A DNA stretch of 64,000 bases from Tomocerus qinae (taxonomy: Eukaryota > Arthropoda > Collembola > Entomobryomorpha > Tomoceridae), in NCBI GenBank assembly GCA_020055645.1, contig CM034546.1, positions 42,284,001 through 42,348,000 of the forward strand, read 5' to 3'. The stretch's first letter is position 1; each line of letters begins with the position of its first letter. Positions 1 to 64,000 of the stretch are shown here, piece after piece. The notes under the pieces are model-generated. The model searched no databases and had not been told where the DNA came from. It saw only the letters and a list, made by a program, of their open reading frames with translations. The translations under genes and the position numbers were made by a program.

Positions 1-1446
1 AGCCGTCCTTTTAAATCAGGATGTTTCCAATAAAAGGAGAAACATTTTGTATTTGGTAATTGTGTTCATGGGATTTGTAATTGCTACTCAATATGAAACG
101 TGGATAACAAGCAAGATTATTGCTCCGCCAGACAGAAAGCAATTTAAAGACTTTAAAGATCTCGTGGAAAATAGATATAAGTTGTTCTTGCAGAGAGACA
201 TAAGGAGGGGTGTGGACGAAGATGGAACCAAATTTTTCGAAAAATATAAAATTGCAGACAAGATTAATTTAAGTAGCTTCAGATTTGATTGGGAATCCGA
301 TGCAACATCTGAACACATTAAAATGGACTACAGTGTATTACAATGGAAAATGTTGACCAACTTCTCAATGAATTTATTTATTTTAACTGAGACTGATTGG
401 GTTGTGAGTTTATTAACACTATATAAAGTACCATATAAAGGAGTATGCATGACTACAAAGGAAACAGCTGTGTAGAATCCAAAGTCTTATAAATTCTTTA
501 ATTGCTACCGTTATAAATTCCAATCATATTTCTAAATCATGCAAGAGAGAGGCTTTCTAAAATATTTCAAGGAGCAATACCATTTGATATTAAATTTGGA
601 ATATTTAATATCCCATTCAAAACTGAAGTATAAAGTATCTCAGGCAACCCCTATTAGTCTAATAATGAAAATTCATGCTATTTTCTTCGTATGTGGATAC
701 TTTCTACTTGGATCATTCATCATTTTTCTTCTGGAATGGCTGTGGCAGGGTTACCAGATTTTCTTCAACGAATTTAAGTATCCTGGCCAACAATAGCCAT
801 TTACCAACCCGCGCCCTTCAGGCGCGTCTTGGTAAATGCTTACAAATGTCATACAGCCGTATTTGGCGCAATCATATGAGAGCAGCTAACAAATTTACGG
901 TTTTTGAATTTTTTGAAATTCAACTTCAAAGCTGATCAATAAAGACTTAACGAAATTTAAGTAATTTAGGTTTAACGATTTAGTGACATAGTTGAGGAAG
1001 AGAAAATGTTATTTATACCCCACTGATAAGTTATTAATAAATTTCCTTCGAAATTGGAAGACAATTTTGACTATTAAACTGGATTTAAAAACAAAAATCC
1101 TTAAATTCGCGCGCAGCGCGAGAAAATTTCAATTAGTAAACGTATCTGAAAGATAACAAAGTGTGTTATAATATTAAAAGACATTAAGTTATTTCACTGT
1201 TTTCGATTTTAGCTGATTTAAGTATAATTAAGTATAATTTAAGTATTTTAAAATACTTGCAAGTATTTTAAGTATAGGGTCCAATTTAAGTATAATACTT
1301 GCAATTTAAGTATACCTGGTAACCCTGGGCTGTGGCATTGTAGATTAACGATTAAAATACACGCTATCAGTCTTGTAAACATGTTAAAAACTTTTGCTAA
1401 AGATGTTCGAAGAGGATTTGGCGTATGCTTACGGCGGACGACGTAA
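1..1446 (+). pseudogene. Ionotropic receptor (IR) pseudogene 1, 3' part, broken by stops and a MITE
   Basis: The window opens inside an IR copy, at the pore loop. It continues through the second membrane helix (47-110), the S2 ligand-binding half, and the third membrane helix (660-745). Compared with the intact copies at 31096 and 39975, the frame has a TAG at 473-475 and a TAA at 533-535, where the intact copies read CAA. A 582-bp hAT-type MITE then splits the gene just after the last helix (746-1327). The C-terminal basic tail resumes at 1336 and ends at the family's usual TAA (1444-1446). Stops and insertion together make this a clear pseudogene. Most of the gene lies left of the window, so the state of the 5' part is unknown. 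Confidence 0.9.
746..1327. mobile_element. hAT-type MITE (family A), 582 bp
   Basis: The element starts CAGGGTTACCAG and ends with the inverse, CTGGTAACCCTG. It is flanked by the 8-bp direct duplication GGCTGTGG (738-745 and 1328-1335). An 8-bp duplication with CAGGG-type ends is the hAT superfamily signature. There is no transposase ORF, so it is non-autonomous. The right part carries several AAGTAT/ATACTT motifs. Related sequence occurs at 43003-43455 (left end) and 33358-33465 (right end only). It is inserted in the last coding part of the IR pseudogene. Confidence 0.9.
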
Positions 1447-2144
1447 TTATTGACTTGAGCAATCAAGATCATTTCTGTCTATAAGGATGGAAATGGCCTC
1501 CCTCAACTTAATTTTGTATAGTAAATAAATGGGCTTATAGTCCCCTTTGAGTTTATATAACGTAAATATAGGGATTGAATCCCAGAGAATTGTTACGGAA
1601 ATTTCCTTTCCCGGAATTAACATTATTAGCATTATTAATATTATTAACATTATCCGGCACCGAAAAATAAAACATTTTTATTATTTGTTCTATAAAGTAG
1701 TAAAGCATAACTTCCAGAAATTCATCAGTTTAGTATGAAGCATCATTGAATGTATTAAAATTTAAAATTCTAATACTGATCAGTGGTCATTAACATCCGG
1801 GTTATAATTTAAATGGCATTTTCATAGGTCTTTTGAACTTCAAACAACAATATTTATCTCTCTATTTGCTTGGGTGTGGAACCAAAATATCGAAAGTAAT
1901 TTAGAAGAATGATTGGTAGAATGCAAAAACAAATGTTCAAATACTGAATACAAAATGATAGGATGCAAAATCAATCATAACAGCACTAGCATACAATAGT
2001 ATAGTAGTGCTAGTATCGTAGTTGCTGATAGTATACAATATTTAACTCCGCTTCGACAAAATTTAAGATTTTATAATAAAGTAAATTAAACCTGAAAATA
2101 CCTATTATAGGACGGAAATAAATCTATTTCGCATTTATATGCTA
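1447..2144 (+). other. Duplicated 3' flank of an IR gene
   Basis: There is no gene here. The sequence after the IR stop matches the 3' flanks of the other IR copies (33013-33350, 42247-42850, 48676-49250, 55216-55720). It includes an AATAAA poly(A) signal about 80 bp after the stop. It shows that the unit of duplication extends about 600 bp beyond the coding sequence. Confidence 0.75.
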
Positions 2145-2772
2145 ATTGATAGTCAAATTTACATTTTTCGAATTTCTTTTCATTATGACAGTCAATATTA
2201 ACCGATTTTGATTTTCTTTTGACTTTTAGACTCAATATTAATTAATTTTGAGTTTTTTGATTGTTTTGATATTCAATATTATTCAAATTTAACTTTTTAG
2301 TTTATTTTGATAAATCTTAACCAACTTTGATTTTCTGCATATTTTCAGTCAACAATTGTCTACTTTGATTTTCTGTTGATTTTTATAGTCAACAATTATC
2401 TATTTTAATCTATCGATTTTCATAGTCAATAATTATCTATTTTGATTTTCTGTTGATTTTCATAGTCAACAATTATCTATTAATTTTGATAGTGAACATT
2501 AATCTATTTTGATCTTCTGTCTGTGGAATTTAATTGTCCATCTTAATCTATATTGAGTTTCTGTTGATTATCATAGTCAACTATTATCTATTTTGATTGT
2601 TTGTTGATTTTCAAAGTCAATCTTAATTTATTTTGAATTTCTGTTGATTTTCAATATCAGTCTTAATCCATTTTGATTTTCGGTTGATTTTGATGGTCAA
2701 GATTAATCTATTTTGATTATCTGATGATTTTGAAAGTCAACCTTAATCTATATTGATTTTCTATTGCTTTTG
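2145..2772. repeat. AT-rich minisatellite, unit about 50 bp
   Basis: About a dozen imperfect copies of a unit combine TTTTGATTTTCTGTTGATTT, a short AT stretch, then AGTCAACAATTATCTA. Copies vary by point changes and small gaps, so the array is old. It lies between the IR 3' flank and the first R1 repeat. Confidence 0.85.
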
Positions 2773-3958
2773 ATATATAAGCGGTTGTGTCAAACCAAGA
2801 CGAAGTAACACAAGATTTATGGGACCTAGTTTAAGCAAACATAATAATTTGTGGTCAGTAACAGGACAAAAATTTTTAGCTAAACGAATATGACGTATAA
2901 AGTTACAACACAAGGGAACGTGTTTATTGTACAAAAATTATTTATTATAGTTTATCCAAACTACTCTGTCCATGTCTTGAATTGTGTCAATCAAAATCTT
3001 TCAATCAAATGCCTGTCAATACTATCTCTGCTCGCTAGACTTCATCAGTTTGACCTCAGTCTATCTGGTACACATTTTTATATTCATTTAATAATTATTC
3101 TAAACACTAAGTAGACTGCTGCAGTTTAAAAATTAAGAGTTGGCTATCTAATGATTTTCTCGGTTGTTAGAGTTTATCCGTTATAAAATAGTGTATATTT
3201 TATTTTTAATCATTTAAATATGTTTTTGAATTGCGTTTTTTTATTAAACAGAATAATTTTATTTTCAAATATTTCTGCAATTAAAGATATTATTAATTCA
3301 ATCCATTTAAAAGTATTTATACCATAATAATATGAATTCCATCCCATTCTCTGACATAGCTTTATATAGTTGTTTACGTTTATTATTTCGTACTGAGATA
3401 AGTACGATAAGCAGGACTAGGACTACTCAAAGCAAGAAATAAGAATTGCTTACAATAGCTTTTGTGTAAAATATTTTTAAGTCTATATTCTTAGCTACTG
3501 AAAAGGCCAAAATTTATCAATTGGAAAGGCTAATAATCTCCCCAAATTTTAACGTCTGAACCAGCTAATTTCATAAGCTATTGTGACACTCTTTTACGTG
3601 TATGACAGCAAGCAATAGCATTGTAGGCGATTTTACACATTGATACGCTATTGTACATAGTTCAAGCTTACGATGTACATATAAATACCACGCCAACCTA
3701 TCATCCTTTTCTCTTTAAATTAGCGTTTGGAATTAGGTTTTCAATTTATCTACATCATGAACTAAGTCTAAACTGTACTTGCGAACGTATGCTTTGCAGT
3801 GCATAAGTGAAAACATTAAGTTCAGAATGTTTTTTAAAGGTATATTCTTACTTTCAATTCCTTTCACTATATTTAATCTTTAGGGAATAATCATTTCCAA
3901 TTTTGATCTTTGAAATGTAGATCCTCTTCTTAGTAAAAAATCTATTCTAATACAAACA
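2773..3958 (+). repeat. R1 repeat, 3' half, plus downstream segment shared with 37300-38460
   Basis: This runs from the AAGCGGTTGTGTCAAAC motif through the CTCTGCTCGCTAGACTTCA motif and on to about 3958. It parallels 37300-38460 closely enough to be a segmental duplicate, including the stretch reading ATTCCATCCCATTCTCTGAC in both. No credible coding sequence is present. Confidence 0.75.
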
Positions 3959-4477
3959 TTTTTTCGTGTATTGGCAGTCGTCGTCTACCACTACCAATAC
4001 CAAGAAAAACTATATAGGAGGAAAACAGCTAGTTCTGCTCTATACAGGGAAAGAAGACAGAACAGGAAACATTTGTTAACAAAGCTATGATTACGTGCAA
4101 GAATATCCGTGTCTAGAAGTCACAAACAGTTCTATACAATTATATTATCTTGGCGTTTTGTGTTGTCTGACGTCGCTCCGGACTCCGGCTTTCGTGGTGT
4201 TGTGATTTGACTTTCACCATAAGATTCTCATATGAAGCGGTTGTGGTAAAGGGAGACGAATCACGAAAGTATCACAAGAACTAAGGAAACTAGTTCAAAC
4301 AAACGGATAATATTTGAAGAAAAAAATGGGACTAAACTTTAGCTAACCGAATATTATGTATAAAATTAGAACAGAAGCGAATATACATGTATTATACAAA
4401 TATTACTTTTTACAGTTTATTCAAATTACTCTGTCCATGTCTAGATTTGAGTCAAAATTTTTCAATCAAATGCCAGT
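3959..4477 (+). repeat. R1 repeat copy, interrupted by the BEL element
   Basis: This is a dispersed repeat with recognisable blocks: CCAATACCAAGAAAAACTAT, then GAAACATTTGTTAACAAAGC, then GGACTCCGGCTTTCGTGGT, then GCGGTTGTGGTAAAG. The BEL element inserted at CCAGT inside this copy. The continuation is at 20263, where the conserved R1 text (TCAATACT...) resumes. Confidence 0.8.
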
Positions 4478-5317
4478 TGTTTAGTTATGTACTATCATAA
4501 AACCATAGATTATATGAACGTAGGTCAATGTTGTATGACATCACCATATAGATATATAAGATATATTGTATAAGTAAGCAGATATAGATACGTATATATA
4601 GGCACTCTTATTACACACATGTAAGTACATTCCTTTCATTCACTTTGCTGACTGTAACCGCACACATGCATTTATCTCATACATACCACAGTAGACACAG
4701 TTCATATACATAATACTTAGTGTAATAGTAATAATATTAATATAATGCCCTTTTGTGTAGCCATTAGTGTAGTACATTCACCCGATATATTTACCATTCA
4801 AGCAAGTAAATATTTTCTATTTATGTGCCAAGACTAGGTTAAGTTAAATATTCTTAGGTTTTAATAAATCATGTTATCTAGGTTATTCTAAACCCGTTAA
4901 GTACCTAAACTTATTTGTAACACTTTCACTCTTGTATGTCAATCTTTAGGTTCCAGTTTCTTTACTGATAAGTAGGTTATTTATTATCCTACGACCTAAG
5001 TTTATGATTTGTACTAGATTTTAGTCTTAATGTAGAACATTACTTACTTGTGAATTAGTATATAAGCCGTATCAATTTCAGTGAATAAATACTTCAAGTT
5101 TACCATTGCAAGTCACATCTTCTCCTGAGTTTTTATTTCTACTGGCCAAGGAGTTTTTCCACACTCCTTTACATTAACATACCTAGTATTACTCATAATA
5201 CTATCACATTCAAAGAGCAAGGAATTAGTTGAATTCCTCACCGATGATAGCTAGAATCTACGAGTGTTATTATCAAAGAGTTAGTTATTTTACAGGTTCT
5301 AGACATATCATTATTCA
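4478..5317 (+). repeat. BEL 5' LTR
   Basis: It is 840 bp, TG...CA. A TATA-like GTATATAAG is at 5058-5066 and an AATAAA at 5084-5089, consistent with U3-R-U5 order. The first 690 bp or so differ from the 3' LTR at only one base I could find. A patch at about 5201-5253 is strongly divergent from its counterpart (see findings). Confidence 0.93.
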
Positions 5318-6160
5318 TTTGGCTCCTTTAAGGAATCGACCAAGTACTCCCTCAGTACTCCGTTAGGCTACTGTTTACGTCAGCCCGAATCGACATTCTA
5401 GTGTTTTCTCGTGACGACCTGAGTACGTTTTTCGAGACCCTGCTACCGAGACTCGTTTACTTACACAGCCGGCATTCTCAAGCGTGTTGTTTTCACACGT
5501 ATGTAAGTATTTTCCGATTTGTTTTGACTATTTGTACTGCTAATACAATAGTACGTCTCGCGTCTCCCCATAGCTGAATACAGAGTTATTCACAAGCCAT
5601 ACAGACTTCGTTACAGTTTGTATTTCTCCGTGTTCGAGTAGGCTCCACATAGCCACATCCACTCACTCGTGTCTGCTTTCCAGAATCGTTCCAAACCAAA
5701 CGCATGCTGGGTAGTGCAATCAGCTATACTTCACAAACACATTCACTCACTCACTCATTACTAACATTGTGCCATAGTTACATCGCATGAGGCGATCCGA
5801 CCTCTATTTCCATTCGTTCCATATTCGCAGTGTTTTTACTAGTGTCAACATTCCGTGTTCATATTCCGATTTTCCACCGTGTCGGTCTCGCCTCTACATT
5901 TCGTTCGTTCGCTCTTCTGCTTCTTCAGTCGCGGCCGCATCTCTTCCTCCCTCCTCACACTTTGCTGTGGATTTGCACGTGAACTCCGAATTTGATTCCG
6001 ATTCCGTGCCAACTAAAAGGTTTGTGTGATTTTTAATATTTCTTCCCCGTGACCCTTCGTTTTTTCGGTGGCCAGGGCTTGTCTCACACAGACAATCAGT
6101 ACATTTCCACTTAACAAGGACGAAAATTAGTACACATAGCAGCCGCTATGGTACCTACTA
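5318..6160 (+). other. BEL leader with candidate primer-binding site
   Basis: The primer-binding site probably starts at the TGG two bases after the LTR (5320; TGGCTCCTTTAAGGAATC). I do not assign the tRNA. The rest is an untranslated leader of about 840 bp. It contains a GC-richer 80-codon open frame from ATG 5787 to 6029, and a mini-ORF whose ATG (6148) lies just before the gag ATG. Whether the 5787 frame is translated or used as a leader exon is not shown. Confidence 0.6.
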
Positions 6161-9100
6161 ATGAGTAACCCCCAAGATGGACAGCAACCCTCACACAGTC
6201 GAGCAAGACAACCCAACAAGCCACCCCCTCCAGGTAGCCCTCCCACAACAAGACAAAGAGGACCCCCAGAGTATCCAAACAGACCAGACCTCGGACAAAG
6301 TCCATACCACGCAGCAAAATTTAAACACGCTAATCCACTATCAACCCCACATAAAGAAAGCGCCACACTTCTATCCGACGAAGAATTTGCGAAAGAACTT
6401 AGAAAAACTCAACGTAGACTCGCGAGCCCTGAAAAAGACAGCGATCCCTTCGCACACATCTCAAGTACAAGAGGTACTAACCCACTCCAAAGAGCATCAA
6501 GCCGTACCACTTCATCTGCGCTCTCGACCAGCCAACCCCACCCAAGCGTGGAAGCAGTTTCATCGCCGGGATCAGTGCCCGTACTGCAAGCAAATCCAGA
6601 CACACCGTCATTGCCAAGGCCCGAGCGGCAATCCATCCTCTCTCGTGTTAGCCAAACACTTTTCGGATCTGGCCAACAACACGACTCCGTAGAAAGAGGA
6701 AAGAACACAACAACTCCATTCAATTCCCCACCTAGAACCAGAGTAGGTACTGCTCAAGGTCCTTACACTCCACCAAGGATGTCTGGACGAAATGAGGAGG
6801 AGAATAGGGATGACAACAGAGATGAAAGACGTCTCAATGGTGACAATGCCGAGGGAGGTGACAGATCCCTCGGAGGTGGAGGAGGTAACGAAGATAGAAG
6901 AGGTGATGACAATGAAGAAGACGGGGGAAGGAGAAACAGAGATAACCAAGAGAGACAGAATGATCGATTAGAGGGTGTAGACGCAGATGATGCCAGACAA
7001 GAGCATTATAACAGCCATGACATGATTGAACATTCACTCACTAAGCTTAGGCTGTTATTAAACAATCATGACAATCAAGTTAGGGTGTTGTCATTGATTG
7101 ATACGGAAATTTATATTGACGAACTAAAAGATATAAAATACGAAATAATTCATCAACATAAAAATTGCTTTAAGTTATTTAGCAATTATCGAGGCGACGA
7201 AGAATTCTCCCAACAAGAATATGCTCTAGATAGCCATAAGCGATTAGAACTTAGATATGTAGACATTCTACAACGCTTTATGGCACTATCAAAACAACTG
7301 TCTCCAACCACACCCACTACCGTGAATAATACTGGGAATAAATTAAAAATTCCCAAATTTAGCCTTCCAAAGTTTTCAAGTAAACCTGAACATTGGTCAG
7401 CATTTAAAGACAGCTTTGACACAGTCGTCATAAAGGAAGCTGCATTTTCTCCATCCCAGAAGTTACGATTACTTAATGACGCATTAAAGCATGGGACCAG
7501 AGAAAATATCAACAATGACTTGAAGATAACTGACCAGAATTGGGCAACAGCATGGAAAAGACTGACAGCTCGCTATGATACCCCAAGAGAAATGGCCCAT
7601 GCAGCCTTGAAACCAATCCTAGATCTTCCTACGATGATTACTCAGACTGAAGATGGGATTAACCGTATTGTAGACATAGCTAGAGCAGCAGAAGCTCACC
7701 TCAAAGAAGTACCTACACAAGTACCATATTACCATGTCATCTTCGTACACTTTATCATTGGGCGGTTAGATGGAAAAACCGCCAAAGCATTTAACGATTC
7801 TATAAAAAATGATGATGTCCCTACATTTGAGCAATGTTTGGACTTTCTCTCTAAGAAGGCCAAAGCACTAGGCCTTAATGAACAAATACGGAATACTTGC
7901 AAACAGACAAGGAACCAGTCAAAGGAGTTGAGGTTCCACAAATCAAGAAGAGAACCACGTGTTATGGTAGCAACTCAAGACACAGAAGGAGAAACTACCG
8001 ATAACTATTCTGATACAGATACCTCATGCACCAGTATGACAAGTGGAGGAAGCATCTGTAATGTATCCGGCGAACCAAGGAGAAAACGGCAATCAAAGAG
8101 AAAAAAGGATAGAAAGAAGTCCGTAAACTTCGCTGGAAGATCAGAATCCCGTCCTCGAAGGAATGATCAAAGCAGAAGTCCGTCCCCTGCCAACAGGAGG
8201 CACGCACCATCTAGAGCTAGACAAAAATCACCAAATCGAGACCCACATCAGAACACATGCCCAATGTGTAAGAGCAGAGACCATAAAGTCCAGTCCTGTC
8301 CTAAATACCTGGAGATGTCTGTAAATGCCAGAATTGAGTGGGTAAAAAAGAATCGAAGGTGTTTTAACTGCCTTTCTGCAATGCATCAAGTCAGGAACTG
8401 TACATCGAAATTCGTGTGTATGAATTGCCAAGGAAGACATCATACAACCCTACACAAGTCTAAAGAGAAACAACGAAGTAGCAGTCCTCACCAAGGAGGA
8501 TCTCAGCCAACGGTGTTAAATCATTCCAAACTAATACTGGATGATGAAGAAGAAGAGATCGGATTACTTCCTACAGCCATAGTTAACCTTCAGCATCCCT
8601 CAAATGGACGGACATGCAAGGTTCGATGTTTACTAGACAGTGGAGCGCAGAACTCCTTTATTACTGAAAAGATGGCTAAACAACTACGACTCGAAGGATT
8701 TGGAGAAATCAAGAAATTTACAGTCGCAGGAGGAAAGACCATACCCTCACTAGGCAGAACAGTACTCCGAATTCAATCATTAGTGGATCTTGATAAATCC
8801 TACCAAGTCATTGCTTACATCCTTCCGGATATCACATCACCGTTGCCGAATCAATCTTTCAACAGAAAAGAATTGACACATCTCAATGGTCTACCCCTAG
8901 CTGATCCTAACTTCAACGAGACGAAACCAATTGAACTACTATTAGGATCTGCCATCTATGATAAGGTCATGGAAGCTAAAAAGATTAGTGGACCAAGCGG
9001 CACACCAAGTGCATACAAAACTACGCTAGGATATGTGGTCCTAGGAGAAACAAGAGATGAGACAGCTCAACTTTGCTGCACCGCTATAAAAAGAAAAGAT

Positions 9101-12100
9101 GTTGTACCAATTCCAATGGCCCCATTCAACATGGAGGTATTCTGGAATTTGGAATCACTACCCACCAAAAAACCTATGACAGAAATAGAAAAATTCTGTG
9201 AAGAACACTATGTGAAGCATACTAAACGTCTTCCCAATGGCCGCTACCAAGTATCATGGCCTTTTATCGATAGCGTTGAACGACTTGGACATTCAGAAGC
9301 CACAGCCATTCGACGTTGGTTAAGTACCGAAGCGAGATTGAAGAAATTTCCTCAACTAAAAACAGAATACGATGCCCAATTTGAGGAGTATTTAAAACTA
9401 GGTCAAATGGAATTAATAGTCTCGGAATCCGAGAATCCTGACAGACGTCCGAAGCACTATTACATTCCTCATCATCCAGTCTTCAAACCAGATTCCTCAA
9501 CCACCAAGGTTCGAATAGTCTTTGATGCCTCAGCAAAGACATCGTCAGGAGTGTCTCTAAATGACATCCTGGCCCCAGGTCCCACAATCCAACCAGATCT
9601 ATTCGATCAAGTACTCTATTTTCGGATAAAACCCATTGCTGCAATGGCCGACATTGCGAAAATGTACCGCCAAATTTTTACGGCAAAAGAAGAATGGGAC
9701 TTTGCAAGAGTTGTTTGGAGGAAAACATCAGAGGACCCTATCTCTCACTACAGAATTCGTATAATTCCGTTCGGGGTGACTAGTTCCCCATGGTTAGCCT
9801 GTCGCACTCTACGTCAGTTAGCACAAGATGAAGGACAAAAATATCCATTAGCAGCACAGGCAGTAAAAACCCATTTTTACGTTGATGACTTTATGACGTC
9901 ATTTTCTGACTTATCTACAGCAAAAGAAGCCAAAAATCAACTAATTGACATGATGGCAAGTGCTCAATTTGAAATTCGCAAATGGCACTCCAACTCAAAA
10001 CAGTTTCTGAAGTCCATACCTCCGCATTTACAAGAATTATCAGAGGACCCATTGAAAATTGATAGTACTACAACTGTGAAGACATTAGGCCTTCAATGGC
10101 TCCCTGTAGCAGACGAATTCATGTTCACAGTCAACCTGGATACTTCGAAATTACATACAAAAAGGACGGTCTTATCCGATATTTCGAAGGTTTTTGATCC
10201 ACTAGGACTACTCGCACCTGTCATCACTAAAGCAAAAATCCTAATGCAAACCATATGGGCCCACGAAATAGATTGGGATCAACCAATTCCGGAACCAATC
10301 CTCACAAATTGGCTTCATTATGCAAACAATTTGAAGCAACTAGAAAACATTAGGATCCCCAGATGCTTAAACTACGATGACACTTCCACCTGGGAACTGC
10401 ATGGATTCTGTGATGCCAGTGAAAAAGCATATGGAGCAGCTATATTTCTTCGAGGAAGAAATGAAAACAGAGTGACAATAAACCTAGTTGCAGCAAAAAC
10501 AAGAGTGGCTCCTACCAAAACGGTAACAATTCCAAGATTGGAACTCCAAGGAGCCTTACTACTAGAAGAATTAGCTGAGTATATCAAGAAACTATGGGAT
10601 ATACAATATTCAGCAGTTCATCTATGGTGTGACAGCACTATTGTACTAAACTGGATCCACTCCGACCCTGCTCGATGGAAGATCTACGTTGCTAATCGTA
10701 TCGTTCAGATCCAAGAATTATCGACCAAGGAACAATGGCATCATATTGCCTCAGAAGACAATCCAAGTGACTGCGCCTCACGAGGATTAGATCCAGAAGA
10801 ATTACGTAACCACCCCTTATGGTGGCATGGGCCAAAATGGTTATCTCAGCCAGATTATCCTATTCCCACATTCAACCCGTCAACTTGTATGAATGAATTT
10901 GATGAATCAGAAGCTAAGAAAAATGCAATATGCATGGTTTCAACGCAAAATGGAAACCAAGTTCTTGACAGCCTAGCCAGAATCTCTTCATGGAAAAAAG
11001 CCATCCGTGTAATGGCATACATACTTCGTTTCACTCATTGTCAATATGTGGGAAAATCTGTCATTATTGGCCCACTCGAACTGGCTGCTGCCGAACGCAA
11101 ATTAGCTGGGCTAATTCAGACTCAGGCATACCCCGATTTAGGCATCGGACACAAGAAAAAGAAACAAGATCCGTTCCAAAATTTGGATTTATTCAAGGAT
11201 CATGAAGGTATTTTTCGAGTTGGGGGAAGATTAAAGAATTCTCCTCTCCCCTTTGAAGCCAAACATCCGATTTTACTTCCCGAAAATCACCCTTTGATCA
11301 AGGCTATGATTCTCCATACGCACACAATTTTAGCTCACGCAGGTAAACAAACGATTAACGCCCACATTCGACAACGTTACTGGATTCCAAACGGATTGAA
11401 GACAATCAAGAGTGTTATCAACAAGTGCCTTATATGCTTCAGATATAAGGCGCGACCAGAAACACAATTAATGGGACAGCTACCCCCTGCTAGATTTAGC
11501 GATCTACGCCCATTATTACATTGTGGAGTCGACTGTGCCGGACCATTTGAAATAAGAAATCACACTGGACGTGGAGGCCCATTTAAAGTCTGGCTAACTC
11601 TCTTTGTATGCATGAGCTCCCGAGCCATACATTTGGAAATTGTCTCAACCATGTCAATAGACGGATTTTTATTGGCCTTCCGAAGATTCATTTCCCGACG
11701 GGGCCGGCCCTCCCACATGTACTCAGACAACGGCACAAACTTCGTCGGTGCCAGTAATCGGATGGAGGATTTTCACTCACAAATGACAACTGCAATTCGG
11801 ACAAGAAACAAAGTTCTACCGGATATCGAATTTGAGAAAATAATATGGCAATTTTCTCCACCTGCAGCGCCTCACAAAGGAGGCTCATGGGAAGCTGCAG
11901 TGAAACTAGTGAAATATCATTTGAAGCGACTCATCGACAATGATATAAGTAAATACACGTGGGAAGAATTTGAAACAATTACCACATTTGTAGAAGGAGT
12001 GGTCAATTCACGACCATTAACAGCCATGTCTGAAGACCCGAAAGATCTCGAAGTCTTAACCCCTGCACACTTTCTCATCAGCACGTCTCTCACGATGAAC

Positions 12101-13459
12101 CCAGAACACGATGTCACCCACTTGAAAGAAAATCAATTGAATAAATATCAACGCATTTTACGAAGACATCAAGAAATCTGGAAACGATGGGAAAAGGAAT
12201 ATATATTGACTCTTCAAAAGAGGTCAAAATGGACAACAAAACAGCCCAATTTAAAACCAGGAGATTTGGTACTAATAATGGAAGACAATCAACCTCCACT
12301 ACAATGGCGAACTGGACGAATAAAAAAGGTTCATCCAGCAAAAGACGGTCTCATTCGCGTTACAACAGTCGAAACGCAGAGCACTTATAACGAAAAGAAG
12401 GACAAACTACAGAAAACAGTCAAAGAATTTGTCCGTCCCATATCAAAATTAGCAAGATTACCTGGACTTGATGAAGAAGATTTCGATGTTCCCATGCTTC
12501 CATACACACTTGATAACAAACCCACTAATACTGAAACCAAGATTACGCAAGTTAACCACGCCAAGGGTTGTTATGATGTACCAAATCTACGTAAAAATCA
12601 ATGTCTTAAAACAGATGCATGGCCCTGGATTTACTCAACAATTGTGTTAACTATAGCAAATGCGACAAAAGTATCAGCACAAGAACAACAGCAAAATTCT
12701 CATGTGAAATCGTGGTGGTCTACAACATTTGTTTTTTATTGTGTCGTTATTTTCGCAATTCTCGGAACTATTGGAAACACAATGACGTTACTTGCTATCA
12801 GCAGAACACCACAACTCCGTCGAAACAAGTTTAATTGGCTTATCATGAGTTTGTGCTGTTCAGACTTACTCTTTAGCTGTGTTACTCTCCCATTGACAGC
12901 AATTAGGTATTACTACGATGCCTGGATGCTGGGAAACTTTATGTGTCAAGCTTATGCGTTTCTACTTTACGGAAATTTGTGTTGCTCACTAGCAAACATT
13001 ATGACGATATCCATCAATAGATACGTTTGCATTGTTCACCACTGGAATTACCCGAACTTGTTCTCCGAATATCGAATATGGGTTATGATCTTGGTGACAT
13101 GGAGTTTGAGCTTTTTGATGGTCACTCCCCCAGCCATAGGTATATGGGGAAAATTTGGCCCCAAACCTAACAATCCAGCTTCTTGTTCAATTATTCCAGA
13201 CAAAATAATCTGGATAGTAGGCATATGCCTTCCTACAACAATTATTCTTTTTTGTTACGCAAGAATCTTGGATTACACACGAAAAATAAGAAGACAAGTT
13301 AGCTTACATGGAAGTAGAGGAATCACAGGATATGAAAATAGGAACCAAGAAGAAAAGCAATTATTTCGAATGATCTGCTACGTGTTTCTGGGATTTCTAA
13401 TCAATTTTCAACCAGTTATACTTCTGAATCTATATGACCCAAAAAGAGAAAAGTTGTAA
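6161..13459 (+). CDS. BEL Gag-Pol polyprotein running in frame into a seven-transmembrane receptor
   Basis: The frame has 2432 codons from ATG 6161. A basic, charged N-terminal region is followed by a DUF1759-like gag core (residues about 395-580) and CCHC-type knuckles (about 695-765). The aspartic protease has LLDSGA near residue 824. The reverse transcriptase has FYVDDF near 1240. RNase H begins with FCDAS near 1413. The integrase has a zinc-binding H/C region and the DDE residues in CGVDCAGPF, YSDNGTNF and GGSWEAA. A DUF5641-like C-terminal segment ends near residue 2100. The frame then continues without a stop into the receptor described separately. No frameshift separates gag from pol. 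It ends at TAA 13457-13459, between TM6 and TM7 of the receptor, and reopens in the same frame. ATG 6161 is the first in-frame start ahead of gag. Confidence 0.93.
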   Translation: MSNPQDGQQPSHSRARQPNKPPPPGSPPTTRQRGPPEYPNRPDLGQSPYHAAKFKHANPLSTPHKESATLLSDEEFAKELRKTQRRLASPEKDSDPFAHISSTRGTNPLQRASSRTTSSALSTSQPHPSVEAVSSPGSVPVLQANPDTPSLPRPERQSILSRVSQTLFGSGQQHDSVERGKNTTTPFNSPPRTRVGTAQGPYTPPRMSGRNEEENRDDNRDERRLNGDNAEGGDRSLGGGGGNEDRRGDDNEEDGGRRNRDNQERQNDRLEGVDADDARQEHYNSHDMIEHSLTKLRLLLNNHDNQVRVLSLIDTEIYIDELKDIKYEIIHQHKNCFKLFSNYRGDEEFSQQEYALDSHKRLELRYVDILQRFMALSKQLSPTTPTTVNNTGNKLKIPKFSLPKFSSKPEHWSAFKDSFDTVVIKEAAFSPSQKLRLLNDALKHGTRENINNDLKITDQNWATAWKRLTARYDTPREMAHAALKPILDLPTMITQTEDGINRIVDIARAAEAHLKEVPTQVPYYHVIFVHFIIGRLDGKTAKAFNDSIKNDDVPTFEQCLDFLSKKAKALGLNEQIRNTCKQTRNQSKELRFHKSRREPRVMVATQDTEGETTDNYSDTDTSCTSMTSGGSICNVSGEPRRKRQSKRKKDRKKSVNFAGRSESRPRRNDQSRSPSPANRRHAPSRARQKSPNRDPHQNTCPMCKSRDHKVQSCPKYLEMSVNARIEWVKKNRRCFNCLSAMHQVRNCTSKFVCMNCQGRHHTTLHKSKEKQRSSSPHQGGSQPTVLNHSKLILDDEEEEIGLLPTAIVNLQHPSNGRTCKVRCLLDSGAQNSFITEKMAKQLRLEGFGEIKKFTVAGGKTIPSLGRTVLRIQSLVDLDKSYQVIAYILPDITSPLPNQSFNRKELTHLNGLPLADPNFNETKPIELLLGSAIYDKVMEAKKISGPSGTPSAYKTTLGYVVLGETRDETAQLCCTAIKRKDVVPIPMAPFNMEVFWNLESLPTKKPMTEIEKFCEEHYVKHTKRLPNGRYQVSWPFIDSVERLGHSEATAIRRWLSTEARLKKFPQLKTEYDAQFEEYLKLGQMELIVSESENPDRRPKHYYIPHHPVFKPDSSTTKVRIVFDASAKTSSGVSLNDILAPGPTIQPDLFDQVLYFRIKPIAAMADIAKMYRQIFTAKEEWDFARVVWRKTSEDPISHYRIRIIPFGVTSSPWLACRTLRQLAQDEGQKYPLAAQAVKTHFYVDDFMTSFSDLSTAKEAKNQLIDMMASAQFEIRKWHSNSKQFLKSIPPHLQELSEDPLKIDSTTTVKTLGLQWLPVADEFMFTVNLDTSKLHTKRTVLSDISKVFDPLGLLAPVITKAKILMQTIWAHEIDWDQPIPEPILTNWLHYANNLKQLENIRIPRCLNYDDTSTWELHGFCDASEKAYGAAIFLRGRNENRVTINLVAAKTRVAPTKTVTIPRLELQGALLLEELAEYIKKLWDIQYSAVHLWCDSTIVLNWIHSDPARWKIYVANRIVQIQELSTKEQWHHIASEDNPSDCASRGLDPEELRNHPLWWHGPKWLSQPDYPIPTFNPSTCMNEFDESEAKKNAICMVSTQNGNQVLDSLARISSWKKAIRVMAYILRFTHCQYVGKSVIIGPLELAAAERKLAGLIQTQAYPDLGIGHKKKKQDPFQNLDLFKDHEGIFRVGGRLKNSPLPFEAKHPILLPENHPLIKAMILHTHTILAHAGKQTINAHIRQRYWIPNGLKTIKSVINKCLICFRYKARPETQLMGQLPPARFSDLRPLLHCGVDCAGPFEIRNHTGRGGPFKVWLTLFVCMSSRAIHLEIVSTMSIDGFLLAFRRFISRRGRPSHMYSDNGTNFVGASNRMEDFHSQMTTAIRTRNKVLPDIEFEKIIWQFSPPAAPHKGGSWEAAVKLVKYHLKRLIDNDISKYTWEEFETITTFVEGVVNSRPLTAMSEDPKDLEVLTPAHFLISTSLTMNPEHDVTHLKENQLNKYQRILRRHQEIWKRWEKEYILTLQKRSKWTTKQPNLKPGDLVLIMEDNQPPLQWRTGRIKKVHPAKDGLIRVTTVETQSTYNEKKDKLQKTVKEFVRPISKLARLPGLDEEDFDVPMLPYTLDNKPTNTETKITQVNHAKGCYDVPNLRKNQCLKTDAWPWIYSTIVLTIANATKVSAQEQQQNSHVKSWWSTTFVFYCVVIFAILGTIGNTMTLLAISRTPQLRRNKFNWLIMSLCCSDLLFSCVTLPLTAIRYYYDAWMLGNFMCQAYAFLLYGNLCCSLANIMTISINRYVCIVHHWNYPNLFSEYRIWVMILVTWSLSFLMVTPPAIGIWGKFGPKPNNPASCSIIPDKIIWIVGICLPTTIILFCYARILDYTRKIRRQVSLHGSRGITGYENRNQEEKQLFRMICYVFLGFLINFQPVILLNLYDPKREKL

Positions 13460-13600
13460 AAGTTAGTGCATATTGCAAGCGCACTACTTGCTTGGTCATC
13501 TTCATGGACCAACGTGCTCATATATGCAATTTCCAATAAACAATACCGAGCCGCCTTCAAGCAAATGGTGTTACCCCAACGACGAATGAGCAACACGCAG
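12600..13600 (+). CDS. Captured rhodopsin-family GPCR (Tre1/Moody-like) inside the BEL element
   Basis: A hydrophobic, signal-like stretch (12620-12680) comes first, then seven helices. TM1 has GTIGN; TM2 has SLCCSDLL. TM3 has a Cys near its start and the motif NRY in place of DRY. TM4 has its Trp, and the loop after it has the partner Cys in ASCSII. TM5 and a basic third intracellular loop follow, then TM6. TM7 lies after the TAA and carries NVLIY where most receptors have NPxxY. NRY plus the WGKFG and SCSI text after TM4 resemble the insect Tre1/Moody orphan receptors, from family knowledge. It is in frame with pol upstream and envelope downstream, so it is carried cargo and not a nested host gene. 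The TAA at 13457 would remove TM7 unless read through. Ligand unknown. Confidence 0.85.
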
Positions 13601-15547
13601 TCATCAGCAACTATTGTGACTACAACAATATTTTTGCTCCTAATTGGATCCGGAATGGCCACATTCCACCAAACACAACCTGATGTCTCGCAAATCACCT
13701 CAGCATGTGAATACGAATGGCCACCTCATCATCAAATTCCGAAAACTATATCATGGCTCCATATCAAGGAAAATGGCACATTATGTTACCGAAATTTTAG
13801 TTGTGGTGCCGGAAAAATGATTCAACCAGAAGGAACTGACTGTATATCCCTTAAAAGTGAGTCACAATGTAAGGAACTCCAAGAGTTAACATTGGACGAA
13901 ATAGAGTGTCAATCACACTATACAGAACCTGATCCAGCTGTTTTCTATTTGGATGAAACAAGATCACCACTCTGTGCAGTAGGAGATCACACCCTGAAGC
14001 ACTGTCAACATTTTGTAGAACAATATGAAAATGTGCCAGTTGTTATACACAACAATCACGTCTACCCAGTTTCACACCTCAGCATGCAACAAGACGCACG
14101 AGTTGATACATATGAATCATACACTTGTCAGGGCTCCTGTAGTAAACAAAAGTGTACTACTTCCAAGTCTTGCAAAGGAGACAGACAATTTTGTGAACAT
14201 TTTGGTTGCACGAATTCCATACGTGCAGATTGTGAGTGTCACTACAACTCATCTACCATCCTACATAGAATGACATCATCCTTAGAAGATTTTTATCCTC
14301 ATTGCTGGGGAACAATGCAACTATTCACTCGAAAGGAAGATTTAAGCAAAGGACAAACGGTTTACCCATGTGCTGCATGTACCATCGAGTGTGCAAGAAC
14401 CGGTTTGGAAATTTATACCCCGGGGGTCATTCCAAAATATATAAAAGCACAAAGGAACCCTGCATTTGCTGCCACCATTCCAACTTCTTCCACAACAGCC
14501 CTAAGATTCACAAATAGTATGCTCAGTTCTCCAGGGAAAATAGAAGTAGAAATCTGGATACTGGATTACGACCACCCCACAATTAGGCAACTCTCATGTC
14601 CACGTATCCCATTTTGTGAATTATTAACGTGCCACCTGTGCACTGAGAGATGGAAAAACTTTTCTTGCTACACCTACGTACAATATACTATTATAGTTAT
14701 TGCGACAGTAGCCGTTTCTTCCATCATTTTCACCATTGTCTACATAACAAGAATCATTTGCACCTTAATCCGTTGCTTATCTTGGCCTTTACGAATCGCT
14801 ATACGATTCATGCGGGCGAAGAAAAAGAAACCAAAACCCATCGCTAGAGAATCGGAAGAAGACATGGGCATTAGCACACCCTTGTTAGAAGTAGCTCCTC
14901 ATAATGCACCACCGAAAGCAACAATTGAGACCAGAAACGAAACCCGCACAGATGAACGACGAAGTTCATCACGTGTACGTAGACGAGACTATTTCCCCTC
15001 TAGATTGCTTACGATTATATCTTTAGGCTTATCTATCTTATTATGCCAATCCTGCTCGGATTTTTCCTCTATTTCAGCGCAATCTAAAGAATGTCATTAT
15101 ACATCAGATTCAGTTACGACATGTACAATTCGCATTAATACAAGGCTTTCTTTAGCAGCCCTCGATCAAAAAACTTGTTTTAAGATTCAAGATGCGAAGA
15201 GTCAAGTCTTAGGATCGATAATCATAGAAACAAAATCTATCGCCCTAACATGCATGAAGGAACTACTATACTATATTCCAAGAGCAGTACCCCATTGCAC
15301 TAGCACGATAAAATGCTACAATTTGTTTAGTTCACCACTGTGCCACGGAACCCATTGCGAGGATTTCGGCATTAATTCTACATTGAAAGAATTCAAACCC
15401 ACTGAACAAAATCTTGGCTGGAATTACTGTAGTAATTTCCGCCATAGTTATTGCTTTTGGGCAGTTCCCTATGATTGTAATTTCTACCGTGTTGCGTTAG
15501 TAAATCCCACCAATCAAGTATACAGGGTTTGGAAATGTACCGAATAG
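13460..15547 (+). CDS. BEL envelope region: receptor TM7, Gn-like subunit and start of Gc
   Basis: This is the same frame as gag-pol, reopened after the TAA. It starts with receptor TM7 and a short tail. An in-frame ATG at 13586 opens a hydrophobic signal-like stretch, probably the start of the envelope unit. A Cys-rich ectodomain follows, then a membrane helix (about 14680-14775) with a very basic cytoplasmic tail. A second signal-like stretch (about 15000-15075) leads into another Cys-rich ectodomain. This Gn - helix - tail - signal - Gc plan is that of phlebovirus glycoprotein precursors. Phlebovirus-G2-like envelopes are known in some other BEL/Pao retroviruses (Cer7, Tas). The frame stops at TAG 15545-15547 inside Gc. 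Sequence divergence is high, so the family call rests on architecture and Cys pattern. Confidence 0.75.
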   Translation, partial: KLVHIASALLAWSSSWTNVLIYAISNKQYRAAFKQMVLPQRRMSNTQSSATIVTTTIFLLLIGSGMATFHQTQPDVSQITSACEYEWPPHHQIPKTISWLHIKENGTLCYRNFSCGAGKMIQPEGTDCISLKSESQCKELQELTLDEIECQSHYTEPDPAVFYLDETRSPLCAVGDHTLKHCQHFVEQYENVPVVIHNNHVYPVSHLSMQQDARVDTYESYTCQGSCSKQKCTTSKSCKGDRQFCEHFGCTNSIRADCECHYNSSTILHRMTSSLEDFYPHCWGTMQLFTRKEDLSKGQTVYPCAACTIECARTGLEIYTPGVIPKYIKAQRNPAFAATIPTSSTTALRFTNSMLSSPGKIEVEIWILDYDHPTIRQLSCPRIPFCELLTCHLCTERWKNFSCYTYVQYTIIVIATVAVSSIIFTIVYITRIICTLIRCLSWPLRIAIRFMRAKKKKPKPIARESEEDMGISTPLLEVAPHNAPPKATIETRNETRTDERRSSSRVRRRDYFPSRLLTIISLGLSILLCQSCSDFSSISAQSKECHYTSDSVTTCTIRINTRLSLAALDQKTCFKIQDAKSQVLGSIIIETKSIALTCMKELLYYIPRAVPHCTSTIKCYNLFSSPLCHGTHCEDFGINSTLKEFKPTEQNLGWNYCSNFRHSYCFWAVPYDCNFYRVALVNPTNQVYRVWKCTE

Positions 15548-16618
15548 CGAAATTCAGTCAAACTAAGTATAACTCAACACTTAGGAAAGACATCCACAAC
15601 TAATGTGACTACTCTTCATGCCGGTATTCCCGTGAAATTTGGTAACTTAGAATTTACTTTAATATCAGTTATTCAACCCTATACCCCTGTACTAAATCAA
15701 TGTTTAGTCTCTCGTAACAACCAATACAGTTTATCTGCATGTTTAAATCGCGGACAAACAGAAATTGGAAGTGTAGGAGAAATTGCATGTCCCACAGAAA
15801 ATGAAGCCCGACTTCTAAGTCAGAAATGTTTTGCTAATCTTGGTATTGTGAGAGCAATTCCCACTCAAGACGGAGTTAAATGCGTTTCAGACTTGGTTGA
15901 TCCAGAAAAGATTTTAGCTGAGAATAGACTCCCTCTCAAACTTGAAAATGGAATATTATTATCTGAACATGGCAACATAAGTTTCATGTCCTCATCCACC
16001 TCAGCACTAGAGATACAAATGACAACTAATGACCTCCAGATAACGAAAGAAGTTCAAGATGTCACGTGTACTGTCGAACTACTTGGCGTTACTGGTTGCG
16101 CATTTTGCCAGCAAGGTGCAGAAATTAGTTTAATTGGCAAGGTGGACGTTGGAACTGAAGTAGGTACCTTAGAATGCCTAGATGCTGCTTATTTTGCCCC
16201 AGTCGAACTAACTGAACAATTTACCAAACACCAACTTACCATTAAATTGTCCCAGACAGTTATTAATATGAACTGTACATTTAAATGTGCCAGAAACACA
16301 ATTCCCCTAACCCTTACAGGTCACTTACATTACTCGGAGGATGTGGATGTGAGAAATGAGATCACAGAAACATCTTTTCCTTTAAATGAAAGTATGAATA
16401 CAAACGAGTCAATGGACTCTGGTTTAAATTGGGACAATTTTGGATTCAACTGGGCCAACCTCAAAACAGTCATTCAACTGCCTTTTACTGTTGGTTCATT
16501 TTTATCCTCAATGTTTTCCTCATGGATTCTAAAAGTAATCATAATCTTAATTATTATAGCTTGTGTAGCTGGGATAATATACCTATGCTCACAAAGACTT
16601 GTAAAGAAAATGATATGA
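15548..16618 (+). CDS. BEL envelope, C-terminal part of Gc-like subunit
   Basis: This continues in the same frame after the TAG, with no other stop until TGA 16616-16618. It is a Cys-containing, beta-rich ectodomain with several N-linked sites. A single membrane helix (about 16525-16590) with a short basic tail ends it. This matches the stem and anchor of a class II (phlebovirus G2-like) fusion protein. No ATG lies near its upstream end, so it is unlikely to be an independent gene. It is either the distal part of an envelope made by stop readthrough, or the remains of one broken by a nonsense mutation. Confidence 0.75.
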   Translation, partial: RNSVKLSITQHLGKTSTTNVTTLHAGIPVKFGNLEFTLISVIQPYTPVLNQCLVSRNNQYSLSACLNRGQTEIGSVGEIACPTENEARLLSQKCFANLGIVRAIPTQDGVKCVSDLVDPEKILAENRLPLKLENGILLSEHGNISFMSSSTSALEIQMTTNDLQITKEVQDVTCTVELLGVTGCAFCQQGAEISLIGKVDVGTEVGTLECLDAAYFAPVELTEQFTKHQLTIKLSQTVINMNCTFKCARNTIPLTLTGHLHYSEDVDVRNEITETSFPLNESMNTNESMDSGLNWDNFGFNWANLKTVIQLPFTVGSFLSSMFSSWILKVIIILIIIACVAGIIYLCSQRLVKKMI

Positions 16619-16858
16619 ATAATTTAGTACGTAGTCACCTATATAAAAATAAGAACTAGGATAAGATTTCCGCTCAGCTACGGAAAATGTAATTAAATTA
16701 AGTTTTTCCGTTCTACAATAGACATAAAATTAAGTACAATAGGACCACTATTATAAAAATAGCTTGCAAAATATGTCACCAAAATAGTATATAAACATTT
16801 TAATTTCTCTGTAATAATTACTTAAGTTTTAATAAGTAAACACCACTATTTGTATAGT

Positions 16859-17908
16859 ATGGATACTTCTCAGCCCTTCTTCAACGGAACCATGGAGGAA
16901 CTGGATTTTATTCTTAATACTCCAGTAAATTCAGAAACTTTGCTTCCAAAATCACCGGATATCGCTCCTTCCCCATGGCGACCATTTTCTGTGTCACCAT
17001 ACCCACCGTTGAATGACCATTCAGATCTTATAACATTGGGAACCGAACGACCAATGGATCTAGCTGCCAGACCTCAGTCCAACACACACTCAGACCCAGA
17101 ACAAAACGATTCAGCACCTGAAACTACAACATCCGCACATAGTAGCAAAGACCTATTGTTCTCAAATCCACCTGACGCTGAAAGTGCAATACTGGACATA
17201 TTATCTAACCCGCCGTTACTGGACGTGGCTGCCGCTATCAATGAGTTACTTACCACAGAACCACTGCCCACAACCAGTCTACAGGAATTCAATGAAACCA
17301 TCTTCCAAGATTCCATTTTCAACCAGATGGAAGATCATCAAATAGCCTATAATGCCAAGGTCCAAGAAAATCTGGCGTTAAGGCAGAGAATTGTTAATTT
17401 GGAAAACACCGTTTCCTCCAGTAATCAATTCGCCAGCTTTCGGGCAACACGAATTAGATTTTTGGAGCGTTATGCTGTAGATTTGAACAACGAAAAGGGC
17501 CGCCTCCAGCAACCATTAAACACCTTACTACAGCCAGGCCCGGCAGCCGTACATCCATTAAGTGACCCGACAACTCCTTTGTCCGGACGAGAAAGAATGC
17601 TCCAAGAAGATATGCAATATTGGTTTGCCATGACCCAATCATTAAAACTAGACTTAGAAAAAGCAAAGGAGGAAAAAGAAAAAGCAGAATGGGACTGGAG
17701 TCGAGAAAACCAGAATCACATAGAAGCATTGGACACAATACAAACACTCCAAAAGCAAATTAAAAGTATGCGACTTCGCATACTACCACTACACCGACGA
17801 AATACTACGCAAAAATCACAACCGACCTCAGCAAAGAAAAATGGATCGCTTATGAAGAAAACTGGACTGCCCATAAAGAAACGGAAGCCTAATATGACCA
17901 CAGAATAA
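16859..17908 (+). CDS. BEL accessory ORF X, coiled-coil protein, 349 aa
   Basis: I do not recognise the family. The ATG at 16859 (MDTSQPFFN) is chosen over the upstream TTG in the same frame. The bases TTTGTATAG-T just before it look like a splice acceptor one base from the ATG, as expected for a retroviral spliced message. The first 150 residues are acidic and rich in Ser, Pro and Thr. Residues about 160-200 and 250-310 are charged, heptad-like helices. The C-terminus is strongly basic, with Lys/Arg runs resembling a nuclear localisation signal. An acidic N-terminus, central coiled coil and basic end could suit a transcription or RNA-binding regulator, but that is inference. It is free of stops, unlike the envelope upstream. 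Confidence 0.75.
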   Translation: MDTSQPFFNGTMEELDFILNTPVNSETLLPKSPDIAPSPWRPFSVSPYPPLNDHSDLITLGTERPMDLAARPQSNTHSDPEQNDSAPETTTSAHSSKDLLFSNPPDAESAILDILSNPPLLDVAAAINELLTTEPLPTTSLQEFNETIFQDSIFNQMEDHQIAYNAKVQENLALRQRIVNLENTVSSSNQFASFRATRIRFLERYAVDLNNEKGRLQQPLNTLLQPGPAAVHPLSDPTTPLSGRERMLQEDMQYWFAMTQSLKLDLEKAKEEKEKAEWDWSRENQNHIEALDTIQTLQKQIKSMRLRILPLHRRNTTQKSQPTSAKKNGSLMKKTGLPIKKRKPNMTTE

Positions 17909-18119
17909 TACGTTATACCACATCATGAACTACTTATAATCTACACAGACAGTTCTTTTATTCCTCAATCTACTTTAATCAATCTTAACTCTATATCTCC
18001 AGTGAACAAACTTAAACAGTAATCAGTCTAATATTGAACTCTGTCAGAATCTTATCTCGTCTCTTCAGTTCCCTCTTTCAAGTTTGTGCCAATCAACTTT
18101 TGTTTTGTGTGCTTCTCTC

Positions 18120-19304
18120 ATGGAAGTTTACGAGGTACTATCTACCCCTGACCACAGCGACAGTGATAGTGATTGCTCAGTGCAAGTATTAGAAGCTCCT
18201 CCACCTCCATGCAATTTGAACCATTGTGAAGGTCACAAAAAATTTATTGAACTCAATCGAAAATTCGATCAATTAAAACAGTGGAACAGGAAGTGTCGTG
18301 CAAGCTACATAGAAACAAAGAAAGACTACAACCGTGTGTTAACTGAACAAAAGGAAGTAGTTCCTGTACTCACTAAACTATGCAATATTGTTGAATCCAC
18401 CAACAATCAACTAGAGTTTACTAATCTGAAGTATAGACGGACCTATTCTGACCACAATAAGTTAACTTATAACCATGATAAATTAAAAACAAAATTAAAA
18501 GTAGTTCAAAGTGAGGTAAAAGTAGCCAACGACCAGTATTATAAATTACAAGATCAGTTCAAGGACTTAGAAGATGTTTATAACGAAAGCAAACTCGGCG
18601 CCCATGAATCAACACTTGAAATCCAGCAACTAGAAAAAGAGCAAGAACAATACAAAATATTAAAAGGAAAATATGCTAAAGTGGTTTCTCACTACACTAG
18701 CATGAAAAAATCGGTTAAGACTATCCATCGCGAGAATGACGAGCTAAAACAAGAGAAGGCTTTACTAGAAGCTGAAATCCGGGATGTCCGACAACAGCTC
18801 TTAGAGGCTCAACCCGCCGGACAAGACATTCTTCGAGAAGAAGTTGATGTCAAAAATGCAACAATTGCTGAGTTGACGAAATCTCTTCGATATAAACATA
18901 CCCAGCTGTGGCAACAAACCGAAGAGGCGGAAGAAGAAAGGAAAACAACAAGGTCTCTGCAAAAAACCAAAGCTGTCCTGAAAGACAAAATCCAACATCT
19001 TGAGATGGTTCTGGAGAATTCTAAGGAAGGACTGGAAATACAAAACGAAGCCGTCGGGAAGTTGCAAACCGAGTTGCAACTTACACGAAATAGATGCGCC
19101 CGCCAGTACATTCGAAGATCTTTACTACTTACAGTTATCCGAAATGAAGACACACAAACACTGGCTCTTCGCTCAGCCCAACGTGCAGTTGAAAGAACTC
19201 GCCACATGCGTCGTCTCATGTGGATCCATAAATCCTATCGCTGCAAACTGTCCCAAATAGTTCAGAAGAAGATTTCCAGCCACCGTCAATGCAATTCAAA
19301 CTAA
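18120..19304 (+). CDS. BEL accessory ORF Y, long coiled-coil protein, 394 aa
   Basis: I do not recognise the family. ATG 18120 opens a short acidic, Ser/Asp-rich start (DSDSDSD near residue 20) and a Pro run. Almost the whole remainder is predicted coiled coil (about residues 45-330), with dense Lys/Glu/Gln/Leu heptads. A basic tail follows, with RRSLLL and HMRRLMW-like text. The sequence CTCGTCTCTTCAG, ending at 18068, is a good splice acceptor about 50 bp before the ATG. It lies downstream of ORF X with no overlap and ends about 120 bp before the 3' LTR. Two coiled-coil ORFs between env and the 3' LTR are not a standard BEL feature. The absence of stops suggests recent function. Confidence 0.75.
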   Translation: MEVYEVLSTPDHSDSDSDCSVQVLEAPPPPCNLNHCEGHKKFIELNRKFDQLKQWNRKCRASYIETKKDYNRVLTEQKEVVPVLTKLCNIVESTNNQLEFTNLKYRRTYSDHNKLTYNHDKLKTKLKVVQSEVKVANDQYYKLQDQFKDLEDVYNESKLGAHESTLEIQQLEKEQEQYKILKGKYAKVVSHYTSMKKSVKTIHRENDELKQEKALLEAEIRDVRQQLLEAQPAGQDILREEVDVKNATIAELTKSLRYKHTQLWQQTEEAEEERKTTRSLQKTKAVLKDKIQHLEMVLENSKEGLEIQNEAVGKLQTELQLTRNRCARQYIRRSLLLTVIRNEDTQTLALRSAQRAVERTRHMRRLMWIHKSYRCKLSQIVQKKISSHRQCNSN

Positions 19305-19407
19305 TTGGTACGTCCTTACTTATTCTGTACTGTATTATACTCTTTTCCTGCTATTTAGTCGATACTGTCTATCTCTATAGCTCTTTTTTGTTGCTTGACC
19401 TTCCGGT

Positions 19408-19426
19408 AAAGCAAAGCCGGGGAAAA
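19408..19426 (+). other. BEL polypurine tract
   Basis: The purine-rich stretch AAAGCAAAGCCGGGGAAAA abuts the 3' LTR. That is the position where plus-strand synthesis is primed. Confidence 0.75.
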
Positions 19427-20262
19427 TGTTTAGTTATGTACTATCATAAAACCATAGATTATATGAACGTAGGTCAATGTTGTATGACATCACCATATAG
19501 ATATATAAGATATATTGTATAAGTAAGCAGATATAGATACGTATATATAGGCACTCTTATTACACACATGTAAGTACATTCCTTTCATTCACTTTGCTGA
19601 CTGTAACCGCACACATGCATTTATCTCATACATACCACAGTAGACACAGTTCATATACATAATACTTAGTGTAATAGTAATAATATTAATATAATGCCCT
19701 TTTGTGTAGCCATTAGTGTAGTACATTCACCCGATATATTTACCATTCAAGCAAGTAAATATTTTCTATTTATGTGCCAAGACTAGGTTAAGTTAAATAT
19801 TCTTAGGTTTTAATAAATCATGTTATCTAGGTTATTCTAAACCCGTTAAGTACCTAAACTTATTTGTAACACTTTCACTCTTGTATGTCAATCTTTAGGT
19901 TCCAGTTTCTTTACTGATAAGTAGGTTATTTATTATCCTACGACCTAAGTTTATGATTTGTACTAGATTTTAGTCTTAATGTAGAACATTACTTACTTGT
20001 GAATTAGTATATAAGCCGTATCAATTTCAGTGAATAAATACTTCAAGTTTACCAATGCAAGTCACATCTTCTCCTGAGTTTTTATTTCTACTGGCCAAGG
20101 AGTTTTTCCACACTCCTTTACATTAACATACCTAGTATTACTCATATATTGCATACTACGAGCTAGGAATTACTTGAATTCCTTTCCAATGATAGCTAGA
20201 ATCTACGAGTGTTATTATCAAAGAGTTAGTTATTTTACAGGTTCTAGACATATCACTATTCA
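19427..20262 (+). repeat. BEL 3' LTR
   Basis: It is 836 bp, TG...CA, followed directly by the CCAGT duplication. The TATA-like and AATAAA signals are at the positions matching the 5' copy. It is nearly identical to the 5' LTR except for a patch at about 20150-20198. Confidence 0.93.
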
Positions 20263-20668
20263 CCAGTCAATACTACTTCTGCTTGCTAGACTTCAGCAGG
20301 GCAGGGTAATCTCCAGTCGATCAGGTGTACATTTTTGATATTAACTTAAAATTATTTCATAAGAATTCTAAGCAATAGATTATAGCAGTTCAAAAATCAG
20401 GTGTTTATCTGTCTTGAATCTCTGTCTATAATACGACAATAAATCTCCATAAGTATAACATTTCTTCAGATATCATTCCACGACTACGGAGTGGAAATTG
20501 AGAAGCAGTGAGTGGGCTAAATGGCGAGTGTGTTGTAAGTGCCGTAAATTTGATTTTGGGCATTTAATATTTTTCAGGCGTCACTAATGCCGCCAACTAT
20601 TGTGCCTAAGTGCAACAATCTAGTCTGAGGGGAACACTTTATCCTTCCTAGTCTCCTATCCCTCCCAC
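20263..20668 (+). other. Host DNA between the two retroelements: R1 remainder and end of a TIR element
   Basis: 20263-20400 is the rest of the R1 copy split by BEL. 20620-20668 (TATCCTTCCTAGTCTCCTAT and neighbours) matches the right end of the long-TIR element at 47028-47058. No gene is seen. Confidence 0.7.
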
Positions 20669-20672
20669 AGTC

Positions 20673-21096
20673 TATGAGGGTGTGGACGCAAGTGCTCACG
20701 AAATATGCAGTCCGCATACACGTAGAGCGGTCCTAGTTCGCCTTTATTCTATTTATGCCAGAAATGATGAAATAATATGTATGATTCAAGTTACCCGTGA
20801 TACCGAAAAGTCCAATAATGCCCGATGATCCACAGGAAAGTTCAGGAACACAATGTGTTATTTATTGCACACAAAGAATATTCAACTAGAATGGAAAAGT
20901 GTACTTTAGAAAATAAAGAAATAAATGTAATGAACACAAAACTGGCGTAGTCTCCCCGTCCCAGGTTCTCCAGCAACTGCCGTGTCAAACGGAGCTCCTC
21001 GCGTAGTCTTTCCGCTGCACTATGCAAATTGGTGGGTTGCTGAGGTGGATGGTTGGGTGGTGACGTCATGAGGAGTGGGCTGTAGCCATCCTCATA
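20673..21096 (-). repeat. Gypsy 3' LTR
   Basis: It is 424 bp with 7-bp inverted ends (TATGAGG/CCTCATA). It holds a 75-codon open frame on the minus strand (20842-21069), also intact in the other LTR. It supplies the stop codon of the exonuclease ORF. Confidence 0.93.
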
Positions 21097-23131
21097 TCCT
21101 CCCCCACTTCGATCCCCCCCTCACTGTGCGGGTGTCGGATCGAAACCGCTGGTCATACGCAGGAAAATGGTGTCGTCCGAGATCGTTTGTTGTCTCCGTG
21201 ACAGTCCTCCTATGGTAATACTCTTCCCTTGGTCTCGTACGATACTCTGGCATCCTTGACGGCTGTCTTTCGTTCTGTGGTCTCATCCGATTGTCTCGTA
21301 TCCTGTTATCCGGTTTGGTTCCTCTCGATGTCGAAGGACCATTCTGTCTATGGTTCTGCTGTAACTTCTTCCTAAGTCTCTTGATCTCCTGGTTTTTCCT
21401 GTAGAGTTTGTCTTTCAAGAGTTGCTTCTGATAGGCTTCTGGATGTTCTTCCTTCAGATGAGCTAATTTGGCCTTCCGGTTCCTCTTATTCGGGCAATTC
21501 TTCCCTAAGTGGCCTTTGAGTTGACATTTACTACATCTTACTGTTGAGAGATCTTGGTGTCCATTTGGTACTTGATCAGCTTCCGGTTGATCTGGTCTCC
21601 TTGGTGGTTTTAAGTCATTGTGACTGTTGACATTTGGAGGTACTCTTCGTGGCTGGTCAGAAGTACTTTCTCCAACTTTCTCTCTTGGTGGGGTTGCGAA
21701 CTCATTGTCCGGTGCGTCGACACGTAAGACGTCGTCTTCCCATGATTCTTCCTGGGGATCCGCTGCAAAGAATTTTGGAGCATTCGTCATGATGATGGTT
21801 TCGTCGTCACTGACTATCTCGTAGTATTCAACGTTGCTGTCCTCGTCGTCTGATAATGGGGGTCCAAGTGTAGTATGTCCCGCCGGCTGATTCTCGATAA
21901 CTGCGTCCTCAGTAAAGATGTCTACTATATGTTGGCGGTATGGAAGAATTAAAACATCCGTGAATGGATCTAGTATTTTTGCCACTTCCTCGAAGGATTT
22001 AGGATTCTTCTGTACCAATGTCCGCAAAGTATATGACGAAATAAGATTGAGCTCGCTCTCATCTAAAGATTTTGCCATGTCCCGCCTCCATTCGTATAGG
22101 TCTACTAGTAGTTCTTTCTGCTTCGCTGAAAACTTCCCGAACTCAGGATCTGCTTTCGGATTGGGGGCTTTTCTATGACTGTAGATGACGTTAGCAGTCT
22201 TGTTGGACTTCTTTATGATGTCCCGTCCATCAACTGTGTCATCGATATGATGGTAACATTTTGCCCAAACTTCCATAAGTTTAGCACTGTCTGTTGCCGC
22301 ATACTTCCGCTGTCTATCATGAAGTGGTCGCTTCCTCCAGTCAGAGTAGGTGCAGAGATGATCCGAAGTAAACGTAGGTTCTTTTAGAATTGTTCGGACC
22401 ATAGTGTCAAAAGCGACGTTTTCGCTTCCACCGACGATCTTGAAGTACAAGTGTTGAGTGTCAATAAGTCCAACGGTGAAGATTTGGTAGTCTCTTTGAA
22501 GATGTCGAAAGTCATTAGATGAGCCATGAGCTATTTTGATGACATCCGGGCTTTCAAAAATTGGTTTGAGACGTTTTACGATAAACTTGGTCATTCCGGG
22601 TGCAAAGGGGTCAATGAGGTAGGTCTTCCCCATGGTTGAGATTTGGATTAATGCAGTCATTCCGTGAAACGAATGAGTGTCGTGGTTCTCCAGGTCAAAG
22701 GCAAAAACTGTCACATTTTTCAATCTGCGGTATAAGTCTTCGGCTCTATTGTTGTCATTGACGAACAGTGTATGGCCAACCGATTCTGGTTTAGGTTTAA
22801 GCATAGTTTTGGTCGGTTTCCAAGTTCTGATGATCTCGGCATTCGGATTTCTTGAAACCGGAAATTCGTCTTGACGGTTCAGGTAACGTCTTTCGTTCAG
22901 ATACTCTGGATTCTCTTCTTGAGGCCTCTTGAGACAAACTCCTAATTGACGTGAAGCTTTCCTGACTTTCACATGATATTTGTCCTCCGGATCGTACGGA
23001 AGCTTAAATGTATGATCCCCGAACAAATCTTGCTTGGCGGCTACGCTTCCAGTTGACTTCCGGGTGAACACACCCTTAGTATTGCGCTCCCGCAGGTTGT
23101 TACGATGCCCGTCTTTCACGTATCTTGACAT
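21092..23131 (-). CDS. Element-borne DEDDy 3'-5' exonuclease with HRDC domain and CCHC knuckle
   Basis: This 679-aa ORF resembles the RNA-processing exonuclease Rrp6/EXOSC10. Residues about 120-300 form the exonuclease domain. Motif I is FAFDLENH (D146, E148), motif II is SSNDFRHLQ (D207), and motif III is YAATD (Y277, D281), so all DEDDy catalytic residues are present. SDWRKRPL also fits Rrp6. Residues about 335-405 match an HRDC domain. A retroviral-type CCHC knuckle (C533, C536, H541, C546) and a basic tail follow. An acidic linker joins HRDC and knuckle. The ATG is one base after a splice-acceptor-like CCACAG (23133-23137). The end reads through the polypurine tract and stops inside the LTR. 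It likely degrades or trims RNA from the 3' end; targets are unknown. It replaces env. The CCHC knuckle is not part of standard Rrp6. Confidence 0.9.
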   Translation of the reverse strand: MSRYVKDGHRNNLRERNTKGVFTRKSTGSVAAKQDLFGDHTFKLPYDPEDKYHVKVRKASRQLGVCLKRPQEENPEYLNERRYLNRQDEFPVSRNPNAEIIRTWKPTKTMLKPKPESVGHTLFVNDNNRAEDLYRRLKNVTVFAFDLENHDTHSFHGMTALIQISTMGKTYLIDPFAPGMTKFIVKRLKPIFESPDVIKIAHGSSNDFRHLQRDYQIFTVGLIDTQHLYFKIVGGSENVAFDTMVRTILKEPTFTSDHLCTYSDWRKRPLHDRQRKYAATDSAKLMEVWAKCYHHIDDTVDGRDIIKKSNKTANVIYSHRKAPNPKADPEFGKFSAKQKELLVDLYEWRRDMAKSLDESELNLISSYTLRTLVQKNPKSFEEVAKILDPFTDVLILPYRQHIVDIFTEDAVIENQPAGHTTLGPPLSDDEDSNVEYYEIVSDDETIIMTNAPKFFAADPQEESWEDDVLRVDAPDNEFATPPREKVGESTSDQPRRVPPNVNSHNDLKPPRRPDQPEADQVPNGHQDLSTVRCSKCQLKGHLGKNCPNKRNRKAKLAHLKEEHPEAYQKQLLKDKLYRKNQEIKRLRKKLQQNHRQNGPSTSRGTKPDNRIRDNRMRPQNERQPSRMPEYRTRPREEYYHRRTVTETTNDLGRHHFPAYDQRFRSDTRTVRGGSKWGRI
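21095..21125 (-). other. Gypsy polypurine tract
   Basis: On the minus strand the purine-rich AGTGGGGGAGGA lies against the 3' LTR, with GAGGGGGGGAT just upstream. It overlaps the last codons of the exonuclease. Confidence 0.7.
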
Positions 23132-23150
23132 CCTGTGGATATTTAAGAAA
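23132..23150 (-). promoter_or_regulatory. Candidate splice acceptor for the exonuclease mRNA
   Basis: On the minus strand a T-rich run ends in AAATATCCACAG, then a single G, then the ATG. This is a good 3' splice site. It fits a spliced subgenomic message like that used for env in errantiviruses. The matching donor was not identified. Confidence 0.55.
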
Positions 23151-23257
23151 ATATTGAGTGTATTGAATTATCACTTAAGTCCGGGAACGCACTTAGTATG
23201 GTGACTGTATTATGACGTGTATATCTGCGAAACAGTACAGTATTTACACGTACACGG

Positions 23258-23630
23258 GTTTTAACACCGTGGGTTGACGTTTAAAAGATGGTAACCCCAG
23301 TGAGTTGACTATTCTTAAGTAGTAACCTCAGTGGGTTGACGCTTAATACATGGTAACCTCAGTGAGTTGACTGGTTCTGAGTAGTAACCTCAGTGGGTTG
23401 ACTGCTATTTGAGTGGTAACCTCAGTGAGTTAACTAGTTCTGAGTAGTAACCTCAGTGGGTTGACTGCTATTAGAGTGGTAACCTCAGTGAGTTGACTGG
23501 TATTATAGTGGTAACCTCAGTGGGTTGACTGCTATTAGAGTGGTAACCTCAGTGAGTTGACTGTTATTAGAGTGGTAACCTCAGTGGGTTGACTGCTATT
23601 ATAGTGGTAACCTCAGTGGGTTGACGTTGT
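23258..23630. repeat. 32-bp minisatellite inside the gypsy element
   Basis: About eleven to twelve copies share the core GGTAACCTCAGTGRGTTGAC plus a variable 12-bp spacer such as TGCTATTAGAGT. GTGAG and GTGGG variants alternate along much of the array, suggesting a two-unit higher-order repeat. The spacing is close to 31-32 bp throughout. Confidence 0.9.
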
Positions 23631-23881
23631 AGAGGTGCCCTTATCTAATGGAGATTGTTGTGGTGACCAGTTGGCTAACACGCCGATGTATGTCTATCTG
23701 TGTTTATTTAAATAATTTAGCTGGAATATGCAAAATTTTTGTTTATGTGTCCTGTTATGATGCCAATTGAAATTGAAAGTACGGATGAAGAATATCCGTA
23801 CCACGGTAAGAATGTGATACACACAATAATACACTAACTTAACCTATAATGAACTTCTATATACAGTATAAAAGAAGATGT

Positions 23882-24552
23882 TTAGTGGTAGTATTTTGAG
23901 TACTGTCCAGGGACGTACTGATGTCGTTTCGGGCGCAGAGTATTAGAGTCGCCCGTAGAAACTTCTGGCTTCTTTCTTGATTTTGAAGGAATTTTTGAAA
24001 CAGAAACATTTTTTTGTGGTTTTGGCATTTTTAAATAAAGTTTAGGAGTATTTTTCGAACGTTTTAAATACGGTTTTATATCCGAGACGTGTCTCTTCCC
24101 TAACGAAGATTTTGTCTTCTCGTCAAAGATTTCATAAGTGACAGGTGTGATCTGTGACTTAATGATGAACGGACCTTTCCACGCGGGGGCTAACTTCGCA
24201 GAAAAGTTCAGCGCCGCATCGGAGAGTACGTGGTTCCTTATTAACACTTGCTGATCCACAGCATAGGAAACTTGACGATGATGGCGATCATAGTCATCCT
24301 TATACGCAACTTGGGCTTCATCAATGTTGTCCCTAACCCAATTGATGATCTGCAACAGTTGAGCTGGGACTTCTTCCAACTTCTTCCTCGCAGCATCAAA
24401 ATCAATTTCTCTTGATTCCATGAGTGTCCTATCGAATGGTAAAGCAATCTCTCTTCCGAGGTTAAGCAAAGCAGGGCTGGCTTGAGTAGTGTCATGCACA
24501 GCAGAACGTAACCCGATTCCGAAGAACTGCAGTTGCTCATCCCACGAAGATT
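23882..24552 (-). pseudogene. Gypsy integrase C-terminal part, displaced by an insertion
   Basis: The frame beginning with SSWDEQLQFFG continues the gypsy integrase after its catalytic core. It includes the usual ALLNLGREI text. The C-terminal chromatin-contact-type fold follows (VLIRN, LAPAWKGPF, HVSDIKPYL), then a basic tail. It is out of frame with the upstream pol because a 44-bp telomeric palindrome sits between them. The ATG at 24499 is internal and probably not a true start. Confidence 0.85.
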
Positions 24553-24553
24553 G

Positions 24554-24597
24554 TTAGGTTAGGTTAGGTTAACCTAACCTAACCTAACCTAACCTAA
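24554..24597. repeat. Palindromic telomere-type insert in the integrase gene
   Basis: It has three TTAGG units plus TT, then AACCT repeats ending CCTAA, 44 bp in total, meeting head to head at 24570/24571. The inferred frame displacement between the two integrase parts equals 44 modulo 3. No obvious target duplication is seen. TTAGG is the canonical arthropod telomere unit. Confidence 0.85.
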
Positions 24598-27500
24598 ACA
24601 CTTAATCATAGTCTTCAATGTACTATTCACTCTTTCGACCTGGTTAGGTTGCGGGTGATACACACTCGTAAACCTGTGATCCACACTCCAGTCTTTACAT
24701 AACTTCTTCAACTTCTTAGAGATAAATTGAGCTCCATTATCTGAAATAAGTATTTTTGGGGCTCCAAAATGACAAAAGATCCACTCCAGCCAATACTTCA
24801 ACTGCGATGAAGTCGCTGCTCTCATTGGGATCAACTCAACCCATTTTGACAATTGGTCTTGAACAACCAGTAAATATTTATTCGCTCGTCCTCCCGAACT
24901 GGTGGGGAACGGTCCTTGAAAATCCACATATAGTGTATGAAAAACGGTCGGTGCGACGTCCGAAATTCCCATCAAACCTGCTTTCAGTTGATGCGATGCT
25001 TTAACTTTTTGACAAGTGTCGCAAGACTTAACATATTCTCTCACATCTTCCTCTAAATTGGGCCAGTACGCTCGTGATCTCACACGACGTAAAGTCTTCC
25101 TTATGCCCATATGACACGCTTCAGGTACATCATGAAACTGAAACAACACGTGTGTCCTCAAACTCTTCGGAATAAATGGAAGTAAGTATTTCTGTGACTT
25201 CTCCTGTTCAGTGTTGGCTTCTCCAGTACCAACTTTTTCACTATTCTTGCTTTTAGTGTGACCGCGTGCACTCGGTTCCCGCACACTATTATCCAACTTG
25301 GGAGTAACGGTTTTGCCATTAACCCTACTGTCATCTGTAGAATTTACTACTTTCTTCGATGCAGCTTCCTTAAGCAATTTCTTAGAACATCCTTGCTTCT
25401 CATCCATGCTAGGTTTACTGCCTTCTTCTGCTGATTGCGCAACTTCAGCAGATGCAGTCTTCAATTCAGCTCGTTCCTCTTCTGAATTCGCTCTCAGGTG
25501 ACCCTCACCATGAGCTGAACGATTCACGCTCCTCCAATTCAAGTCCATGACTTTGTAGAGTAGATTGTCCTTGAAGCAGTACTGTGAGTTCTTCGTGGCC
25601 ATCGAATTACCCATTACTGACTTCAGAATCTTGTTGCATTCTTCATCCGTTTTCTGTTCTTTTCTGATCTTTGCAAGATCTGGACCTTTAAATAGTAATC
25701 CAAAACATGGAACGAACATGACATCCGGATCCTCATCGACAAAATTAGACTCATTTCCCGTAGGTTCCACTGGAGCTCGCGACAACGCGTCCGCTATCAC
25801 ATTCTCCTTGCCTGAAATATGGCGAATCTTGTCTAAATAAGGTTGTAACCGAAGTGCCCATCTTCCTAGTTTGGTGTTTGAGTCCTTGTTTCCGTTTAAA
25901 TATTGCAAAGCTTTATTATCCGTTAAAATGAAGAAGTCTTCACCCCAGATGTAGTCATAAAACTTCTCTACTGCCCACAAGATTGCTAAGAGTTCCTTTT
26001 CGCATGCATGAAGACTTAGCTCAGATTGTCGTAATAACTTGCTAGCAAACTGAATGATTCTTTCCTTCCCGTCGATGTTCTGCGTTAGAATAGCTCCTAG
26101 TCCAATACTAGATGCGTCGCACTTGATGATGATTGGATATTCGTAGTCGATCCCGTTGAGCATTGTGTTTTCGCACATATACGATTTTAAGGTTTCAAAG
26201 GATTTCTGCTGTCTACTTCCCCAATACCAAGTCGTCTTCTTCCTTAACAAAGAGTTTAAGGGTTCTGCAAGTGTGGCGAAGTGTGGGATGAACGCTTGAC
26301 AGTATCCAATTTTTCCTAAGAATCTTCTAACTTCCTGTACATTCTTTGGAGCTGGATATTCCTTGACTGCTCTAATTTTCTCTGGATCCATACTAATACC
26401 TTGAGCGCTGATTACGTGACCCAAAAATGTTATAGAAGTCTTTGCAAACTCGCATTTTTCTCTGTTTATAGACAAATTTGCTTGCTTCAATCTATCGAGG
26501 ATAATCTGCACGTGTTTGTAGTGTTCTTCTAAAGTTTGTGAAAATATAATAATGTCGTCGACAAAAACGAAAGCGAAGTTCCCGATTAATCCATCCAAAA
26601 CTTTGTTCATGAGTTCCACAAAAGTTTTCGGTGCATTCTTAAGTCCAAATGGCATTACTAAAAATTCGTATAGAACGCCATCTACTGTGAAAGCTGTCTT
26701 CTCAATACTATCTTTATGCATTGGAATCTGCCAAAATCCTGACCGTTGATCGATACGACCAAAGTAAGCTGCTTTCGGTAAGCTCTTTAAGATGTGTTGT
26801 CCGTTGTGCATCGGAGTCCTGTTTGTTCTTGTTACTTTGTTGACTTTCTTGAAGCTGACACACATTCGTAAGTCTCCGTTGTGTTTGGGAGCCATGACAA
26901 CGTTAGAGTTGTAAGGAGAATTTGACTGACGAATTAATCCTTTCCTGACAAGGTCTTCGGTTTGTCGTCGAATTTCTTCGGCTATTTTTCTACCCGGTCT
27001 TCTGTACGGTGTATATACAGGTGTATCAAGTGCATCGATGTAATGTTCGATAAGAGTTGTTTTTCCGAGCACATTTTTCCCAGTTACTGTAGGATATTGG
27101 TCTAATAGATCGTTAAACATTTTCTGGATATCTTGTTCCGTTACTGATCTTACTTCATTAAAATTAAGTGCAAATAGATACTTCCTCGGTGTTCGATTGA
27201 TGATTGAATAATTTCGGTGTTTCGGATCGTCCTTTAACCAAAACGTATTTCCCTCGTAGTCTAAAACCATACGTGAAGATATAATAAGATCTTTCCCAAT
27301 CAACACAGGAACAGCCAATTTTTCCATAACGTAAAATCGATGAGTAATCCTTTTATGGCCTAATTGAATTTCTAAGATTAACTTGCCGATTGGAGTAACT
27401 TTTTGTCCATCAGCCATAGTTTGTGGTCTGACGGGACACGTTTCGATTCTTCTAGCAATTTTCTGTGCAAAAGATTTCCGAATAAATGAAAAATCCGAAC

Positions 27501-27645
27501 CCGGATCGATATATGAAGGAGTTACTGTAGCTGTGTCGTTGAAAAATACTGAAACTGCTGATAAACGTTGGTTTAGTTCTTCATCTTTTATGGGAAGACA
27601 GACATCAGGAAAATATTCTGCCTCCCCCGTTACTGGTTTAAAGAA
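24589..27645 (-). pseudogene. Gypsy Pol: protease, RT, RNase H and integrase core
   Basis: The frame opens at 27645 and overlaps gag by 16 nt in the -1 frame. The protease region has IDPGSDFSFI where D-T/S-G is usual. RT has LVMPFGLKNAP and FVFVDDIIIFS. RNase H has IKCDASS, a catalytic Glu in CEKELLAIL, and FILTDNKAL. A low-complexity, charged insertion of about 100 residues (around 25240-25550) follows. The integrase then has its HHCC finger and the DDE residues in YVDFQGP, ISDNGAQF and NQVERVNS. The frame runs into the telomeric insert and stops at 24589. Pol is therefore truncated in this copy, although RT and RNase H are intact. Confidence 0.9.
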
Positions 27646-29225
27646 TTATTTTCTTCAGGGTAATATTCTTGGGATTCCTCGACCCAATTTTGATCTTCAT
27701 CATGTACAGCCATAAGTCTGCCTCTTCTCTGGGGACAGTCGCGACTTTTGTGGCCGAACTCTCCACAAGTATAACATTCGGACCCTTCGCGTGGTTGTTG
27801 CCCGGTTCCTCTGCCCTGAGAGTTTTGCTGGGATCTGTTTCCTGAAGTACTTGGGCCAGAGTTTTGATTTTGCCAATTATTTTGGGATCTTTGTTGTTCT
27901 TGGCGATTAGTACCATTGTTCTGTGACTGATACTGTTGCTGATTCTGTTGCTGCTGATTCCGTTGATATTGCTGATTCTGTTGATTCTGCTGGTTGGTCT
28001 GTTGGCGATTCTCGCCCTGACCTCCGAAATTCTCACGTCCGTTTCCTCTGAAATTTCCTCTTCCACGGAAATAATTGTTTCTCCCTCTGTAGGATCCACT
28101 TCCTCTAAAGGGTCTTCCTCGTCCATTGTTTTGTCCGTTACCTCTAACTTGTACACCAGCATCAGGGGCTAAAGAATTTGCTTTGCCTTCCCTGGCATCC
28201 TGTGCACGTAAGTCTTCAACTGCCACTTTGGCTCTTTCAATAAGGTTGACTGCTGTGTAGGCTCCAATGTCTCCCATTGCAAGCTTGATGCGCGGTAACA
28301 GGCCTTGCCTACATCTCCTTATTGACTCCGCCTCTGGTTCATCAGGGAAAACTTGTCTTGCTAACCGTAGCATGTCCCAAACGAACTTCTCTACGTTTTC
28401 TTTCTCCCCTTGGGTCTTCGACATCAGGTACTGAGTCCTCTTATTGCGTTCCAGCCATGTATCATACTTTGCTATGAAAGCATTCTTGAAGTCATCCCAA
28501 GTCCAGTCTGGTTGTCGTACATGTTCGAACCATGCTTTGTTCTCCTTGATGAGAATGGTAGAGAGCATATACAGCCATTGATTTCTTGCATATCCCTGAC
28601 TAGTGTAGTATGCTTCTATGTCTTGCAGGTAATTAGCTGCTGTTGTCTCATAAACGTTATATCTTGGCATAGGGACGTTAGGGTTTCCAGGTCCTGGATG
28701 ACGCATATACTGATTTCCATTGGGGATCGCCTGTCCATTGGCATTGGGGATCTGCTGTCCATTTGCGTTGGCAATGTCACGACCATTTGCATTGGCAATG
28801 ACGCGCCCATTTGCATGTTCTTGTTGCCTGAAATGTTCAATTATCAGGCGTTGTTGCTCCTCAGGCAAATTAAAACGAAGATGCTCTGGTAGCTGATTGC
28901 CTGGGACCACATTCAAAATGTTCTGCTGAGGGATTACATTAAAATTATCTTGTTGGGGACCGGCATTCAAATTATTTTGTTGGGGACCTCTCTGTTGATC
29001 CGCAGCATTTCCCTCTGCATTATTATTCCTATCCATGATTTCTTCTATATCACTCTCTGATTCTTGTGAAACCTGCTCCCCAGGTGAGTTGCTGTTAGCC
29101 TGTCGGGGACGTCTACGATACCTTTCAAGTCTTGCTTGTATCCTTCTCTGTATTTCTGCTTGAAACTCTGGATCGTGCCTTCTGTTAAGTCTTGACCTCC
29201 TTTCCGATTTCTCGCTATCACTCAT
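27630..29225 (-). CDS. Gypsy Gag, 531 aa
   Basis: ATG 29225 begins a charged N-terminal region. A run of imperfect 11-residue repeats built on ANANGR and PNANGQ follows (about residues 138-170). The capsid-like gag core comes next (ETTAANYLQDIEAYY to about residue 355; LWMLSTILIKENKAWFEHV-like text is typical of gypsy gag). An RGG/RGR-rich stretch (about 370-405) and a Gln/Asn-rich stretch (about 405-470) precede one CCHC knuckle, CYTCGEFGHKSRDC. The order of RGG box, Q/N-rich region and knuckle suggests strong RNA binding and possibly condensate behaviour, which is inference. The frame is intact. It ends TAA at 27630-27632, just after the slippery site. Confidence 0.92.
   Translation of the reverse strand: MSDSEKSERRSRLNRRHDPEFQAEIQRRIQARLERYRRRPRQANSNSPGEQVSQESESDIEEIMDRNNNAEGNAADQQRGPQQNNLNAGPQQDNFNVIPQQNILNVVPGNQLPEHLRFNLPEEQQRLIIEHFRQQEHANGRVIANANGRDIANANGQQIPNANGQAIPNGNQYMRHPGPGNPNVPMPRYNVYETTAANYLQDIEAYYTSQGYARNQWLYMLSTILIKENKAWFEHVRQPDWTWDDFKNAFIAKYDTWLERNKRTQYLMSKTQGEKENVEKFVWDMLRLARQVFPDEPEAESIRRCRQGLLPRIKLAMGDIGAYTAVNLIERAKVAVEDLRAQDAREGKANSLAPDAGVQVRGNGQNNGRGRPFRGSGSYRGRNNYFRGRGNFRGNGRENFGGQGENRQQTNQQNQQNQQYQRNQQQQNQQQYQSQNNGTNRQEQQRSQNNWQNQNSGPSTSGNRSQQNSQGRGTGQQPREGSECYTCGEFGHKSRDCPQRRGRLMAVHDEDQNWVEESQEYYPEENNSLNQ
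27636..27642 (-). promoter_or_regulatory. Programmed -1 frameshift slippery site, U UUA AAC
   Basis: On the minus strand the heptamer TTTAAAC lies in the gag frame as T TTA AAC, two codons before the gag stop. It sits inside the short window (27630-27645) where gag and the -1 pol frame are both open. This is a canonical slippery heptamer in the position expected for Gag-Pol synthesis. I could not fold the RNA downstream. Confidence 0.85.
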
Positions 29226-30170
29226 TTACTTATTATGCTAATGAGAATTCAAACTAGCTTTTGTGTGTCTATCTATGAAGTCAATATAATTATAGTAAAA
29301 GTACGCAAGTACCCAAAATAAAGAAAAATGCCCAAAAGGTCAAAATATGAAAATGGTTAAATTTACATAAATTTGATAAAATTAAGAAGATATGTGCCCT
29401 AGTAAGCCTAAGTCCTATGTGACGCACTATACGAATATGTATATTTGGTGACACACCAAATTTCGAGAAACACTCGAGTCACTGTATATTACGTGATACA
29501 CGCATATAGTCGGGAAACAACCGTAATGAAAGGTTCGGTGATACACCTACCTTCGATATCCCTCGACCAATGTACTTATCTAAGTATACTACGTGAACCA
29601 CACGCCAATGTCCTATACCCACGGTGGTGTTATGGACGTGCACTATAACCGAGACGGTGGGGTTACTTAGATATGTGTTAAATGTATACGTACCTTGATG
29701 TAGTTGTGACCGATATCTCTGCTATACTTAAAGTCGTTCCTGTGATGTCGTACTCGTGCACACAAAGGTAATGTAGACAGAGTTGGCGCCTTACTAATTT
29801 GCATACGACGACTAGAAAATAAAAGAGGCTTTTTAACTTACAATTTTTTCACTATACATAGGGACAAAATGCAACTTTGAGATTCAAAATTTTACAAAAT
29901 TTCTACTTTTTCTATAATAAAAATTATGTCAAAATGATTATAAAATTGGGCTCTTTCCGTTAAAATTATTAAATTCCCAAAATTCCGTTTTTCCCGAACT
30001 TGGGGCGAACTGCACAAGTCCCGTGCTTTTGGAAATTTACACTTAAATTTCGAGAAACACTCGACAAATAATATTCTTCGTAAAACACGACAATATTATT
30101 TCCCCGAAAATAATTATTTCACCGATTTCAGTGCACAAAATAGAAATAAAGTCGGGTTTCGGCAACAATT
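29226..30170 (-). other. Gypsy leader and candidate primer-binding site
   Basis: A 945-bp untranslated leader separates the 5' LTR from gag. On the minus strand the bases directly after the LTR read AATTGTTGCCGAAACCCGAC. That is the likely primer-binding site, and I do not assign the tRNA. Two short TTCGAGAAACACTCGA palindromes occur near 29460 and 30047. No convincing ORF. Confidence 0.6.
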
Positions 30171-30594
30171 TATGAGGGTGTGGACGCAAGTGCTCACGAA
30201 ATATGCAGTCCGTATACACGTAGAGCGGTCCTAGTTCGCCTTTATTCTATTTATGCCAGAAATGATGAAATAATATGTATGATTCAAGTTACCCGTGATA
30301 CCAAAAAGACCAATAATGCCCGATGATCCACAGGAAAGTTCAGGAACACAATGTGTTATTTATTGCACACAAAGAATATTCAACTAGAATGGAAAAGTGT
30401 ACTTTAGAAATTAAAGAAATAAATGTAATGAACACAAAACTGGCGTAGTCTCCCCGTCCCAGGTTCTCCAGCAACTGCCGTGTCAAACGGAGCTCCTCGC
30501 GTAGTCTTTCCGCTGCACTATGCAAATTGGTGGGTTGCTGAGGTGGATGGTTGGGTGGTGACGTCATGAGGAGTGGGCTGTAGCCATCCTCATA
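30171..30594 (-). repeat. Gypsy 5' LTR
   Basis: It is 424 bp and about 99% identical to the other LTR (roughly four substitutions). The 75-codon minus-strand frame at 30340-30567, starting MTSPPNHPPQ, is intact in both copies. Confidence 0.93.
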
Positions 30595-30674
30595 AGTCTA
30601 CTACACATGAATTAATATAAAAATTTGCAGTGTTTTAAGATGAAGCAAATGATGTACCGAATTCTGATTATCTA

Positions 30675-30790
30675 AAATTTATAGTTGATTCTCTCTTGTC
30701 CCTACTCCGCTATTAACTGCCAGCCTTGAAAACTTCGTTGGTGTCTCATCGGCTAGATATACAACGCGACGTTATTTAAAACCACGGAAA
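30675..30790 (+). promoter_or_regulatory. Conserved upstream block of IR gene 2
   Basis: CTCTTGTCCCTACTCCGCTA and the following AACTGCCAGCCTTGAA (30691-30730) recur upstream of the IR copies at 39911, 47154 and 53164. Their shared position and the poor conservation around them suggest a proximal control region or 5' UTR. Here it is separated from the start by a 240-bp insertion. Confidence 0.55.
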
Positions 30791-31021
30791 ATTATTAATT
30801 ATTATTAGACTATTATTAATAGGTTAACCTGGAAGAATAATTCTATAGGAATTAAAGCGACAGAATGGAGCAGAGCCCTCTAACTATAAGGAATTTAACT
30901 ACTGTGTTAAAGTAATGCGACGCACCTGGAACAGCAGCGTCTTCTGTAGATAAGCAAATACAACTACGTCAAACTAAATGGACCATTGCCATAAGATTTA
31001 ACTATACTTTCCAGTGGGTTG
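30782..31021. mobile_element. 240-bp insertion in the IR2 upstream region
   Basis: Relative to the IR5 upstream region, extra DNA lies between two copies of TTTAAAA (30775-30781 and 31022-31028). That looks like a 7-bp target duplication. The element has no coding capacity and I do not recognise its family. Confidence 0.5.
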
Positions 31022-31095
31022 TTTAAAACTGAAGATTCTGTCTCTTATACTTGGCATATTGCAGATCTATACAGCTTAACAAAATTCGTGTAAAA

Positions 31096-33012
31096 ATGTA
31101 TTCTATGCATCTAATTATAGCATTTTTAATTTCTATAATTATAAACAACATCAACTGCTTTCGGAATTTGTCGTTCTATCGTAATTGTGATTTTAACATG
31201 ATTACTTGCCATCAATCCGAATGGCAGACGGATTTTATCCTGTCTAACCAAAATGGCCAACCATGGACCTTGGCAACATCAGACTATAATAAAACTCTCT
31301 TCGGTCGTGATGAAGGTAATCCACGGGATCTCTCTAAAAGCTTCTGCACTGTAAATATTCTAATGCAGCCTTATTTCAATTTCATACTTCTGACCTTCCT
31401 TTTTGGAAAAGAAATAAATCGTCTTGATTCGAGATTCATGATTGTCATGGAAGATGAATCGAAAAGTAATATTCTGTTGTTGGGATCATATCTCATTGAA
31501 GAATTGGTAGCTCCTGTCTTTATATTTGCAATGAAAAATGTAAACGAATATTCGATTTACACGACAATTCTCTACAATCCGAACAATGAGTCGTTATCTC
31601 TTCATCCAATTAAAACAGAAGACTCCGAAGAGGAATGGGAAAGAATTTGGAATACTTTAAACGGAAATCTTCATGGCATTCAAATTGGTAATATAGACGC
31701 AGATTTTTCGTTCAAGGGTGCTATAGAACTGACAAAGATTAAAATGCTGCCCTATTCAATAATAAAAAAATACCGTCTAAAACGAAATTCAGTGAGAGCT
31801 GTTGAATTGATGGCTGAAAGATTGAACTTCACTGCCATATTATATGGAAGGAGATTTGAAGATCTAGTGGGAGTAGATTCACCATGTGGAGTCATAGAGA
31901 TGTTAGCATCTTACACACACACTTATATTGTACAATGGTATGAAACTCTTTTCATTGAATACTTTCAAGAGCGGATTCCATTTTACTGTGAAGCCAACCC
32001 TCGATTTGCGGACATCCCTTTGTCAGTTCTGATTCAAAATACATTTGATGATTATTGCTGGTGGCTGATATTTTCGCTATTCCCGATTTCATTTTATGCT
32101 TTAGGCTTTAGAATTTCTACTTTCTACAAGAAATTAGAGTTTATTTTTGTATCCACAATAGCCGTCCTTTTAAATCAGGATGTTTCCAATAAAAGGAGAA
32201 ACATTTTGTATTTGGTAATTGTCTTCATGGGATTTGTAATTGCTACTCAATATGAAACGTGGATAACAAGCGAGATTATTGCTCCGCCAGACAGAAAGCA
32301 ATTTAAAGACTTTAAAGATCTCCTGGAAAATGGATATAAATTTTTGTTGCAAAAAGACATACGGAGGGGTTTGGACGAAGATGGAATCAAATATTTCAAA
32401 CAATATAAAATTGCGGACAAGATGAATTCAAGTGTCTTCAGATTTGATTGGGAATCCAATGCAACATCTGAACACAATAATATGGACTACGATAAATTAC
32501 GGTGGAAATTGTTGAACGACTTCTCAATGAAACTATTTGTTTTAGCTGCAGTGAGTGATTGGGCTGCATCATCATCTAAAGTATCATTTAAAACAGTATG
32601 CATGACTGTAAAGGAAACAGCTGATGTCGCTGACCCTATGTCGTATAAATTCACAAATTGCTACCGTTATAAATTCCAGTCATATTTCCAAGTCATGCAA
32701 GAGAAAGGTTTTCTAAAATATTTCAAACAACAGGACAATTTCCTTATTAGTTTGAACTATATAAAATCGCATTCAAAACTGAAGAATAAACAATCTCAGA
32801 CAACCCCTATTAGTCTGATAATGAAAATCCACGCTATTTTCTTCGTTTGTGGATACTTTCTACTAGGATCATTCATCATTTTTCTTCTGGAATGGTTGTG
32901 GCATTGTAGATTAACTCTCAAAATACACGCTATCAGTCTTATAAATAGGCTAAAAACTGTTGCTAAAGATATTCGAAGAGGATTTTGTGTGTGTTTACGG
33001 CGGACGACGTAA
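31096..33012 (+). CDS. Ionotropic receptor gene 2 (divergent IR), single exon, 638 aa
   Basis: This is a ligand-gated cation channel of the variant ionotropic glutamate receptor class, probably chemosensory and in dendritic membranes. ATG 31096 (MYSMHLIIA) is chosen because it is shared by all copies and opens a signal peptide. The S1 half includes FNGNL-like text (LNGNLHGIQIG) and ELMAERLNFTA, typical of insect divergent IRs. TM1 is at residues about 319-342 (DYCWWLIFSLFP). A short pore loop ends LLNQ (about 350-366). TM2 is about 368-390, followed by WITSEI at the gate. S2 begins PPDRKQFKDFKDL. TM3 is about 574-600, with a basic 37-residue tail. An AATAAA follows about 75 bp after the stop. 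The frame is intact. Ligand unknown. Confidence 0.85.
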   Translation: MYSMHLIIAFLISIIINNINCFRNLSFYRNCDFNMITCHQSEWQTDFILSNQNGQPWTLATSDYNKTLFGRDEGNPRDLSKSFCTVNILMQPYFNFILLTFLFGKEINRLDSRFMIVMEDESKSNILLLGSYLIEELVAPVFIFAMKNVNEYSIYTTILYNPNNESLSLHPIKTEDSEEEWERIWNTLNGNLHGIQIGNIDADFSFKGAIELTKIKMLPYSIIKKYRLKRNSVRAVELMAERLNFTAILYGRRFEDLVGVDSPCGVIEMLASYTHTYIVQWYETLFIEYFQERIPFYCEANPRFADIPLSVLIQNTFDDYCWWLIFSLFPISFYALGFRISTFYKKLEFIFVSTIAVLLNQDVSNKRRNILYLVIVFMGFVIATQYETWITSEIIAPPDRKQFKDFKDLLENGYKFLLQKDIRRGLDEDGIKYFKQYKIADKMNSSVFRFDWESNATSEHNNMDYDKLRWKLLNDFSMKLFVLAAVSDWAASSSKVSFKTVCMTVKETADVADPMSYKFTNCYRYKFQSYFQVMQEKGFLKYFKQQDNFLISLNYIKSHSKLKNKQSQTTPISLIMKIHAIFFVCGYFLLGSFIIFLLEWLWHCRLTLKIHAISLINRLKTVAKDIRRGFCVCLRRTT

Positions 33013-33357
33013 TTATTGACTTGAGCAAGAACATTTCCATTTTTAAGGATGGGATTGGTCTCCTTCACTTTTTAATTTTGTATAGCAAATAAATGCCTTT
33101 ATAGTCTACTTTTAGCTTATATACATATTGCGTTGATTAAAGGATTGAATATGAAAGCATTGTTACGGAAATTCCCTTTCCCGAAATTAACATTATTTCC
33201 GGCAACGAAAAATATTTTTTTATTATTTTCATCTGTAAAGTAGTAAAACATAACTTCAATTTATCACTTTGAAATGAAGCATCGTTGAATATATTAAAAT
33301 TTAAAATACTAATACTGATCATCAAGGTTTATTAACATCCGGTTTATTAAATAGCAT
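33013..33357 (+). other. IR2 3' flank
   Basis: It contains the AATAAA poly(A) signal near 33086 and the stretch shared with other IR 3' flanks (TTCCCTTTCCCGAAATTAAC). No gene. Confidence 0.7.
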
Positions 33358-33465
33358 TTAAGTATATTTAAATGTAATCTAAGTATTTTAAAATACTTGC
33401 AAGTATTTTAAGTATAGGGTCTAATTTAAGTATTATACTTGCCATTTAAGTATACCTGGTAACTG
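33358..33465. mobile_element. Right-end remnant of MITE family A
   Basis: It matches 1210-1322 of the complete copy (ACTTGCAAGTATTTTAAGTA and TATACCTGGTAAC). The left part is missing and there is no recognisable target duplication. Confidence 0.75.
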
Positions 33466-33769
33466 AGCATAAGCATAAGCATATATTTTATACTCATAAT
33501 GGTTTCAGTTGTATACGAGTACAACTGGTCTCCCAACCAGGAGTCCCAAGTAATTTACCTATCCCGTACATTCACCGAGCCGAATAGGGTACTTCTTGGA
33601 ATTTTCACCTAGATGCGTTATTATTGCAGCGCTAGGATTTTTCAAGCAAGGGACGGAGTTGTAGATTTAGAATCTTTCTGCCTGAGGCATGTCGTTCACC
33701 CACCCCACAGAGCTCCGCAGTCAGTGTAGCTTAACTTAGGCTTCCAGTGGAACGCCTTAGAACATGTGC

Positions 33770-35165
33770 TACTTTGCCTTGCTAGCAGTTGTAGCCTGGA
33801 AATACCAACACCAAGAAAACTAATATAGAAAAAAACAGCTACTTCTGCTCAAGGTATCGAAAAACCCGGGTTTTTTTAGGAAAAAACCCTCGACCCCGGG
33901 TGTTTTAGGGTTTTTTGGGTTTAAGTGTTTTTTATATAACTTTAGGTATAAATACAAGCCTATTCCATATCATATATGAAAACTACAGATTTTACTGATT
34001 ATATTGACTTTATGAAATTATTCCTTTGTTAATTTGAAGCTTTAATTGCAAAGCATTACAGTAATGAATATGTAAGTGATAAATTGAAATTATGTGTACA
34101 ACAATATTATAAACATAATCTTCACAATGCAATGACTAAAGTATACATAAAACCAATATTATTATAGTCCTCACATTACGATGCATTAATTACGCGTAGA
34201 AGTGTAGAAGCTATATTTGTTTCCACCTGATTATGCATTTGTTTACGTTTTTGAATAGAAATTAGTATGTATTGCGTATCTAGATGGAGCTGTAGTGCAC
34301 ATTTTTGTATGTTTTGTAAAAAACCCAATAAACCCGGGGTTTTTTAAGTAAAGCGGGGTGGGTTTTTTGCCAAAAAACCCCAACCCATAAAAAACCCGAC
34401 CCACAACCGAACCCTGCTTCTGCTCTACTCAAGGAAAGAAGACACGAAACATTTATTTGTTCAACAAAAGTATGATTACGTGCAAAGAATATCCATACCC
34501 AGAAGACATAATATAGTGTTCTATACAATAATATTAGTTTGTTGTTTAGTGTTGTCTGACTTGTTACTCCGGACTTATAAATAGGCTTTCGTGGTACTGT
34601 GTGTTGACTTTAGCCATAAGATCCTATCATATAAGAAGCGGCTGTGGCAAGCTAAGACGAATCACGAAAGTATCACAAGAACTATAGAAACTAGTTCAAA
34701 CAAACATAAACTTGATGCCAGTAAAGTCACAAAAAAGTTTAGGCAAACGAATATTACGTATAAAGCTAAAACAGAAGGGAACGTATTTTATTATACAAAA
34801 ATTATTTATTATAGTTTGTCCGAACTACTCTGTCCATAGTCCTTGTCTTGATTACTGTCAAAATCTTTAAATCAATGCCAGTCAATACTATCTCTGCTCG
34901 CTAGACTTCACCGGGTTGACCCCCAATCTATCGGGTAAACATTTTTATATTCTCTTTGAATCATTTAATAATAATTATTATTCTAAACGCTAAGTAGATT
35001 GCAGAGTTTAAAAATCAAGCGTTTGCTACCTAATGAATTTTTCGATTATTTAGGTTTATCCGACATAAATAGAGTTCATTTAAATGTTTTTAGGTTGCGG
35101 TTTCTTATAACGAATAATTTTATTTCCAAATATGCTATCAAAGTAAATATTATATGGCACCAAAA
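33770..35165 (+). repeat. R1 repeat copy split by MITE family B
   Basis: The repeat enters at about 33770 and is split at CTTCTGCT. It continues at 34417 through CTTTCGTGGTACTGTG to about 35165. 33466-33769 holds a small stretch I cannot classify. No coding content. Confidence 0.75.
33850..34416. mobile_element. hAT-type MITE (family B), 567 bp
   Basis: It starts CAAGGTATCG and ends CGAACCCTG. The 8-bp duplication CTTCTGCT is at 33842-33849 and 34417-34424. The ends are rich in AAAAACCC/GGGTTTTT runs in opposite orientations, so it can form a hairpin. No transposase. Confidence 0.85.
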
Positions 35166-35689
35166 AATAAAACATTTTTATTAGTTAATCTGTAAAGTAG
35201 TAAAACACAACTTCCATTTATAACTTTAAAAGGAAGAATATCATTTAATGTATTAATATATAAAACTCTCATACTAATCACTAACGCCAATATTCGGGCC
35301 ATGAAATAGCACTTTTAATGCGTCATTTGACCTTCATGCAAAAATAAAACTCACTACAAATATTTGCTTGCAACTGGTTTTTACCATTAGTTAGGGCTTG
35401 ATAATATTCTGTCATATTATCGAGTAGTATATGTTTTATGTAAGACTTTTAAGTCTCGAGTATATGTTAGGCTTGTTTACGTTGACTGTGCGTAGAAAGA
35501 TAACAATCTCATGCTAGCTCAGTTGGAAGAACATCTATGCATAGATATGTTAATTATCCTTTGCATAATTTAAATGGTTTCTATATAATTCCCAAGTAGT
35601 ATCTGTAACATCATTATGAATCTAAACTTCTGGTATAGTTGTGTAGTAAAATCTTCACGTTTATTATTTTGTATTTTAGATATAGGTTA
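35166..35689. other. Intergenic DNA, no feature recognised
   Basis: AT-rich sequence with no credible ORF. The first part resembles the IR 3' flank text (AAAACATTTTTATTAGTTAA and following). Confidence 0.5.
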
Positions 35690-36290
35690 AAGTTGAAAAT
35701 TACTTTTGTTTCGAGTCCCACTTTCTTTCATTCTAAAAAATTCTAAATACTATGATGACTAGAAAAAGAAATAGGAGAATCATGTATTTCAAACTTGGGT
35801 TCGTCCACTTTACTTGCAATGAAGGAAGGAGAATGAACGTTGAGAATTAGAAACCCCACTTTAAGAAGGTATTAGATTAAATTGACCAAAGCAGACTAGG
35901 AAGAAAACAGCTTGTTTTGCTTTAATCAAGGAAAGAAGACACGAAACATTTATTTGTTCAACAAATATGATTACGTTGAAAGAATGTATATACACTGAAG
36001 TCGCATACTGTTCTATATAATTATATTCCGTGTCGTGTCGCATTACGTTTATGACATCGTTCCGAACTGTGGCTTTCGTGTTATAATGTGGTTTGACTTT
36101 TGGTCCCTGTCCTGGTCCTCATCAGAAGCGGTTGTGTCAAACAAAGACGAATCACGAAAGTATCACAACAACTATGGGATCTAGTTTAAACAAACAAAAT
36201 ATTATATTTGAGGCCAGTAAGGGGACAATAAACTTTAGGTAAATGAATATCACGCATAAAATCAGAACAGAAGGTTTTAATGGCGTAGCG
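35690..36290 (+). repeat. R1 repeat copy
   Basis: It shares the series TTCATTCTAAAAAATTCTAA, CCCCACTTTAAGAAGGTATT, GAAACATTTATTTGTTCAAC and CGAATCACGAAAGTATCACA with the other copies. Not coding. Confidence 0.75.
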
Positions 36291-36534
36291 AAACAATTCG
36301 AAGTTTACAATTTTTAATATGATGGAGTTTAAAATAAATTTTTAGTTTATTTTTGAGAATTTCGCGTTTTATTTATTTGTGTTCTTTTACAGCATTTAAT
36401 TTTTCTAATCATAGTCTCATAGTCCTTACTAAAATAGTAGTTACTTACAAACATCAGTGAATCCATTTATTGGCGTATAAAATATCCATTGTGACCTTGT
36501 CTTTAATGCTTTTGCTCTCGGGTCTATTTAGAAA

Positions 36535-37800
36535 AGAAATTTGATTTAGTTTCTTTCATTCTAAAAAAGTTCTAAATACTATGATGACAAAAAATAGGAG
36601 AATCCTATATTTCAAATTTGGGTTTATAAACTTTACTTATTGGTAAAGAAGGTAGACGAATGTTGAGGAAACTTACAGAAATCCATAAACCCCACTTTAA
36701 CACGGCTTTAGATAATTATTTATGCAAAACCATTTGCTTGGTGTTGGCAGTTGTAACCTAGGAATACCAACACCAAGAAAAACTATATATGAGAAAAACA
36801 GCTACTTCTGCTCTACTCAAGGAAAGAAGACACGAAACATTTATTTGTTCAACAAGTATGATTACGTGCAAAGAATATCCATATCCAGAAGTCACATACA
36901 GTGTTCCATTTTAGCCGGCTAAAAATGATTTTGACCAGCCAGCCGGCTAAATTGGCTGAAATGGATGGTGGCCAAAATGGCCAAAAATCATGGGTTTTCA
37001 AATTTCCCCCCAAATCAAGGATGATTTTGTCAGTTCACAGAGCCCCATTTGACTATGAAAAAATGGCCATTTTAGCCTTTTTGGCCATTTTAGCCACTGG
37101 CTAAAAAGAATTTCAGCCAGCCGGCTGGCCATTTTAGCCAGCCATTTTAACCAATCAGCCGGCTGGTCATCGAACACTGGTCACACACTGTTCTACACGA
37201 TAATATTGATTTGTTGTTTAGTGTTGTCTGACTTTGCTCCGGACTCCGGCTTTCGTGGTACTGTGTTTTGACTTTGGCCATATATAAGATCCTCATAAGA
37301 AGCGGCTGTGTCAAACAAAGACGAATCACGAAAATATCACAAGAACTATAGAAACTAGTTCAAACAAATATTATACTTAAGGCCAGTAAAGTCACAAAAA
37401 ACTTTAGGTAAACGAATATTATGTATAAAGTTAGAACAGAAGGTAACGTATTTTACTATACAAAAAATATTTATTATAGTTTATTCAAACTACTCTGTCC
37501 ATACCTTGGCTAACATCAAAATCTTTCATTAAAATACCAGTCAATACTATCTCTGCTCGCTAGGCTTCACCAGTTTGATCCCCAGTCTATCGGGTACACA
37601 ATTTTATATTCAATTAGAATCGTTTAATAATCATTCTAAAATGCTAAGTAGATTGCAGCAGTTTAAAAATCAAGCGTTTGCTACCTAATGAATTTTTCGA
37701 TTATATAGGTTTATCCGACATAAATAGGGTTCATTTAAATGTTTTTAGGTTGCGTTTTCTTATAAAGAATAATTTTATTTCCAAATATGCCATCAAAGTA
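36535..37800 (+). repeat. R1 repeat copy split by MITE family C
   Basis: This is the most complete R1 copy, interrupted at 36899-37179. Beyond 37300 it runs parallel to 2773-3300. Confidence 0.75.
36899..37179. mobile_element. hAT-type MITE (family C), 281 bp
   Basis: It starts CAGTGTTCC and ends GAACACTG. Its 8-bp flanks are GTCACATA (36891-36898) and GTCACACA (37180-37187), one mismatch. The interior is built from many GCCGGCT and GGCCATTTTAGCC motifs on both strands. Confidence 0.8.
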
Positions 37801-38900
37801 AATATTTTGAAATTTAAGATTTTACTATTAATTCAATCCATTTAAAAGTATCTATACCATTAATATGAATTCCATCCCATTCTCTGACATAGTTTTATAT
37901 AGTTGATTAATCCAAAAAAGGATCAACTAATTGGGACAAGATCATCCTTACTAACTTAAAAAAGTAATTAATTTTGATTAAATGACTCCATTTTCTAATT
38001 AAATGAAAGTTGGCTGTATACCAAGCGAATAATATAATCGCTTTTGTGTAAAATATTTTTAGCCTGGCTTTAGCTACTGCTTTTGCTTGCTGTCATACAG
38101 TATGACAGCAAGCAAAATCATTGTGAGATTTCAGTCAGATTTCACACATTTATACCTTATTGGGCATGGTTCTGGCTAAAGGTGTACATGTACATACTAC
38201 GCAAGCCAATCGTCTTTTTCTCTTTAAATTAACGTTTTCAATTTACCTGCATGTACTAAGTGTAAATTGTACTTACAAACGTATGCTTTGGAGTGCATAA
38301 GTAAAAATTTAAGTTCAGAATGCTTTTCAAACATATTTTCTTACTGTGAATTACTTTCACTATATATTTCATCTTTAGGGACTAGAATCTCTTCCAATGC
38401 TGATATTGGGAATTAGGAATCTAGATCCCCTTCTTCGTAACAAATCTATTCTAATACAATATTTTTTGTGACACTGCCAATACCAAGAAAAGCTATAATA
38501 GGAGGAATACGGCTAATTCTGCTCTATTCAAGAAAAGAAAACACGAAACATTTATTTGTTCAACTAAAGTATAATTACGTGCAAAGAATATCCGCACCAG
38601 AAGTCACATACTCTTATATACAAATATTATATTTAATAACAACATACAATAATATTATGTCGTTTTGTAGCACGACGTCACTCCGGACTCCGGCTTTCGT
38701 GGTATTGTGGTTTGACTTTCACAATAAAACTCTCATATGAAGCGGTTGTGTCACAAAGACCAATCACGAAAGTATCACAAGAACTAAAGGAAACTAGTTC
38801 CGACAAACAATATAATTTAGGCCAGTAAGGGGACAGATAACTTTAGCTATGAGGGAATATTATATGTAAATTAGAACAAAATGGAGTACCACCGAATCTT
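37801..38900 (+). repeat. Segment duplicated from 3300-4477, ending in another R1 copy
   Basis: It shares with 3300-3960 the GACAGCAAGCAA motif and the order of flanking text. It is followed at 38460 by an R1 copy, as at 3959. No coding sequence. Confidence 0.7.
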
Positions 38901-39890
38901 AACATTTGAAGACACATATTTGTATATTTATGTCCTCTAACATTCACCGCCTTTTACAATATATACATCTCTTTCCGAATATAATAATCCCCAACCCACA
39001 GTTTGCTCCATATATAATATTTCTTCAGATATGATCGACTGCGGGGTCTTAATTGAGGGACATTTTAAAAGTTGATAGTGTTCCAGAGTGAATTATTAGA
39101 TACGTTTCAAATTAGTTTGTTGTGTCACCTTACAGGATATGCTCCTCTGTCCATTTACGTAGTGAACTAAGTAGCAAGCAGAGTATCGAATGTGCTGTAA
39201 ATATCGCAAAATATTTTTTGGCCACAAGATACAGTTGTTTCTTCAAGTATGTATTGATAATACGATGTATTATTTCTCAGTCCGTGCAATAATAATGCCA
39301 GTAATATTTTTAATTTCGATTTTCTATTAATTCAGACTTTAATTAAGGACACCATTTTTAATTTAAACATATTGAATAAATTCAAGAATTCGGTTTAAAA
39401 TTTAACAGTAATAATAAACATGTTGTATTACTGTGCTTATAGAGTAACTAGTTGAATCCAAGCACATGAAGTGTGCTAGAAAAATGTTGAAATAAGTAAA
39501 TTTCTAGCGACTCGTATTGGCCCGAAATTCATAGACCGGTGATTAGTTAGTAGACCATTTAGTAGATGTCTAAGTGTGTTGAAATGCAAAGCGAAATAGA
39601 TACTGATAGTGTAGTCATTACAAAACGATATGGAGAGACATACAAGGGTTCACAGTACAATTACATAGTAGATGATTTACCGCATTTACGGCATGCTGCA
39701 CAGAAAAATAGTTTACGGCATGCCGACTTTATACTCTTTATACTCTGACTTTATAATCTGGCAAGTGTAGATTAAAGGGAATAATTTATTTTAAACCAGC
39801 CATTTAGTGGATGTGGTGACTGGTGATGTAAACATTTACAGTCTTTTAAGATGGAGCAAAGCATGTGCTGAAAATGGATTTTGTAAAATT
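38901..39890. other. Intergenic DNA, no gene recognised
   Basis: A 60-codon frame at 39566-39748 has no recognisable features. The rest is AT-rich. 39020-39230 weakly resembles 20460-20560. Confidence 0.5.
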
Positions 39891-39894
39891 TAAT

Positions 39895-39974
39895 TATGAC
39901 AGTTGATTGTCTCTTGTCCCTACTCCGCTACTAACTGCCAGCCTTGAATAGATGCAACTATACAACTTAACAAA
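39895..39974 (+). promoter_or_regulatory. Conserved upstream block of IR gene 3
   Basis: The block CTCTTGTCCCTACTCCGCTA, AACTGCCAGCCTTGAA (39911-39949) lies only about 25 bp before the ATG. It is much closer than in the other copies because the intervening sequence is absent. Confidence 0.55.
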
Positions 39975-41885
39975 ATGTATTCCATACTTCTAATTGTAGT
40001 ATTTTTAATTTCTGTCATTATAAACAACATCAACTGCTTTCGGAATTTGTCGTTCTATAGTAATTGTGATTTTAACTTGATTACTTTGCATCAATCCGAA
40101 TGGCAGACAGACTTTATCTTGTCTAACCAAAATGGCCAACCATGGACCTTGGCAACATTAGACTATGACCTAACTCTCTTCGGTCGTGATGAAGATAATC
40201 CACGGGATCTCTCTAGAAGTTTCTGCACTGTAAATATTCTAATGGAATTTTATCATTTATATCTAGTTTCTCTTTTTGGAAAAGAGATAAATCGACGCGA
40301 ATCGAGATTCATAATCGTCATCAAAGATGAACTGAAAAAGGATAATCTAGAGTTGGGATCAGATCTGATTGAAAACTTGGTGACTCCTCTCTTTATATTT
40401 GCAATGAAAAAAGTAAACGAATATTCGATTTACATGACAATTCTCTATAATCCGAACAATGAGTCGTTATCTCTTTATCCAATTAAAACAGAAGACTCGG
40501 AAGAGGAATGGGAAAGAGTTTGGAATACTTTAAACGGAAATCTACATGGCATTCAAATTGGCAATCTAAATAGCCGTTTCTCGTTCAAGGGTACTAAAGA
40601 ACTGCCAAAGGTTAAAATGCTGCCCTATTCAACGATAAAAATTCACCGTTTTCTTCGAAATTCAGTAAGAGCTGTTGAATTGATGGCTGAAAGATTCAAC
40701 TTCACTGCCATATATGCAAGGACATATGAACATCTACAAGATGAACATCGTCGATGTGGATACATTTCAATGTTGAGCTCTCACTTAAATACTTATAATG
40801 AAGAAGGGTTTGAAACTCTTTTCATTGAATACTTTCAAGTGTATATTCCATTTTACTGCGAAGCCATCCCTACATTCCAGGACATCCCTTTGTCTGTTTT
40901 GATTCAAAATACATTTGATGATTATTGCTGGTGGCTGATATTTTCACTATTCCCGATTTCATTTTATGCTTTAGGCTTTAGAATTTCTACTTTCTACAAG
41001 AAATTAGAGTTTATTTTTGTATCCACAATAGCCGTCCTTTTAAATCAGGATGTTTCCAATAAAAGGAGAAACATTTTGTATTTGGTAATTGTGTCCATGG
41101 GATTTATACTTAATGTTATGTACGGAGAGTGGATAACAAGCGAGATTATTGCTCCGCCAGACAGAAAGCAATTTAAAGACTTTAAAGATCTCGTGAATAA
41201 TGGATATAAGTTGTTCTTGCAGACAGACATAATGAGGGGTTTGGACGAAGATGGAATCAAATTTTTCGAAAAATATAAAATAGCAGACAAGATGAATTCA
41301 AGCGTCTTCAGATTTGATTGGGAATCCGATGCAACATCTGAACACATTAATATGGACCTCATTACATTAAAATGGAAAATGTTGGCCAACTTCGCAATGA
41401 AACTATTTATTTTAACTGAGACTGATTGGGTTGTGAGCTTATTAACACGATCTAAAGTAAAATTTAAAGGAGTATGCATGACTACAAAGGAAACAGCTCT
41501 GCCTATGCCAATGTCTTATAAATTTTTTAATTGCTACCGTTATAAATTCCAATCATATTTCCAAATCATGCAAGAGAGAGGCTTTCTAAAATATTTCAAG
41601 GAACAATACCATTTGATATTAAATTTGGAATATTTAATATCCTATTCAAAACTGAAGTATGAAGAATCTCAGACAACCCCTATTAGTCTGATAATGAAAA
41701 TCCACGCTATTTTCTTCGTTTGTGGATACTTTCTACTTGGATCATTCATTATTTTTCTTCTGGAATGGCTGTGGCAGTGTAGATTAACGATCAAAATACA
41801 CGCTATCAGTCTTATAAACATACTAAAAACTGTTGCTAAAGATGTTCGAAGGGGATTTGGCGTATGCTTACGGCGGACGACGTAA
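39975..41885 (+). CDS. Ionotropic receptor gene 3 (divergent IR), single exon, 636 aa
   Basis: It has the same plan as IR2: signal peptide (MYSILLIVVFLISVI), S1 half with LNGNLHGIQIG and ELMAERFNFTA, TM1, pore loop, TM2, S2 half, TM3, basic tail. The frame is intact and a poly(A) signal lies near 41960. It differs from IR2 mainly in S1 around residues 95-125 and 205-300, and in S2 after the PPDRKQ segment. The region from TM1 to TM2 is almost the same at the DNA level. Just after TM2 it reads LNVMYGEWITSEI where the others have an IATQYETW- or IANLYETW-type sequence, which alters the gate-proximal residues. It is expected to be a chemosensory channel; ligand unknown. Confidence 0.85.
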   Translation: MYSILLIVVFLISVIINNINCFRNLSFYSNCDFNLITLHQSEWQTDFILSNQNGQPWTLATLDYDLTLFGRDEDNPRDLSRSFCTVNILMEFYHLYLVSLFGKEINRRESRFIIVIKDELKKDNLELGSDLIENLVTPLFIFAMKKVNEYSIYMTILYNPNNESLSLYPIKTEDSEEEWERVWNTLNGNLHGIQIGNLNSRFSFKGTKELPKVKMLPYSTIKIHRFLRNSVRAVELMAERFNFTAIYARTYEHLQDEHRRCGYISMLSSHLNTYNEEGFETLFIEYFQVYIPFYCEAIPTFQDIPLSVLIQNTFDDYCWWLIFSLFPISFYALGFRISTFYKKLEFIFVSTIAVLLNQDVSNKRRNILYLVIVSMGFILNVMYGEWITSEIIAPPDRKQFKDFKDLVNNGYKLFLQTDIMRGLDEDGIKFFEKYKIADKMNSSVFRFDWESDATSEHINMDLITLKWKMLANFAMKLFILTETDWVVSLLTRSKVKFKGVCMTTKETALPMPMSYKFFNCYRYKFQSYFQIMQERGFLKYFKEQYHLILNLEYLISYSKLKYEESQTTPISLIMKIHAIFFVCGYFLLGSFIIFLLEWLWQCRLTIKIHAISLINILKTVAKDVRRGFGVCLRRTT

Positions 41886-42089
41886 TTATTGACTTGAATG
41901 AAACCATTTCCATCTTTAAGGATGGAATTATCATCCCTCAACTTTTAATTTTGTATAGCAAATAAATGGCTTAATAATTCCCTTTGGGCTTTTTTACGTA
42001 AACAGGGGATTGAATTCCAGAGATTTGTTACGGAAATTTCCTTTCCCGGAATTAACATTATTTCCGGCACCGAAAAATTTTTTTTCATT

Positions 42090-42246
42090 CTTAGATCATA
42101 GATCATTCTTCATTTTTCTTCTGGAGTGGCTGTGGCGTTGTAGATTACCGATCAAAATACACGCTATCAGTATTATAAACAGGCTAAAAACTGTTGCTAA
42201 AGATGTTCGAAGAGGATTTGATGTGTGTTTACGGCGGACGACGTAA
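42090..42246 (+). pseudogene. IR tail fragment, tandem to IR3
   Basis: It carries the end of TM3 (FIFLLEWLW) and the basic tail to the usual TAA (42244-42246). It is followed by a second copy of the IR 3' flank. It lies about 200 bp after the IR3 stop. Upstream IR coding is missing, so it is the stub of a deleted tandem copy. Confidence 0.8.
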
Positions 42247-43002
42247 TTATTGACTTGAACAAGAACATTTCCATTTTTAAGGATGTGTTTTAAGGATACA
42301 CCCTCACTTTTTAATTTTGTATGGCAAATAAATGCCTTTAGTTTACTTTGGGGTTATATATATATATTTCGTTGATTAAAGGGTTGAATATCAGAGCATT
42401 GTTACGGAAATTCCCTTTCCCGAAATTAACATTATTTCCGGCACCGAAAAATATTTTTTTTTATTATTTGCTCTGTAAAGTAGTAAAACATAACTTCAAT
42501 TTACCACTTTAAAACGAACCATCATTGTATGTTTTAAGATTTAAAATTCTAATACTGATCATCAAGGTTAGCATTAACATCCGGTTTATTAAATAGCATT
42601 TTGATGGGTCTTTTGACCTTTATACAACAATAAAATATATCTCTCTATTTGCTTGGGTTTGGAACCAAAACATCGAAATTCATTTAGTATGTATGATTGG
42701 TAGAATGCAAAAACAAATGATCGCATATCAAATACCAAATGATAGAATGCTAAAATAAATGTTGGAATACCGAATACAAAATGATCAGAATGCTAAATCA
42801 GTTATAATAGCACTTAGTCAGTCGTGGTAGCATGTAATCATATGCGGGGTGTCCAATACAATGCAATACAGTGATCTAGTAAGATTACAGAAAAGTAGTA
42901 ACGCTAATACCTACTATACTAGTCTTACTACTTTTCTGGACTCTTACTTAGATCATTGTAACAAATTGAAACGGTTCGCTAACATATTAACAAATATATC
43001 CA
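42247..43002 (+). other. Second IR 3' flank and spacer
   Basis: It matches the 3' flanks of other IR copies to about 42850, including a GTTACGGAAATTCCC stretch and an AATAAA near 42326. No gene. Confidence 0.65.
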
Positions 43003-43455
43003 GGGTTACCAGATTTTCTTTGACGAATTTATGTATCCTGGCCACCAGTACCAGTAGCCATTTACCAACCCGCGCCCTTTCCGGCGCGTCTTGGTAAATG
43101 CTTTCAAATGTCATGCAGCCGTATTTGTCGCTATCGTATGAGCGCAGCTAACAAATTTACCCTTTTATTCTTGCATTACTTAATATATGATGGAGGAAAT
43201 CAAGAAAAAAAATCAAATTTTTGTAATTCAACTTCAAAACTGATCAATAAGGCTTAACGAATTTTAAGTAATTTAGATTTAACGATTTAGTTGAAGAAGA
43301 GAGGTTTGTTATTTATACGGATTTCCTTCGAAATTGGAAGACAAATTTGACTATTAAACTGGATTTAAAGACAAAAATACGCGCGAAGCGCGAGAGAATT
43401 TCAATTAGTCAACGCAACTGAACGATAACAAAGTGTATTATAATATTAAACGACG
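43003..43455. mobile_element. MITE family A, left-end copy
   Basis: It starts CAGGGTTACCAGATTTTC like the copy at 746, and shares the GCGCGTCTTGGTAAATGC and ATTTCCTTCGAAATTGGAAG blocks. The right end is lost near 43455. The remainder to 43640 has a TATA-like and an AATAAA-like element, but I cannot classify it. Confidence 0.8.
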
Positions 43456-44987
43456 GGTTAACCTTTACATATTTGTTACTGACCACATTGGTCAATACTG
43501 CCATAATCTATTTTCATGCTACGCATTTTCGTATAAATATGAGTGTTATTACTTTGAATAAACCAGATGAATCCTAGATGTTTATCTACGATCGTTTCAT
43601 TACCACCATCCTAGCATACACTACATACCTGTCACAAGGAGACTGGGAGGGATATAATGTCCCTTTCAGACTAGACTGGTAGGAGGACGGATAGGAGACT
43701 GGGAGGGATATAATGTCTCTATCAGATTAGACTGGGAGGAGGACGGATAGGAGACTAGGAGGGATATAATGTCCCTTTCAGACTAGACTGGGAGTGATAG
43801 CTATGTACCGATAGCGATCCCGAACAATGAGGTTTCAGTCTGGGAGCCATATGTTGTAAAGTGCTAAAAAAAGGCAGATTTTAGGTTACTCTTACATTTT
43901 TATTCATTGCAATCATTATCAATTCTAAACACAGCTAAACATCAAACACCAAGCACAATAGCGCACTTAATGCGGCGAATCCCTACACGTCCGACCCAGA
44001 AGAACTTCAAGCCAGTGTATATATCAAAACTACGCACTTTGTAATAGGTTATGCAATCTTCAGCGTACTTAAACCTGGTCAGTGCTGTGTGGTTAGTATA
44101 GGGAATCTACTCTTCCCTTATTTTTGAACTATGGGGATTTCCAATGCGTTGGTATATGGAAATTAAAAACGCTTTTAACTCGTCACTATTTTTATTTAGA
44201 CAAAACAACGTTTCGATTTCTTCATCAGGTTAATGTCTAATGAAAAAGAAAAATGACAGAATAAACAATATTAATTTAAATGAATATTTTTCGAGTCACA
44301 TACAAAACATTTTTAGATACCAATATTACCTTAAAAATAATAGTTGAGTACATATATGGACATTTTAATACATAGATGTATAACCAATTAAATTGTTGCT
44401 CGTCCGAATTGAAATGATTTCTAAAATTTAGTAATAATAATTACATGTTACTAAAAGTCAGCAGAGAGAACATTACAAATTAGATCGGTTAACTAAATGT
44501 AATATATTACAATATGATACCATCAATGAAACAAAGCAAAACAATTTTACCTTATAAATGTTTTTGAAGTAATGATTAAAATGTAGTTTAGTTTCAATTT
44601 ACAAAATTCTGCCAATTTATAATATTAAAAATTTGATTGTGGGTGTGCAAAAAATCCACTCGTGTAGCTGATTGAACTTTCGCGCTCTAAATAATACACT
44701 CGATTTGTATCCCTTTCAATAGTTCACTTTACTATTGAAAGTAATTACCTAGACTATTTACTTTTCTATATGAAATATTTAACTCAAGCCTGTCAATTAT
44801 TTTTTCATATTTAAGGTTATCATTTTTACGTAATTCTTCAAATAATGCTAATTTTACAATATTACCGAGATTTTTGATTGATTTATAAAAAGGTAATACA
44901 AGGTAGCAATTTAAATAATATGTATTATCAGGAATAGTAACACTTGGTTTTACATTCAGATTAATAATAATTTCCCCCCATTTTTCC

Positions 44988-45110
44988 CTCCTCTTCTTTT
45001 CAGAATAAATTGGCAAACTACAGCATTCTTCTATATAGTGATTATCAATATATACGACTGTAGGGTATACAATTTTGTGCCAATTTATTCTGAAGAAAGA
45101 GGAGGGATTT
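44988..45110. repeat. Short inverted repeat, about 28-bp arms
   Basis: CAGAATAAATTGGCA (44999-45015, with flanking CCTCCTCTTC) is mirrored by TGCCAATTTATTCTG and GAAAGAGGAGG at about 45078-45110. It could form a hairpin with a 60-base loop. It lies inside the long-TIR element. Confidence 0.7.
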
Positions 45111-45890
45111 TAAATTAAAGTACGTTATAGATAAGTTGATTTGTAAAAAAATTTGACTCCGACTCTTGATTCTCTTATTATGAAATAATAAGAATAGATT
45201 ACAGGAATCTTGATTACTGTTTGGTGTGGATGAAAACGTCGTGATTTTAGCTGGTATGAAACATTATAAGATTCTTCATTTTCATTCAGACCTGAAATTG
45301 CTAACTGATATTGTAATGGGCAAAAGTCATCAAGCAGTCACCAATCGACTTCAATAATCATAATCATTCATATAATAATTGGACTGAGTGACGCATGAAA
45401 GTTTGAAATAAATTAAAAACTGTTCAATCCGCTGACAGGAACAATGTTTTTCTTGGTATCCAAAATAGTTTTGGGGGAATTTATTTCTTGGTGTTGAGGT
45501 ATGGAGAATAATATACACGGTTTTGGCTTTCAGAAGGGGAAAATTGTTAAGAATAACCAATTACATTCCGCGGATAAGGGAGAAAATTTTTGCTACTTAG
45601 AATTTTTTTACTTTGACAGTTGTCCTTGCACATGGATTAAGAGGTGTGCAATGTTACAGATCGCAATGCAGTTATGTACTTTATAGGTGCCTCCGGCCAT
45701 CCAATTGTGTCGATTTCAGCGGTCCACGGACCGACATTTACTTCACTTACCATGCATTCAATGATCCCCTTGACACATTGTAGTTTAAGGCTGGTTCTAC
45801 GGGTCTTCATTACGTTTCGCAAAATCCTCCTACCTCCATTACCACAAGGCGTACGAACCCAAATTTGAAATTGAAGATTCTTTGACTTAT

Positions 45891-46084
45891 TATCTAGTGA
45901 ACCTAGTCCTTAGAATTTTTTTAAACGGAAGTAAAATAGTATTTTTTGATTTTTGAAAATAAAAAGTTGAGTCATTTTCTGCAAAAGTTAATACATGCAA
46001 AAGAGCCTGTGAGACAGATACATTACATCGGTAGTCGTTACTAATGGTGTAATTGAGAAAAGTAAGCTCTAGGTTCACTAGATA
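45891..46084. mobile_element. MITE with 16-bp perfect inverted ends, 194 bp
   Basis: It starts TATCTAGTGAACCTAG and ends with its exact inverse, CTAGGTTCACTAGATA. A TA target duplication is possible because the outer bases are TA. It is nested in the long-TIR element. Confidence 0.75.
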
Positions 46085-47139
46085 TTTTTCTTCTCTTTCT
46101 TTATGGTATCTTTACAAAATCCCCAAAAGTGACCCCAAAAGGTCAAATCACGATTTTCAGTTATTACATGAGAGGATTGATATCATGGAGTAGGATGTCA
46201 CTCTATTACCAACAGTAAATAGGAAAACCTGAAATGAAAAGGTTTTGCGGCTGATTTGTGATTGCGCTTGCCAGTTATAATACCCTATGTTAATGTTACA
46301 ATAATATGCTTAGCATAATGTATACGTAATAAAATAATGAGTTTAATGTTTTTGTAACAGGGTAGTTTTAATATTTCAATATTCTGTGGTATAAAAAATT
46401 GATTCATTTTGTGACACGGAACAAAACAGAGTAGGTACTATACAATACCTACTATAACAAGAAATTATGGGGAGTTCATGTTTTATGTTGCTCTACGGCG
46501 CGAGAGTGGGCAGTATTTAGTAAAAGGTGAAAACCCATAGAGCCAGCCTTAAGATTACTCGTAAGTTTAGCGAGAGGGCAATTACTGTTGACGTCTTGTT
46601 TCTTTAGTCATTCTTAGGATCGACGGATCAAATACTGATCCAACAAAATCTTACCCAAAATCCTGTTCTTTCAAAAATTTAGATAATTGAAATTCTGGCT
46701 TTGGAAAAAATACCAATTAAAAATAATTATAGCAGCGTAGCGTACTTCACCATTTGACTGTCAATCTTGGCTTAATAATAATTATGACTGAAAAGAGAAG
46801 AAAAGTGCAATAAATACTTAATATTTATGAATATTATAGAAAATAAAGATTTCAGCGAATAAAAAATGGAAGAGTAACCTAAAATCTGCGATATTTGTAG
46901 CATTTATACACATAGAATCATTCATATTAATCCTTCACAACATATCCCTCCCAGACTGAAACCCCATGGCTCGGGACCGCTAGCGGAACAGAGCTATCCC
47001 TCCCATTCTAGTCGGAGAAGGACATTATATCCTTCCTAGTCTCCTATCCCACCCAGTCTACTACACATGAATTAATATAAAGATTTGCAGTGTTTTAAGA
47101 TAGAGCAAATGATGCATCGAATACTGATATTGTAAAATT

Positions 47140-47281
47140 TATAGTTGATTTTCTCTTTTCCCTACTCCGATATTAACTGCCAGCCTTGAATACTTCGTTG
47201 GTGCCTCACTGGCTAGAGATTCAACAAGTAGTGTGACGTTATTTAAAACTGAACATTCTGTCTCCTATACTTGGCATAGTG
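47140..47281 (+). promoter_or_regulatory. Conserved upstream block of the IR4 pseudogene
   Basis: It contains the block CTTTTCCCTACTCCGATATT with AACTGCCAGCCTTGAA (47154-47190), then text shared with IR2 and IR5 up to CTTGGCATAGTG. Confidence 0.55.
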
Positions 47282-47716
47282 TCAGAAAATAAATGATTTG
47301 CTGAGTTTGTTGAGTTTAGAGTGGAGAGAATAGTGGTATAGTGTAAATAGGGATATGGGTGTATTTTTATTTTACGATTGCGACTTAAGTTAGGGAAAAT
47401 GGAAAAGGGGCGTTTTTCTAGAAATCTCTCGGTGCGGACAGCACCGTCGTGATGTAAGTAGAAGCAGAGTCAAGAAGTAAGTGATTGTAGAAAGGTGAGT
47501 TCAGGTAAGTTCAACTAAGGGAATTAGATAATCATTAACATAGGTAGATAAATTGGGATAGAGTAGGTAGGTAGTAATAGTAGTAGTGGCAATGGCAGGA
47601 CAATTCCAAAAAAGACAAAGATAGTAGTGGCGACATTCAGATTTAGGCAGATTTAGTCAAATCTGACTGATGGGGCATTTGCCACTGAGAATGCAAAGTT
47701 AGTTTGCATTCTCTCA
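47282..47716. mobile_element. 435-bp insertion in the IR4 upstream region
   Basis: Unique DNA lies between two copies of ATAGTG (47276-47281 and 47717-47722), relative to the IR2 and IR5 upstream regions. This suggests a 6-bp target duplication. Near its right end, GAATGCAAA and TTTGCATTC form a short palindrome. Family unknown. Confidence 0.5.
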
Positions 47717-47764
47717 ATAGTGCAGATCTATACAGTTATAAAACTTAAAAAAATTCGTGTAAAA

Positions 47765-48675
47765 ATGTATTCCATGCATCCAGTTGTAGTATTTTTAGTT
47801 TATATTCTTATAAACAACATCAACTGCTTTCGGAATTTGTCGTTCTATCGTAATTGTGATTTTAACATAATTACTTTCACTCAATCCGAATGGCAGACGG
47901 ATTTTATCCTGTCTAACCAAAATGGCCAAACATGGACCTTGGCAACATCAGACTATGACCTTACTCTCTTCGGACGTGATGAAGACCATCCACGGGATCT
48001 GTCTAGAAGTTTCTGCACTGTAAATATTCTAATGGAACTTTATCATTTATATCTAGTTTCTCTTTTTGGAAAAGAGATAAATCGACGCGATTCGAGATTC
48101 ATAATCGTCTTCGAAGATGAACTGAAATGGGATTATATGGATGGGCGACAATACCTCATTCAATATTTGGTGGCTCCTCTCTTTATATTAGCTATGAGAG
48201 TTGGAAACGAATATTCGATTTACACGACAATTCTCTACAATCTGAACAATGAGTCATTATCTCTTCATCCAATTAAAACAGAAGACTCCGAAGAGTTATA
48301 AAAATAAATAAATTCTTTAATTGCTACCGTTATAAATTCCAATCATATTTCCGAGTCATGCAAGAGAGAGGTTTTCTAAAATATTTCAAGGAACAATACA
48401 ATTTTATTTTTAATTTGGAATATTTAATATCCCATTCAAAACTGAAGTATAAAGTATCTCAGGCAACCCCTATTAGTCTGATAATGAAAATCCATGCTAT
48501 TTTCTTCGTTTGTGGATACTTTCTACTCGGATCATTCATCACTTTTCTTCTGGAATGGCTGTGGCATTGTAGATTAACGATTAAAATACACGCTATCAGT
48601 CTTATAAACGTGCTAAAAACTTTTGCTAAAGATGTTCGAAGAGGATTTGGCGTATGCTTACGACGGACGACGTAA
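47765..48675 (+). pseudogene. IR pseudogene 4, with about 1 kb deleted internally
   Basis: ATG 47765 opens a normal IR signal peptide and S1 start. The frame ends at 48301, right after the TEDSEE motif. The next recognisable IR text (about 48310 onward) is the late S2 segment that reads NCYRYKF in intact copies. TM3 and the tail follow (48358-48675). Everything between, including most of S1, TM1, the pore and TM2, is missing. No channel could be made. Confidence 0.9.
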
Positions 48676-49300
48676 TTATTGACTTGAACAATCAAGATCA
48701 TTTCTGTCTATAAGGATGAAATTGGCCTCCCTCAACTTTTAATTTTGTATAGTAAATAAATGCCTTATAGTCCCCTTTGAGCTTATAAAACGTAAATATG
48801 GAGATTGAATTCCAGAGAATTGTTATGCAAATTTCCTTTCCCGGTATTAACATTATTAACATTATCTGGCACCGAAAAATAAAACATTTTTATAATTTAT
48901 TCTATAAAGTAGTAAAACATAATTTCCATTAGTTCCATTCATCACTTTAGTATGAAGCATCATTGAATGTATTAAAATTTAAAATTCTAATACTGATCAT
49001 CAAGTTTAACATTAACATCCGGGTTATTACGTGGCATTTTCATGGGTCTTTTGACCTCCATACAACAATATTCATCTTTCTATTTGCTTGGGTGTGGAAC
49101 CGAAATATGTAAAGTAATTTGGTAAAATGATTGGTAGAATGCAAAAACAAATGTTCGAATACTGAATACAAAATGATAGGGTGCAAAATCAATCAAAATA
49201 GCACCTAGTCAGTCATGGTAACAAATAATCACATGGGGCTTGGTATAGTTGTATTGCATATCTTTACGTTTATTATTTTGTGTTTTAAATAGGTTGAAAG
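48676..49300 (+). other. IR4 3' flank
   Basis: It is close to 1447-2050 in sequence and order, including AATAAA near 48756. No gene. Confidence 0.7.
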
Positions 49301-49789
49301 TTAATTTAAATGTTATCACCTTTCGGTGATATAAAATCTATAAAACAAATTAATAAAAATCTATTACATGAATAATCTATAATATCGCAATGCATTCCTA
49401 ATAATCATAGTTTTTAATTGGAAAAAACAAAATAACTGATTTCACATTTAAAAAGCTGTAATCTGTAATAATAGAAAGCATAATGGAGACATACTTGAGA
49501 AAGCATTAACTGACTATAGTAGCTACGCATATGATCCAGCGTGACCGGTCGAGCATGAAACTTTCATTGCGTACTTTGGTGGTCGAGGTCTATTCAGAAA
49601 AGAAATTTGTATGCCATAGGATCTCAATTTATGAATTATCCTGATTTGAAAATCTGCCAAATAGAACAATAAACAAATATCTAGTAAGATAAGAAATTTT
49701 ACCAAATAAACCATTTGTCGATACAGAATTAATCTGTCAGTTCCAATAAGCTCTTTTCACGTATCAAATTTTGCAGAATATTATTTAAT
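49301..49789. other. Intergenic DNA, nothing recognised
   Basis: AT-rich. The short frames on either strand have no domain-like features. Confidence 0.5.
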
Positions 49790-50088
49790 TTTTTGTCTCA
49801 ACAGTCCTAGTTTCTTTCATTCAAAAAAAATCGAAATATTATGATGACTTGAAAAGAAATAGGAGAATTCTATATTTCAAACTCGGGTTTGTGCACTTTA
49901 CTTAGTGGCAATGAAGGAAGCAGAATGTTGAGGAACCTAATAGAAATCCATAAACCCCACTATAAGAAGGTATTAGATTAAATTGCCCAAGAGAGACTTA
50001 ATAGAAAGAAAGCAGCTTGTTTTGCTCGAATCAAGAAAGGAAGACACGAAACATTTATTTGTTCAACAAGTATGATTACGTGCAAAGA
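49790..50088 (+). repeat. R1 repeat copy, 5' part
   Basis: It runs from the TTTCTTTCATTC block through GAAACATTTATTTGTTCAAC and GATTACGTGCAAAGAATAT. It is then cut by the TA-type MITE. Confidence 0.75.
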
Positions 50089-50494
50089 ATATATCGTCTG
50101 CTTAATGTTACAATGTAACTATGTAACAAGCCATTTATCATCGCTGCTACAAAGCAGGAAACAAAAAAGGACCTTTTTTGCCTTTTACCTTTTTTGCCTT
50201 TTTTATAAAAAAGGTAGGAGTAAGGTTTTAAAAAAGCAGTCCTTTTTTGCCTTTTTACCTTTTTTGATGTAGCAGCGTGCCCCATTTACTTCAACTTTAC
50301 ATGTAAATAAGGTAAAAAAGGTAAAACGGTAAAAAGGACTGCTTTTTTAGAAAAAGTAGTACTTTTTACCTTTTTTGTAAAAAAGGAGTACCTTTTTAGT
50401 TCCCTGCTACAAAGTAACATGCCATTTTATCATGATGGCTGCGACAAAGTAACAAACCACATCTCAGGAAACACTGTATCACTAACATTAAGCA
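50089..50494. mobile_element. TA-type MITE (family D) copy, truncated, with a nested MITE
   Basis: It begins ATATCGTCTGCTTAA like the complete copy at 59900. It shares the AACAAGCCATTTTATCAT and GCGACAAAGTAACAAACCAC blocks. The right end stops at TAACATTAAGC and lacks the terminal GACGATAT. Confidence 0.75.
50155..50406. mobile_element. hAT-type MITE (family E), 252 bp, nested
   Basis: It starts CAGGAAAC and ends GTTCCCTG, with the exact 8-bp duplication CTACAAAG (50147-50154 and 50407-50414). The interior is made of AAAAAAGG and CCTTTTTT runs on both strands. It sits inside the family D MITE, giving a clear order of insertion. Confidence 0.85.
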
Positions 50495-50689
50495 AAAAAA
50501 TCCGCATCAGCATTTGGAAAAAAATCTCACAAAGTCACCAAAAGCTCATTTTTAAATCAGAAAAATAAGATTCCCCCTCGGATTTTAGAAAAACGTACAA
50601 AATTGTATGAGTACAACCTAGGAATAAATATTTTTTAAGAATAAATAGTTAGTTATCCAGTACTTTTATTTAATTCTACAAAAAGATAT

Positions 50690-50880
50690 GCCAACTGCCA
50701 AAGGAATTTGTTGTTCTACCGTAATTGTGATTTTAACATGATTACTTTCCGTCAATCCGAATTGGAGACGGATTTTATCCTGTCTAACCAAAATGGCCAG
50801 CCATGGACCTTGGCAAAATCGGACTATAATAAAACCTTCTTCGGTCGTGATGAAGACCCGATCTTATTGTCTAAAGTTAT
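50690..50880 (+). pseudogene. IR fragment, N-terminal
   Basis: It matches the start of the IR S1 domain (RNCDFNMIT, TDFILSNQNGQPW, FFGRDEDP). There is no signal peptide, and the frame is lost after about 60 residues. Confidence 0.85.
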
Positions 50881-51229
50881 TTGGCGATCATAGTACTACT
50901 TCAATATTAGTTACGCGTATATCAGTGTCCCAAGTCGAGCATGAAGTATCCATTTCGTCCTTGTCTTCAATCTTTTTGCTCTCGGCGTCTGTCATAAAAT
51001 AAATTTGATTGTACCATAGTATCTCATTATGAATTACGAAAATCTTGGTTTGTAAAAATATACCAAAAAAACAACAAGAAAAGACATCTAGTTAGCCTAG
51101 AGACTTTACTAATTAAACAATTGCTAGGTTGCTACTACAGATTTAGTCTGTCAGTTCCATAGGCTATTTTGCATGCATTAGCTTTTACAGGAAATGACTC
51201 CGTATATCATTTTCAAAAATTGAAGTAAT

Positions 51230-51530
51230 ACTTTCTTTCATTCTAAAAAATTTTAAATTCTATCATGACTAGAAAATAAATAGGAAAATCCTATATTTCA
51301 AATTTGGGTTCGTACACATTACTTAGTGGCAATGGATGTAGGAGATTATTGAGGAACCTAACAAATATCCACAAATCTCACTTTAAGAAGGTCATCATCA
51401 TAATTGTCTATGCAAAGCGATTTTCTTGGAATTGGCAGTCGTAGACTACGACATAGCTATATAGGAGGAAACATCTACTCTACTCAAGGAAAGAAGACAG
51501 GAAAAATTTATCTGTTCAACAAGCAAGGGT
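51230..51530 (+). repeat. R1 repeat copy, diverged
   Basis: TTTCTTTCATTCTAAAAAAT to AGGAAAGAAGACAGGAAAAA. More diverged than the other copies. 50895-51229 shows no feature. Confidence 0.65.
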
Positions 51531-51727
51531 CAACCCACAGACAAAAAATCTCTTTATATAACATTTATTCAGATTATAGTGTCCAGGAGCGAAATGTTAG
51601 AAATCTTTTAAACTAGTTTGTTCTGTCGCCTTACAGGATTTCCATAACAGAGTAGCGAGTGTACCGTAATTGCCACAGGCCGTAAATACCGTAAATTATA
51701 TTTTTTTTCTAATTTGACTTTTTTATT

Positions 51728-51900
51728 GACAATATCCCATTCGAAACTGAAGCATAAAGAATCTTAGACATTGCCTATTAGTCTCTCCATGAAAAGCCAT
51801 ACTATTTTCATCGCTTGTGGATACTTTCTACTTGTATCTTTTATCACTCTTCTTCTGGAATGTTCGTGGCACTGTTGATTGAAGCTGAAAATGCATTTTT
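51728..51900 (+). pseudogene. IR fragment, TM3 region
   Basis: It matches the segment from SHSKLK through the last membrane helix (TTCTTCTGGAATGTTCGTGG) of the intact IR genes. It carries a stop (GAATCTTAGAC) and substitutions. It lies about 850 bp downstream of the N-terminal fragment, so the two may be remnants of one copy. Confidence 0.75.
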
Positions 51901-51914
51901 ATTTTCAAAAATTG

Positions 51915-52420
51915 AAAAGTCTTACTTGCTTTTCATCCTAAAAATGTAAATACTATGATGACTAGAAAAGGAATAGGAGATTCCTATCCTTTAATTCAAA
52001 CCTGGGTTCATGCAATTTACTTAGTGGCAATGAAGGTAGGAGAATGTTGAGGAACCTAACATAAATCCATAAACCCCACTTTAAGAAGGTATTAGATTAA
52101 ATTGTTTATGCAAAGTCATTTTCTTGGAGTTGGTAGCTGTAGACTATAATAACCAACACCAAGAAAACTTATATACGAGGAAACCAGCTAGTGTAGTCCA
52201 GCTCAACTCAGGGAAAGAAGACACGAAACATTTATTTGTTCAACAAGTGTATGATTACGTGCAAAGGATGCCTATACTATACCCAGAAGACGCATTCTGT
52301 TCTATACAGTTATAATATATCGTTTTGTGTTGTCTGACGTCGCTCCGGGCTCCGGTTTTCGTAGTATTGCAGCTTGATTTTGGCCATAAGGAGATGTTAG
52401 GTCAAGCAAAGACGAATCAT
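51915..52420 (+). repeat. R1 repeat copy
   Basis: It has the standard series from TTTCATCCTAAAAATGTAAA to CAAGCAAAGACGAATCATGC. Confidence 0.7.
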
Positions 52421-52879
52421 GCACGAAAGTGGTGCAAGGTGTAAATCGATATAATGTGCATATACTTGGGAAATTGACTAGTAGGCCTATACTTGACATA
52501 GTTGGTATTTAATTACGTTGCAAATGTTTTTACACAATTTACAGTCAGTACATGGGTATACTATACTCAAATATTGTCAAAACGTTGCAATCAGTAAGAA
52601 TACTAAAAAATTAATAATAATAAAAATAATGTCAATTTTGTTGTAATTAGTAGAAACAATTCGCTTTTATAATTTTTAAGAATGTCAATTTTGAAGTAAA
52701 TATTAAGCAATTTAATTTTGAGTGTTTTGTGTTTTATTTATTTTAAATAGTTATTTTATTATTTTACAATATTTAATTTTTTCTCATCAACCATCTCATA
52801 GTCCTTACTCATTGCTTATTAATTTTATTACCCTACACATTTCCATCTTCAAATTTATAAATTCGACACACTCTATGTA
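52421..52879. other. Intergenic AT-rich DNA
   Basis: Nothing recognised. Part (52690-52820) resembles 36330-36440 (TTTTACAATATTTAATTTTT, CATCTCATAGTCCTTACT). Confidence 0.5.
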
Positions 52880-53115
52880 ATCAATTGTAGGTATACATAC
52901 CTAATTACCAAGAAAAACTACATAAGAGGAAAACAGCTAGTTCTGCTCTACTCGGGGAAAGAATGCACGAAACATTTATTTGTTTAACAGAAGTATGATT
53001 ACGTGCTAAGGATATTGATACCCAGAAGACACATACTGTTCTATCTATATAACTAAATTGTGCTGTCGTTTCGTAATGTCTATGACTTCGCTCCGGGCTA
53101 AGGCCTTCGTGGTTA
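52880..53115 (+). repeat. R1 repeat copy, 3' truncated
   Basis: TACCAAGAAAAACTACATAA to GGCCTTCGTGGTTAAG. It then passes directly into the IR5 upstream region. Confidence 0.7.
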
Positions 53116-53149
53116 AGTCTAGTAATAGATTAATACATAAAATTTATAG

Positions 53150-53325
53150 CAGGCAGTTGAATGTCTCTTGTCGCCTTGTCCCTATTATAACTGCCAGCAT
53201 TGAATCCTTAGTTGGTGCCTCACTACTGCCTAGGCAAACTACAAGAGTGCTACGTTATCTAAAACTGAAAATTCTGTCTTTTACTTGGAATAGTGCAAAT
53301 ACAACTTAACAAAATCCGTGTAAAA
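53150..53325 (+). promoter_or_regulatory. Conserved upstream region of IR gene 5
   Basis: This copy has no insertion between the CTTGTCCCTATTATAACTGC block (53177-53196) and the start. It serves as the reference for the insertions seen upstream of IR2 and IR4. Confidence 0.6.
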
Positions 53326-55215
53326 ATGTATTTCATGCATCTAATTTTAGCATTTTTAATTTCTATAATTATAAACATCAACTGCTTTCGAAATTTGTCG
53401 TTCTATAGTAATTGTGATTTTAACATGATTACTTTCAATCAAACCGAATGGCAAACAGATTTTATTCTGTCTAACCAAAATGGCCAACCATGGACCTTGG
53501 CAACATCAGACTATGACCTAACTCTCTTCGGTCGTCATCAAGATAATCCACGGGATCTCTCTAGAAGTTTCTGCACTGTAAATATTATAATGGAAATATA
53601 TCATTTAGATCTAGTTTACCTTTTTGGGAAAGAGATAAATCGTCGCGATTCGATATTCATAAGCGTCATCGAAGATGAACTGAAAACGGATATTCTAAAG
53701 TGGGGACCACTTCTCATTCAAGTATTGGTAGCTCCTCTCTTTATATTTGCAATGAAAAATGTAAACGAATATACGATTTACACGACAATTCTCTATAATC
53801 CGAACAATGAGCCGTTATCTCTTCATCCAATTAAAACAGAAGACTCCGAAGAGGAATGGGAAAGTGTTTGGAATAGTTTAAACGGGAATCATCATGGCAT
53901 TCAAATTCCTACTATAAGAGCTGGATTTTTGTTCAAGGGTACTAAAAAACTACCAAAGGTTAAAATGCTGCCCTATTCAATGATAAAAAAATACCGTTTA
54001 CTTGAAAATTCAATGAGAGCTGTTGAATTGATGGCTGAAGGATTGAACTTCACTGCCATATATGCAAGGCGAACTGAAGACCAAGAAGTAGAACATTTAC
54101 GATGTGGATGTATTGCACTTTTAGGTTATCATCGAAACATTGTAGAATGGCATGAAACTCGTTTCATTGAATACTTTCAAGAGTTGATTCCATTTTACTG
54201 CGAAGCCAGCCCTCGATTGGTGGACATCCCTTTGACAGTTCTGATTCAAAATACATTTGATGATTATTGCTGGTGGCTGATATTTTCGCTATTCCCGATT
54301 TCATTTTATGCTTTAGGCTTTAGAATTTCTACTTTCTACAAGAAATTAGAGTTTATTTTTGTATCCACAATAGCCGTCCTTTTAAATCAGGATGTTTCCA
54401 ATAAAAGGAGAAACATTTTGTATTTGGTAATTGTGTCCATGGGATTTGTAATTGCTAATCTATATGAAACGTGGATAACAAGCGAGATTATTGCTCCCCC
54501 AGACAGAAAGCAATTTAAAGACTTTAAAGATCTCGTCGAAAATGGATTTAAATTGTTCCAGCAGACAGACAGATATCGGTATTTGCGCGAAGATGCAATC
54601 GAATTTTTCGAAAAATATAAAATTATGGACAAGATGAATTCAAGTGTCTTCAGATTTGATTGGGAATCCGATGCAACATCTGAACACATTAAAATGGACC
54701 ACACTACATTACGATGGAAAATGGTGACCAACGTCTCAATGAAACTATTTAGTTTATCTGACAGTGATTCGTCTGGGAGAATATTTACACCATCTGAAGG
54801 AATATGTATGACTACAAAGGAAACAGATCTGCTTTATCCAAAGGCTTATAAATTCATAGGTTGCTATCGTTATAAATTCCAATCATATTTCCAAGTCATG
54901 CAAGAGAGAGGTTTTCTAAAATATTTCAAGGAACAATACGATTTGGTTACTGATTTGAAAGATATAATATCCCTTTCAAAACTGAAGTATAAAGAATCTC
55001 AGACAACCCCTATTAATCTGATAATGAAAATCCACGCTATTTTCTTCGTTTGTGGATACTTTCTACTTGGATCATTCTTCATTTTTCTTCTGGAATGGCT
55101 GTGGCAGTGTAGATTAACGATCAAAATACACGCTATCAGTCTTATAAACATGCTAAAAACTGTTGCTAAAGATGTTCGAAGGGGATTTGGCGTATGCTTA
55201 CGGCGGACGACGTAA
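53326..55215 (+). CDS. Ionotropic receptor gene 5 (divergent IR), single exon, 629 aa
   Basis: ATG 53326 (MYFMHLILAFLISII) opens a signal peptide; an upstream GTG in frame is not used. S1 contains LNGNHHGIQIP and ELMAEGLNFTA. TM1, pore loop, TM2, S2, TM3 and basic tail follow as in IR2. The frame is intact, and an AATAAA follows near 55290. S2 is the most divergent part: residues after LFQQTDRYRYLREDAIEFFEKYKI and around DSDSSGRIFTPSEG differ from both other genes. The TM1-TM2 block is nearly the same at the DNA level. This suggests the ligand-binding halves diverge while the channel core is held constant. Ligand unknown. Confidence 0.85.
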   Translation: MYFMHLILAFLISIIININCFRNLSFYSNCDFNMITFNQTEWQTDFILSNQNGQPWTLATSDYDLTLFGRHQDNPRDLSRSFCTVNIIMEIYHLDLVYLFGKEINRRDSIFISVIEDELKTDILKWGPLLIQVLVAPLFIFAMKNVNEYTIYTTILYNPNNEPLSLHPIKTEDSEEEWESVWNSLNGNHHGIQIPTIRAGFLFKGTKKLPKVKMLPYSMIKKYRLLENSMRAVELMAEGLNFTAIYARRTEDQEVEHLRCGCIALLGYHRNIVEWHETRFIEYFQELIPFYCEASPRLVDIPLTVLIQNTFDDYCWWLIFSLFPISFYALGFRISTFYKKLEFIFVSTIAVLLNQDVSNKRRNILYLVIVSMGFVIANLYETWITSEIIAPPDRKQFKDFKDLVENGFKLFQQTDRYRYLREDAIEFFEKYKIMDKMNSSVFRFDWESDATSEHIKMDHTTLRWKMVTNVSMKLFSLSDSDSSGRIFTPSEGICMTTKETDLLYPKAYKFIGCYRYKFQSYFQVMQERGFLKYFKEQYDLVTDLKDIISLSKLKYKESQTTPINLIMKIHAIFFVCGYFLLGSFFIFLLEWLWQCRLTIKIHAISLINMLKTVAKDVRRGFGVCLRRTT

Positions 55216-56774
55216 TTATTGACTTGAATGAAACCATTTCCATCTTTAAGGATGGAATTATCCTCCCTCAACTTTTAATTTTGTATAGCAAATAAATGGC
55301 CTAATAGTTCCCTTTGGGCTTTTTTACATAAACAGGGGTTTGAATTCCAGAGATTTGTCACGGAAATTTCCTTTCTCGGAATTAACATTATTTCCGGCAC
55401 AGAATTTTTTTTTATTATTTCATCATCACTTTAAAACGAACCATCATTGTATGTAATAAAATTTAAAATTTTAGTACTGATCCTAAAGGCTTATTAACAT
55501 CCGGTTTTTTAAATAGCGTTTTGATGAGTCTTTTTACCTTCATACAACCATATATCTCTCTATTTGCTTGGGTGTGGAACCAAAATATTGAAAGTCATTT
55601 AGTAGAATGATTGGTAGAATGCAAAAATAAATGTTCGAATACCGAATATACAAAATGATAGGATGCAAATTCTGTCATAATAGCACTTAGTCAGTCTTGT
55701 TAGCAATCATATTAACAATTATTTCGGTCATTGTGGTAAAGCATTTATTTGTGAGTGTAAGCAGACCAGTTATGTATATGTTAACGGAAATAAGTAAATT
55801 CAGTCATTAAGCTTAATGCATAGGCATTAAGCCTGGTGGTGGCGAAAAGATGGTTAACCCTACAGTAACCTGTACCGAGGAGTTGGCAATAGGCCCGTTT
55901 TTGCGGCCTGCGCCCTGGACGGCATATCTTATCTATAGTATGTCGTCCACCTCTATAACAGAACAGAACAGAACAGAGGGGTGACTGCGATGACTTATAT
56001 AATAAACCTAACATAATAAATTTTATAGATTGTTGATAGTAATTTTTGTCAGTTTGGTTATGTAGCTTTATTTAGGCTATGTTTGTTATTTACCCACTGC
56101 GGGTCTCCCTACCTACAAAATCACCACCCCAATTCGACTCCAAATCGCCCAAAACGAAAAAATGCGAAATATAAATTTTCAGCATTTTTAGTGGACTTTT
56201 TTATAAAACCAATTACCCCTTTTAGCGCTACTCTTTAATCGCAATTAAAGATGTACTATGCACCTGCGTAATGTGCATAGCAACCAGGGACTATCAAAAT
56301 ACATGTTAAAACATGTTTTACATTTTGCTTAATTCCTCCCGACAAAATCATTTGATTTTTAACCGGCTTGAATTTTTGCAATCGTGAAATATACAGACAC
56401 AAAAAGTTGGATTTTGGGATTTTGGTTGGTGCAATTTTTGCCGAATACCATTGATGATATTCCAGATAGTATTCGACAATATCACTTCCCTTCTATTGGC
56501 ATACTAATCAGCATTAAAAAATTATGTGCCAAGAATATGCTGGAGAATTTTTGATATTAAAATCAAACTTATGGTAGTTGGCTATTAATACTTGAAAGTC
56601 AACAAAAATGAATTAATATTTGTCAAACGCAATACTACAATAAGAAAAAATAATAATTACCTTTAATGTACCCACAAAAAAGTATTGAAATTATTTTCGT
56701 GATAAAAAATGTGAATTGTATACTAATAGAGAAAGTAGCATTTTATTACGACTCAATGAATATGTTTTTGCATT
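55216..56774. other. IR5 3' flank and intergenic DNA
   Basis: 55216-55720 is the usual IR 3' flank. Beyond that there is a small CAGAACAGAACAGAACAGAG run near 55960 and otherwise plain AT-rich DNA. No credible gene. Confidence 0.6.
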
Positions 56775-57527
56775 TCATTTAGCACAATTCTGCTTATGAT
56801 CCTTTTTCCATGCTTTCACTTGGCAACTTTTAGAGCAATAGAATACACTTTTGCATTGTCCACAGGTTTTGAATTTTACGGAATAATTTTCAACTTCGTA
56901 ACATTCAATACCATTGCAAATCCGCCTCGAATCGTTGATATTACAATATTGTGGTGGTGTTGGTGCGATACCCGGGATGTTTCCAAGCAAGAAAGCAAGA
57001 TTATTAGGAAGTGATGAATTTTTGAAGCGTCGAACAATTATGCATTTAGCTTGTGATGAAAGCAGAGTCCCACACATAGGACTACTCCAGTCAGTATATA
57101 ATGCTATTTCTTTCAAAATACGAAGAGTGTTGATGTTGATACGTACAATATCTTCAGGAAGTGTATCTTCACTCAAATAGTCGAGTATAAGTTGGAGTCC
57201 CAACCAATAATCTGGACACAGTTTCCATCCGATGCAAATTGCAGAACAAAATACATCCAGTTCATCAACAATATCAACACAATGCATTTTCACTCTTTTT
57301 GGTCTATCTTTCAAGTCAAATAATATTTTCTCATACTTGCTAGTTACAAATTGTAAACGTTGTCGCCGATCAAGTTGGATAACAGAGGGAATTGCCTTTT
57401 CATACATTTTCCGATCCAGGAAAAATTTGGTCCATCCATCCATATACTTTGGAGTAAATACGTCCGAAAGTATTTTTTGGATGTATTCGTCAGTACTGTC
57501 ACCCATTTCTAAGAATCCAAATGTTTT
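56775..57527 (-). CDS. MYND zinc finger protein, last exon
   Basis: The frame encodes about 250 residues ending in a MYND finger. The Cys of CNGIEC come first, then CGQCKSVFYCSKSCQVKAW, then HKQNC. MYND domains bind Pro-rich peptides in protein partners. The N-terminal 200 residues are helical, leucine-rich and of no family I recognise. On the minus strand TTTTTTCTACAG lies directly before 57527 and is a strong splice acceptor. The open frame upstream to 57572 is therefore probably intron. Translation could also start at the ATG at 57506. On the minus strand an AATAAA lies about 30 bp after the stop. Upstream exons are not identified. A related but broken stretch lies at 57694-57915. Confidence 0.75.
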   Translation of the reverse strand, partial: KTFGFLEMGDSTDEYIQKILSDVFTPKYMDGWTKFFLDRKMYEKAIPSVIQLDRRQRLQFVTSKYEKILFDLKDRPKRVKMHCVDIVDELDVFCSAICIGWKLCPDYWLGLQLILDYLSEDTLPEDIVRININTLRILKEIALYTDWSSPMCGTLLSSQAKCIIVRRFKNSSLPNNLAFLLGNIPGIAPTPPQYCNINDSRRICNGIECYEVENYSVKFKTCGQCKSVFYCSKSCQVKAWKKDHKQNCAK

Positions 57528-57693
57528 CTGTAGAAAAAATACATTATTAATTTCCATTATTATAACTCTCATTCATTATTGTCATCGATATAATCCTACT
57601 GACTGGTCAAAAAATATATTTCTACCATTTCTATGTCTATACATTTAAGAGGCACATTAGCAAATGTCCAAAGCGTTCCACTGGAAGCTGAGG

Positions 57694-57915
57694 TTAAGCT
57701 ACGTAGCCTGCTGAACAATGTTTGGATGGGTTACGAGTATACCACAGCCAGGTTGTACCAAAAAGTTTGATTAGACTGTTTAAGTCTAATTTTTTAAATA
57801 ACAACTCAGTCCATCCTTGACTAAAAATCCTAGCGCTGCAATAACAATGTAAATAGGTATCTGAATAGTGTGAATAGTTAACGAAAGGTTGTGCAGTTTG
57901 TACCAGTTTATTCAA
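57694..57915 (-). pseudogene. Possible fragment related to the MYND gene N-terminal region
   Basis: The minus-strand frame contains IFSQGWTELLFKKLDLNSLI. Part of it parallels VFTPKYMDGWTKFFLDRKMY near the start of the MYND exon. No MYND finger is attached and the frame ends after 73 codons. It may be a decayed duplicate or an upstream exon. Low confidence. Confidence 0.35.
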
Positions 57916-59369
57916 TCATTTTGATTTGTATACAAATTGCGGTAATACGTGTATATCAATAATAGGTATACATCTAGAAATTTGTCTAACTGGAGCACAT
58001 CAAAATTTGTTGCCAAAAATATAAAATTCCAACTCGAAAAACTTTTCGGTTTTTAACGCTTTTGGAAAGAAAATCCACGTTTCAAGGAAGACAGTGTCCC
58101 CTATAATCTTGCTAATCAATGGATATCTCAACAGATGTGTTCATAAGTATGCTTTCTTCTGTTAATTCTATTTCTACCACATTCTTGATAATAAGGTACT
58201 ATCATTTAATTACCAAACAAAAATAACTAATTCAAGGCAATATGTCACAATAAATAATGTGACACTTAGCAGTATAGTTAAAATTTTCAAAAAAAAGTAG
58301 ACAGTTTAGAAAATCGCTTATATGAAAGACAGTTCATAAAAATACATCATTTTTGCTGTGACAAGTCATAAGTATAAACGGTATATTTTATAATAATATG
58401 ATTGGAAGAAAATGAAATAATAAAATAATATTAAAAGCTGAAATTTGAACCTTTAGCCGATGTGATTTTCTCCTTTTTGGATCTTCAATTTTCTCGATTT
58501 AGATCCGAAGCAGCGAAGCAGGAACAATCAAAGATTGAGTTTGTAGTGATAAGTGTGATGATGGCCGAGATACTGCCAATCAAGGGTGTACACAGAACAT
58601 AAATTTAGGGGTTGCTGAATATGAGACAAAAAATTTCAAACAAAACAAAATAATAATTGTTATTAAATTTTGTGAAAATTTCGTGTGTGCTTTGAAGAAC
58701 TTTTAGTACCCCGCTCAAATACACTACCAAAATAGCGCAGATTCAGAGTAGTAAAACAAATATTGCAATTACAGAGGTTTTTACTCCAGCGTTGAACATA
58801 ATGCCTATACTTTCATATGCATAACTACATACATCCACGCATGCAAATATTGTGCAACTTAATGCTATGTATGTCCTTTGTGTATGCAAGAATTTCCTTT
58901 TGCTCAGAGTACGTATACATATGTACTATATGTACAAAGGAAATGTAATAAAAGAACTCGCTGACGCTGAGACATTACTTTTATTGTCCTTTAATCGAGT
59001 CATCAAAAAATAGTTTCATGTCATGGTTGAAAATGATACTTTATTCCAAATGGTCAAAATCTTCTGATTATCAAAAAAGCAGTCAAATTGGTCAATAAAA
59101 ACATTCGAATGAATTGGATTATTTGGCATATTTTTACAGCATAAAGCATTGGAAAATACTTGAAAAGATGTCATACATTTATGTTTCCAAAATCCTGAGG
59201 TTTTAATTTGACTAAAACGAAGAAATATCTTCAATTACTATGCAGATATAGCAAACACTGGATTTTGGATTTTAGTATTCCCCGTAGAAAGTATACCAAG
59301 GATTATAAGCATGCTCATAATATAAGAATTCATTTTGCTGGCATATAGGCAGGTCACATAAACAAAACA
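57916..59369. other. Intergenic AT-rich DNA, no gene recognised
   Basis: Only short frames without domain features. A few ATGTATGTAC-like runs near 58800-58940. Confidence 0.55.
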
Positions 59370-59890
59370 GCTCACGTGAATTCAAAACCCATGGCTTTAG
59401 AATCGATCCAAATTAATGGTATAAAGAATGTCTTAAATTCCATTATCAACGAAAATCGAGCTTGAAAAAATCCCAAAATTTATGGGTCCCTTTCCCCTTC
59501 TACATGTTAGGGGTCTTTAAACTTATGATGCAATTTATATTACACCCGAAATTCAATTTTTTCGAATACTCTTTTTGACGATGATTGCATACTGTTTTTC
59601 GAAATTTTGGTAGTCGTTTTAGGCTGCGTTGTCGGTATTCAAAAGACAATTCCCTGTCTAATGTCGCTAGTCTCAGTCTTATGACCATACCGTTTTAGAG
59701 ATATCTCGACTTTCTAGTTTAAAGTAATTTACATCATACGTTTATAAAGTTCCCCCAGCCTGTGGAAGTGACCCAAAAATTTTGGGGTTTTTTCGAGCTC
59801 TATTTTCGTTGATAATGGAATTTAACACATGCTTTAATGCCATATTTTGGACCAATTCTAAAGCCATGCACATGAGTGTTGACCCCGAAT
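59370..59890. repeat. Fold-back element with arms of about 130 bp
   Basis: 59380-59510 is the inverse of about 59745-59885, allowing for substitutions. Shared blocks are CATGGCTTTAGAATCGATCC versus the inverse of GGACCAATTCTAAAGCCATG, and TTCCATTATCAACGAAAAT versus ATTTTCGTTGATAATGGAA. The whole could form a long hairpin with a loop of about 230 bases. It looks like an inverted-repeat MITE; ends and target duplication not fixed. Confidence 0.75.
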
Positions 59891-59899
59891 CATTTAATA

Positions 59900-60582
59900 A
59901 TATCGTCTGCTTAACATTACAAAGTAACAAGCCATTTTATCATTAAATACTGCGACAAGGTAACAAACCACTGTTTCAAGAGATGTGGTTTGTTATACCT
60001 TGTCGCAGTCATAAAATGGCTTGTTACTTTGTAGCAGCCATGATAAAATAGCTTGTTACTTAGTAATGTTAAGGCTACCTCGATGATACGGTTGCTTAGC
60101 GACGAGCAGAAATGAGTAATTTTACTACGGGGTGCTAGATTATAAATAAACCCAGTCAGTGGAACGTAACGTAATTTCAAATTGGTACCCTTCCTCCCCG
60201 TAGTAAAAATTGGCACAATCTAGTGGTACCGTAAGGAGAGGTGTTGGAAAGACGCAAAACATTGACACATCCAGCTTGGGGCAACCGATTTCAAAATGTA
60301 GTACCTCAAAAAATAGGGCACTAAATTCTGCGTGTCTCCTGATTTTTTTTTATTTTTTCATAGAACAGATAAAGAGACGGGTTTGTCAAACTGCAATGTA
60401 TTTCTCCCACTCCAAAAACTAATAAATTTTGAAAAATGTAGGGACTTTTAGGGAAATAAAGCCACAATGCCCCCTCCAAAAATATGTGATACATGTTTTA
60501 AAAAATATGACAAATTTTTATTCCCCACGGGGGTGTTATCAAAGGTTTGCGCATCGTCGAGTCAGCCTTAAGCAGACGATAT
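59900..60582. mobile_element. TA-type MITE (family D), complete, 683 bp
   Basis: The ends ATATCGTCTGCTTAA and TTAAGCAGACGATAT are exact inverses. The flanks are TA on both sides (59898-59899 and 60583-60584), fitting Tc1/mariner-type insertion. Near the left end is a second, internal palindrome around 59940-60040 (GGTTTGTTATACCTTGTCGC and its inverse). No transposase. It lies about 160 bp upstream of the ZAD zinc finger start. Confidence 0.85.
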
Positions 60583-60744
60583 TATACGCACTCATAATCT
60601 TAGTTTTGGGGCTAAGCAAAATCTTTTCTATGTATTCCGTGCACAATCTGAAGGAAAAACCCCGCGCGTATTCCAAATCAAACCGATACAGCTGAAGTCA
60701 ACGAAGGTTTTTGATGTATAAACAATTAAACGAAAATTTACATT

Positions 60745-61324
60745 ATGTATTCAAAATCAATCTGTTTTCTGTGTTCAAACGAGTTTTTACAAGAAAACTC
60801 ACATAATAATCATCCAAAATTATCTCAACTTTGTTGCAAATATTTACATTTCGCATTCAACGATGAAACAACCAAATCAAATCATGATTTGTCGTTCTGT
60901 CCAAAGTGTTTCGAATCAGCTATTGAATTAGTTCATTTAAGCGAACAGGTAGAATATTATCAAAGAAGAATCTCAGAATTAGTTTCGTCATTAGAAATTC
61001 TTCATTGCAGTTGGAAAATTGTGGATACTGATCCTAAAATAGATACAAAAGACTTTCACTCGGGGAAGGAATTGACGAATTGTTATGATAAAAGCCAACA
61101 TATTACGTCCACAAGTATTTTCGCTGACAATTTTGACGATTCAATCCCACAATATCCAGTGTTTCCTAACGATGAAAATAACGAAGATATAACAACGGAA
61201 GAATTTAAATATGAAACAAACGATGAACTTCATTTCAATCTTGACGCTGACACTGTCAATATCAAACCCAATAGCTTCCATTCTGTGGCTGAAAATACAC
61301 GATGTCCAACAGTAAAACTTCGAA
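60745..61324 (+). CDS. ZAD-C2H2 zinc finger gene, exon 1 (ZAD domain)
   Basis: ATG 60745 (MYSKSICFLC) opens a zinc-finger-associated domain. Its first Cys pair is CFLC, the second is CPKC at about residue 53, and a helix follows (FESAIELVHLSEQVEYY). ZAD domains dimerise arthropod transcription factors. An acidic linker follows. The donor GTACGA after 61324 leaves one base of a split codon. This fits the phase of the exon starting at 61400. Reading on to the stop at 61365 gives only a short tail, so splicing is more likely. The three exons together give a protein of about 516 residues. Confidence 0.75.
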
Positions 61325-61399
61325 GTACGATAATAGAAATACTAGTTAGTTTCGCAAAATATTAATAGTTTAATTTTTTATTATTTGCGTTTTATATAG

Positions 61400-61556
61400 G
61401 AATTCAATTTCTGGGGAATCGGAAAAATATAGTCGTTGTAGACGGTAACATGGGGACTTCTAAAAGTCGAAACCAGATCGTTTTGAAAAAAATTGGATCA
61501 ACAGGACGTTATAGGGTGACTGACACAAACAAAAAGGCATTCTTATCCAAAAATTG
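61400..61556 (+). CDS. ZAD-C2H2 zinc finger gene, exon 2 (linker)
   Basis: It is flanked by a good acceptor (TTTTATATAG) and donor (TTG-GTAAGC). One frame is open across all 157 bp and its phase fits both neighbours: 1 base from exon 1 completes its first codon, and 1 base from exon 3 its last. The other frame tried contains an early stop. The encoded linker is basic and polar (IQFLGNRKNIVVVDGN and onward), with no domain I recognise. Confidence 0.7.
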
Positions 61557-62372
61557 GTAAGCATTTCCTCTAGTTTTGAGTCAAAATCTGACTGCATCCT
61601 CTAATTATTTTATTTTCTGTTACGATTTTCTATACTTTTAGTTGGTAGTTTTAGAAAGTATTCTATAATTCAGTATTCTACAATTAGAATGGAGAACGAA
61701 GTATTTTATGGCAAAATCCCAGGTAACTAACTATATAGCCAAATTCAAATGACAATGATGACGCCATGATAATAACCAACTCGATCCACGTCTTCTGTAC
61801 CATTGGAAACCCGCTTAGTCACCTAGGATTAATTACACCAGGTTCCGCTATTATAACGAGGTACTTAGCCGATTGGAAGAGACATGTGTACCTACAGTAG
61901 TTCAGCCTCTTCCTTTGTTACTTACCGATTTAAATTAAACATTCAAAAAAAGATATTAAGTCGGCGATGAGAATTTGGCCCCCAAGGCGGTCCAAATTAA
62001 TTAGCCTGGCATTTTAGAAGGTCCACTTAAAAATCATCAAATTTTGCAAACTCTCATGTAAAAAATAATTATACAACATAACGTTTATGCAAAGTTCAAG
62101 ATGATTTTTATTTTATGAAAGGCTCCTAAACTCTTCTAGAACCATTACAAAATCATGGTGTTGACACACTTGGTGTTCCGCTTTGTAACAAGTGAATTTC
62201 AATACAAAATTATTGGTTCTGTGAATATTAAAGTTACCATTATATATTCAGTAAATCATTTCAGTTTTTATTCATCGTGCTTACTCCAAAAATTTATAGT
62301 TATGCTATGCATCGGGGTTTCAAGGTTTTTTTCATGCCAACAGTTTAATAAAAATAATTATTTTATTTTCAG
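61557..62372 (+). other. Intron 2 of the ZAD-C2H2 gene
   Basis: 816 bp from GTAAGC to TTTTATTTTCAG. It is AT-rich and non-coding. An open frame from 62155 runs through its end into exon 3, but it is probably not translated. Confidence 0.65.
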
Positions 62373-63186
62373 CGCGGATAAATTGAAATTGCTCACAAAT
62401 TCGCCTTCATCTGCTATGGATCTGAAATCTGCCACCATTTCCTCTTCCGAACACATGTTGGAACAATCTAGGATTTGCAGTAGTGGTTTAGACTACAGTA
62501 CTATTGTAGATGGGCAGATTAATAGTTCCATAAAACTCCCCAGTGGAACCCCATTTCACAAATGTAGTATATGTCAGGAAGAATTTAAAAATAAGTATCT
62601 CTTGGGTCAACATAATAATTTGCTGCACAAAAAAATTAAATTACATTGTTGTGATGAATGTGGAAAAAGATTTAGAACTAAATATTTACTTATGGTTCAT
62701 ACTAGAGTACATACTGGAGAACGACCGTTCAGTTGTGGGATATGTAGTAAAAGTTTTATACATCCAAAAAATTTAGTTGAACACGAAATAGCACATACAG
62801 GTAAACGAGAGAAATGTGACCTTTGTGATGCTACATTCTCAAGAAAAAAAGATATGCTTAGGCATAGAAAAACCGTTCACACTGAAGAGAAGCCTTATAA
62901 ATGTAATCAGTGTGAATATTCATGTAAAGAAAAGTGGAGGTTAGAAGCACATAAAGCACGTCATTCTACCGAGAAGCCCTTTAAATGCAATGACTGTACA
63001 TATGCTTGTAGAAGAAGCCAGGATTTAGGAAAACATAAAGTACGCAGACATCCCGTTGCATGTAATTTTAAATGTAGAGAATGCGGAAAAGGTTTTAATT
63101 TCGTTGAGAATGTTAAAAAGCACTATACAAGAGTGCATTTTGCACTAGACTTTTCTGCCGATTGTATCATTAAAATTTCTTTATAA
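62373..63186 (+). CDS. ZAD-C2H2 zinc finger gene, exon 3 (seven C2H2 fingers)
   Basis: A Ser-rich linker is followed by seven C2H2 fingers in a row, beginning CSICQEEF, CDECGKRF, CGICSKSF, CDLCDATF, CNQCEYSC, CNDCTYAC and CRECGKGF. TGEKP-type linkers appear as HTGERPF and EEKPYKC. This is a sequence-specific DNA-binding array acting in the nucleus, and with the ZAD domain it is a typical arthropod ZAD-ZNF transcription factor. Exon 3 starts after TTTTATTTTCAG with a single base completing a Cys codon. TAA is at 63184-63186. Its target genes are unknown. Confidence 0.9.
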
Positions 63187-64000
63187 AATAACTAAAAGCT
63201 TACAATCGAAAAGGAATCTTATAGTAGTTACACCAAACCGAGCATTATATTGTTATATTATGTAGGTCATGTAATAATTTTTGTAATATATGAGAGAGTG
63301 CAGTGTTCGGGATGCCAAACCCTTTTGTAAGTTATAATTTCGATCCATGCTAATAAGCCGTATCGTGTATTTTTGTTAATGTTCGGCTCATTCAGCATGG
63401 ACCGATGGACCTTCGCAAAATTTAATACCCCCACTCAAAGAATTTGCTGATTCGTAAATTCCGCTAATGTGTATTCGACCCTTTAATTTGTACGGGGCGA
63501 ACCAATGAGAGCAATTTTCAAAATTGTCAGAACCAGTAGGCTTGCTTCATTTCTTGTCGAATTCAAAATTCTTGTACTAAGTTATATATATGTTTATATA
63601 TAGTCATAGTCTATTTGCAAGTCCCTCCAAAACGGTGACAGGACAGACCCTTGCTGGGGAATGTGGAGAACAAATATAAAGTAAATTTTGCATTGGTTAA
63701 ATATTGAATATATTGTAACATATAAGGTTTTCCAATAATATTCCAATAAAACAATCAAGGGAAAAAAACTAGTATGATATTGCTTTTGCACCGAGTAATT
63801 TATTAAATATTAAATAAATAAATAAATTAAAGAATCAAGACGGGCGAAATTCGCGAAGCCATTTGATTTTATATTTCTACTACAGTAATCAAGACCATAG
63901 AGCATCGTTTGACTCTTCTTGTAATATCCTTTTTTAAATCACCCACAGGCCAACAAAACATTAACCCGACAGCAACACAATAATTGGATGTATTTACACT
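63187..64000. other. 3' flank of the ZAD-C2H2 gene, no further gene
   Basis: AT-rich. An AATAAA occurs at about 63745 (CCAATAAAAC). A short ATAAATAAATAAATAAATTA run lies near 63810. No coding sequence recognised. Confidence 0.55.

Follow-up and report, generated by a model that had tools for sequence, protein, structure and literature searches.

Exonuclease genes of the DEDDy type have been described before in retroelements of bdelloid rotifers, where the LTR elements Juno and Vesta and the Athena/Terminon elements carry a DEDDy-type ORF3 (Rodriguez, Kenefick and Arkhipova 2017, PMC5408684). In that paper ORF3 is described as family-specific, gained at least twice and missing from the earliest branches, with DEDD altered to DEED and with greater similarity between transposon types than to cellular DEDDy enzymes including Rrp6; a role in 3' end processing or in silencing is proposed (PMC5408684). 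It also describes a dUTPase between protease and reverse transcriptase (RT) in Juno and Vesta, and LTR ends of the form TG...CA (PMC5408684). A different enzyme, an m6A demethylase domain, is reported as captured by Ty3/gypsy elements of orchids (PMC9289625). The original prediction held that Ty3/gypsy elements normally carry env or nothing at this place. A DEDDy nuclease in an LTR element is nevertheless not without precedent; since the bdelloid ORF3s were published in 2017, the capture analysed here is not the first of its kind.

The window analysed is a stretch of 64,000 nucleotides from the collembolan Tomocerus qinae (contig CM034546.1, 42,284,001 to 42,348,000). On its minus strand lies a Ty3/gypsy element of about 9.9 kb, an insertion bounded on both sides by the target-site duplication GACT (upstream copy 30595..30598, downstream copy 20669..20672). 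The 5' LTR (30171..30594, minus strand; 424 bp, TATGAGG...CCTCATA) and the 3' LTR (20673..21096, minus strand) were matched by BLAST over 430 bp with 6 mismatches, two of which fall beyond the LTR. The remaining 4 mismatches in 424 bp imply that the insertion is probably young. Between the LTRs, the ORF list and Pfam identified, all on the minus strand, a gag-like ORF of 531 aa with a CCHC knuckle (27630..29225), a pol ORF with protease-like, RT, RNase H and integrase zinc-binding and core domains (24589..27645), an SH3-like C-terminal part of the integrase (23882..24553) and the exonuclease ORF (21092..23131); a repeat search found an array of tandem repeats of about 32 bp between pol and the exonuclease ORF (23269..23657). 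Gag, the order protease-RT-RNase H-integrase, LTRs and a short target duplication are all those of Ty3/gypsy elements, and the predicted placement of the exonuclease in the env position of such an element was borne out.

The ORF is joined to the element at the sequence level. The LTR border falls within its last sense codon, bases 3-5 of the 3' LTR are its stop codon, and its last codons contain a polypurine-tract-like stretch that adjoins the 3' LTR (21097..21122, minus strand, limits approximate) and that may be the site priming plus-strand DNA. The LTR-embedded stop codon and the polypurine stretch within its codons make the ORF part of the element, and chance placement or a neighbouring host gene was ruled out by the LTR pair, the target-site duplication and the way the ORF runs into the LTR. 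A C-terminus of GR plus a hydrophobic residue, with purine-rich DNA before the stop, was also read in L009, L011, L012, L021, L022, L025 and L026, and an ORF end of another kind in the L013-L017 lineage, L020, L023, L027 and L028; this comparison is of ORF ends, the LTR border having been mapped for the window copy only. The prediction of an intact element gene after pol was confirmed, with one correction. The exonuclease ORF is intact and no other ORF of at least 120 aa lies in the interval from the integrase part to the LTR, but whereas the integrase C-terminus and pol share a single frame in copy L009, they occupy two frames in the window copy, whose pol is therefore probably broken.

The exonuclease ORF runs from an ATG at 23131 to a TGA at 21094-21092 and encodes 679 aa with zero internal stops. 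Pfam placed DNA_pol_A_exo1, the 3'-5' exonuclease domain, at residues 124-291 (22259..22762, minus strand, 4.5e-29) and an HRDC domain at residues 338-386 (21974..22120, minus strand, 2.2e-6, 49 of 68 profile positions). The catalytic residues D146, E148, D207, Y277 and D281 were invariant in all 25 aligned rows, comprising 6 cellular proteins and 19 ORFs from this genome, 16 of which are linked to gypsy elements. Eighteen of these 19 ORFs belong to another family or copy than the window's, and 17 of those are only 21-35% identical to it. Pfam and the alignment together thus confirm the predicted intact ORF with its DEDDy and HRDC domains. HRDC scored above Pfam's cut-off in the window ORF and, among ten other ORFs scanned, in L025 and L027 only, and gave no match in L013, L019 or L028. 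The same eleven ORFs yielded no match at E 0.1 to PMC2NT, the N-terminal exosome cofactor domain of Rrp6, so that the element protein is at most Rrp6-derived and not an Rrp6, and no membrane or glycoprotein family of the kind that marks env. Given its conserved catalytic residues, the product most likely works as a 3'-5' exoribonuclease.

Several comparisons agreed on the closest cellular relative. A sequence search of solved structures placed yeast Rrp6 (5.9e-21), trypanosome Rrp6 and human EXOSC10 ahead of RNase D (4.5e-7), WRN and MUT-7. Profile searches of 5.8 billion proteins found 53 proteins with the ORF and 76 with a 16-row alignment of element ORFs; the best match to the alignment was an annotated exosome component 10 (2.7e-60), followed by Rrp6-type and then RNase D-type proteins. 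The matches listed cover at most 43% of the ORF, and no relative of its tail was found in this search; two pattern scans of viral contigs gave no relative. An AlphaFold model (40 homologues, no templates) had a mean pLDDT of 67, with core blocks mostly at 87-97 and large parts below 50, and its 13 best Foldseek matches were all Rrp6. Because the AlphaFold alignment includes Rrp6 homologues, this fold match is support and not independent proof. Affinity to RNase D or to Nibbler/MUT-7 was rejected on weaker sequence and fold matches, and the predicted Rrp6/EXOSC10 affinity stands on sequence and fold, the tree (90/65, below) pointing the same way without strong support.

The ORF recurs in gypsy elements of the genome (334,443,149 bases, 115 contigs). 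A PF01612 search found 106 matches, a figure that counts host genes and split pieces, and a protein search with the exonuclease ORF listed 69. Other gypsy copies with the ORF, whose existence the original prediction had proposed to check, were found: among 20 loci of about 10 kb hand-picked from the upper half of the PF01612 matches, 17 show gypsy gag, RT or integrase matches preceding the exonuclease in the same orientation (L018, L019 and L024 do not). The window ORF has close copies in L009 (96%) and, in broken form, in L012, L010 and L035. We also searched with 500 residues of the window RT, which listed 86 matches, all those scored among 593 first-look candidates, reduced to 82 places by merging four split matches, and recorded whether an exonuclease match followed within 9 kb on the RT's own strand. 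Among these listed matches, an exonuclease lay downstream of 27 of the 28 RT places at least 45% identical to the window's, and was matched in 11 of 14 places at 38-44%, 5 of 19 at 35-37% and none of 21 below 35%; the counts in the lower classes are minima, since the search can overlook divergent copies and absence there was mostly scored from match lists rather than by reading. One such overlooked case is C1:25090732, with a divergent exonuclease in two overlapping frames.

In 25 of the 27 places, the exonuclease lies 2.4 to 4.1 kb downstream of the RT; the two odd distances are 476 bp (C4:20476068) and 7856 bp (C1:51228203, in a tandem array). The 28th place (C3:102389) contains an exonuclease remnant, whose fragments match the L023 exonuclease at up to 88.6% identity. 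The absence of the ORF from sister elements had been named in advance as evidence against the proposal and was not seen in this nearest class. Reading found no exonuclease in 3.2 kb at C1:97148136 and C1:36023325, and the partial RT places C1:24604859 and C1:60989914 were scored as without one by match list. Two outgroup elements also gave none, L076 having a 170-aa CCHC ORF and L077 no 90-aa ORF after the end of its integrase.

On an RT tree of 32 rows, the 15 rows with an exonuclease separated from the 5 without (support 100/99); the latter were assigned by reading flanks (L078, L079) or from match lists (L080, L081, L082). The pol proteins P0078, P0079, P0080 and P0083, from JGI/ENA metagenome-type records, nest within the exonuclease clade, which suggests, from pol proteins alone, that the trait should extend beyond this genome. 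The main groups of the RT tree (15 rows) agree with those of the exonuclease tree (14 rows), both recovering window/L012 with L026, L021/L022 with L023, L020, L013-L017 and L027, and the two disagree within L013-L017 and on the weakly resolved L011. For the same rows, exonuclease branches are about three times longer than RT branches. A further tree with cellular enzymes (WRN, EXD1 and Egalitarian absent; the long branches L018 and P0015 omitted) was rooted on L033 and L034, host genes of MUT-7/Nibbler type with an exonuclease and Mut7-C, and because these served as outgroup it says nothing on MUT-7 affinity. Here the 18 gypsy exonucleases formed one group (84/85), adjoined by L019 and L024, which are not gypsy-flanked (84/91). 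The Rrp6 group, including the host's own multi-exon L029, had support of 96/94. Element exonucleases and Rrp6 came together as sister groups (90/65) with RNase D outside; support is not strong either for this union or for the single gypsy group. An approximate intron position common to the host Rrp6 gene and L019/L024 differs in phase and was not used. Co-inheritance with pol ruled out a recent single capture. The simplest reading of these trees, held with moderate confidence, is one capture from the Rrp6 family followed by vertical inheritance.

Selection on the ORF was compared in 18 pairs, 4 of which were saturated at synonymous sites. In the other 14, dN/dS ranged from 0.07 to 0.59, although for the two pairs with dS above 3 the direction alone is safe. 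Replacement changes were significantly below silent ones in 12 of the 14 (p between 7.5e-48 and 0.0007). Because several pairs have rows in common, the 14 comparisons are not independent of one another, and the p-values assume independence of sites. The two non-significant pairs are the youngest, window-L009 (0.59, p 0.14) and L025-L026 (0.29, p 0.13). A dN/dS near 1 across copies, the other outcome named in advance as contrary evidence, was thus absent except that these two youngest pairs are indistinguishable from 1. By region, the window-L010 and window-L012 pairs gave 0.04 and 0.13 for the exonuclease domain, 0.18 and 0.10 for HRDC with linker, and 0.12 (47 codons) and 0.40 for the acidic part; window-L009 is too close to tell (0.87 for the exonuclease on four changes, 1.1 for the acidic part). 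The RT rows used the best open ORF, in L009 mainly RNase H to integrase; for L025-L026 the RT value of 0.91 comes from frames broken in different ways and was discarded as evidence. Extra genes in retroelements are, on expectation, kept only when they pay. The working-looking form in which close relatives keep this one suggests that it is useful to them, and sequence comparison points to an old capture that has been stably inherited and kept under selection.

The predicted CCHC knuckle, CSKCQLKGHLGKNC, was found at residues 533-546 (21494..21535, minus strand) as an exact C-x2-C-x4-H-x4-C pattern that none of 20000 shuffles of the ORF translation reproduced, although its zf-CCHC score (13.4 bits, E 0.085) is under Pfam's cut-off. 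Its description as an addition to this ORF needs qualifying. The knuckle is there, but it is a feature of the family rather than peculiar to the window copy, since 12 of 23 exonuclease ORFs of the genome have the exact pattern: the window, L009, L011, L012, L021, L022, L023, L025, L026 and L027, plus the non-gypsy L019 and L024. Nor is a knuckle on Rrp6 new in itself, because P0010, an Rrp6-type protein from a JGI record, combines a CCHC knuckle with PMC2NT, exonuclease and HRDC domains. The pattern is present in the window and its nearest ORFs, L020 excepted, and missing from 11 of 23 (eight ORFs of the L013-L017 lineage, plus L018, L020 and L028); absence from a whole lineage means that it is not needed everywhere. 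Probably it was present early and was then replaced or lost in one lineage. In L020, similarity to the window protein continues beyond the ORF's stop. The tail of the protein is basic and partly helical (residues 547-597 are helical in the AlphaFold model) and appears fit for RNA binding.

These observations can be joined in one account. An ancestor of this gypsy clade would have captured an Rrp6/EXOSC10-type gene downstream of its integrase, and the clade would have kept it as a regular third gene; position, origin, co-inheritance and selection of the captured gene are supported by the comparisons above. The knuckle and the basic, partly helical tail would most likely hold the protein on the element's own RNA-protein particle, where the nuclease may trim 3' ends of element RNA, primer or cDNA intermediates and in this way serve replication. 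That its substrates are the 3' ends of element nucleic acids within the particle is a proposal to which we give an even chance. The main rival is that the enzyme acts in trans as a counter-defence, destroying or shortening the host piRNAs, siRNAs or other RNAs that silence the element, which we consider possible but less likely than not. Exonuclease branches about three times the length of RT branches, with catalytic residues invariant, would fit a gene that fights its host, the gene is retained in the nearest elements, and the host owns the MUT-7/Nibbler-type genes L033 and L034, so that small-RNA trimming may exist in it; yet the closest relatives are Rrp6 and not Nibbler/MUT-7, and the knuckle and basic tail would suggest binding of longer RNA.

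Inactive DEDD derivatives such as Maelstrom and EXD1 work in RNA pathways, as PMC5408684 relates, and by analogy the protein could be retained as an RNA-binding or structural component in which catalysis no longer matters. This seems improbable given that none of the five catalytic residues varies across the 19 aligned ORFs, most of them highly diverged from the window's, and the low exonuclease-domain dN/dS in the two informative window pairs. We find it very improbable that the gene is a passenger, host sequence that entered the element by accident and does nothing for it; to the extent that sequence comparison can, the analysis refutes this. The two youngest pairs, with dN/dS not significantly below 1, and broken copies in L010, L012, L030 and L035 would be expected of one, but 12 of the 14 unsaturated pairs show purifying selection, the nearest RT class retains the gene, the RT and exonuclease trees largely agree and the ORF end overlaps the LTR, all of which argues otherwise. 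Occupation of the env position is what recommends a substitute for env, serving cell entry or exit; a basic protein with a predicted nuclease fold and no membrane or glycoprotein Pfam family, in the window ORF or its ten sisters, makes this scarcely credible.

What is described here is a gypsy family carrying an apparently Rrp6-derived gene at the site that holds a virus coat gene, or no gene at all, in related elements. With such a nuclease under clear purifying selection, in a frame that runs into the polypurine stretch and the LTR, the role of an RNA 3' end nuclease in a retroelement is now testable, and the finding connects retroelement biology with the exosome and with small-RNA defence. 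The knuckled exonuclease ORFs outside gypsy elements (L019, L024) may mark the gene's source or its return. A bolder interpretation is that this is an old, genus-like gypsy clade of several host species, defined by an Rrp6-derived nuclease that stands where env would be and is essential as an RNA-level weapon or as a processing enzyme of the replication cycle, which would make it the first lineage of retroelements to keep a cellular exoribonuclease conserved and under selection; we offer this tentatively and with more doubt than conviction.

In the open-licence literature searched, no further report of such an ORF was recognised beyond papers citing Rodriguez 2017 (PMC5718144, PMC6431247, PMC6338049), and no HRDC-bearing or clade-wide case was found there. 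Among cellular enzymes, Rrp6/EXOSC10, the nuclear exosome exonuclease, shares the exonuclease and HRDC core in sequence and predicted fold; unlike it, the element protein is encoded by a retroelement, gave no PMC2NT match and is not known to have a partner in the exosome. RNase D of Trypanosoma brucei (PDB 7C42 and others) is likewise a DEDD exonuclease, deposited as a CCHC-type domain-containing protein, but it is a cellular gene and a weaker Foldseek match (1e-9 vs 1e-22 for Rrp6). MUT-7/Nibbler has a DEDDy exonuclease and a fold match in common with the element protein, both sequence and fold matches being far weaker than those of Rrp6. The orchid gypsy elements resemble the present ones in having gained an extra RNA-acting enzyme domain and differ in enzyme and hosts (PMC9289625). 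Closest are the bdelloid elements, compared here by their published description: they too are LTR retrotransposons with an ORF3 after pol that encodes a DEDDy protein with preserved acidic residues, and a Cys/His motif is noted in Vesta2 and Vesta5 (PMC5408684). Against that description, the window clade has DEDD and not DEED, an HRDC domain, retention through the nearest RT class and affinity to Rrp6, its LTR is TATGAGG...CCTCATA rather than TG...CA, and six of its pol proteins (window, L011, L013, L022, L027, P0078) had no dUTPase, unlike Juno and Vesta. As far as these sequences tell, the window clade is a well-supported, more stable example of the kind of capture known from bdelloids.

Two loci of the host genome, L019 and L024, carry an exonuclease ORF without flanking gypsy sequence, at 5791-7074 of the reverse-complemented locus in L019 and at 6245-7537 in L024. 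The two ORFs are 63% identical and have in common a CCHC knuckle of the kind found in the gypsy exonucleases, together with a basic tail. L019 and L024 are possibly host Rrp6-like paralogs, either the source or the offspring of the exonuclease gene carried by the element. Open frames matching theirs in length (428 or 431 aa) were also present at C2:16877701, C1:123764685 and C1:123754585 (contig:position). A further two loci, L018 and L036, were judged by eye to form a divergent exonuclease pair; L018 contained no gypsy match within the locus, and in L036 a CCHC-type motif lies in a different frame.

Within C1:51211543-51238061, three places matching the window's reverse transcriptase with equal scores were spaced by exactly 8330 bp, as were two exonucleases at C1:51215835 and 51224165, with a third 13.4 kb further on at 51237558; this region looks like a tandem array of a single element. 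Four places with an identical PF01612 (exonuclease profile) score and an identical 181-aa open frame (C1:31817901, C1:114091334, C3:10898901 and C4:3403105) are a further multi-copy repeat bearing an exonuclease. Tandem repeats were also observed in the spacer between integrase and exonuclease in 6 of 17 scanned loci (L009, L010, L013, L021, L022 and L023); their units, 30 to 96 bp long, vary from family to family, and the pol-exonuclease spacer of the window's element is likewise tandemly repeated.

Elsewhere in the window, two plus-strand ORFs of 360 and 432 aa (16826-19304) matched Pfam profiles only weakly, for the most part those of coiled-coil-type families. A BEL/Pao polyprotein region occupies 6140-16618 (plus strand), with Pfam matches to DUF1759, Pao peptidase, reverse transcriptase and integrase parts. 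Its ORF continues into a rhodopsin-type seven-transmembrane receptor domain (7tm_1, 4.6e-37, residues 2212-2433), which is followed, within the same region, by phlebovirus-like glycoprotein G1/G2, encoded in two ORFs.
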